A stretch of 27,779 nucleotides of DNA from a virus: positions 1 to 27,779 of IMG/VR virus record IMGVR_UViG_3300042453_001855; one strand, written 5' to 3'. The notes beneath the pieces are model-generated. The model saw only the letters and a list, made by a program, of their open reading frames with translations. It searched no databases and had not been told where the DNA came from. Below are positions 1 through 27,779 of the stretch, piece after piece (position 1 is the stretch's first letter; every line of letters begins with the position of its first letter). The position numbers and the translations under genes were made by a program.

Positions 1-917
1 GAACCACTCAAAGGAACATATCCAAGGTCATCAGAAATTGATTGTGCCTTTGAACTCAGGGCATAGTTGAGTGCGTTGCGGATGGCAACAGCATTAGCAC
101 CATTACCAGTCTTATATGCAAGAACCCAAGTCAGAGTTGAAATTGGATATGCAGTTGCACCAGCAGGATTTGGATTTTCACCTGCAAGGTTTGCATCCAG
201 TTTGATACCGTTCAATGCAGCAGAACCAGAAGCAGCGGTGGGAAGAACAAACTTGCCTGCCTTATTTTGAATTGCTGCTGCCTGGAGTTTGTTTGCTTTT
301 ACAAATCCAGTGTTCACATAACCAATAGAACCTGGAGTTTGTCGGATACTACCAGCAACACCCTCATTACCTTTAGCACCAATACCAGTAGGCCACTTTA
401 CAGACTTACCTACACCCGCATTCCATCCACCAAAAGCATCTAGAGAATTAGTGAATGCATAGGTAGTTCCAGAACCATCTGCACGATATACAGTACGAAT
501 AGGACCAGCAGCACATCCAAGTGCTTTCCAATCCTTAATGCGACCAGCAAAAATATCTACAGTTTGCTTCTGGGTCAGTTTCAGAGTGCATCCAGGTTTG
601 TTATAAGCAATAGCAATCGTTCCACCCACCATAGGAATTTGAACGACACCACGCTTCACTTTGGCGGCGTCTGCTGAACTGATTGGTTCGTCGCTTGCTC
701 CAAAGTTAACTGTGCCCGCAATAAATTGACGAACACCAGCACCAGAACCAACGGACTGATAATTAACCCTATTCCCAGTAGTTCGTGCATAATCTTGGAA
801 CCATCGTTGATAAATTGGTGCAGGGAAGGTAGCACCAGCACCATTGAGAATAGGTCCAGCAAGTGCAGTGGTAGGAGCAAGAGCAAGACCGAGTGTAGCA
901 ATGTGTTTGAGTTTCAT
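1..917 (-). CDS. pstS: PstS phosphate-binding protein (3' end cut by window)
   Basis: The reverse strand is open from an ATG at 917 to the window edge (about 305 codons). After a signal peptide (MKLKHIATLGLALAPTTALA) it reads GPILNGAGATFPAPIYQRW, the N-terminus typical of PstS. It continues with YQSVGSGAGVRQF and FGASDEPIS, and an RADGSGTTYAFTNSL segment, which are phosphate-contacting loops of the family. PstS binds orthophosphate in the periplasm and delivers it to the PstCAB importer, which must come from the host here. The C-terminal few dozen residues are outside the window. It is preceded by a candidate Pho box and a TACAAT -10 rather than a TTGACA -35, so induction by the host PhoB/PhoR system under phosphate limitation is likely; such control of cyanophage pstS has been reported. 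There is no strong ribosome-binding site. The family call is very secure; the regulation is inferred. Confidence 0.96.
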   Translation of the reverse strand, partial: MKLKHIATLGLALAPTTALAGPILNGAGATFPAPIYQRWFQDYARTTGNRVNYQSVGSGAGVRQFIAGTVNFGASDEPISSADAAKVKRGVVQIPMVGGTIAIAYNKPGCTLKLTQKQTVDIFAGRIKDWKALGCAAGPIRTVYRADGSGTTYAFTNSLDAFGGWNAGVGKSVKWPTGIGAKGNEGVAGSIRQTPGSIGYVNTGFVKANKLQAAAIQNKAGKFVLPTAASGSAALNGIKLDANLAGENPNPAGATAYPISTLTWVLAYKTGNGANAVAIRNALNYALSSKAQSISDDLGYVPLSG

Positions 918-939
918 AAAAATTAAAAACTTCTTTGTA

Positions 940-972
940 ATTGTACTCGATTAAGTTTAAGAGAAAGTTAAA
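940..972 (-). promoter_or_regulatory. Candidate Pho box plus -10 of pstS
   Basis: Read on the minus strand, CATTTAACTTT and CTCTTAAACTT follow each other with an 11-bp period and end 5-6 bp before TACAAT (940-945). There is no TTGACA. Direct repeats with an 11-bp period overlapping the -35 region are the layout of PhoB-type activator sites, and cyanobacterial Pho boxes are CTTAA-rich. The match is by eye and imperfect (about 7 of 11 positions agree between the repeats). Confidence 0.5.
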
Positions 973-983
973 TGTCACCAAAC

Positions 984-1011
984 ACCAAAAAACCTCCCCG
1001 AAAGGAGGTTT
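984..1011 (-). terminator. Rho-independent terminator after the porin
   Basis: On the minus strand the stem AACCTCC / GGAGGTT (1004-1010 with 991-997) is followed by a short run of T. It begins about 20 bp after the porin stop codon and separates porin from pstS transcription. Confidence 0.85.
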
Positions 1012-1029
1012 AGAGGTATCAGGATATTA

Positions 1030-2508
1030 TCAGAACCTGAAACTGGTCTGAATCACACCACCGTAGTTAGAAGATGCGTTCTTAAATGCCTGATTATTGG
1101 AGACATAGAAGATTGCAGGGGTGATGCTGATGTTATCACTAACCTTGTAACGATAGAAGGCTTCCCACATCAGAGCATCCTTACTCAGGGTAGGTGCATT
1201 GCCAGGTTGACCGATGGCGAAACCAGAGGCATTACCCTTAGCAAACACATCGCTCCACTGAACGCCTGCCATCCAAGTCTGAGAGTTGGTTGCAGCATTA
1301 GGAGTTGCAGGACCACTCACATAGTTCCAACCATAAGCAGCACTCACAGAAGGAATAATACCAGAGGTCTTAGGTTGCCAGTAAGCATTCAGAGCATAAC
1401 CGTTGGAGGTTTGGTTAGCGGCAAGAGTACCAGCATTACCAGCAACACCATTAAAGGTACGAACGCGAGTGCCTTCAGTACCATTACGATAACCAAATGC
1501 GATACCGTACTGAGGAGCACGATAACCGAACTGTGCCAGAGTATTCAGAGCACCAGAGGCATCAAATTCACCTTTGGTAGAATCAGAACCGTTCTGAGCA
1601 ACATAGTTCAGGTTAGCAACGAAACCTTTCTTACCTGCTTGTGCCCACTGAGCACCGAAACCAGAACCAGTTGCCTTGTTGTAGACACCAGGAGCACCAG
1701 CAACAGCAAAGAAGTCAAGAACATCCGACTTATAAGCAGTAGGAATCCATGCCATCTCAGTGTTCCGAACCAGAGCACCAGCAGTCAGGGTTACGCCCTT
1801 AGCAAGTGCTGGGAAACTGTAGTACAGACGATCAAGATTGACTTGGTTCGCATAAGATTCTGCCTTATCCAGTTTGAACAGAGAAGAGGAAGAACCGAAA
1901 GGTTGCGAAGAGAAGTTACCAGAACGCAGACGAGTGCGAAGCAGGTCCTTACCAGTGAACGAAGTGTCAAAATTCAGACGAAGATCGTAGTTAAATGCAG
2001 TGTTGCCAACGTTAGAATTGTTAGCAAGACGAGCACCTTCTACGCCACCAAGAACAAAGGTTGCTTCACCCTTGAGTTTGGTTGTGGTAGAGAACTGAGT
2101 TGCCTGAAGTTGACCAACCTGAGTTTCCAGTTTAGCAACACGACCACGAATGACAGTGAGTTCATTAGAGAACTCATTCATCAGACGAGAAAGTTCATCA
2201 GTAACTTCAGTTACACGATCAAGGCAAGCATTCAGAAGTGCTGCTGCCTCAAAACGGGTCATTGACTTACCACCACCATAGGTGCCATCTGGATAACCAG
2301 CAACACATCCATAACGCTCAACAAGATTATTGAGTGCCTGATATGCCCAATCAGTGGGCTTTACATCAGACAATTGAGTGATACTCGAAACCTGCTCAGA
2401 AGAAGTGTATTGGTTGACTGCTGCCATATTAAGGTCTGCCGCATTCGCAGCAACAGGAGCAACCATTCCCAGAGCAACAGGTGCAAGCATCAGTTGTTTG
2501 AGTTTCAT
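1030..2508 (-). CDS. Cyanobacterial-type outer-membrane porin (SLH + OprB-like)
   Basis: A 492-residue protein with a Sec signal peptide (cleaved near ANAA at 21-24). An S-layer homology domain follows at about 46-100 (LSDVKPTDWAYQALNNLVE, YPDGTYGGG, MTRFEAAALLNACLD). Next come a short coiled coil (about 100-135, ELTVIRGRVAKLETQV) and a long beta-strand-rich barrel ending in SFRF, the C-terminal aromatic signature of outer-membrane proteins. This is the architecture of cyanobacterial Som porins, which anchor the outer membrane to peptidoglycan through SLH and pass small solutes. It lies directly upstream of pstS on the same strand and shares with it the first codons MKLK and about 20 bp around the ATG. 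It is very probably a host-derived auxiliary gene that could raise solute uptake during infection, possibly of phosphate because of the neighbour. Substrate is unknown. Confidence 0.92.
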   Translation of the reverse strand: MKLKQLMLAPVALGMVAPVAANAADLNMAAVNQYTSSEQVSSITQLSDVKPTDWAYQALNNLVERYGCVAGYPDGTYGGGKSMTRFEAAALLNACLDRVTEVTDELSRLMNEFSNELTVIRGRVAKLETQVGQLQATQFSTTTKLKGEATFVLGGVEGARLANNSNVGNTAFNYDLRLNFDTSFTGKDLLRTRLRSGNFSSQPFGSSSSLFKLDKAESYANQVNLDRLYYSFPALAKGVTLTAGALVRNTEMAWIPTAYKSDVLDFFAVAGAPGVYNKATGSGFGAQWAQAGKKGFVANLNYVAQNGSDSTKGEFDASGALNTLAQFGYRAPQYGIAFGYRNGTEGTRVRTFNGVAGNAGTLAANQTSNGYALNAYWQPKTSGIIPSVSAAYGWNYVSGPATPNAATNSQTWMAGVQWSDVFAKGNASGFAIGQPGNAPTLSKDALMWEAFYRYKVSDNISITPAIFYVSNNQAFKNASSNYGGVIQTSFRF

Positions 2509-2537
2509 AAAAATGTTTTATGTACTATAGGACAAAT

Positions 2538-2559
2538 GAGGTTTTGTAGATAAAACCTC
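2538..2559 (-). promoter_or_regulatory. 5'-UTR hairpin of the porin mRNA
   Basis: A perfect 8-bp inverted repeat (GAGGTTTT / AAAACCTC, 6-nt loop) lies 30 bp upstream of the porin ATG. There is no T-tract, so it is more likely an mRNA-stability or translation element than a terminator. Function inferred only from position. Confidence 0.45.
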
Positions 2560-2561
2560 AG

Positions 2562-2590
2562 TATTTAGAGAGTCTTAAGCAAATCTTAAG
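2562..2590 (-). promoter_or_regulatory. 11-bp-periodic repeats upstream of porin (candidate Pho box)
   Basis: On the minus strand CTTAAGA (2584-2590), CTTAAGA (2573-2579) and CTAAATA (2562-2568) recur at exactly 11-bp intervals. The period and the CTTAA core recall cyanobacterial Pho boxes and resemble the repeats before pstS. The third unit also resembles a phage late promoter (CTAAATA), so the two readings compete. Confidence 0.4.
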
Positions 2591-2598
2591 ATGGAAGT

Positions 2599-2627
2599 AT
2601 CTTACAGCACTTTTGGTCTTATGTCAA
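2599..2627 (-). promoter_or_regulatory. Sigma70-type promoter upstream of the porin
   Basis: TTGACA (2622-2627), 17-bp spacer, TAAGAT (2599-2604) on the minus strand. The start point would be near 2592, giving a leader of about 85 nt that contains the periodic repeats and the hairpin. Confidence 0.7.
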
Positions 2628-2644
2628 CTAAGATTTGGTTAAGA

Positions 2645-2716
2645 AGCGGATTAGGGGATTCGAACCCCTGACGAACTGCTTGGAAGGCAGCCATTCTACC
2701 ACTGAATTAAATCCGC
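2645..2716 (-). tRNA. tRNA-Gly(TCC)
   Basis: Cloverleaf with acceptor GCGGATT/AATCCGC, anticodon loop CTTCCAA, T arm AGGGG-TTCGAAT-CCCCT and discriminator T. No encoded CCA. Last tRNA of the array in the direction of transcription. Confidence 0.96.
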
Positions 2717-2720
2717 AATG

Positions 2721-2770
2721 GTGGGGATTTACCCAGCCTCAGGTTTCCCTTCACAGGCACGGAACCCCAC
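2721..2770 (-). ncRNA. Closed hairpin element between tRNA-Thr and tRNA-Gly
   Basis: The 50-nt spacer segment is closed by GTGGGG/CCCCAC, with GGTTCC/GGGAAACC pairing inside. It is not a tRNA (no anticodon or T arm). It is transcribed from the promoter at 2797-2825 together with tRNA-Gly. Function unknown. Confidence 0.4.
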
Positions 2771-2796
2771 GCACTTCACTTCACACGGACATGAGA

Positions 2797-2825
2797 AGTA
2801 TAAGACATAATAAAAATTATGTCAA
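2797..2825 (-). promoter_or_regulatory. Sigma70-type promoter with inverted repeat, before tRNA-Gly
   Basis: TTGACA (2820-2825), 17-bp spacer, TATACT (2797-2802). An 8-bp perfect inverted repeat GACATAAT/ATTATGTC with 4-nt loop (2804-2823) covers the -35 and spacer, as an operator could. The -35 touches the end of tRNA-Thr. Confidence 0.75.
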
Positions 2826-2896
2826 GCCCCCGACAAGATTCGAACTTGCGACCAGCGGTTTACAAAACCGCTGCTCTACCACTGAGCTACAGAGGC
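2825..2896 (-). tRNA. tRNA-Thr(TGT)
   Basis: Acceptor GCCTCTG/CGGGGGC (two G-T pairs), anticodon loop TTTGTAA, T arm GCAAG-TTCGAAT-CTTGT. No encoded CCA. Confidence 0.94.
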
Positions 2897-3022
2897 AAAT
2901 GAGTAGTGAGTGCCCACCACTCGCGGAAGACACTCTCCGCAACTAGCGGGGGTGATCAAATCCCCGACCTAAGAAATCTTAGGATTTAGTAAGGAAGACC
3001 CGAATATTTCCAGACCTTCCGA
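2897..3022 (-). ncRNA. Spacer with five consecutive small hairpins
   Basis: The 126-nt gap holds no ORF worth calling but several short stems: GAGT/ACTC near 2901-2922, GCGGA/TCCGC (2923-2940), CGGGG/CCCCG (2947-2966), CCTAAG/CTTAGG (2968-2983) and GGAAG/CTTCC (2993-3020). They may be tRNA-processing or RNA-stability elements. No function can be assigned. Confidence 0.35.
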
Positions 3023-3095
3023 CTGGGGCGGCAGGGATCGAACCTGCGACCTAGATGTTAACAGCATCCCGCTACTACCGCTGAGCTACACCCCA
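3023..3095 (-). tRNA. tRNA-Asn(GTT)
   Basis: T1-A72 acceptor TGGGGTG/CGCCCCA with discriminator G, as usual for bacterial Asn tRNA. Anticodon loop CTGTTAA, T arm GCAGG-TTCGATC-CCTGC. Confidence 0.95.
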
Positions 3096-3115
3096 ATATT
3101 TGTTTTTATGTGTAA

Positions 3116-3158
3116 GGGAAAGGAGAGCTCTTGGACGGAACCGCAGGATCACTTTCCC
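3116..3158 (-). ncRNA. Closed hairpin element between tRNA-Ala and tRNA-Asn
   Basis: A 43-nt spacer segment closed by a perfect 7-bp stem GGGAAAG/CTTTCCC (3116-3122 with 3152-3158). It resembles in layout the 2721-2770 element. No function known. Confidence 0.35.
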
Positions 3159-3160
3159 AG

Positions 3161-3231
3161 TGGAGAATAGCAGAATCGAACTGCTAATAAGTGCTTGCAA
3201 AGCACCCGTTATACCGTTTAACTAATTCCCC
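3161..3231 (-). tRNA. tRNA-Ala(TGC)
   Basis: Acceptor GGGGAAT/ATTCTCC places G3 opposite T70, the G3:U70 alanine identity pair, with discriminator A. Anticodon loop TTTGCAA. No encoded CCA. Confidence 0.94.
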
Positions 3232-3235
3232 AAAT

Positions 3236-3310
3236 TGGAGGCGGGGGGTGGAGTTGAACCACCTACCTGAAGCTTATGAGACTTCTGTGCAACCATTACA
3301 CTTCCCCACG
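3236..3310 (-). tRNA. tRNA-Met(CAT), initiator-like acceptor
   Basis: Anticodon loop CTCATAA; an encoded CCA (3236-3238) fixes the 3' end. The acceptor is CGTGGGG/CCCCGCC, so positions 2-7 pair and position 1 is an unpaired C1xC72. An unpaired 1-72 position and the CGxGGGG...CCCCGC sequence are hallmarks of bacterial initiator tRNA. The anticodon stem (GAAGT/GCTTC) lacks the three G-C pairs of a classical initiator. Could be an initiator or a hybrid Met tRNA. Confidence 0.9.
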
Positions 3311-3374
3311 ATGAAGGGTTAAGTGTGATACACCTCATCAGGATGTAACAGGGACTCAACCTCCAACAATTTAT

Positions 3375-3403
3375 ATATTAAGGTATTTCCAAGAGTTTGT
3401 CAA
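3375..3403 (-). promoter_or_regulatory. Sigma70-type promoter with inverted repeat, before tRNA-Met
   Basis: TTGACA (3398-3403), 17-bp spacer, TAATAT (3375-3380). The 8-bp inverted repeat AAGGTATT/AATACCTT (3380-3387 with 3402-3409) spans the whole promoter core. It lies just downstream of the HNH gene and restarts transcription of the distal tRNA block. Confidence 0.8.
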
Positions 3404-3430
3404 TACCTTTGAACCAGTTTAAAAAGTGTC

Positions 3431-3901
3431 CTACTGAAAGAGATATTCTTTCCATTCAGAAACTTTTGTTTTCTGAAGATCCAAAACTACTCGACTAATT
3501 GGAGATTCTGGAGTCTTTTGTAAAACCATATTGGTTTCTTTAAGAAGTTTATCTCCTTTTTTAAGATTACAATCTGTGCAGCAAGCAACCAAATTTTCCC
3601 AAGTATCTTGACCACCTTTAGAACGAGGAATTACATGGTCGATTGTAAGATCATTTTTAGATCCACAATACTGACATTCATAATCATCCCGTTTATATAT
3701 CAGTGCTCTCGTTGGGTAATTAGATTTTCCATAGGAAAATGGAAGTTTCACATAATTTACCAAACGAATAATTCTCTTGGAAATGAGTTTTGCCTTTTGT
3801 TTAAAGAGCAAAACAATTGCACGTTTCCAATTAGTAAAGTGTAGTGGTTCGTAAGAACTATTCAGAACTAGTACAATCGAATGTGGTTCTACTAATTCCA
3901 T
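3431..3901 (-). CDS. HNH endonuclease inside the tRNA array
   Basis: 156 residues. A zinc-binding HNH module lies at about 74-115: CQYCG (C76, C79), TIDHVIPRSKGG (D88, H89), WENL (N102) and CCTDCN (C108, C111). The N-terminal half (NSSYEPLHFTNWKRAIVLL) matches the stand-alone HNH proteins widespread in cyanobacteria and their phages. HNH enzymes cut DNA with a metal-bound beta-beta-alpha site. Position between tRNA-Arg(ACG) and tRNA-Met suggests a mobile, homing-type insertion in a tRNA array, though a host-derived nuclease is equally possible. The ATG at 3901 follows TAGGAAA. The nuclease fold is clear; the target is unknown. Confidence 0.9.
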   Translation of the reverse strand: MELVEPHSIVLVLNSSYEPLHFTNWKRAIVLLFKQKAKLISKRIIRLVNYVKLPFSYGKSNYPTRALIYKRDDYECQYCGSKNDLTIDHVIPRSKGGQDTWENLVACCTDCNLKKGDKLLKETNMVLQKTPESPISRVVLDLQKTKVSEWKEYLFQ

Positions 3902-3938
3902 TTTCCTATCACACCTCTATTGATATTTAGATTTAAAA

Positions 3939-4013
3939 TGGCACCCTGAGAGGGATTTGAACCCCCGACTTCTTCGTTCGTAGCGAAGCACTCTTCCACT
4001 GAGTTACCAGGGC
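3939..4013 (-). tRNA. tRNA-Arg(ACG)
   Basis: Acceptor GCCCTGG/TCAGGGT with discriminator G and encoded CCA. Anticodon loop CTACGAA, T arm GGGGG-TTCAAAT-CCCTC. Needs A34-to-inosine editing by host TadA to read all CGN codons. Confidence 0.93.
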
Positions 4014-4014
4014 G

Positions 4015-4089
4015 TGGCGAAGGGTGAGGGATTCGAACCCCCATCGCAAGGTTTTGGAGACCTGCATCTTACCATTAGACCAACCCAAC
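4015..4089 (-). tRNA. tRNA-Trp(CCA) with acceptor mismatches
   Basis: Anticodon loop CTCCAAA, discriminator G and encoded CCA as in Trp tRNAs. With the 3' end fixed by CCA, the acceptor GTTGGGT/ACCCTTC has U2xU71 and U3xU70 mismatches. The other arms are normal apart from a C27xT43 mismatch. It may be functional with a weak acceptor, or decaying. Confidence 0.85.
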
Positions 4090-4093
4090 AAGG

Positions 4094-4166
4094 TGTCCGT
4101 GAGAGGATTCGAACCTCCAACACCTACCCCCTCAAGGTAGTGCCTCTTCCATTGGGCTACACGGAC
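4094..4166 (-). tRNA. tRNA with Leu anticodon GAG but class-I shape
   Basis: All stems are perfect: acceptor GTCCGTG/CACGGAC, anticodon stem CTACC/GGTAG, T arm GGAGG-TTCGAAT-CCTCT, discriminator A. The loop TTGAGGG gives GAG (Leu). The variable region is only GTGTT, whereas bacterial Leu tRNAs have a long variable arm. Amino-acid identity is therefore uncertain. Confidence 0.8.
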
Positions 4167-4170
4167 TTAG

Positions 4171-4242
4171 TTCCAGAACTAGGATTCGAACCTAGATGAA
4201 CGCCTTCAAAGGGCGGTGTCCTGCCAGTTAGACGATTCTGGA
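4171..4242 (-). tRNA. tRNA-Gln(TTG)
   Basis: T1-A72 acceptor TCCAGAA/TTCTGGA, anticodon loop CTTTGAA, T arm CTAGG-TTCGAAT-CCTAG, discriminator A. No encoded CCA. Confidence 0.93.
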
Positions 4243-4247
4243 ATAGG

Positions 4248-4323
4248 AGTTCAGGGTGGGATTCGAACCCACGATGATAGAAGTTTTGCAGACTTCCGCA
4301 TTCGACCACTCTGCCACCTGAAC
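4248..4323 (-). tRNA. tRNA-Cys(GCA)
   Basis: Acceptor GTTCAGG/CCTGAAC with discriminator T, anticodon loop CTGCAAA, T arm GTGGG-TTCGAAT-CCCAC. Confidence 0.94.
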
Positions 4324-4327
4324 AAAG

Positions 4328-4399
4328 AGCCCTCAGTGAGAATCAAACTCACGACCTCATTCTTACCAAGAATGCGTTCTATCACTGAACTATGAGGGC
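4328..4399 (-). tRNA. tRNA-Thr(GGT)
   Basis: Acceptor GCCCTCA/TGAGGGC, anticodon loop TTGGTAA. The T loop is TTTGATT instead of TTCGAAT (C56 replaced by T). Second Thr tRNA of the array; separated from tRNA-His by two bases. Confidence 0.92.
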
Positions 4400-4401
4400 G
4401 G

Positions 4402-4472
4402 GGTGACGTATGGGAATTGAACCCATCTGGGCGGTTCCACAAACCGCTGCCTTACCACTAGGATAACGTCAC
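4402..4472 (-). tRNA. tRNA-His(GTG)
   Basis: Acceptor GTGACGT/ACGTCAC with discriminator C, anticodon loop TTGTGGA, T arm ATGGG-TTCAATT-CCCAT. The base before G1 is T, so the usual His-specific G at -1 is not encoded in this register. Confidence 0.92.
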
Positions 4473-4473
4473 A

Positions 4474-4547
4474 TAGCAGTAGGTGGATTTGAACCACCGT
4501 CCATAGGAATATGAGTCCCGTACTCTACCAGACTGAGCTATACTGCC
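4474..4547 (-). tRNA. tRNA(CAT), elongator Met or Ile2
   Basis: Acceptor GGCAGTA/TACTGCT (G1-T72), anticodon loop CTCATAT, discriminator A. It could be elongator Met, or an Ile tRNA whose C34 is changed to lysidine by TilS. Sequence alone does not decide. Confidence 0.9.
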
Positions 4548-4551
4548 AAGG

Positions 4552-4634
4552 CGGAAGATGTTGGATTCGAACCAACGGAGGTTTTACCCTCACGGTTTAG
4601 CAAACCGCTGCATTAACCGCTCTGCCAATCTTCC
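4552..4634 (-). tRNA. tRNA-Ser(GCT)
   Basis: Acceptor GGAAGAT/ATCTTCC with discriminator G, anticodon loop TTGCTAA and a long class-II variable arm (GAGG...CCTC), as expected for Ser. Confidence 0.94.
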
Positions 4635-4647
4635 ATATCGTAGGTGT

Positions 4648-4731
4648 ATCATTTGAGAGGATTTGAACCTCCATTGCCGCCCTCCAAAACGCAAGTGCTA
4701 TGGCGGAGTGTTACCGTTACACTACAAATGA
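4648..4731 (-). tRNA. Pro-like tRNA (TGG) with a 20-nt anticodon loop
   Basis: Acceptor TCATTTG/CAAATGA, D arm GTGT/ACAC, T arm GGAGG-TTCAAAT-CCTCT and an anticodon stem CCGCC/GGCGG are all intact. The anticodon loop is 20 nt, ATAGCACTTGCGTTTTGGAG, instead of 7. Its last seven bases TTTGGAG would form a normal loop with anticodon TGG, implying a 13-nt insertion just 3' of the 5' stem strand. A normal tRNA-Pro(TGG) is present at 5218-5291. It may be a damaged copy, a decoy, or need processing. Confidence 0.65.
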
Positions 4732-4947
4732 TATCCTTACGTTGCTTACTCCTAGATTCTACTCATCAGATTTACTTGTTGGACCTAATCGTTGGAATAC
4801 TCGCTGCGTTCAACTTATTACCCTGTCTCGACTTGAACGAGACTGTTTTCTATAGCCTTTGCGTTTGTTAGTAATAAGCATACTGACAGGTTTCTTTTAC
4901 CTTTCAGTTTTCCGTTCAACCCAACTTTGGAATAAAGTTTGGGCAAG
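4732..4947 (-). ncRNA. 216-nt spacer with hairpins, no gene seen
   Basis: Between tRNA-Ile and the Pro-like tRNA. It contains GTCTCG/CGAGAC near 4827-4845 and CCCAACTTT/AAAGTTTGGG at about 4920-4944. No ORF has a convincing ribosome-binding site and no promoter match was found. It may be a processed leader or spacer RNA. Confidence 0.3.
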
Positions 4948-5019
4948 TGGAACCGACAAGATTTGAACTTGTGACCGCACCCTTATCAGGGGTGTGCTCT
5001 ACCACTGAGCTACGATTCC
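4948..5019 (-). tRNA. tRNA-Ile(GAT)
   Basis: Acceptor GGAATCG/CGGTTCC, anticodon loop CTGATAA, T arm ACAAG-TTCAAAT-CTTGT, discriminator A. Confidence 0.95.
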
Positions 5020-5140
5020 ATCAAGGTAGGAGTCGATATCAACAACCTACCAGTTTCAGTTTTCGGACTGAAAAACCTATCACTAACCAACCGAAGTTTC
5101 ATAACGGAGGAAGTGAATCTCCGTGACCATAAAGGTCAAG
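5020..5140 (-). ncRNA. 121-nt spacer with four hairpins
   Basis: Stems seen: GGTAGG/CCTACC (5025-5051), TTCAGT/ACTGAA (about 5055-5072), CGGAG/CTCCG (about 5105-5123) and TGACC/GGTCA (5124-5138). No ORF or promoter recognised. Similar in style to the other tRNA spacers. Confidence 0.3.
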
Positions 5141-5214
5141 AGGGAACAATCGGATTTGAACCGATAACACCATGATCTTCAATCATGTGCTCTACCAATT
5201 GGAGCTATGTTCCC
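5141..5214 (-). tRNA. tRNA-Phe(GAA)
   Basis: Acceptor GGGAACA/TGTTCCC, anticodon loop TTGAAGA, T arm ATCGG-TTCAAAT-CCGAT, discriminator T. Confidence 0.94.
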
Positions 5215-5217
5215 AAG

Positions 5218-5291
5218 TCCAGATGAAAGGATTTGAACCTCCGACTTCTCCGCCCCAAACGGAGCGCTCTACCAAACTGAGCTACACCTGG
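5218..5291 (-). tRNA. tRNA-Pro(TGG)
   Basis: Acceptor CCAGGTG/CATCTGG, anticodon loop TTTGGGG, T arm GGAGG-TTCAAAT-CCTTT, discriminator A. Canonical 7-nt loop, unlike the Pro-like tRNA at 4648-4731. Confidence 0.95.
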
Positions 5292-5292
5292 T

Positions 5293-5367
5293 TGGTATTC
5301 CTGAAGGGATTTGAACCCTCGTTTCCGCCTTGAAAGGGCAGCGTCCTAACCATTAGACGACAGGAAC
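5293..5367 (-). tRNA. tRNA-Glu(TTC)
   Basis: Acceptor GTTCCTG/CAGGAAT, anticodon loop CTTTCAA, T arm GAGGG-TTCAAAT-CCCTT, discriminator A and encoded CCA (5293-5295). Confidence 0.95.
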
Positions 5368-5373
5368 ATGATG

Positions 5374-5463
5374 AGAAAGACACCCCACACGAAGTCACTT
5401 ATGGATTACGCTTCGTAGCCTTATGAATCCTGCCATCATCCGATGGTGGTTAGAATGTCTTTC
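5374..5463 (-). ncRNA. Multibranched structured RNA candidate between tRNA-Asp and tRNA-Glu
   Basis: A segment of about 90 nt is closed by an 8-bp stem GAAAGACA/TGTCTTTC. Inside it are CCATC-GGAT-GATGG and GGATT...AATCC, and an ACGAAG that could pair with a downstream CTTCGT as a pseudoknot. It is not a tRNA. The following 5464-5565 holds another stem CGTCAT/ATGACG and no gene. Function unknown. Confidence 0.4.
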
Positions 5464-5565
5464 CCCAATTCCAGTTCTTGCTACGTCATTCCTTACCTAA
5501 CTGGCAACATTCAGGATGACGTGCTACAACCACCAAGGAGGGACACTCCATCGGCAGCGTAGCAA

Positions 5566-5638
5566 CGACCCTAACGGGATTCGAACCCGTGATACCACCG
5601 TGACAGGGTAGCGTGATAGACCACTTCACTATAGGGTC
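5566..5638 (-). tRNA. tRNA-Asp(GTC)
   Basis: Acceptor GACCCTA/TAGGGTC with discriminator G, anticodon loop CTGTCAC, T arm ACGGG-TTCGAAT-CCCGT. Confidence 0.95.
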
Positions 5639-5684
5639 AAGAGCACAATCCACTACCAATGGTATCATTGGGCAGATTATGCAG

Positions 5685-5773
5685 TGAGAGAAGAGGGAAT
5701 TGCACCCCCAACGGTTCTTATGTAACGCTTTTACAGAGCGCCGCCACACATATCTAATAGTAGCCTTTCTCCC
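5685..5773 (-). tRNA. tRNA-Tyr(GTA), divergent D and T loops
   Basis: Acceptor GGGAGAA/TTCTCTC, anticodon loop CTGTAAA and a class-II variable arm, as in bacterial Tyr tRNA. The T loop is TGCAATT (G55 instead of T55), and the D loop TATTAGATATGT has no GG pair. These are the partners of the D-loop/T-loop contact, and both are altered. Confidence 0.85.
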
Positions 5774-5776
5774 AGA

Positions 5777-5844
5777 TAGGTTCAATTGAGTTACGGCACT
5801 GAAGAGCATTAGATCTCCCCCAAGAGTCCGTTTCAAGAGAACCT
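5777..5844 (-). ncRNA. Structured spacer between tRNA-Lys and tRNA-Tyr
   Basis: AGGTTC and GAACCT near the two ends of the spacer pair across about 60 nt, with ACGG/CCGT nested inside. No ORF or promoter. Same closed-element style as other spacers. Confidence 0.3.
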
Positions 5845-5846
5845 AA

Positions 5847-5918
5847 TGGGACATCTCGGATTCGAACCGAGGACTAACCGGTTAAAAGCCGGATACTCTA
5901 CCGCTGAGTTAATGTCCC
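5847..5918 (-). tRNA. tRNA-Lys(TTT)
   Basis: Acceptor GGGACAT/ATGTCCC, anticodon loop CTTTTAA, T arm CTCGG-TTCGAAT-CCGAG, discriminator A. Confidence 0.95.
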
Positions 5919-5944
5919 ACATAATATGGATAAATATTCGGTTG

Positions 5945-5986
5945 TCTAGGTTCTTGGTCTCTCGACCACTTGGCTAATGTACCACC
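5945..5986 (-). pseudogene. Possible truncated tRNA 5' half
   Basis: On the minus strand the segment begins like a tRNA: GGTGGTA, then CA, then TTAGCCAAGTGGTCGAGA resembling a D arm. No matching T arm or 3' acceptor follows. It may be a decayed class-II tRNA. Weak call. Confidence 0.25.
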
Positions 5987-6035
5987 GTTTGGTCTCTGGG
6001 GAGGGACTGGTGGACACTTAGGAAACTGTCACAGA

Positions 6036-6075
6036 CAATAAAAAAGGGGAGGAAACTTTTGGTTTCTCTCCCCTT
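6036..6075 (-). terminator. Rho-independent terminator after the 32-aa ORF
   Basis: Long stem built of AAGGGGAG-GAAAC and GTTTC-T-CTCCCCTT (one bulged T), 5-nt loop. On the minus strand it is followed by TTTTTTATTG. It ends the transcript that starts at the promoter 6223-6251, so the tRNA block below needs readthrough or its own promoter. Confidence 0.85.
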
Positions 6076-6100
6076 CTTTTGCTTTTATGAATTAAACATC

Positions 6101-6199
6101 TTACATATGTCTATCCATATCCGCAAACAGGGGAGCACCCTCAATATGCCAATAACGGCAATCAAGAATGGTAAACTGTTTGGGCATTGGGTAAGACAT
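6101..6199 (-). CDS. 32-residue small protein in the tRNA array
   Basis: ATG at 6199, stop TAA at 6101-6103. The peptide starts MSYPMPKQFTILD and ends GAPLFADMDRHM. AGGT lies 8 nt before the ATG. A strong promoter ends about 24 bp upstream and a strong terminator begins about 25 bp after the stop, so this is a complete monocistronic unit between tRNA-Arg(TCT) and tRNA-Lys. No signal peptide or membrane segment is seen, and the family is not recognised. Confidence 0.6.
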   Translation of the reverse strand: MSYPMPKQFTILDCRYWHIEGAPLFADMDRHM

Positions 6200-6220
6200 T
6201 GTTTTCGACCTAAGTGTTAT

Positions 6221-6251
6221 TATTTATAAGACTTTTTTGTTAAAAAGTCAA
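6221..6251 (-). promoter_or_regulatory. Overlapping early and late promoter of the 32-aa ORF
   Basis: TTGACT (6246-6251), 17-bp spacer, TATAAA (6223-6228). The -10 is part of TATAAATA (6221-6228), the T4 late-promoter consensus. The unit could be read both by host sigma70 and by a gp55-type late sigma factor. Confidence 0.7.
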
Positions 6252-6252
6252 G

Positions 6253-6326
6253 CGCCTCAGGCAGGATTCGAACCTGCGGCCAACCGCTTAGAAGGCGGAT
6301 GCTCTAGTCCACTGAGCTACTGAGGC
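6253..6326 (-). tRNA. tRNA-Arg(TCT)
   Basis: Acceptor GCCTCAG/CTGAGGC with discriminator G, anticodon loop CTTCTAA, T arm GCAGG-TTCGAAT-CCTGC. First tRNA of the array, just after a consensus promoter. Confidence 0.95.
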
Positions 6327-6343
6327 ATATTTGGTATGTAGTT

Positions 6344-6372
6344 ATTATAGTGGGGGAAGGGTTTTCTGTCAA
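6344..6372 (-). promoter_or_regulatory. Consensus sigma70 promoter of the tRNA array
   Basis: TTGACA (6367-6372), 17-bp spacer, TATAAT (6344-6349): 12 of 12 consensus bases. A 10-bp stem GGGAGGGGTT/AACCCTTCCC (6354-6380) with the loop inside the -35 overlaps it. The stem may end the upstream lysozyme transcript or act as an operator. Expected start near 6337, about 10 bp before tRNA-Arg. Confidence 0.88.
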
Positions 6373-6393
6373 CCCCTCCCTCCTATTTAATTG

Positions 6394-7041
6394 TTAAACT
6401 TCTACCTTGATCAGACGGGATGCATAATCATGAGCATACGAAGTGCGAGCACCATGATGCCCCCAACCAATCCAACTATACGCATAGTCCATGTAACGAT
6501 TGATGGATTTACCAGGAGTTTTCATCCTGTCCTCAATTTCTTTCCATTGGACTTCATTCGTAAGATAACGAAGTTGCGTGTGAAGTGTTGATGGCGAACC
6601 ACCAAACCTCTTAGCAAAATCACCCAATCCATAATAACGATTGGCAGATGTCCATTGAATCAGTCCGTAACCGCCACCGCAGTTACTCCAACTGGTTCTG
6701 CTACCACCTTCACAAATGTTAGGAATAAAAGTTGATTCCTGACGAATATTACCCATAATGGTAGCAAGGGCGTTTCTGTCTTTAATACCACGATCCTGGA
6801 AATATGCCAGGGTAGCATTCTCATGTTCATTACACCCTTTACAAATAAGCCTTTTCTCTTTTGACTTTTCTGGTGCAACCTCGCGGATTGCTGTCTTTGA
6901 TGTAGGCTCCTCCTGAATAATACTGAAAGGTGGTTGTTTTGGACCTTCAACAGGTGGAGGAGGAAACACTTGGGGCAGTGTTGCCGTTGTGGTTGTAACC
7001 ATTGCTGCGAGAGGAACGGCTACTGTAAAGAAATTTTGCAT
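6394..7041 (-). CDS. Phage tail-type lysozyme with N-terminal anchor
   Basis: 215 residues. The N-terminus (MQNFFTVAVPLAAMVTTTTA) looks like a signal or anchor. A Pro-rich linker follows to about 65, then a lysozyme-like domain: ALATIMGNIRQESTF (E102 as likely catalytic Glu), GGGYGLIQWTSANR and a C-terminal YSWIGWGHH. These are features of the phage tail lysozyme family, which cleaves peptidoglycan during DNA entry. GGAG sits 5 nt before the ATG, and the ATG overlaps the stop of a 27-aa ORF (TAATG), suggesting translational coupling. Whether it is a virion-borne or a lysis enzyme is not decided by the sequence. Confidence 0.8.
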   Translation of the reverse strand: MQNFFTVAVPLAAMVTTTTATLPQVFPPPPVEGPKQPPFSIIQEEPTSKTAIREVAPEKSKEKRLICKGCNEHENATLAYFQDRGIKDRNALATIMGNIRQESTFIPNICEGGSRTSWSNCGGGYGLIQWTSANRYYGLGDFAKRFGGSPSTLHTQLRYLTNEVQWKEIEDRMKTPGKSINRYMDYAYSWIGWGHHGARTSYAHDYASRLIKVEV

Positions 7042-7124
7042 TAACTCCGATTGAACTCTACATCCGTATAGGAAAAGCGCACTTCCCCTTTCTCAAGGGG
7101 CAGATCCCACGGCTCTAATTTCAC
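7041..7124 (-). CDS. 27-residue ORF coupled to the tail-lysozyme gene
   Basis: GTG start at 7124 preceded by GAGAG with 5-nt spacing; the stop TAA shares one base with the lysozyme ATG. Peptide begins (M)KLEPWDLPLEKGEVRFS. Possibly a real small gene or a leader peptide setting translation of the lysozyme. Family unknown. Confidence 0.45.
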   Translation of the reverse strand: MKLEPWDLPLEKGEVRFSYTDVEFNRS

Positions 7125-7140
7125 ACTCAAACTCTCATAA

Positions 7141-7162
7141 TAAAAAACCCACATAAGTGGGC
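7141..7162 (-). terminator. Rho-independent terminator
   Basis: CCCAC-TTAT-GTGGG followed by TTTTTTA on the minus strand. It lies 40 bp after the stop of the 48-aa gene ending at 7204. Confidence 0.85.
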
Positions 7163-7203
7163 TGTTTTCATTATAAGTTAATATTTAGTTTTTTGCAAGC
7201 TAG

Positions 7204-7350
7204 TCACATACTAAGGTTTAGAATCTCTTCACGAAATTCTGCATAAACCGCACAAGCATTCAAGTAATCTCCCATTTCTGCGAGATAATGAAGTCGGTCA
7301 ATAACACTATCCTTCAGATCTTCAACGTTGTCAATGAGCTGATGTTCCAT
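7204..7350 (-). CDS. 48-residue hypothetical protein
   Basis: Chosen start ATG 7350 follows AGGAAGG with 9-nt spacing; a longer frame to 7419 lacks such a site. The protein is short, acidic and predicted helical (MEHQLIDNVEDLKDSV...AEFREEILNLSM). It overlaps the 3' end of the GIY-YIG gene by 20 bp and is served by the promoter at 7391-7419. Function unknown. Confidence 0.65.
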   Translation of the reverse strand: MEHQLIDNVEDLKDSVIDRLHYLAEMGDYLNACAVYAEFREEILNLSM

Positions 7351-7768
7351 GAAAGTAATCCTTCCTGTAGTAACGACCAAGTACGTTGCTATTGTAGTAC
7401 CGAGGTTCCCCTGTGTCAAGGGCCTCTGTCAGGACATTATTTAGGAACAACTGACGGGTTTCCTCATAGTTTGTTTTACCTACAGAATCATGTAGGGAGA
7501 TTATGAATCTTCTGAACCTATCTTTTCCGTATTTTTTGATGTCTTCTTTAAGCTCTGGACAGGATCCATAATACTTTTTCCAATCAGATTCCTGTTTAGA
7601 TCTTCTAGTTGCACCCTTCTTCTTTCTGAAACTCCAGAAATATTTTCTCCCAAAGTAACTCCGATTATTTTCAAGGCAGTCAATACGATAAACAAAACCA
7701 AAATGATCCTGAATATGATCTGACTCAAAAACCTCTCCATTATAGAGCCAAGGGTTTTCATAGCTCAT
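7331..7768 (-). CDS. GIY-YIG family endonuclease
   Basis: 145 residues. The GIY-YIG core appears as GFVYRIDC (24-31) and YFGRKYF (38-44), followed by a basic segment (FRKKKGATRRSK) and EETRQLFLNNVL, carrying a likely metal-binding Glu (102 or 103) and Asn110. The family makes DNA cuts in homing enzymes such as T4 SegA and in repair nucleases. Compact size without an added DNA-binding domain fits small Seg-like enzymes of T4-type phages. A late-type ATAAATAA site (7793-7800) lies upstream. Family call moderately sure; homing activity inferred. Confidence 0.75.
   Translation of the reverse strand: MSYENPWLYNGEVFESDHIQDHFGFVYRIDCLENNRSYFGRKYFWSFRKKKGATRRSKQESDWKKYYGSCPELKEDIKKYGKDRFRRFIISLHDSVGKTNYEETRQLFLNNVLTEALDTGEPRYYNSNVLGRYYRKDYFHGTSAH
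7391..7419 (-). promoter_or_regulatory. Sigma70-type promoter inside the GIY-YIG gene
   Basis: TTGACA (7414-7419), 17-bp spacer, TACAAT (7391-7396). It would start transcription near 7384, 35 bp before the ATG of the 48-aa gene. It lies in coding sequence, so chance is possible, but 11 of 12 bases fit. Confidence 0.6.
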
Positions 7769-7792
7769 AAAGCTCTTAGAATTATATGAGCC

Positions 7793-7800
7793 TTATTTAT
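7793..7800 (-). promoter_or_regulatory. Late-promoter-like site before the GIY-YIG gene
   Basis: ATAAATAA on the minus strand, 25 bp before the ATG; one base off T4 TATAAATA. Confidence 0.4.
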
Positions 7801-7831
7801 CCTTTGAACCCGGACAGAGTTATTTTACCAA

Positions 7832-7855
7832 TAAAAAAGGGGGTAGTCAACCCCC
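7832..7855 (-). terminator. Rho-independent terminator after the Ala/Pro-rich gene
   Basis: GGGGGT-TGACT-ACCCCC followed by TTTTTTAT on the minus strand, about 20 bp after the stop codon at 7877. Confidence 0.9.
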
Positions 7856-7876
7856 AGAGTTATATTTTAATTGTTC

Positions 7877-9442
7877 TCAACGAACATTAGCACGATACCA
7901 TTTCTCAAAATCCTCTCTACGCTTGTCACCTCTTGGTGGCATAGGAGTTTTTTCTCCACGAACCTTTTCATACTTCTTATCTTCTTTTTCATGACCTTCT
8001 GGATTCTCACGAGCTCTTTGAGCTTCTGAGAGTTCAAGTTCCTGAGCATAAATCTCAGCAACTTCTTCCCAAGTATAATCAGAAAGATCATAACCTTCTT
8101 CAATGAGTTCGTCAACCCAGGCTTCTAAATCTTCCTGGCGAAGTTTCTTTCTTCTTTGTTTCTCCATTTGCTTTGGAGAAAGATTAGCACCTTTTCCACG
8201 ATTAGCAGAAGGATCCCATCTTGGACCTGGTTCAAATTCTATTCCCTTCTTACCAGCAAACATTTTGATGCGTGCTCTTGTACCATCATCTGTTTTTGAT
8301 GATTCATCAATTACCTTTTGAATCCACTTCTCCATCTTCTCATTGATGTCAACTTCTTCTTTTGTCATTTTCTTTCTGGCAGCCTTAACCAGTTTTCTTA
8401 AGGGTTTTCTGGTAGCTTCTCTACTATCTCTTGATTGTTGCTTAACAACGGACTCAAGATCATCTTCATCATCATCCTCATCATCCATGTCACCAAGATG
8501 ATATCCATGTCTCTGAGACATTGTACCACCCTTGTCTTTTCTCTTTTCACTATCAGCAGGATGTCCTGATTGCATTGGGCCATGATCCTTTGAACCAGCC
8601 TTGTAACCAGGATGACCCTTGCCTCCAGTGAGTTCCATGATGATGGATTCTCTCCACTCTTCACTCATGTTTGCCATCATTACGAGTGCATTCTCTTCGG
8701 TCTCTGCATATCCTTCATCTAGAAGGTGACCTTTGACGAGATCAAAGATGTCAACACCAGCAGAAAGGTTTGTACCTTTCTTAGCGAGGTCAAATGCGGT
8801 CTTGGTGGTTGATGGTGCAGGAGCCTTAGGTGCAGGTAGGGAGGACTTCATATCCTTCATAAGAGGATTTGTAGTTGCACTGGTTCCTCTTGTGCGATCT
8901 CTCTCTGCCTTTGCAGCAGCAAGTTTTGGATTTGCTTTTGCCCACTGATCCATTGCAGATCCTGCGGGTTTTGCAGCAGGAGTTGCGGGTGGTTTTGCAC
9001 CAGATGGTTTTGGAACTGATCCACCAGCAGGAGTTGGTTTTGCAGCAGCAGTAGGAGCAGGTTTTGCAGCTGGGGTAGGAGTTGGTTTTGCAGCAGCAGG
9101 AGCAGCGGGTTTTGGTGTTGCTGGTTTTGCAGCAGCAGGAGAGGGTTTTGCAGCAGGCGCAGCAGGTTTAATTACTCCACCACCTCTAACATTTCTATTT
9201 CTTGTTATTGGAGCTTCCGGTTTTCTTCCTGCAGCATTTCCATAAAGAAGAGTATTACCTAAAGCAGCTCTATTTTTTGCAACATTAGCATCATAAGCCG
9301 CTCTAGCTTTTGGATCTGTAGGAGCACCACGCTCCATAAGTTGCTCTACATCCTCTTCTACAACTTCCTCTGAGAGAACCTCAGGGGTCTCGTAAACATG
9401 GGAATAGGCCTCCATGAGACCCTTGATTTCTTCTGCTCTCAT
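7877..9442 (-). CDS. Ala/Pro/Lys-rich virion-like protein
   Basis: 521 residues in three parts. The N-terminus MRAEEIKGLMEAYSHVYE... to about 90 is acidic and helical. A low-complexity linker of AAKPxPAA repeats spans about 90-170. The C-terminal half is highly charged, with an acidic DDEDDDEDD run near 325 and a Lys/Arg-rich end. The opening MRAEEIKGLMEAYSHVY recalls virion proteins of T4-like cyanophages, but I cannot name a function. It is a separate transcription unit with an ATAAATAA late site upstream and a strong terminator. Confidence 0.75.
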   Translation of the reverse strand: MRAEEIKGLMEAYSHVYETPEVLSEEVVEEDVEQLMERGAPTDPKARAAYDANVAKNRAALGNTLLYGNAAGRKPEAPITRNRNVRGGGVIKPAAPAAKPSPAAAKPATPKPAAPAAAKPTPTPAAKPAPTAAAKPTPAGGSVPKPSGAKPPATPAAKPAGSAMDQWAKANPKLAAAKAERDRTRGTSATTNPLMKDMKSSLPAPKAPAPSTTKTAFDLAKKGTNLSAGVDIFDLVKGHLLDEGYAETEENALVMMANMSEEWRESIIMELTGGKGHPGYKAGSKDHGPMQSGHPADSEKRKDKGGTMSQRHGYHLGDMDDEDDDEDDLESVVKQQSRDSREATRKPLRKLVKAARKKMTKEEVDINEKMEKWIQKVIDESSKTDDGTRARIKMFAGKKGIEFEPGPRWDPSANRGKGANLSPKQMEKQRRKKLRQEDLEAWVDELIEEGYDLSDYTWEEVAEIYAQELELSEAQRARENPEGHEKEDKKYEKVRGEKTPMPPRGDKRREDFEKWYRANVR

Positions 9443-9471
9443 TTTTCTACGATAAAGGGCTTGTTATATTG

Positions 9472-9483
9472 TTATTTATTTAT
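9472..9483 (-). promoter_or_regulatory. Late-promoter-like site before the Ala/Pro-rich gene
   Basis: Two overlapping ATAAATA motifs on the minus strand, 30-41 bp before the ATG at 9442, overlapping the stop codon of the upstream gene. Confidence 0.45.
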
Positions 9484-9913
9484 CTTCAGGTTTCCAAAAA
9501 CAATCAGTTCCTTCAAAAACTGGAGAACACATTCTCATTGGTGGTGCAAGTTTCTTACAATCCTCTGAGTAACATAAGGACTCATTATTTTCTTCTTCAA
9601 TGTATTGCGGCTTATATTTTTTGTCCGATTCTACAATGATGCGATCATATTCTTTTGTCACATCTTTTATAGCCTTATCAACATCTCTACCGACTCTGCG
9701 GTTTACTTTGTCAGGATCTTGTAGTATAATCTCATTAAGAATACCTTGCGGGAAATACTTTCTTTGAATTTCATCCAATAAGTCCCAAAGTCCATGTTCC
9801 GATACTCCTGTACATTGTGAAAGTGTTGTGATAATTGTTGATACTACAATTCCAACTATAATTAATTGTTTCTTATCTGGTTTTTTATTACCGAATTGAA
9901 AATTAAATTGCAT
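9476..9913 (-). CDS. Membrane-anchored hypothetical protein
   Basis: 145 residues. A Lys-rich N-terminus is followed by one hydrophobic segment (about 16-34, QLIIVGIVVSTIITTLS) and a charged, largely helical remainder (KAIKDVTKEYDRIIVESDKKYK) with four Cys near the C-terminus. The topology (short cytoplasmic tail, one membrane span, periplasmic domain) would fit an inner-membrane spanin (Rz-like), but no partner outer-membrane lipoprotein is evident. Divergent from the tail-fibre gene at 9986. Function unknown. Confidence 0.7.
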   Translation of the reverse strand: MQFNFQFGNKKPDKKQLIIVGIVVSTIITTLSQCTGVSEHGLWDLLDEIQRKYFPQGILNEIILQDPDKVNRRVGRDVDKAIKDVTKEYDRIIVESDKKYKPQYIEEENNESLCYSEDCKKLAPPMRMCSPVFEGTDCFWKPEDK

Positions 9914-9948
9914 TATTTAAAATCATCTTACTACTAGTTATATGCATC

Positions 9949-9956
9949 AATAAATA
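9949..9956 (+). promoter_or_regulatory. Late-promoter-like site before the plus-strand tail fibre
   Basis: AATAAATA, 30 bp before the ATG at 9986. GAGGA lies 6-7 nt before that ATG. Confidence 0.5.
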
Positions 9957-9985
9957 TAAAAATAGAGAAGGACTGAGGAAAATTA

Positions 9986-11005
9986 ATGTCTAGACTCGGG
10001 ATCAACACTGGTAACAATCCTAATGATGGTCAGGGCGATCCATTGAGAGTTGCAATGGGTAAAATCAATAGCAACTTTTTAGAACTTTATAGTACCTTAG
10101 GAGATGGTTTTACATTATCCAGTTACGTAACAACTGCAGGAATTTCCACTCTCGCTCAAGGTTTAACTGGAAATCCAAGAATTAATGTTAGTGGTATTTT
10201 AAATACTGGAATTACAACCACAGAACACATTGAAGTAAGAAATATAACATCAACTGGAGTTGTTACTGCAACTCAATTTGTCGGTGATGGGTCTCAACTC
10301 ACTAATGTTACTGCACTTGTTGGTGGATTAGAAGTATTGGATAATAATGTTAGAAAGGGTGTTGCGAGAGAACTTAATTTTGGTGATAACATAGAGTCAA
10401 CTGGCCCAGATGGAGTGGGAAGGGTAACTATTTCAGTTTCTTCAAGTATTGGAAGTAGTTCATTTACTGGTGCGGCTTCAACAATTACCACCACTCAGAT
10501 CTCTAATTGGAATACTGCATATAGTTGGGGTAATCATGCTTCTGCTGGATACTTGACAAATGTTAATATCTCTGCAGGTGCAAACATAGCCGTAGTAGAA
10601 ACCTCTGAAGGAAATTTTATTATTACTGCAACTTCTTCAGGTAGTGTTGGATCTGCAGGAACTTGGGCAGTTAATGCATCGGGTATTCATACATCTAAAA
10701 ATGTTGGTATTGGAACCACTGTTGCGAGTTCCGCTCTAACAGTAGAAGGTGATGGTAGATTCAGTGGAGTCGTTACTGCAACAAGATTTGAGAGTACTTC
10801 TTCAGGAACTCCAACAATTGATTCTCCAAATAACTTAAATATTAATGCAATTAATGTTGCAATAAGCACCGATATAACTATAGGCAGAGACGCTTATGTT
10901 GGTGTAAATACATCAAGTGGTCTTGTACTAACTTCACCAAATGGAACTCAATATAGATTAGTAGTTGACAATTCAGGAAACCTCAGCACAGTTTTAGTAC
11001 CGTAA
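9986..11005 (+). CDS. Tail-fibre-like structural protein
   Basis: 339 residues opening MSRLGINTGNNPNDGQGD and KINSNFLELYSTLGDG, the N-terminal module of many cyanophage fibre proteins (also at the start of the 17459-20281 protein). It is followed by beta-rich repeats such as GVVTATQFVGDGSQLT and VGIGTTVASSALTVEGDGRFSG, and ends YRLVVDNSGNLSTVLVP. Such proteins form thin trimeric fibres that contact the host surface. Start supported by GAGGA. One base separates its stop from the protease gene, so the pair is co-translated. Role in adsorption is inferred. Confidence 0.85.
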   Translation: MSRLGINTGNNPNDGQGDPLRVAMGKINSNFLELYSTLGDGFTLSSYVTTAGISTLAQGLTGNPRINVSGILNTGITTTEHIEVRNITSTGVVTATQFVGDGSQLTNVTALVGGLEVLDNNVRKGVARELNFGDNIESTGPDGVGRVTISVSSSIGSSSFTGAASTITTTQISNWNTAYSWGNHASAGYLTNVNISAGANIAVVETSEGNFIITATSSGSVGSAGTWAVNASGIHTSKNVGIGTTVASSALTVEGDGRFSGVVTATRFESTSSGTPTIDSPNNLNINAINVAISTDITIGRDAYVGVNTSSGLVLTSPNGTQYRLVVDNSGNLSTVLVP

Positions 11006-11006
11006 A

Positions 11007-12950
11007 ATGACTCTCAAAAAATATACAATTAAAGTAACAGAAGAACAATATTGGCAGGAGATTCATGATCTTCTGTGTACTACAACTTCATGTGAACATA
11101 TTCCCGACAGAGATGTATCTTGTTTCAATGAAATGGATCATAGTCCAACTAGAGGAACTTTTGTTCTTCATGGACATGAAGCGGAAAGTTTAAAGAATCA
11201 TCCATATATTGAATGGATTGAACTAGATCCATCCGAATATCCAGAAGAATATCCAAAACCATCACACTATATTAAAAGATGGGGAAAAAATGTAAAAGTT
11301 TATAGAGATCTTGATATTAATGCTCCAGTGTCAACGGGAGCAACCGTTGGTGAGTTGAATAGAACTGGTTGGCAAATCGTAAGAAGTGGAATAAGAACTA
11401 ATACAGAAGCTTGGGGAACTACAACGGGAAATCCTGTAGCTATTCTGAGTGATGCAAGTTACAGTTTAACAGGAAAAAATGTAGATGTAATTATTCATGA
11501 CTCTGGAGTTCTTCAATATCATCCAGAGTTCATGGATGAAAATGGGCAATCCAGAGTTAGGGATATTGTTTTAGATGGCCCATATTATATTGACCCAGAT
11601 TATTTTGATAATGTAATTCCTGCAGTTAAGTATACAAAACCTGATGGTAGAGTTGGAATTGCAACTACTTCTGCAAGAGATTGGTGGATAAATTCTTCAA
11701 AAAGATCTGCTGGATTTTCTACCATAGGTACTGTATCGGTCCCCACTAACTACACGGTTCCAAATTGTCTAGGAACGGATTTGATTGGAAGTAACACCAT
11801 AGGCAATGGTCATGGAACAGCTTGTGCATCATTGACTGCTGGAAAAAATCTTGGACTTGCATTTGAAGCTAATATTTGGAACATGTCTGGTATTGGAGAT
11901 CCAACTTCAATTACTATTGAACAAAATTATGATTTAATGAAAATATTTCATCTATACAAACCAATCAATCCGGAAACAGGAAGAAAAAATCCAACAGTTG
12001 TAAACGGAAGTTGGGGATATCAAGCTGCGTTTTTATCCAATAGTACAGTAACTTATAGATTTAGGGGAACTACTGGAACATTTCTTGGTAATGCATCAGT
12101 CACAGATCAAGTAACTGCAATGAAGAGTGGATTGAATAATCAAGTTTCTGGTGCATTCGAATCATGGTCTTCATCATCCAGATCTTTATCGACTGATGAA
12201 GCTGGAAAAGAAATGATGGATGTTGGAGTAATTTATGTCGCTGCTGCTGGAAATAATAATCAAAGATTGGGTGTTGGGTCTACCGATCCAGATAAATTAA
12301 ACTATATGTCAGATAATTATTTTGGAACTACTGATCCGAGATCACATTTCCCATCGAATTGTGTTCCATGCAATCATAGAGATTGGATGAATCCACAAGG
12401 CATTGGATTCAGTTCCACAACTGATGCAGAATTCCATCCCGTCATTTGTGTTGGTGCTATGGATGAGTATATTCTACTTGGGAATGAGGAGTATGCTGCA
12501 ATCTACGGTGAAAGAAAAGCATCATACTCCAACAATGGACCTGGAATTGATGTGTGGTCTCCTGCAGATGAAACATTTGCTGCAGGAACAAATGGAGTAT
12601 CTGGATATGTTGATTATCAGAGATATGATAATTCCAATTTTTATGATTGTTATTTTAACGGAACTAGTGCAGCATCACCTGTTGCTTGTGGATTAGTTGC
12701 ACTTTATCTTGAATCAGACCCCACAGCATCATCAAGAAAGGTCAAATCTTGGTTGAAGAAACATGGATCTGTTGGAGTATCAACCCTTCAATATGCAGAT
12801 CAATACCCAGATGATACTACAACTACTTATTGGACTGGTTCTTTTAATATGAGAGATGCTGAGAGAAGAATACTTTATAATCCTTTTGCAAATGATACAA
12901 AACCAACTATCAGTGGCATTCAAATAACAGGAGTCAACATAAAAATTTAA
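11007..12950 (+). CDS. Subtilisin-family (S8) serine protease
   Basis: 647 residues with the S8 triad in order: D165 in VIIHDSG, H269 in GNGHGTACASL, S554 in NGTSAASPVACG, plus the oxyanion Asn N416 in VAAAGNNN. The first 100 residues (KYTIKVTEEQYWQEIHDLL...PYIEWIELDP) resemble a subtilisin prodomain, which would fold the enzyme and then be removed. No signal peptide. The family hydrolyses peptide bonds. It follows a tail-fibre gene by one base, so it may ride on the virion and process fibre proteins or degrade host surface proteins. The enzyme family is certain from motifs; the target is inferred. Confidence 0.93.
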   Translation: MTLKKYTIKVTEEQYWQEIHDLLCTTTSCEHIPDRDVSCFNEMDHSPTRGTFVLHGHEAESLKNHPYIEWIELDPSEYPEEYPKPSHYIKRWGKNVKVYRDLDINAPVSTGATVGELNRTGWQIVRSGIRTNTEAWGTTTGNPVAILSDASYSLTGKNVDVIIHDSGVLQYHPEFMDENGQSRVRDIVLDGPYYIDPDYFDNVIPAVKYTKPDGRVGIATTSARDWWINSSKRSAGFSTIGTVSVPTNYTVPNCLGTDLIGSNTIGNGHGTACASLTAGKNLGLAFEANIWNMSGIGDPTSITIEQNYDLMKIFHLYKPINPETGRKNPTVVNGSWGYQAAFLSNSTVTYRFRGTTGTFLGNASVTDQVTAMKSGLNNQVSGAFESWSSSSRSLSTDEAGKEMMDVGVIYVAAAGNNNQRLGVGSTDPDKLNYMSDNYFGTTDPRSHFPSNCVPCNHRDWMNPQGIGFSSTTDAEFHPVICVGAMDEYILLGNEEYAAIYGERKASYSNNGPGIDVWSPADETFAAGTNGVSGYVDYQRYDNSNFYDCYFNGTSAASPVACGLVALYLESDPTASSRKVKSWLKKHGSVGVSTLQYADQYPDDTTTTYWTGSFNMRDAERRILYNPFANDTKPTISGIQITGVNIKI

Positions 12951-12958
12951 CCACCAAA

Positions 12959-12966
12959 ACTAAATA
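12959..12966 (+). promoter_or_regulatory. Late-promoter-like site
   Basis: ACTAAATA, 20 bp before the ATG of the 63-aa gene. Confidence 0.4.
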
Positions 12967-12985
12967 ATTCAAAAGCACCAAATGT

Positions 12986-13177
12986 ATGCCAAGAGAGTGG
13001 AACACTCCAAAGAGGGAGTGTTGGAATGCTCCTATCCACCAAATACTGAAGGCAATAGACAATCATACCCGTCTCTGGTTAGAGACGGGCGATTATTGGC
13101 ATGAAGATCAAGCAAATATATTAAGACAATATTTACGAGATTTGAAAACCTGGATTCATAACCAAGAATGTCGTTAA
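12986..13177 (+). CDS. 63-residue hypothetical protein
   Basis: Basic, Trp-rich small protein (MPREWNTPKRECWNAPIHQI, LWLETGDYWHEDQ), predicted helical. Own late-type site upstream. Converges on the lysozyme gene with a 4-bp overlap at the 3' ends. Its compact, low-gap sequence looks like a conserved phage protein, but I cannot assign a function. Confidence 0.7.
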   Translation: MPREWNTPKRECWNAPIHQILKAIDNHTRLWLETGDYWHEDQANILRQYLRDLKTWIHNQECR

Positions 13178-13788
13178 GATATCCAGAGTTTACCTTCGGC
13201 TTTTCTTCTTCTAAGTAATCCTGTTTCTACACTGCTACCAGGATTACGATAAAGTTCTAACGTTTTTGGAACCTCATTCCATTTTTTTTCTCTAAGAATT
13301 CTGGTTATGGTATTAAAACCGGAACTCCCGTAAAAACTAGCACCAAGATTATAAGCAAAAGATAAAAGAGTTCCTTGTTGATTTTCATTCATCTCATTCC
13401 AATAAGGGATCTTTTGTAAGGCAGGAAGAAACTCACGACGAAGTTGAAAATACAAAAGATCGTCTGCTTCTTCTTGTGTAATTGTATTTCCAATCATAAA
13501 ACGAGATCCATCTTTTCTACGAGTACTTCCCCATCCAATAGTAATAGGAAGTCCACCAGTAAGGGGATCATAATAAGCCTTAAGATGACATCCCTCAAAT
13601 TCTTTAATTAATTCAATACCTGGTTCTGGAATACCCTCAAAAGTTGGTTCTATTTTTTGATTACGATATCTTCTTGCAAATTCATCGAGAATTTCTTTAT
13701 GAACTGATGCTTGAAGAAAACTCCAAGCATCATTTTGATGTGGAAGATCCTTATGATTTTTTACTGCGTCAATAAACTTAATAGTCAT
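13174..13788 (-). CDS. GH24 (T4-type) lysozyme / endolysin
   Basis: 204 residues from the ATG at 13788, which overlaps the preceding stop as ATGA; an in-frame ATG six codons earlier is less likely. The catalytic region reads IKEFEGCHLKAYYDPLTGG and PITIGWGS, giving the GH24 Glu (E65), Asp (D74) and Thr (T83) seen in T4 lysozyme. LLSFAYNLGAS and LLRRRKAEGKLW match the C-terminal lobe. The enzyme cleaves the MurNAc-GlcNAc bond of peptidoglycan. No signal peptide, so release would need a holin. An N-terminal extension of about 55 residues precedes the domain. Cotranslated with a C39-like peptidase. Confidence 0.92.
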   Translation of the reverse strand: MTIKFIDAVKNHKDLPHQNDAWSFLQASVHKEILDEFARRYRNQKIEPTFEGIPEPGIELIKEFEGCHLKAYYDPLTGGLPITIGWGSTRRKDGSRFMIGNTITQEEADDLLYFQLRREFLPALQKIPYWNEMNENQQGTLLSFAYNLGASFYGSSGFNTITRILREKKWNEVPKTLELYRNPGSSVETGLLRRRKAEGKLWIS

Positions 13789-14465
13789 GAAAAAATACGC
13801 CCCCAACCATCATTACCTGCAGGGCACCATCTGCGAGAGAGATCTGAACGCTTGTAGACCGCGCCTTTACCGTTGGACACGGCACCAGTATACCCGTCAT
13901 TGAGGCTGCCGTAGGGGTCATTGACGACATAATCGCCTGCAGGGGTCTTACCGATCACTACAACCATGTGGCCACCAGTAGGTGCAGATAAAGGGCCACG
14001 ATGGAGAATCCCAATAACAATGGGTTTGTTGTTAGATAGTTCACGATCAAGATCGTTAAAAGTAAGATTGTAACTGAAACGTGAAGACACACCATAATCT
14101 TGTAGAACACGGGTTTGAACCCCATGATCTGTTGTATCACCAATTGCGAATACTTTTTGAATATAAGCATCATCGCCTTTTGGTCCTTTTAATGTGCCTG
14201 GTTTAAAGTACTCAAGACACATCGCACAAGCAGAAGAGTTGCAAGTCCTATTTGCATCTCTATAATTATCTGTCTGTGGATAAAACGGAACGTCAAGAAT
14301 ATTATTTTTTGGTGGTTGAACTTTAGTTCTATATATCTTCACCCATTCTGCACTATCATCAAGAAACAATCCAGGTAAAGTATCTTCAAGAATCTGGACT
14401 GCCCTTACATGGTTAGGGTTTTTATCATCGTAAAATTTAAAAAAGTTGTGAAGATCAATTTTCAT
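13785..14465 (-). CDS. C39-type papain-like cysteine peptidase
   Basis: 226 residues. VPFYPQTDNYRDANRTCNSSACAM is typical of Peptidase_C39_2, with C75 the likely nucleophile. H166 in GGHMVVVIG and N182/D183 in VVNDPYG complete the triad. The order Cys-His-Asp/Asn and the repeated GGH and NDPYG motifs identify the fold. Overlap by ATGA with the lysozyme suggests a lysis module in which it cuts peptide cross-links while the lysozyme cuts glycan; cleavage of a protein substrate is the alternative. Starts divergently from the HExxH gene. Confidence 0.82.
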   Translation of the reverse strand: MKIDLHNFFKFYDDKNPNHVRAVQILEDTLPGLFLDDSAEWVKIYRTKVQPPKNNILDVPFYPQTDNYRDANRTCNSSACAMCLEYFKPGTLKGPKGDDAYIQKVFAIGDTTDHGVQTRVLQDYGVSSRFSYNLTFNDLDRELSNNKPIVIGILHRGPLSAPTGGHMVVVIGKTPAGDYVVNDPYGSLNDGYTGAVSNGKGAVYKRSDLSRRWCPAGNDGWGRIFS

Positions 14466-14507
14466 GACTACAATATATAAGTAAACTTATAGAATTTTTT
14501 ATTATTT

Positions 14508-15122
14508 ATGTTTAAAAAAAGGTTATTTATAAAAGGAAATTTCAGACCTCTTTATACTATGTCTATTCCAAAATATTGTGATCAAATATGGTATAAAGAT
14601 AATCCAGACAAAAATATAGAAATTGCAAAAACCATTTTAGAACAACACAACATAAAAGTATTTGTGTATGAAGAGGATTCTGGTACAAGAGCCCATTCTG
14701 TAGTCGGAATGCCACAAGTGTTCTTAAATAAAAGACATAGGTTTTGGATCGACCCATATAAGGTATCTCTTGAAACCAGGAGAAGTGGGCGAATGTCTAC
14801 AAGCAATCCAATGGGTGTTATTTATCATGAAATTGCTCATACAAAAGATCGATATAATTTATCAAGATCAAGAAAAGACAATTTACAGTGGAAAGATTTA
14901 TCCGATATAGAAGTTGCCGGAAGAGTTAGTAAGTATGCAACAATGAACCCAGTAGAGTTTGTTGCAGAAGTATACGCTGCCCTAAAAACAGGGCGTAGAT
15001 TTGATTATCAAGTTATGAAGTTGTATATGCAAGAATCTGGTCGGAATTGTCAACGAGTAAAATCTCTTAATTCTGGAAAATTAGATTCCACCCACTCCAC
15101 AGCAGATGCAATTAAAGGATAA
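14508..15122 (+). CDS. HExxH-containing protein (putative zinc metallopeptidase)
   Basis: 204 residues (187 if the ATG at 14559 is used; neither start has a good ribosome-binding site). VIYHEIAHTKDRYN carries the zinc-binding HExxH motif, and NPVEFVAEVYAALKTG downstream offers a third Glu ligand, as in gluzincin-type peptidases. No signal peptide. It is the only plus-strand gene in this neighbourhood and its last 73 bp overlap, antisense, the end of the sulfotransferase-like gene. It may act on peptidoglycan or on virion proteins; not identified. Confidence 0.75.
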   Translation: MFKKRLFIKGNFRPLYTMSIPKYCDQIWYKDNPDKNIEIAKTILEQHNIKVFVYEEDSGTRAHSVVGMPQVFLNKRHRFWIDPYKVSLETRRSGRMSTSNPMGVIYHEIAHTKDRYNLSRSRKDNLQWKDLSDIEVAGRVSKYATMNPVEFVAEVYAALKTGRRFDYQVMKLYMQESGRNCQRVKSLNSGKLDSTHSTADAIKG

Positions 15123-15739
15123 GACATAGATTTTTCTGTCTCCACAATTCCATAATTATTATGAACTTCTATTATAGAAGACCTATTAGGGTAGGTTATA
15201 GGATCTCCTTGACCATTTATTCTTGCAGATTTCACATCTATTTTAGTAAATCTTAAATCGGGTTCACCACTTAAACCAAAGTATCCTATAACTTTTGAAG
15301 CAGTTGTTTGGGGATCTAAAAATAAATCATTAGAACGAATAAAATATGCATCCATTGATAACGCTAAATTAACTTGCTTTACCCATGCAGCAGCAAAAAA
15401 TTGAGTTGAACCATTATACTCATCTTCACCCACATATTGTTTAATTGTGAATGCCCTATTGGTAAGCCAATCTTTATCCAGTGCCCTATACTTTAATAAA
15501 TGTTGAGATAATGGTCTGTAAAGAAATACTTTTGGGCCTGAAGAAATATGGTGAAAAATTGTAAGAGATGGAAATTTAACAATTGCACCGTCTCTTGCTT
15601 CTGGAATTGGATCTCCATTTTCCCAAAAATCTCTACACCAATTTGGTTCGGCAAAAGATGGAGCAACACTAGATAATAAAGATGTTAGTAGTGTCGATCC
15701 ACAACGGGCAGTATGGTAAATTGATCGTATGGTATACAT
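15050..15739 (-). CDS. Sulfotransferase-like protein
   Basis: 229 residues. YHTARCGSTLLTSLLSS (10-23) is the 5'-phosphosulfate loop that binds PAPS; KVFLYRPLSQ (about 70-80) resembles the strand carrying the 3'-phosphate-binding Arg. SNDLFLDPQTTASKVIGYFGLS is typical of the C-terminal half. These enzymes move sulfate from PAPS to a sugar or a tyrosine. Lies 8 bp after a 2OG-oxygenase gene at the end of the tail-fibre operon, so fibre or host-surface modification is possible but not shown. Confidence 0.78.
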   Translation of the reverse strand: MYTIRSIYHTARCGSTLLTSLLSSVAPSFAEPNWCRDFWENGDPIPEARDGAIVKFPSLTIFHHISSGPKVFLYRPLSQHLLKYRALDKDWLTNRAFTIKQYVGEDEYNGSTQFFAAAWVKQVNLALSMDAYFIRSNDLFLDPQTTASKVIGYFGLSGEPDLRFTKIDVKSARINGQGDPITYPNRSSIIEVHNNYGIVETEKSMSYPLIASAVEWVESNFPELRDFTR

Positions 15740-15747
15740 AGGTTAAA

Positions 15748-16368
15748 TTATAAGATTTTAGATTTAGGTTGACCCAAAGCAAATTGGGTTATTGCATATC
15801 TTCCTCTACCAGACCAATAATCGTTTTCAGCAATTTTAACACGCTTTACTGCATGATCAACATAACTTGGCATAAAGATTGCAGTATTATTTAATGCCTT
15901 AAATTCATAATCATATTCTTCAAAATAAAGTTCTCCACCTTCAAAAGATTTTGGTTCTTTGTGTAGATAAAAAAACATTAAATATTCTTGGGAAGAATCA
16001 GTATGAGTTTGATATTCATCGCCATCATGATAATAACGAAGTTTTGTAGAGATTTCAGAAAGATTTCGTGCTCTTGTAAAACATTTCCATTTATCTGCTG
16101 CATTTTTTCCCAAGGTTCTTGTGACATCAGTAATAATGCTGATTATATCAGATACCTGAGGTCTGGCATAAATTGCCTCTAGAATCGCAGCTCTACTATT
16201 AGTATATCCTCCCAATCCACCAGCGCCGTGATCAATCCCAGGTCGATTAAGTTTTTCTGGTGAAGAGAGAAAACGAACTTCTTGCCATATCAAATCCAGT
16301 TCATCAGAAGATAAAACATTTTTAACAGTTATGTGTTTGAATGGTTCTTCATGAAATGTTAGTTCCAT
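15748..16368 (-). CDS. 2OG-Fe(II) dioxygenase (prolyl-hydroxylase-like)
   Basis: 206 residues. The iron triad is H122 and D124 in YQTHTDSS and H172 in YVDHAVKRV; R190 in GRYAITQF is placed to bind 2-oxoglutarate. Strands EGGELYFEE and TAIFMPSYVDHAV give the double-stranded beta-helix. The family hydroxylates protein side chains, nucleobases or small molecules using O2 and 2-oxoglutarate. The first codons overlap the preceding 85-aa gene by 10 bp, so both are cotranslated within the tail-fibre operon. Substrate unknown; fibre proteins are a plausible target. Confidence 0.9.
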   Translation of the reverse strand: MELTFHEEPFKHITVKNVLSSDELDLIWQEVRFLSSPEKLNRPGIDHGAGGLGGYTNSRAAILEAIYARPQVSDIISIITDVTRTLGKNAADKWKCFTRARNLSEISTKLRYYHDGDEYQTHTDSSQEYLMFFYLHKEPKSFEGGELYFEEYDYEFKALNNTAIFMPSYVDHAVKRVKIAENDYWSGRGRYAITQFALGQPKSKIL

Positions 16369-16616
16369 ACGAATTCATCACCAATAAAGACATCATTTTC
16401 TCTATCGTATTTACCACCGATGATGGCATATTCTCCACGAAAATTTGCATTGATGCTAGTTTGAACATACTTGCAATTAGATCCACAAATTCCTTCTAGA
16501 TATGCAATTCCTTTGGATTCGTTTTCAGTACCATCAGGTTCCAAAATTACATCGTTGTCAACAACTACAACATTAATTACTTGATCATTTTCATCAAGTT
16601 GTGCAAAGTGTGCCAT
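16359..16616 (-). CDS. 85-residue tail-operon protein
   Basis: Start chosen at ATG 16616 (MAHFAQLDENDQVINVVVVD): it follows AGGTTA and lies 4 bp after the glycine-rich gene; a longer frame to 16682 overlaps that gene. The MAHFAQLDENN-type opening recurs near tail-fibre genes in cyanophages as far as I recall. Two Cys in GICGSNC may bind metal or form a disulfide. Function unknown. Confidence 0.75.
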   Translation of the reverse strand: MAHFAQLDENDQVINVVVVDNDVILEPDGTENESKGIAYLEGICGSNCKYVQTSINANFRGEYAIIGGKYDRENDVFIGDEFVWN

Positions 16617-16620
16617 AAGA

Positions 16621-17457
16621 TTAACCTGTATAAACAAAAGTACCAGTACCAGTAAAACTGTGAAAAAAATAATTGGTTCCACCTACGGTTCCAGTATAAG
16701 TAGAACCCCCTGTTCCTCTCGATGTTGAACCAAGATAACGAACGATAACTAGACCAGACCCTCCAGATGCATTCCATGAAGTATCGGTAAAATTTGCTTG
16801 AGCTCCAACCCCAGAATTTGCCAATCCTGGTGTAACCGAATTTCCATTTGCACAAGATCCACTATTAAATAAAGCACCACCACCCCCAGATGCAAGCCAA
16901 AAATTAGAACCACCATCAAATGTAGACCTATTATATCCAGATCCGCCAACTCCTGAAACAGTATTGTTGGATCCAGTTCCTCCTCCTGCACCTTTACCCC
17001 CACCTCCACCAGAAGAAAATAAAGCAGAATTTCCACCATTATTACCTTGTCCAGAAGTTCCAGATTTACCAGATGTAGTTGAATTCCTATATGCATGTCC
17101 ACCAGCACCTGATCCACCTGTACCAGTGGAAAAATGATAACCAGAACCTCCCCCAGTGACACCACCTATATTAGAACCATTGGGAAATGTTCCTACAAGA
17201 GTATTTCCCCCAGCTCCCGTCCCAGATCCAGCACCACCAATAGTCAAATAAATTGTATTATTTGGTTGCATTAGATATGAATTGATAATATTAAGTCCAC
17301 CTGCTCCGCCTCCTCCACCGGGTTGATACACTGGTAATATGACATCATCATCAGCAATATCAGCAGTACGAAGTGATGATGTTCCACCACCCCCCGCTAC
17401 CATGAGAATATCAATTTGTAGTAGTCCTGATACAAAAAATGATTGTATAATAGACAT
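16621..17457 (-). CDS. Glycine-rich tail-fibre adhesin-like protein
   Basis: 278 residues from ATG 17457, one base after the stop of the long fibre gene. After SIIQSFFVSGLLQIDILMVAGGGG it carries many short polyglycine runs (GGGGGAGG, GGGSGYHF, SGGGGGKGAGGG) separated by variable stretches, ending in a beta-rich TGTGTFVYTG. Alternating Gly-rich and variable segments recall T-even gp38 adhesins, whose Gly loops present host-range-determining segments. Cotranslated with the long fibre, it may be its tip. Relationship by architecture only. Confidence 0.7.
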   Translation of the reverse strand: MSIIQSFFVSGLLQIDILMVAGGGGTSSLRTADIADDDVILPVYQPGGGGGAGGLNIINSYLMQPNNTIYLTIGGAGSGTGAGGNTLVGTFPNGSNIGGVTGGGSGYHFSTGTGGSGAGGHAYRNSTTSGKSGTSGQGNNGGNSALFSSGGGGGKGAGGGTGSNNTVSGVGGSGYNRSTFDGGSNFWLASGGGGALFNSGSCANGNSVTPGLANSGVGAQANFTDTSWNASGGSGLVIVRYLGSTSRGTGGSTYTGTVGGTNYFFHSFTGTGTFVYTG

Positions 17458-17458
17458 A

Positions 17459-20281
17459 TTAAGATAACCCCGCTCCAAATATTACAAAAGTATTAGATCC
17501 AACGCAAAGGACAGTACAAACACCTCTAGCTGACAAAGTTCTATTTCCTGTTGCTCCAGTTCCCGCCAAATACATGGTTACTGAACCACCCTGAGTAATA
17601 GTTTGATTGCCTGATGAATTATTATATATAGACACTGCATCACCAGCACTGAATATGCCAGAGTTAACTGTAACTCCACCAGTGGTGATAGATATATGCT
17701 TTCCAACATCCGTTGCAGCAAGAATATATGCGGAGGTTTGAGCATTTTGTGGAACATCCCTTACATTACCAATACTATCATTTACAGTAGTTGCAGTTAC
17801 AACACCGACTGATATTCCATTTGATGTACTATTACCTCTATTGGTAACAGAGTTTAAAGTATCAGTTTCAGTATAAGAAGTTAGATAAGTATTAGAATCA
17901 ACGGAACCATCAGCTTTTAAGAACTGACTTGAAGTTCCACCAGATTTAATAAATCCAGAAGCACCGATTGTTCCACCAGCAGACACATAACCAGTTAAAC
18001 TAATATTACCACTATTATCAAGAACAGTAAAAGCATTATTCAATGAAGAATCTAAATTACCTCCCAATAACAATCTTCCACCATAATCGACAATTATTTT
18101 TTTATCGTATAAATTTACATTAGGTGTAGATATTGTAAATATTTCAGCACTAGCGGATGTTGTGGTATTGATGATATCAATACCAGCATCAGTTCCAATA
18201 GAACTACCAAGTACCATTCTTCCAAAAGAACTGATTGAAACATATTCATTTCCGCCAACTAATGGTCTAATACTAATTCCATCTCGATGTGTTGTGATAC
18301 CAGAAATATCTAATTTTTTACAAAATAATATCTCTCCAGTTACGGTAGTAATACCGGAGAATGTAGCGCCACCTGTTACATTAATTCCATTTGGGCCAAT
18401 AGTTGTTACTCCAGCTACTCTTAGTTCATCACCAATAGTAACATCGGTACTAATAGCGACTGTTATAGCATTGATATTTAAGTTGTTTGGGGAATCAATA
18501 GTTGGAGTTCCTGCAGAGTCACTTTCAAATCTAGATGCAGTTACGATACCACTGAATCTCGCATCACCTTCTACAGTTAGAGTAGAACCCGCAACAGTAG
18601 TTCCAATACCAACACCAGTTTCAGTTACTCTGATTTTTTCGTTTTCAATTAAAGTATCGCCAACAAAGAATGATAGGTGTTTGTTTGCAGCTGCAACTCC
18701 AATGGATAGATTGGAATCGGAAGTATATAAGTATGCATCAAGAGCACCACTAATTGTCCAAGAGGATGTTGAGAATCCACTATTATTGATACCTATATTA
18801 ATAAAGTTTGAAGAATCATCTCCAATATCTGCAGTAATAACTAAGTCACCAGAAGCACTCGGAGCAGAAAGAGAATTTCTAATATTAACTTGACCATATC
18901 CATCAACGCTCGAAGTGAGATCTGCGATGGCATTTTCTAGTCCAGATGTGATTGTTGCGCCTACACCACTAACAGTTAATCTGTAAGGTGGGTTACCTGC
19001 AGTGCTTCCAATACCTATAGAGTCATTGATTGCAACTCCATTTTGGAATGTTTGAAGTTTTAGAACACTATTGTAATATAACTCTACGCCGGCATCAACA
19101 TTAAATGCAGCCATTAATCCAGCACTTGGGCTGCCAGCATATCTTCTAAATTGAATACCTATTCCGTCATCTCGGATGACTAAGTTGTTTGTGCTAAAAT
19201 TATCAATATAACTATTCAACCCATCATTAAAGATTTGGAGTTCAGCGTTATCTCCAAAAATTGCAGCTCTACTATCTTTAATATAAACGTTATTTGTAAA
19301 AGTAGAAAATCCTGATACAAAAACATCACCATAAACACTTAGGTCTGCTGGTGGATTCGTGGTTCCTATACCAACATTAGAAAGTGTGTGAATACCAGCA
19401 GATGTTGATACCCAATAGGATTCTTCACCTCCACCTGCTGCACCAGTAATTGTAGCAATGCCGGAAGAATAAGATACTGATAGATTGTCTCCAAAATTAA
19501 TTGTTGAGGCAGTTCCTACTATAGAATTATCATCTCTAATTTCAACCCCAGATCCAGTAGCAACTACTCCCGTAATCCCAGAACCATCACCAATAAATTG
19601 TGTAGCGGTAACAACACCACTAAATCTTCCGTCGCCTTCTATAGTTAATGCAGAACTTGCAACTGTAGTCCCTACTCCAACACCACCAGAACTTATTATA
19701 ATGTCTCCAGGAGCAGTTAAAGTTGCATCAGGTTTAAATCTCCATATCTTATCACCACCAGATAATATAGTTACTTCACTATCACTAACTGTTAAGCTAT
19801 ATGTACCAGTACTATTTGCAAGTCCAACCCATCCTCCAGCAACTGCAGTGAATTCCAGAGAAGATGGATTGTAAATGGATGGTTTTATTGTAACATTGTT
19901 CAGAAAAGTTAAACTTCCATCAATTCCAAATGTATAAGGACTTGGCCCTCCAGGGCCAACCATAGTTATTACTAGGTCATTATTCAATCCAACAGTTATT
20001 TCACCAGTTGTAATACCAATTCTATTAAAGGTTACATCATTGGTGGTATTTAAATCTTGATCAAATACCGAAATATTTGATATTGCTTCATCAACATATC
20101 CAGTCGTCGCATATCCAACTAAATTACCAGAAGTTACGATTCCAGTAAATAAATTATTTCCGTCGCCAAGTGTAGAATAAATTTCCGAAAAATTATCATT
20201 TATTTTTATGGCACCAGAAAGTAAGGAATCCCCAGTTCCATCATTAGGAGTTATACCGGTATTAATGCCCTGCCTTGCCAT
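17459..20281 (-). CDS. Long tail-fibre-like protein
   Basis: 940 residues opening MARQGINTGITPNDGTGD and IKINDNFSEIYSTLGDG, homologous to the plus-strand fibre. Repeated modules follow: VGVGTTVASSALTIEGDGRFSG (about 205), VGIGTTNPPADLSVYGD (about 305), VGIGTTVAGSTLTVEGDARFSG (about 560), with SPNNLNINAI segments shared with the first fibre. The end (GGTSSQFLKADGSVDSNTYLT, then a Gly-rich CVGSNTFVIFGAG) is typical of phage and gene-transfer fibre tips. Late-like CTAAATA at 20311-20317 precedes it. Probably trimeric and host-contacting. Confidence 0.88.
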   Translation of the reverse strand: MARQGINTGITPNDGTGDSLLSGAIKINDNFSEIYSTLGDGNNLFTGIVTSGNLVGYATTGYVDEAISNISVFDQDLNTTNDVTFNRIGITTGEITVGLNNDLVITMVGPGGPSPYTFGIDGSLTFLNNVTIKPSIYNPSSLEFTAVAGGWVGLANSTGTYSLTVSDSEVTILSGGDKIWRFKPDATLTAPGDIIISSGGVGVGTTVASSALTIEGDGRFSGVVTATQFIGDGSGITGVVATGSGVEIRDDNSIVGTASTINFGDNLSVSYSSGIATITGAAGGGEESYWVSTSAGIHTLSNVGIGTTNPPADLSVYGDVFVSGFSTFTNNVYIKDSRAAIFGDNAELQIFNDGLNSYIDNFSTNNLVIRDDGIGIQFRRYAGSPSAGLMAAFNVDAGVELYYNSVLKLQTFQNGVAINDSIGIGSTAGNPPYRLTVSGVGATITSGLENAIADLTSSVDGYGQVNIRNSLSAPSASGDLVITADIGDDSSNFINIGINNSGFSTSSWTISGALDAYLYTSDSNLSIGVAAANKHLSFFVGDTLIENEKIRVTETGVGIGTTVAGSTLTVEGDARFSGIVTASRFESDSAGTPTIDSPNNLNINAITVAISTDVTIGDELRVAGVTTIGPNGINVTGGATFSGITTVTGEILFCKKLDISGITTHRDGISIRPLVGGNEYVSISSFGRMVLGSSIGTDAGIDIINTTTSASAEIFTISTPNVNLYDKKIIVDYGGRLLLGGNLDSSLNNAFTVLDNSGNISLTGYVSAGGTIGASGFIKSGGTSSQFLKADGSVDSNTYLTSYTETDTLNSVTNRGNSTSNGISVGVVTATTVNDSIGNVRDVPQNAQTSAYILAATDVGKHISITTGGVTVNSGIFSAGDAVSIYNNSSGNQTITQGGSVTMYLAGTGATGNRTLSARGVCTVLCVGSNTFVIFGAGLS

Positions 20282-20310
20282 GTTATTTGAGACAATTATT
20301 TCCTAAAGAT

Positions 20311-20317
20311 TATTTAG
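20311..20317 (-). promoter_or_regulatory. Late-promoter-like site before the long fibre gene
   Basis: CTAAATA on the minus strand 30 bp before the ATG, at the 3' end of the upstream gene. Confidence 0.35.
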
Positions 20318-20880
20318 GATCTCCCACCCCACTGAATATCAGGATAAGCATCAGAAACATTTTGTTTGGAAATATTATACTTTGTTTGCAATTTCTTATC
20401 TTTGACAAGCATAAGAATCTCAGCTTCGAGAGGATGCAATCCCTCAAGAATACTGATGAACATTGTCTCTCTCTTCATGCTGGAAAGACGATCATTACCT
20501 CCTTTTACAAAATTGTAAAAATAGGTATACTCTTTGCGAATAGATGTCCTACCTTGATCTTGAGATCCAATAGAATTAGATCCAAGTTCATTCATCATTT
20601 GAACGGATCGTTCAATATTATCACTTAAATTTCCAGAACTAACATTCTGTTGACCCACACTTGCATAAGGAACTAAACCTTCGGGAAGCATTGATACAAT
20701 CGTCTCATCAAAGTTCCAGATTAAAATTGTCTTCAGTGATGGATCAGAATATTTTTGAAGAATCTCTGATTTTTTTGCATTTGATTTTTGTTTTGCAGCA
20801 AGTGCAAGAACTTCAAAAGAAAAAGGATTGGAAGGTAGTTCCTCAGAAACCACCTTCGGAATTTGAGTTTGAGTAGCCAT
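20314..20880 (-). CDS. 188-residue conserved phage protein, function unknown
   Basis: No signal or membrane segment. The first half contains NPFSFEVLALAAKQKSNAKKSEILQKY, the second FILEGLHPLEAEILMLVKDKKL... and ends DIQWGGRS. Mixed helical protein, with residues 100-130 Ser/Gln-rich (SIGSQDQGRTS). I recall similar proteins in T4-like cyanophages labelled only as DUFs. Preceded by CTAAATA (20910-20916), suggesting late expression even though it follows nrdB. Confidence 0.65.
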   Translation of the reverse strand: MATQTQIPKVVSEELPSNPFSFEVLALAAKQKSNAKKSEILQKYSDPSLKTILIWNFDETIVSMLPEGLVPYASVGQQNVSSGNLSDNIERSVQMMNELGSNSIGSQDQGRTSIRKEYTYFYNFVKGGNDRLSSMKRETMFISILEGLHPLEAEILMLVKDKKLQTKYNISKQNVSDAYPDIQWGGRS

Positions 20881-20909
20881 AAGAATTATTTCAATTCAGT
20901 TGTTACTAG

Positions 20910-20916
20910 TATTTAG
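20910..20916 (-). promoter_or_regulatory. Late-promoter-like site
   Basis: CTAAATA on the minus strand, 30 bp before the ATG at 20880. Confidence 0.4.
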
Positions 20917-20917
20917 A

Positions 20918-22063
20918 TCAGAGTTTGAATCCAGCAAAAGTATCTTTTTTAACGTCTTGTTTAATTCCACCAACAACATAAGATTCTACTTCTGTTTCTT
21001 GTGGGGCTACCTGAAGACCTTTGGAAGAAATCCAGTGTTCTGTCCATGGAAGGGGATTGTTCTTGGCAGGAACATCATAAAGTGGTTTAAGTCCAATCGC
21101 TTTCATACGACGATTCGCAATCCACTCAACATAATTGTTGAGGAGTTTATCATTAAGACCAATCATAGACCCATCTTTAAACAAGTATTGAGCCCAGGAT
21201 TTCTCTTCATTTACACAATTTTCAAAAGCACTCGTTACCCAAGATTCTTCTTCTCTAACAATTTGCTGCATTTCTGCATCATCGCCTTCACGCCACTTGT
21301 TGAGGATGTTTTGAGTAATAACAAGATGTTGGTTTTCGTCTCGTGCGATGAGAGAGATAATTTTAGCGGATCCTTCCATAAGTTTGAGTTCACCAAACGC
21401 AAACGAGCAAGCGAATGAGACATAGAATCGGATACCTTCGAGAATATTGACATTGGCAATAGCGCGATAAAGTTTTCTTTTTAATTCGATTCGTTCTTCC
21501 CTAGAAGAACCTGCACCTTCTTGTGCAAATTTCCATGCAGAAGATGTACCATATTCTTGTGCTGAATTAATAAAGTCATCATAAGCACCAGTAACAGTAG
21601 TTGCACGGCTCATAATCTTGTCATCATCAAGAATATGATCAAATACCTCAGAAGGATCTGGATATACATTTTTGATGATATAGGTATAAGAACGTGAGTG
21701 AATCATTTCCATAAATCCCCACACTTCCATGCACGCTTCGAGTTCAGGAAGAGAACAGTAAGGAATGAATGCCATACCAGGACCACGACCCTGAACAGAG
21801 TCAAGCATGATCTGATACTTCAAGTTAGAAGTGAAGATATGTTTTTGTTCAGGGCGGAGGGATTGGTAATCTCCACGATCTTTTTGGAGAGAGACCTCTT
21901 CAGGCCTCCAGAAATATCCTAGTTGTTGTTGAGTCAGTTTATCGAAAATTGGATACTTGTACTGATCATAACGTTGCAAACCTAGTGGTTGTCCAAAAAA
22001 CATTGGTTGTTTGCGACTATCTACATCTGTGCTGGTATTAAATACCGTCATTCCTTTTACCAT
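20918..22063 (-). CDS. nrdB: Ribonucleotide reductase class Ia, beta subunit
   Basis: Start chosen at ATG 22063, preceded by AGGAG with 6-nt spacing and 20 bp after the nrdA stop; the frame extends 11 codons further without a good site. 381 residues. The N-terminus PMFFGQPLGLQRYDQ matches E. coli NrdB. Diiron ligands: D88 (MLDSVQG), E119 and H122 (MEMIHSRSY), E209 (EGIRFYVSFAC), E243 and H246 (RDENQHL). Y126 is the radical tyrosine. It makes the tyrosyl radical used by NrdA to reduce ribonucleotides, feeding phage DNA synthesis. All key residues are present. Cotranscribed with primase and nrdA. Confidence 0.97.
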   Translation of the reverse strand: MVKGMTVFNTSTDVDSRKQPMFFGQPLGLQRYDQYKYPIFDKLTQQQLGYFWRPEEVSLQKDRGDYQSLRPEQKHIFTSNLKYQIMLDSVQGRGPGMAFIPYCSLPELEACMEVWGFMEMIHSRSYTYIIKNVYPDPSEVFDHILDDDKIMSRATTVTGAYDDFINSAQEYGTSSAWKFAQEGAGSSREERIELKRKLYRAIANVNILEGIRFYVSFACSFAFGELKLMEGSAKIISLIARDENQHLVITQNILNKWREGDDAEMQQIVREEESWVTSAFENCVNEEKSWAQYLFKDGSMIGLNDKLLNNYVEWIANRRMKAIGLKPLYDVPAKNNPLPWTEHWISSKGLQVAPQETEVESYVVGGIKQDVKKDTFAGFKL

Positions 22064-22083
22064 TTGTAACTCCTGTTTTTTTA

Positions 22084-24393
22084 CTAGATTTTGCAACTTT
22101 CACAATCCTCTTCACTAGAACTCATAATTTCATCAAGTAGTTTATCGAGTTGTTGTTTTGTAGTATCCTCCTTGATTTCATCCGTTTTGTGATCGTATGT
22201 ATTCTGATAGTAAGAAGTTTTCCAACCATACTTGTACGTTCTAAGAAGATCCTGTGCCATTACAGAAACTGGAACTTCATTGTCTGAATAATTTTCGGGA
22301 TTATAACTCCAATTACCACTAATAGCCTGATCAAAGAACTTTTGCATTACAGCAACAACATTGATATAACCAGTGTTGTCAGACATATCCCAAAGAAGAG
22401 TATAATTGTTCTTGAGGGTATTATACTGCGGAACGATCTGTTTGAGTGGTCCCTTCTTAGATTTCTTAACGGACAGGTATCCTCTAGGTGGTTCGATTCC
22501 GTTGGTTGCGTTTGACACAACGGAACTGCTCTCCGATGGCATCTGTGCGGACAGTGTTGAGTGCCTAAGACCGTGTTCCAGGATGGATGTTCTAAGTGAT
22601 TCCCAATCATAATTGAGTTCGTTAGGTACGATTTCGTCTACGTCTTTCTTATATGTATCGATAGGAAGTAACCCCTCATAATACTTTGTACGATTGAAAT
22701 CAGTACATGCACCTTTCTCTTTTGCGATTTGGTTTGAAGATTTCAACAAGTAATATTGAAATGCCTCAGTCAAATCATGAACCAAATTCCATGATTCTTG
22801 AGAATCATATTTCACACCATGTTTTGATAGATAGTGTGCAAGACCAATATATCCGATTCCAAGAGACCTACGAGCTTTAGTAGCAAGTTCTGCAGCACGA
22901 ACTGGATATTCTTGATAATCAATAAGTTCTTCAAGACCACGAACTGAGAGATCGCAAAGTTCTTCCATTTCATCTACATTTTTAATCTTACCGACATTAA
23001 TTGCAGAAAGAATGCAAAGAGCAATTTCTCCAGAAATATCATCAATATGTTGAAGTGGTTCTGTTGGAAGTGTAATTTCTTGGCAGAGATTACTCATCCA
23101 AATTTTATCAATGAACGAACTATGTGAATTGCAGTGGTCAATATTCATGATATAAATACGACCTGTTTCTGCACGTTCTTTTAGAATGTCCAGAATGAGT
23201 TCTTGAGCTCGGACAGTTTTTCTTGGAATAGAATCATCTCGTTCTGCAGCCACATAGAGATCATCAAACTCAGGAAGCCCAAAAGAATCAGATACCTCTG
23301 GAACATCATGAGGTGAGAAGAGGGACATCTCTTCGTCATTGATGAATCTTTCATAGAAAAGTTTTGAGAATTGGATAGAGTAATCTAGTTTACGAACACG
23401 ATTGTCTTCGGTTCCTTTGTTATTTTTGAGTACAATAATATCTTCTATTTCTTTGTGCCAGATTGGAAAGTGGACAGTAGCACTTCCACCGCGAATCCCG
23501 TTTTGTGTACAGCATCGGACAGTTGACTCAAACTTTTTGAGGAAAGGGACAACGCCTGTATGCTGAACTTCTCCACCACGGATTTTACTGTTGATTCCAC
23601 GGATGCGACCTGCGTTGATACCAATTCCTGCTCTTTGCGCAACATAGCGACCAATTGCCATATCAGAGCTGAAGATGCTATCAAGGGTGTCATCAACATC
23701 AACAAGAACGCAACTTGCAAATTGACGAAGTGCGGTTCTAACACCTGCCATGATTGGCGTAGGAATGTTGATTTTATGTTTGGAGATTGCATTGTAGTAT
23801 CTGCGAACGTAATCTAACCTTATTTCTTTGGGATACTCTGCAAAGATTGTTGAAGCAATCAGCATGTACATGTACTGAGGTGTCTCGTAAAGTTCACCCG
23901 TACTGCGATCTTGAACAAGGTATTTATCTACGACTTGACGCAAACCAGCGTAAGTAAATAGAAAATCACGATCGTGATCAATCCAATTATTAATTTTATC
24001 CCACTCATCTTGAGAATATTTGTGAGATAAAGTTTTATCGTAAATTCCTCTCAGAGAACCAGAATTGAGGTGATCCAAAATATGAGGGAATCCTTGATTC
24101 CAAGATGGCCCAAATACCTGTTTATAAAGTCCAAACAAGAGCAGTCTGGCCGCAACATACTGATAATTAGGAGCCTCAAGATCGATTAGATCGGAAGCAG
24201 AACGAATCAGAATCTCCTGAATTTCTGCTGTGGTAATACCATCATAAAATTGGATACCCGATTGCATTTCAACCTGAGATGCGGAAACTCCTGCGAGACC
24301 TTCGCAAGCACTCTCCACCATTTTGTGAATTTTGTCTAGGTTCAGGTATTCACTATTTCCGTTTCTTTTTACAACTTTAGTCCCGTTACTCAT
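22084..24393 (-). CDS. nrdA: Ribonucleotide reductase class Ia, alpha subunit
   Basis: 769 residues from ATG 24393, which overlaps the primase stop as ATGA and follows GGAAG; E. coli NrdA has 761. An ATP-cone lies at the N-terminus (KVVKRNGNSEYLNLDKIHKMVE). The active site has the Cys of FASCVLVDVDD (about 225), N and C of SNLCQE (about 440), the Cys of EIALCILSA (about 460), the tyrosine pair of KTSYYQN, and the redox C-terminus EEDCESCKI. It converts ribonucleoside diphosphates to deoxyribonucleotides. A complete alpha-beta pair without an adjacent thioredoxin or glutaredoxin implies host reductant. Phage nrd genes help dNTP supply on a small-genome host. Confidence 0.97.
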   Translation of the reverse strand: MSNGTKVVKRNGNSEYLNLDKIHKMVESACEGLAGVSASQVEMQSGIQFYDGITTAEIQEILIRSASDLIDLEAPNYQYVAARLLLFGLYKQVFGPSWNQGFPHILDHLNSGSLRGIYDKTLSHKYSQDEWDKINNWIDHDRDFLFTYAGLRQVVDKYLVQDRSTGELYETPQYMYMLIASTIFAEYPKEIRLDYVRRYYNAISKHKINIPTPIMAGVRTALRQFASCVLVDVDDTLDSIFSSDMAIGRYVAQRAGIGINAGRIRGINSKIRGGEVQHTGVVPFLKKFESTVRCCTQNGIRGGSATVHFPIWHKEIEDIIVLKNNKGTEDNRVRKLDYSIQFSKLFYERFINDEEMSLFSPHDVPEVSDSFGLPEFDDLYVAAERDDSIPRKTVRAQELILDILKERAETGRIYIMNIDHCNSHSSFIDKIWMSNLCQEITLPTEPLQHIDDISGEIALCILSAINVGKIKNVDEMEELCDLSVRGLEELIDYQEYPVRAAELATKARRSLGIGYIGLAHYLSKHGVKYDSQESWNLVHDLTEAFQYYLLKSSNQIAKEKGACTDFNRTKYYEGLLPIDTYKKDVDEIVPNELNYDWESLRTSILEHGLRHSTLSAQMPSESSSVVSNATNGIEPPRGYLSVKKSKKGPLKQIVPQYNTLKNNYTLLWDMSDNTGYINVVAVMQKFFDQAISGNWSYNPENYSDNEVPVSVMAQDLLRTYKYGWKTSYYQNTYDHKTDEIKEDTTKQQLDKLLDEIMSSSEEDCESCKI

Positions 24394-25394
24394 GTTTTCT
24401 TCCAACTAGTAAGTTTTGTTTTAGCTTGTAATCCACTATAGACATTAGATTTTATCACATCCTGAACGTTAAGTCCAGTTAAAATCATGTCGTTAATGTC
24501 TTTTTCCTTTATTGTATCAGGCCAAATAACTATTGGAAATTTCCAATCTATCGCCTTTTCCATTCTGTCAACGATTTGTTTATTTCGTTTTTCGTTATCA
24601 TAAACCATTACAAAATTTGTTTCAAAGTTTGAAACAAAAAACATTTTATCAATGTCAGCACCGACCATTGCAATAGAGTTTTCAATAAACATACTATCAA
24701 AAGGGCCTTCTACAATATAAACTGTTTTATTCCAGTCAACCTTATCCAAACCGTAGATCTTGGGGTGGTGGTCATCCAAAATGATTGTAATGTACTTAAG
24801 TTTTGATTTTGGATTGAGCGATCTCCCCTGAAACCCGAATATTTCTCCTTTATTCTTTAATGGAATAATGATCCTTGGTTCGTCATTCTCTAAGTTATCA
24901 AAAGTATATTTTTGCGTATTAGTCCATTCTTTGAACTTTTCGGCGAAGTAAAGTTCGCCCAGATACTTAGTCGGAATTCTTCGGTTGTCTAAAAATTTTC
25001 TTGCGGGGTGTGTTGTATTTAGTTCTGAAATTTTTGGCAGGTCAAAATCTTTTGGAGAAAATACGGGTTTCTCAAACTTAAATTGTTTGGGTTCTGGAGT
25101 ATTGGATCCCTTACCCGTGGCTCCCGCCTTATACCTCTCAAAGACGTATTGATCATGCAATGCGGGATCAACATCCTTCAGGAAGTTTGTGAAGGTTCTG
25201 GAGACGCCACAGTTGTGACATTTGAAATTATGATCGTTCTTCAGTTGATACAGATAGCCCCTAGTTTTATTCTTATGTCTCTGCGAATCACCGCAATAGG
25301 GGCAACGAAAGTTATATAATCCTGTCTTCTTTTTTGAAAATTTTTGAAGTTTGACTGAAACTAATCCAATATATTTGGTGTCAATAAGACTCAT
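24390..25394 (-). CDS. DNA primase, T4 gp61-like
   Basis: 334 residues. N-terminal zinc ribbon with C31/C34 (FRCPYCGDSQRHK) and C59/C62 (FKCHNCGVSR). TOPRIM region has E229 in VYIVEGPFDS and D266 in VMVYDNEKRN; FGFQGRSL (186-193) is the usual primase RNA-polymerase motif. The enzyme lays RNA primers for lagging-strand synthesis with the gp41-type helicase. Overlaps the previous stop as ATGA and nrdA downstream as ATGA, so primase and reductase are one translationally coupled operon under the consensus promoter at 25424-25452. Confidence 0.93.
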   Translation of the reverse strand: MSLIDTKYIGLVSVKLQKFSKKKTGLYNFRCPYCGDSQRHKNKTRGYLYQLKNDHNFKCHNCGVSRTFTNFLKDVDPALHDQYVFERYKAGATGKGSNTPEPKQFKFEKPVFSPKDFDLPKISELNTTHPARKFLDNRRIPTKYLGELYFAEKFKEWTNTQKYTFDNLENDEPRIIIPLKNKGEIFGFQGRSLNPKSKLKYITIILDDHHPKIYGLDKVDWNKTVYIVEGPFDSMFIENSIAMVGADIDKMFFVSNFETNFVMVYDNEKRNKQIVDRMEKAIDWKFPIVIWPDTIKEKDINDMILTGLNVQDVIKSNVYSGLQAKTKLTSWKKT

Positions 25395-25810
25395 TTTAAA
25401 GGTTGTTGGATCTGTGGTGCTCCATTATAGGGCAATCCGATCATATTGTCAATGAATGGAACGATAAGACCTACAACGAGAATAGCAGCGCCCACAAGTG
25501 CAGCTGCTTGCCATTTAAATTTGGATAGTTCGTTTACATTATTTTCAACTGCTTCTATTCTTTTAATGACTGAAGCATGTTCTTTAGAATTAGATTCTTT
25601 AACATCTTCAATCATCTTGACGATAAGTTCGTCTGTTTTAATACTTTGTTCAATTCTTTCATCATGTTTAGCGAGAATCATAGCAATCCTATTATTCCCT
25701 TCGGAAATTTTGTCTACAGCGTTTTCCAATTTGTCCAACATCTCCCTTGAGAGTGTTTCGTAGATATTCAACTTCGATTCAAGAACATCTAACTTGGAAT
25801 TGCTAAACAT
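25391..25810 (-). CDS. Coiled-coil protein with C-terminal membrane segment (XhlA-like)
   Basis: 139 residues. Residues about 5-95 are a heptad-like charged helix (ESKLNIYETLSREMLDKLENAV...RIEAVENNVNEL). One hydrophobic span follows at 101-120 (QAAALVGAAILVVGLIVPFI), then a short Pro/Gln-rich tail. A coiled coil, basic residues (KFKW) and a C-terminal span are the layout of XhlA-type holin accessory proteins, though those are shorter. Chemotaxis-like or structural roles are alternatives. The 3' end of the gene contains the primase-nrd promoter. Confidence 0.65.
   Translation of the reverse strand: MFSNSKLDVLESKLNIYETLSREMLDKLENAVDKISEGNNRIAMILAKHDERIEQSIKTDELIVKMIEDVKESNSKEHASVIKRIEAVENNVNELSKFKWQAAALVGAAILVVGLIVPFIDNMIGLPYNGAPQIQQPLK
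25424..25452 (-). promoter_or_regulatory. Consensus sigma70 promoter of primase-nrdA-nrdB
   Basis: TTGACA (25447-25452), 17-bp spacer, TATAAT (25424-25429): perfect match, inside the upstream gene (codons for IDNMIGLPYN). Transcription would begin near 25417, about 23 bp before the primase ATG. Fits early expression by host RNA polymerase. Confidence 0.8.
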
Positions 25811-25811
25811 T

Positions 25812-26027
25812 TTACTTTTTCCTTTTTTTTCTTAGAAGTTTACTATATTCCTTTGGTAATCTTCTCATCATCTTTGATCTACCATCCATAACAGGGTCAA
25901 ATCCAGCTACAGGCCCTTTAGGATCTGCAGAACCACTAAATCCTCCAGTTCCAGCACTCATAGTTGGTGCATCTTCTTGAAGGTTTCTAATGATATTAAT
26001 TGCATTTTGGAGAATGTGATCTTTCAT
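25812..26027 (-). CDS. 71-residue phage protein
   Basis: Start chosen at ATG 26027, which overlaps the preceding stop as ATGA; the frame extends to a TTG but without reason to use it. A helical N-terminus (MKDHILQNAINIIRNLQED) is followed by APTMSAGTGGFSGSADPKGPVAGFDPVMDG and a very basic C-terminus (LLRKKRKK). The GTGGFSGSADPKGPVAGFDP motif recurs in small proteins of T4-like marine phages, to my recollection, sometimes in head-associated proteins. Function unknown. Confidence 0.75.
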   Translation of the reverse strand: MKDHILQNAINIIRNLQEDAPTMSAGTGGFSGSADPKGPVAGFDPVMDGRSKMMRRLPKEYSKLLRKKRKK

Positions 26028-26395
26028 ATCTGGTTGAGATCTTTTAAACAATTTTCATCCATTGGTATATCATGCAAAGCCGACTTTGGATATTCCGGAA
26101 GCCTACCAAGATAAACGACGAATGTTTTAACTACTGGCCACAACTCACGATCGATCTTGAAAAAAAGCAGTGGTGTTGTGGCCTCTCCGAACACATTATA
26201 AAGAATAATAAAGTGATTAATAAGTAAATGACACTTTAAAATACCAGTAGTTTGATATCTTTTTAAAAGTCTCTTTATCCACTTAAATCTTTTCATGTCC
26301 TCATGGAAATCTTCTTGCGTAACCGCATGAGGATTCTCATAATGTTTGATCGCAAACATTATATAATTATCTTCATTCAATTCATCAAATCTCAT
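26024..26395 (-). CDS. 123-residue hypothetical protein
   Basis: Compact protein opening MRFDELNEDNYIMFAIKHYENP, with a hydrophobic helix HLLINHFIILYNVFGEATTPLLFF in the middle that is probably buried rather than membrane. LGRLPEYPKSALHDIPMDENCL is at the end. Resembles conserved proteins of T4-like phages without known role. Coupled by ATGA to the next gene. Confidence 0.7.
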   Translation of the reverse strand: MRFDELNEDNYIMFAIKHYENPHAVTQEDFHEDMKRFKWIKRLLKRYQTTGILKCHLLINHFIILYNVFGEATTPLLFFKIDRELWPVVKTFVVYLGRLPEYPKSALHDIPMDENCLKDLNQI

Positions 26396-26410
26396 AATCT
26401 ATTAAAAATA

Positions 26411-26974
26411 TCAAGTGGTTGTAACGCCAACAGTAGTTGTAATTCCACTACCACCAGCACCAGTTACTTCAGTAGAAACAAAGATCTTGTCAGAAGCAAC
26501 AGCGGTTGAAGTATCGGTAATGATACCAGCAATTGTTTGACCAGGAATTACAAGAGTTTGAGCTGCTGCAGGAGTTGTGAACGCAAATCCAACAGTGGTT
26601 GCTGCAGTAGTGGTGGTTGCATAAGCAACTAATGTTCCTGCAATGGAAGCAGTTACGTTAAGAGTTGCGGCAAGATTCTTAACATCTACCTTTTCATTAT
26701 ACTGAACATAAACTGTTCCAGTAGAAGATGTTGAATAACCAGTTGCACCAAAGTAAACACGAAGAATGGTTGCATTTCCAAGTCCAACATTAGTAGTTCC
26801 TGCACCAGCAAGTCCACCAATTGCACAAAGAACCTCTTCGTTACCATCTGCATGTCTGATTACCCAACCTCTCTCATCAGCAAAACACTCATTGAGATCA
26901 TTAGCTGGTTTATCGCCTGCGCGTAACCACTTAGGTCTTGATTCGTCTGAAGTAGAATTTCCCCAAAGAGGCAT
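26411..26974 (-). CDS. Virion structural protein (putative)
   Basis: 187 residues. MPLWGNSTSDESRPKWL and ADERGWVIRHADGNEEVLCAIGGL form a conserved-looking N-terminal domain; the rest is Thr/Ala/Val-rich beta repeats (TTTTAATTVGFAFTTPAAAQ), typical of cyanophage surface or neck-type decoration proteins. A perfect TATAAATA late promoter lies 34 bp upstream, and GGAG precedes the ATG. Structural role is inferred from composition and late promoter. Confidence 0.75.
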   Translation of the reverse strand: MPLWGNSTSDESRPKWLRAGDKPANDLNECFADERGWVIRHADGNEEVLCAIGGLAGAGTTNVGLGNATILRVYFGATGYSTSSTGTVYVQYNEKVDVKNLAATLNVTASIAGTLVAYATTTTAATTVGFAFTTPAAAQTLVIPGQTIAGIITDTSTAVASDKIFVSTEVTGAGGSGITTTVGVTTT

Positions 26975-27007
26975 TGGTTTTCTCCAAATATGTTCTATTA
27001 CTAAAGA

Positions 27008-27015
27008 TATTTATA
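27008..27015 (-). promoter_or_regulatory. T4-type late promoter
   Basis: TATAAATA, exact T4 late consensus, 34 bp before the 26974 gene. It directly abuts the T-tract of the terminator at 27016-27046. Confidence 0.75.
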
Positions 27016-27046
27016 AAAAAAGGAGAAGTAACATCACTTCTCCTTT
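27016..27046 (-). terminator. Rho-independent terminator overlapping a stop codon
   Basis: AAAGGAGAAGT / ACTTCTCCTTT stem of 11 bp with 6-nt loop, followed on the minus strand by a T-tract that runs into the late promoter. The stop codon of the 59-aa membrane gene (27034-27036) sits in the loop/stem junction. Confidence 0.85.
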
Positions 27047-27213
27047 GATTTATTTTTACTTGTTACTGCTATCAAAAAATGATGAATAAACTGATATAAA
27101 GTATTCTCTTTTATATTTGGATTTCTTCCAATATACTCGGACAAAGCATAAAGTATCGCAAATAATATAGTTAGTCCACTATTTAAAAGTAAACAACTAT
27201 ACCAAGTAATCAC
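27034..27213 (-). CDS. 59-residue membrane protein
   Basis: GTG start at 27213 overlapping the previous stop (GTGA). N-terminal hydrophobic segment WYSCLLLNSGLTILFAILYAL, then SEYIGRNPNIKENTLYQFIHHFLIAV. The SEYIGRNPxIKENTLYQ motif resembles small cyanophage proteins I recall. Likely inner membrane; function unknown. Confidence 0.65.
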   Translation of the reverse strand: MITWYSCLLLNSGLTILFAILYALSEYIGRNPNIKENTLYQFIHHFLIAVTSKNKSKEK

Positions 27214-27389
27214 TTACAATCTTTAAGAAGAGCAGTTCTTACGAGTTCTACAAGTTTATCATCAACATCGTTGTCGGTTGACTTTGCATACTTTTCAAGA
27301 AGATGAACTACAAAGCTTTTGACTTCGCAACTCTTCCAAAACCATCCTACAACTACTTCACCACCTTTAAGTAAAATGTTCCAGTTCAT
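27210..27389 (-). CDS. 59-residue hypothetical protein
   Basis: ATG at 27389 with GGAGG 7 nt before it. Starts MNWNILLKGGEVVVGWFWKSCE and ends in a helix LVELVRTALLKDCK. Preceded by a late promoter at 27421-27428. Predicted soluble or peripheral. No known family. Confidence 0.7.
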   Translation of the reverse strand: MNWNILLKGGEVVVGWFWKSCEVKSFVVHLLEKYAKSTDNDVDDKLVELVRTALLKDCK

Positions 27390-27420
27390 TGTTCTTCCTC
27401 CTTATGGAAGTGGTTGTAAG

Positions 27421-27428
27421 TATTTATA
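27421..27428 (-). promoter_or_regulatory. T4-type late promoter
   Basis: TATAAATA on the minus strand, 32 bp before the ATG at 27389. Confidence 0.7.
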
Positions 27429-27430
27429 TT

Positions 27431-27559
27431 TTACTCTTTGTCAATAGAGTCGGATTGTATCTCTAAGTGTGCTAACCGAAGTATATAGTAAATTGTCCAT
27501 GCAGTAAAAGCAAGCCCACAAGAAAGAATAATAAAAACTCCCCAAGGAAACTCATTCAT
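27431..27559 (-). CDS. 42-residue membrane protein
   Basis: ATG 27559 overlaps the upstream stop as ATGA. MNEFPWGVFIILSCGLAFTAWTIYYIL is one membrane span, followed by a short charged tail (RLAHLEIQSDSIDKE). Coupled to the virion-like gene before it. Function unknown. Confidence 0.65.
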   Translation of the reverse strand: MNEFPWGVFIILSCGLAFTAWTIYYILRLAHLEIQSDSIDKE

Positions 27560-27779
27560 CTCTGTTCAATCCAGTTCAATACTGCAAGTGCTTTTTTGTT
27601 AGTATTAGGACTTGCACAAACAAGAGTATAAGTGTCACTAATTGTTCCAATGCCACTTCTACCTAACTGAAGTGCTGCTTTAATATCAAGATCAACTAAC
27701 GCACCACTACCATTAATTACAAAACCACTCAAAAGATCACTTCCACCAGATACTGCAGTTTGAGTGATATTATACTGCA
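27556..27779 (-). CDS. C-terminus of a virion-like protein (5' part beyond window)
   Basis: 74 codons of an open frame running off the window, ending TGA at 27556-27558. Sequence QYNITQTAVSGGSDLLSGF...DIKAALQLGRSGIGTISDTYTLVCASPNTNKKALAVLNWIEQR, Ala/Gly/Ser/Thr-rich. Probably a structural protein; only the tail is visible. Confidence 0.65.
   Translation of the reverse strand, partial: QYNITQTAVSGGSDLLSGFVINGSGALVDLDIKAALQLGRSGIGTISDTYTLVCASPNTNKKALAVLNWIEQR

Follow-up and report, generated by a model that had tools for sequence, protein, structure and literature searches.

A candidate leader-peptide attenuator in front of a cyanophage tRNA array

Introduction

Transcription attenuators of the trp/his type in bacteria consist of a leader ORF with control codons between RNA segments 1 and 2, of the alternative pairings 1:2, 2:3, and 3:4, and of a terminator with a U-run that precedes the operon. 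The locus described here, a short ORF in the tRNA array of a cyanophage, shares with them the leader ORF, the position of the control codons, the alternative pairings, and the U-run terminator. It differs in that the target is the tRNA array of a lytic-type phage rather than a biosynthetic operon, in that the core contains seven different codons once each, and in that the stop codon lies in the loop of the 2:3 hairpin.

Regarding function, the nearest parallel is the trn operon of Anabaena, which contains 26 tRNA genes, has TrcR as its repressor, is silent in standard culture, and is switched on under translational stress (PMC10272220). Like the phage array, it is a large accessory tRNA operon; unlike it, control is exerted by a DNA-binding repressor, and the main text of that article uses none of the words attenuation, leader, and terminator. 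Nor did we find an attenuator of phage tRNA genes described in the open-licence PMC literature, as far as its text is available. According to the available part of one article, only S-CREM1, S-PM2, S-CBWM1, and S-CRM01 among the cyanophages exceed 20 tRNA genes, and S-PM2 lacks Cys and Phe tRNAs (PMC9964418); for S-PM2, 25 tRNAs, one of them a pseudogene, are given in the available part of another article (PMC3037559). Here, we argue that the short ORF probably serves as the leader peptide of an attenuator through which ribosomes control transcription of the phage tRNA array.

Results

The ORF within the tRNA array

The DNA analysed (27,779 bases of a virus record; hereafter, the window) represents part of the genome of a T4-like cyanophage (cyanomyovirus). 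The best DNA match in the phage collection was Synechococcus phage S-SRM01 (20% covered, 78.9%; window's first 25 kb). ARAGORN predicted 22 tRNA genes between positions 2645 and 6326, every one on the minus strand, and the ORF indeed lies inside this array, as the initial annotation had it (Table 1). The array also contains an HNH endonuclease (3431–3901, minus strand) and a tRNA-like gene (4646–4732, minus strand) whose anticodon was left undefined by ARAGORN, similar calls being made in some related arrays. A possible unusual tRNA-Tyr(GUA) at 5686–5773 (minus strand) was not called by ARAGORN and was matched only by a tRNA-Sec model, below the cut-off. In other phage arrays, ARAGORN reported tmRNA-like genes (L052, 8375–8674; L079, 7140–7439; L164, 1756–2075), which may be false.

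Table 1. Features of the leader region and its surroundings (window coordinates).
Feature	Position	Strand	Basis
sigma-70-type (early) promoter TTGACA-17-TATAAT before tRNA-Arg	6344..6372	-	12/12 match; same arrangement in S-PM2
tRNA-Arg(UCU), upstream neighbour of the leader	6252..6326	-	ARAGORN; adjacent upstream in 46/82 cassettes
AT-rich inverted repeat between tRNA-Arg and late box	6230..6249	-	sequence; relatives
T4-type late box TATAAATA (putative)	6221..6228	-	bases 22-29 before ATG; 81/82 cassettes
Shine-Dalgarno-like AGGT of the leader ORF (CTTAGGTCG)	6208..6211	-	in most, not all, relatives
leader ORF, MSYPMPKQFTILDCRYWHIEGAPLFADMDRHM, 32 codons	6101..6199	-	ORF list; frame conserved in relatives
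segment 1 (ATGTCT and AAACAG pair with segment 2)	6173..6199	-	named 1:2 fold
core hairpin around codons Asp-Cys-Arg-Tyr-Trp-His-Ile	6142..6164	-	RNAalifold, named fold
segment 2, 5′ strand of the 2:3 antiterminator hairpin (predicted)	6107..6135	-	fold model, covariation
segment 3, 3′ strand of the 2:3 hairpin, overlaps terminator 5′ arm	6068..6099	-	fold model, covariation
intrinsic terminator (3:4) with U-run	6040..6079	-	folding, RNAalifold
hairpin and boxA-like element before tRNA-Lys	5936..5968	-	relatives; cyanobacterial rrn spacer counterpart
tRNA-Lys(UUU), first gene of the downstream array	5846..5919	-	ARAGORN; first downstream tRNA in 76/79 relatives
downstream tRNA array, proposed target of the switch	2645..5919	-	ARAGORN

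The 32-codon ORF is present where it had been noted initially, on the minus strand, which had been left unstated. By itself, it is unremarkable, being one of 110 ORFs of at least 30 amino acids that overlap positions 1–12000 of the window; a bare 32-codon ORF, judged without conservation data, is not beyond chance. The late box TATAAATA likewise occurs in the window five times, with 2.04 occurrences expected. Both are significant because they are conserved across cassettes.

Distribution of the cassette

The cassette is widespread in viral DNA, with at least 141 copies, 83 of which (including the window and S-PM2) are distinct over 300 nt. They were collected by pattern scans of viral contigs, which returned 41 stretches and then at least 119 (80 among the matches listed), and by a scan anchored on the neighbouring lysozyme gene (80 loci kept). 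Exclusion of one cassette, L042, from structure and codon counts left 82 distinct ones; after further exact duplicates had been dropped, the alignment comprised 76 sequences and the codon counts 69.

When annotated phages were searched by tblastn, S-PM2 gave a weak match to the leader (E 0.1); its DNA match had an E value of 1e-30. The cassette of this isolate has the same order of elements: TTGACA-17-TATAAT, tRNA-Arg(UCU), an AT-rich hairpin, TATAAATA, AGGTCG, ATG, an ORF with DCRYWHI, a terminator, a conserved block, and the next tRNA. In S-PM2, it is the opposite strand of the cassette that is annotated (p160, T4-GC853; AJ630128, 118191–118547, corresponding to 2815–3171 of L002, the S-PM2 locus), which is probably not a gene in the leader stretch: the antisense frame in phase with the leader has a pN/pS of 1.21 and internal stops in 3 of 69 sequences, versus 0.47 and 0 of 69 for the sense frame, and was therefore rejected.

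Among six isolate genomes searched for the core motif with up to three mismatches, only S-PM2 contained it; S-CRM01, S-CBWM1, S-SRM01, DSL-LC03, and DSL-LC02 did not. S-CRM01 and S-CBWM1 have 37 and 36 tRNA matches, yet lack the motif, which counts against an attenuator; thus, phages rich in tRNA genes do not generally have the switch. A host origin of the leader was also considered: one pattern scan of bacterial and archaeal genomes returned 33 stretches (one cyanobacterial), none with TATAAATA in the 150 nt upstream and none resembling the peptide outside the pattern, and these were judged to be chance matches. A profile search for divergent leaders devoid of the core, covering the first 210 loci and the window, revealed no peptide without YWHI below E 0.28. 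PHROGs contained no family for the peptide of the window or of S-PM2; Pfam gave none for the former and one nonsignificant match (E 0.18) for the latter.

Promoters upstream of the leader

The late site proposed by the initial annotation was recovered as TATAAATA on the minus strand, and in all 82 distinct cassettes (L042 excluded) a late box is located 27–30 nt upstream of the ATG, in the form TATAAATA in 81 and CATAAATA in one. Judged by this position before the gene, it is a putative T4-type late promoter. The initial annotation had further assumed that one −10 serves both an early and the late promoter. The window does contain TTGACT-17-TATAAA; among the cassettes, this notion is weakly supported, TTGACT at a spacing of 17 being found in 46 of 82, and a −10 common to both promoters is not general as judged from these sequences. 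TTGACTTTTT also belongs to an inverted repeat upstream of the late box, and perfect inverted repeats of at least 6 bp occur in the 34 nt before the late box in 63 of 82 cassettes (a raw count in an AT-rich stretch). In several relatives, the arms of the repeat at 6230–6249 differ yet remain complementary. A separate sigma-70-like promoter ending 4–9 nt upstream of the late box is present in 10 of 82 cassettes.

The clear early promoter of the window is the one before tRNA-Arg, with 12/12 positions matched. Transcripts from it would pass through tRNA-Arg and enter the leader ORF, making early read-in plausible. In 23 of 65 cassettes, the window and S-PM2 among them, the tRNA adjacent to the leader on the upstream side is preceded by a sigma-70-like promoter matching at least 10 of 12 positions. 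Sequences of the same quality (at least 10/12) were found directly before the first downstream tRNA in 35 of 79 cassettes; these could feed the array without the leader and so bypass the switch, which counts against an attenuator.

Conservation of the reading frame

Frame-breaking changes, for which the initial annotation had suggested to inspect relatives, were encountered once: the frame is intact in 140 of 141 cassettes, the sole exception being L042, with a 1-nt deletion between ATG and core. Thus, as in an attenuator, a short ORF with conserved start, stop, and frame follows the putative promoter, the late box being found in 82 of 82; this conserved-frame ORF is, as initially noted, below the length at which genes are normally called. 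Over the 69 distinct ORFs, the sense frame contains no internal stop and has a pN/pS of 0.47; in the other five frames, pN/pS ranges from 0.72 to 1.25. By region, it amounts to 0.46 for codons 2–13, 0.01 for the core, and 0.89 for the C-terminal part (the last third); therefore, selection seems to act on the peptide in the first part of the leader and on the RNA in the last. This does not support the initial suggestion that the purpose of the unit is a protein made throughout infection. The spacing between ATG and core is 12, 13, or 14 whole codons.

The core, DCRYWHI, is encoded by the Asp, Cys, Arg, Tyr, Trp, His, and Ile codons at 6143–6163, between segments 1 and 2. Its amino-acid invariance is partly by construction because most relatives were fetched by patterns demanding the core residues, although most wobble positions were left free; all 17 loci found via the lysozyme gene, which were not conditioned on core residues, nonetheless show DCRYWHI. 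The core pN/pS, with the same reservation about search design, might be ascribed to nascent-peptide stalling, as exemplified by the TnaC and Erm leaders: DCRYWHI in the exit tunnel would arrest translation on a small molecule or a changed ribosome, and would thereby control the same terminator. We regard this as quite improbable, as the core is also explained by its hairpin and by codon sensing.

Mutually exclusive RNA folds

The strong terminator reported initially was confirmed as a hairpin followed by a run of six Ts, the stretch folding at −22.1 kcal/mol; a simple terminator scan gave the terminator hairpin on the plus strand only (6046–6071). Given the 76 distinct sequences without guidance, RNAalifold chose the core hairpin and the terminator, and neither 1:2 nor 2:3. 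The latter two structures were named from the fold of a single sequence (L001), a choice that biases the comparison with slid versions in their favour. In the 2:3 fold, in which the second half of the ORF pairs with the region after the stop codon and the 5′ arm of the terminator, 90.4% of the cells are paired, versus 43–59% in slid versions (76 distinct sequences). Seven of its pairs changed on both sides, which was matched by 1 of 500 shuffles, and its covariation score by none of 500. For 1:2 together with the core fold, the values are 91.2% versus 30–44%, the covariation score again being matched by none of 500 shuffles; the number of 1:2 pairs changed on both sides, eight, was matched by 46 of 500, which counts against it.

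The 1:2, 2:3, and terminator structures are mutually exclusive because 1:2 and 2:3 both use alignment columns between 82 and 107, and the GGGGAG arm is common to 2:3 and the terminator. The cassette thus contains, as an attenuator does, an antiterminator that shares the 5′ arm of the terminator and a 1:2 alternative to it, albeit with neither picked by RNAalifold alone. An intrinsic terminator is also situated between leader and operon, with a tRNA within 1200 nt downstream in 79 of the 79 cassettes with sufficient room. The terminator is not merely an end, since the second half of the ORF is a possible pairing partner of its 5′ arm. This, together with the downstream array as the conserved partner (see below), does not support the self-contained unit of the initial annotation.

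When the peptide was kept and synonymous codons were chosen at random, the self-fold of the native ORF ranked in the best 5% in 82 of 82 cases and the 2:3 hairpin in 60 of 82 (mean self-fold, −35.7 native versus −19.9 kcal/mol recoded; 2:3 hairpin, −27.9 versus −19.6). Shuffling the codons of segment 2 weakened the mean 2:3 duplex from −29.6 to −12.5 kcal/mol. Exchange of 2:3 partners between the two main lineages, A-RHM and B1 (at most 12 sequences per lineage), shifted −27.6/−27.5 to −20.5/−18.9. Combining segment 1 of lineage A with segment 2 of lineage B abolished pairing (−25.3 to −9.2). Counting against this specificity, the VGQM lineage has a segment 2 that pairs as well with most foreign arms, the DWDL sequence has an arm that tolerates most partners, and segment 1 of B (S-PM2-like lineages) does not prefer its own segment 2 over others. 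In 82 of 82 cassettes, the loop of the predicted 2:3 hairpin includes stop codon bases, despite three kinds of stop codon and a distance from core to stop of 18–20 codons.

These data bear on the view taken initially, namely, that the ORF encodes an ordinary small phage protein with its own terminator; on this view, RNA pairing would be a by-product. The conserved frame, the late box, the SD-like stretch, the terminator, and the overall pN/pS of 0.47 would all fit such a protein. It is nevertheless very unlikely, considering pairing far above that of synonymous recodings, the covariation, the invariable position of the stop codon at the hairpin loop, the C-terminal pN/pS of 0.89, and the strictness with which the ORF accompanies the downstream array.

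Pairing in the core hairpin reaches 99.9%, and the UAU of its loop and its bulged U, despite being unpaired, are identical in 76 of 76 sequences. Together with the RNA-like evolution of the last third of the ORF, this might point to an RNA switch without a codon sensor, in which the same choice between 1:2, 2:3, and terminator would be made by a protein of phage or host, or by another ligand, bound to the core hairpin, with translation of the ORF being secondary. However, the frame kept in 140 of 141 cassettes, the whole-codon distances from ATG to core, the pN/pS of 0.46 over codons 2–13, and the SD-like stretch upstream of the ATG in most copies argue against it, and the invariance of the core stems partly from search design. 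We therefore consider a switch of this kind unlikely. Of the known RNA families in Rfam, only tRNAs reached gathering scores in the window; the region 5920–6251 gave three matches below the cut-off (best E 0.14). A T-box riboswitch or another Rfam family was thus rejected for the leader, no match being above the cut-off.

Linkage to the downstream array

Downstream, the tRNA that comes first is Lys(UUU) in 76 of the 79 cassettes with room, and Asp, Arg(ACG), or Arg(GCG) in the rest; three more cassettes end too soon. The adjacent upstream neighbour varies: Arg(UCU) in 46 of 82, Ala in 13 of 82, and others or none in the remainder. Since Lys(UUU) is nearly constant and the upstream neighbour variable, the conserved partner of the leader is the downstream array and not the upstream gene. 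The same linkage is observed among the 80 lysozyme-anchored loci: 17 contain tRNA-Lys(UUU), 16 of those with the ORF, and the 63 loci lacking this tRNA include a single one with the ORF (L094), near a contig end.

In the 39 cassettes with at least 3 kb downstream, tRNAs cognate to the core codons were counted within 3.6 kb: all seven were present in 3, six in 19, five in 13, and fewer in 4. Hence, 35 of 39 arrays hold 5–7 of the seven, although Tyr was found in only 21 of 39 and Cys in 14 of 39. In the array of the window, six of the seven were called, the seventh, Tyr(GUA), being the possible gene mentioned above. In six genes of the window (2359 codons), no amino acids are used less often than Cys, His, and Trp. 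The core contains one codon each for seven amino acids and no run of one, which counts against an attenuator, as do the Tyr and Cys tRNAs missed in many arrays and the lack of tRNA-Cys in S-PM2.

A boxA-like element behind the terminator

Past the terminator, at 5970–6036 of the window, a conserved block was noticed that looks structured (TGTGACA..AAGTGTC..CCAGAGAC..GGTGGT); it is missing in one lineage (e.g., L132, L159, L163, and L166). Closer to tRNA-Lys, an element resembling ACCTTGAAAACTG matches at 9 or more of 13 positions in 70 of 79 relatives, versus 4 of 79 for the reversed motif. The 13-mer is exact in S-PM2, and the copy of the window matches at 10 of 13 positions. The element resembles a boxA, and its arrangement with the hairpin resembles boxB-boxA of rrn operons. 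Among 59 genomes sampled from the phylum to which a genome with a Chamaesiphon locus belongs, 18 contain ACCTTGAAAACTGNAT (reversed control, 0), and the two sites examined are both located between tRNA and 23S rRNA genes. As in the phage, the cyanobacterial rrn spacer element consists of a hairpin followed by the 13-mer; the phage copy differs in preceding tRNA-Lys. The resemblance suggests that the phage array may borrow rrn-type antitermination.

Models of the switch

The effect of a ribosome on the leader was modelled with assumed footprint lengths. With RNA polymerase at the terminator loop, the expected number of 2:3 pairs was 22.9–23.2 with the A site at the codons from Asp to His, 20.0 at Ile, 0 with the ribosome at the stop codon, and 19.6 without a ribosome. 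In the latter state, 2:3 leads, and 1:2 exceeds it in only 11 of 82 sequences. Once the terminator is complete, it wins at equilibrium in 82 of 82 sequences without a ribosome (mean P 0.96), and a ribosome in the core leaves it ahead in the majority (mean P 0.77–0.93). Therefore, antitermination would need cotranscriptional kinetics, that is, formation of 2:3 before the 3′ arm of the terminator is made; known attenuators likewise rely on the antiterminator forming before the terminator is complete. Thus, in these models, switching is predicted at the loop stage for stall versus stop and not clearly for the untranslated state, and the equilibrium model does not show it.

Discussion

If the leader works as a ribosome-controlled attenuator, it would sit between the late promoter, with read-in from the upstream early promoter, and the main tRNA array. 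The sequences show the conserved frame, the mutually exclusive folds, their covariation, and the linkage to the array; that the leader is translated, that ribosomes stall on it, and that polymerase can read through is inferred. A ribosome delayed at the Asp-Cys-Arg-Tyr-Trp-His-Ile codons would hinder 1:2 and leave segment 2 free; the latter would pair with segment 3, the terminator would come too late to form, and polymerase would enter the tRNA array. A ribosome that has reached the stop codon, in the 2:3 loop, would block 2:3, so that the 3:4 terminator would form and transcription end. On an untranslated leader, 1:2 could form first, again favouring the terminator. As a result, the phage would raise late transcription of its tRNA genes whenever ribosomes have difficulty with scarce codons.

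As the signal that stalls the ribosome, a shortage of tRNA is our first choice; it is the most likely but least shown step of the scheme, and we would give it somewhat less than an even chance. Phage tRNAs evade tRNA-targeting defences according to two articles that, in their available parts, mention no sensing switch (PMC10264068, PMC11555353); such evasion would explain why a phage should sense the loss of charged tRNA. A more specific and more tentative version is that the core acts as an OR-gate sensor: whichever of several charged tRNAs was lost, for example to a host anticodon nuclease, the ribosome would stall and the late replacement array would be turned on, the rrn-like box then carrying polymerase through the untranslated array. 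We consider this possible.

If the proposed mechanism is true, leader-peptide attenuation would act on phage tRNA genes, for which we found no description in the available text of the open-licence literature. It has long been asked why phages carry tRNA genes, and the switch would make the on-signal of the array directly testable. Because S-PM2, an isolated phage, has the cassette, such tests can be made.

Follow-up and report, generated by a model that had tools for sequence, protein, structure and literature searches.

The 2OG-Fe(II) oxygenases of cyanophages (PHROG 61, PF13640, T4-like cluster 611) have been described as scattered moron genes, with nine copies in S-SZBM1 (PMC9146016), and those located beside uvsX/uvsY have been proposed to act as DNA repair enzymes (PMC2984593). 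Neither of these papers describes a sulfotransferase as a partner of the oxygenase. Phage sulfotransferases have also been reported, their function being unclear (PMC10580990). Here we describe a 27.8 kb fragment from a virus record (hereafter the window), kin of the T4-like cyanophages, in which a member of this oxygenase family with intact iron-site residues directly precedes a divergent sulfotransferase-like gene. The closest described relatives of the window by DNA are S-SCSM2R, DSL-LC03, DSL-LC02 and S-SRM01, at ~78-81% identity over short stretches only.

A sequence-only reading of the window had proposed that oxygenase and sulfotransferase-like ORFs lie 8 bp apart behind a fibre gene, a glycine-rich gene and an 85-aa gene. 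All five were found on the minus strand as described (Table 1), the three upstream genes being identified by PF07880, PF21722 and PHROG 7759. The five genes are nearly gapless, with 8 nt between oxygenase and sulfotransferase and a 10 nt overlap of the 85-aa 'MAHF' gene with the oxygenase start. A convergent gene overlaps the 3′ end of the sulfotransferase by 73 nt; it is also found in L121/L201 (in L121 at 6303-6872, minus strand) and is probably context, outside the module. One contig found in two samples (L121/L122) keeps the fibre, glycine-rich gene, small gene, oxygenase, sulfotransferase and convergent neighbour, with protein identities to the window of 63% for the oxygenase and 54% for the sulfotransferase. 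Because the whole block is kept at this divergence, the oxygenase and sulfotransferase are genes and not chance ORFs.

Table 1. Coordinates and features of the gene block in the window.
Feature	Coordinates	Strand	Description
Convergent neighbour	14508..15122	+	only weak Pfam matches, below cut-off
Divergent PAPS-sulfotransferase-fold protein (predicted)	15050..15739	-	229 aa; putative PAPS-binding loop HTARCGSTLL, residues 9-18; E31-P32; R75-x7-K83
2OG-Fe(II) oxygenase (predicted)	15748..16368	-	206 aa; cyanophage cluster T4-GC 611 type; H122-x-D124...H172 and R190 intact
85-aa 'MAHF' gene	16359..16616	-	PHROG 7759, 84 bits
Glycine-rich fibre-tip or adhesin-like protein, candidate substrate	16621..17478	-	PF21722 Gly_rich_2, 48.5 bits
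Tail fibre with T4 gp9/10-like N-terminus, candidate substrate	17459..20281	-	940 aa; PF07880, 33 bits; PHROG 677, 68.9 bits

Several other features of the window were observed. A PstS-like phosphate-binding protein, read by eye, is encoded at 1-917 (-) and is open at the window edge. It adjoins a full SLH-domain porin (1030-2508, -) with 77% protein identity to the S-SRM01 porin, putatively an outer-membrane porin that the phage encodes next to a phosphate gene. The region 2645-6326 (-) contains 22 predicted tRNA genes that between them serve most amino acids, and many of the short ORFs called there are no more than translated tRNA sequence. At 9986-12950 (+) a second fibre, again with a gp9/10-like start, stands directly before a subtilisin-like protease (PF00082, 69.7 bits); in S-SCSM2R, too, an S8 peptidase comes after a large adhesin-like gene. 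Lastly, two overlapping ORFs at 13174-14465 (-) encode a C39-like peptidase and a phage lysozyme. Each matches one half of PHROG 3617 (positions 1-232 and 246-404), and they represent either a frameshift or a two-domain endolysin divided between separate genes.

The window oxygenase matches PF13640 (2OG-FeII_Oxy_3) with 37.6 bits, above the curated cut-off of 27. Its iron ligands H122, D124 and H172 are found in 14/14 diverse relatives, while R190, the 2-oxoglutarate arginine, is present in 13 of the 14 and replaced by lysine in the other. The suggestion that this gene encodes an Fe(II) hydroxylase thus agrees with both the profile match and the intact iron triad, and the enzyme is predicted to be active in this sense. 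Members of the family occur in 116 phage records at <60% identity, and the cyanophages examined carry up to 13 PF13640 matches per genome. The closest relative in the phage collection comes from Marine virus AG-345-L05, where no sulfotransferase adjoins it.

Direct searches with the 229-aa protein gave no match in Pfam, including Sulfotransfer_1 and Sulfotransfer_3, nor in PHROGs, NCBIfam or PDB sequences. No credible match was found in phages by tblastn, and searches of plasmids, viral contigs and genome contigs found nothing. Relatives were reached by taking two oxygenases, that of the window and its relative from AG-345-L05, as queries against viral contigs; these worked where a combination of 14 diverse oxygenases was too divergent. 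Comparison of the ORFs in these oxygenase loci with the 229-aa protein gave six homologues, each directly downstream of an oxygenase homologue. An alignment of the six was then used to scan the viral collection for the sulfotransferase alone, giving 60 loci; no member of the family was found in cultured phages. Among 33 relatives, three match Sulfotransfer_1 (best E 3.8e-6) and two match Sulfotransfer_3 weakly (0.077). Moreover, jackhmmer started from the window protein reached phage Sulfotransfer_3 proteins in the first profile round (E = 1.4e-6). AlphaFold with the 33-sequence alignment gave a model with pLDDT 93.2 and pTM 0.91, and a PDB fold search of this model returned 28 matches at E<=1e-3, of which 27 are PAPS sulfotransferases (best 5.2e-6), including Teg12, Teg14, StaL, CurM, 3-OST, TPST-1/2 and SULT2A1. 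The modelled fold has the central sheet and the strand-loop-helix for PAPS binding that are expected of the sulfotransferase superfamily. TM-scores to the solved sulfotransferases are moderate, at 0.38-0.55, and the best match in a viral structure library is the S-SCSM1 sulfotransferase. The PAPS-dependent sulfotransferase proposed from sequence thus holds as to class through the profiles of relatives and the predicted fold, with no direct family match. We regard the assignment of the 229-aa protein to a divergent PAPS-sulfotransferase-fold family as well supported by relatives and modelled structure.

A number of leads were discarded along the way. An AlphaFold model of the single window sequence (pLDDT 35) was useless. 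A Caballeronia plasmid match (E = 0.1) proved to be the antisense of a katG-like ORF, and both it and interferon-receptor matches in PDB were judged to be chance. An Actinomycetota Sulfotransfer_3 protein from a genome motif scan shares 14/16 residues around the loop, but 10 of these had been chosen by the pattern, making this a weak lead. Finally, an hhalign profile comparison (A6 vs A1) reached only 43% probability over 35 columns near the C-terminal 'NDLF..P' stretch.

Residues invariant in the 33 sequences are G14-S15-T16, L22, E31-P32, G68, F72, R75 and W119. The 5′ phosphosulfate-binding loop of sulfotransferases is expected to carry K/R-x-G, which is R-x-G in Sulfotransfer_3, and the 3′-phosphate motif of Sulfotransfer_1 is RXXXDXXXS (PMC11625862). 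The window protein has the expected loop, as R12-C13-G14-S15-T16, with arginine at position 12 where 24/33 relatives have histidine. The R...S motif is absent: R75 is found in 33/33, but the residue at +8 is lysine in 28/33 and serine in 1. E31, also in 33/33, is a candidate catalytic base at a plausible position after the loop. The protein therefore appears sulfotransferase-like by its modelled fold, yet it fails one defining feature of the textbook families and is placed in no Pfam family. It is improbable, in our estimate, that the protein is instead a P-loop enzyme of another kind, or that its sulfotransferase-like fold is that of a pseudo-enzyme. The missing 3′-phosphate serine and direct family match would fit such a protein, as would the P-loop proteins that follow in the fold list, the ATPase Fap7 being the sole non-sulfotransferase among the 28 significant matches. 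Against this are the 27 others, the invariant loop, R75 and E31, and the APS-kinase-like neighbours described below. The 229-aa protein is predicted to be a catalyst that uses PAPS as donor.

The pairing of the two genes is our strong result. It was counted in the scan with the sulfotransferase alone, which was not conditioned on the oxygenase, although the first homologues had come via oxygenase neighbours. A 2OG oxygenase ends <=150 nt upstream of the sulfotransferase in 58/60 loci, often overlapping its start by a few nt, and in 31/33 loci after removal of redundancy (<85% identity). By comparison, a 2OG gene is upstream in 23/351 (6.6%) other same-strand adjacent pairs from the same loci. 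All ORFs were called by a simple script. The loci are phylogenetically non-independent, and the contigs are fragments that partly represent one phage in several samples; the binomial figure of 9e-35 for the pairing ignores this shared ancestry and is indicative only. The two exceptions are L226, with no oxygenase near, and L259, at 179 nt. The tight pairing proposed from the window is supported, and it recurs in relatives. The paired oxygenases fall into two types, that of the window and a longer one that sits in cyanopodovirus-like contigs with psbA-like genes nearby, and more than one type of phage carries the pair. Furthermore, divergence in one protein tracks divergence in the other (Mantel r = 0.85, p = 0.0002, 25 pairs). 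Across dozens of uncultured phages from water, oxygenase and sulfotransferase are found as a pair.

The dependence is one-sided. Only 1/60 sulfotransferase loci lacks a nearby oxygenase, whereas 74/80 oxygenase loci lack a sulfotransferase and 6/80 have one. Independent occurrence of the genes in relatives had been named in advance as evidence against a joint function; it does not apply to the sulfotransferase, but does to the oxygenase, which cyanophages commonly carry with no sulfotransferase. Such an asymmetry is expected if the sulfotransferase needs a hydroxyl made by the oxygenase, and we take it as evidence, not proof, for the order of reactions. The high share of solitary oxygenases, together with the proposed repair role of 2OG genes beside uvsX/uvsY (PMC2984593), would also suit a view of the pair as accessory genes with nothing in common but their place at an operon end, where the oxygenase serves in DNA repair or another separate role. 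We consider this highly improbable given an oxygenase directly upstream in 31/33 loci against 6.6% in controls, the involvement of two oxygenase types and the co-divergence. Moreover, neither uvsX, uvsY nor any other repair gene adjoins the pair in the window, where the fibre, glycine-rich and MAHF genes stand instead.

A natural series of gains and losses is seen at one genomic slot, consisting of PhoH, a Cas4-like gene and a small gene followed by the gp32 region. When L226 (3305-4021) is set beside L208, L217, L222 and AG-345-L05 (L002), this slot holds oxygenase and sulfotransferase, sulfotransferase alone (L226) or oxygenase alone (AG-345-L05).

The order fibre, glycine-rich gene, MAHF gene, oxygenase, sulfotransferase recurs in divergent contigs. 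The glycine-rich gene is kept in the block of relatives, and the MAHF gene occupies the same position in L201-L206, L214-L216, L223 and L228-L236. Both lie upstream in 6/6 oxygenase loci with a sulfotransferase, representing about three or four lineages, as opposed to 0/74 without. The MAHF gene was dropped as an exclusive marker of the module, since it also occurs with fibres in isolates with no sulfotransferase annotated nearby. By reading of gene orders, ~21/33 non-redundant loci are in fibre or tail regions; the remaining 12 comprise seven in the PhoH/Cas4/gp32 slot and five in the portal/scaffold region of cyanopodoviruses. The idea that the pair is always linked to fibres was consequently abandoned, and a fibre target is not general. 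These 12 contexts, and the scattering of 2OG oxygenases as morons with nine in one genome (PMC9146016), would be explained if the pair acted on a small molecule or host protein, such as a signal, lipid or defence factor, the fibre neighbourhood being a common insertion slot. We judge this unlikely, because in fibre-type loci the enzymes are mostly only ~30-50% identical to those of the window and the five-gene order is still kept, beyond what a random slot needs.

Decoration of the host surface or of a phage-directed glycan (lipopolysaccharide, capsule or a fibre-linked sugar), which might for instance block superinfection or aid release, deserves some weight but is on balance rather unlikely. 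The related sulfotransferase of S-SRM01 sits with a glycosyltransferase and an epimerase, those of AG-345-L05 and its relatives sit with glycosyltransferases, the pair is also found away from fibres, and carbohydrate sulfotransferases, 3-OST among them, account for several fold matches. However, no glycosyltransferase is near the pair in the window, and the conserved partners in fibre-type loci are structural and not sugar genes. A tail-tip structural protein is our best guess for the target in the window phage, the genomic slot alone being no proof of this.

We also considered the supply of sulfate. APS kinase makes PAPS (PMC9774471), and a small APS-kinase-like gene is found just downstream of the sulfotransferase in 11/60 loci (7/33 non-redundant). 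Four of these downstream kinases were scanned, and PF01583 was their best family at 31-49 bits (cut-off 21.1), covering the N-terminal part only. The podovirus-like contigs L224, L237, L242-L244, L256, L259 and L260 show two successive 2OG genes followed by the sulfotransferase and the APS-kinase-like gene. There is no APS-kinase-like gene in the window, and so PAPS would be supplied by the host.

The explanation we favour, with about even confidence, is a modification module of two enzymes, transferred as one unit among aquatic phages, that carries out hydroxylation followed by sulfation. The oxygenase would use iron, 2-oxoglutarate and O2 to hydroxylate a sugar or side chain, after which sulfate would be moved from PAPS to the new hydroxyl by the sulfotransferase. 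PAPS would be provided by the host or, in certain relatives, by the phage APS-kinase-like enzyme made beside the sulfotransferase. In the window phage the likeliest target would be a product of the same operon, namely the fibre, the small MAHF protein or the glycine-rich protein of the tip, and the virion would gain fixed negative charges at the point of cell contact. The folds, the conserved iron-site residues, the pairing, the co-divergence and the one-sided dependence are results of the analysis; PAPS as donor, catalysis, reaction order and target are inferred. More tentatively, the module may perform a two-step protein modification of a tail-tip side chain, in which a hydroxyl is followed by sulfate added by a dedicated new family, in some phages with its own APS-kinase-like PAPS supply; the result, possible but short of probable, would be a sulfated residue, distinct from sulfotyrosine, by which host recognition is tuned.

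The original claim that no system of this kind has been described is in line with the literature searched, in which we found no paper that joins phage, sulfotransferase, tail fiber and oxygenase. These loci add a sulfotransferase family that is missed by current family models. A sulfotransferase almost never found without an oxygenase is a testable clue to the role of at least one cyanophage 2OG family, namely to provide a hydroxyl for sulfation. If a fibre protein is the target, the virion surface would be sulfated, a chemistry not described in the literature searched, and this would bear on host recognition as well as on the modelling and making of virion proteins.

Among known systems, the phage Sulfotransfer_3 proteins of S-SRM01, S-SCSM1, S-SKS1 and OM43 phages (PMC10580990) are distant kin of the window family by iterated profile and fold, and some of their genes likewise come after a fibre and a 2OG-like gene. 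Two stretches within 18 kb of AG-345-L05 each show a Sulfotransfer_3 gene preceded by a 2OG-like gene and, before that, a fibre, and the order fibre, 2OG-like gene, sulfotransferase occurs for this family in both marine and freshwater contigs. A fibre-like gene lies within two genes in 30 of the 45 non-redundant Sulfotransfer_3 loci with enough flank (control 29%), and a DUF6445 gene with HxD and WHSH motifs is directly upstream in 8/45 (control 4.1% for any 2OG-like gene). Hence a second, only distantly related sulfotransferase family has a similar fibre layout, more loosely. In a set of marine and freshwater phage contigs (L036, L093-L115), large repeat fibres alternate with DUF6445, PF13640, Sulfotransfer_3, glycosyltransferase and carbamoyltransferase-like genes, as if forming a fibre-decoration cassette. 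The phage Sulfotransfer_3 proteins are nevertheless a different family, with 260-320 aa, a GLPRSGSTLL loop and a direct Pfam match, whereas the window family is shorter and carries HT(A/S)(R/H)CGSTLL, E-P-x-W and R-x7-K.

Tyrosylprotein sulfotransferases and the bacterial RaxST-RaxX system transfer sulfate from PAPS to protein and thereby tune partner recognition, as described for RaxX (PMC6637879). TPST-2 is among the best fold matches of the window family model. These enzymes use an existing tyrosine hydroxyl, whereas the acceptor hydroxyl in the window is proposed to be the product of the partner oxygenase. The best solved fold matches of the family are the glycopeptide antibiotic sulfotransferases Teg12, Teg14 and StaL, which sulfate molecules already tailored by other enzymes. 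They belong, however, to bacterial small-molecule secondary metabolism, and share 12-15% identity with the window family in the fold alignment.
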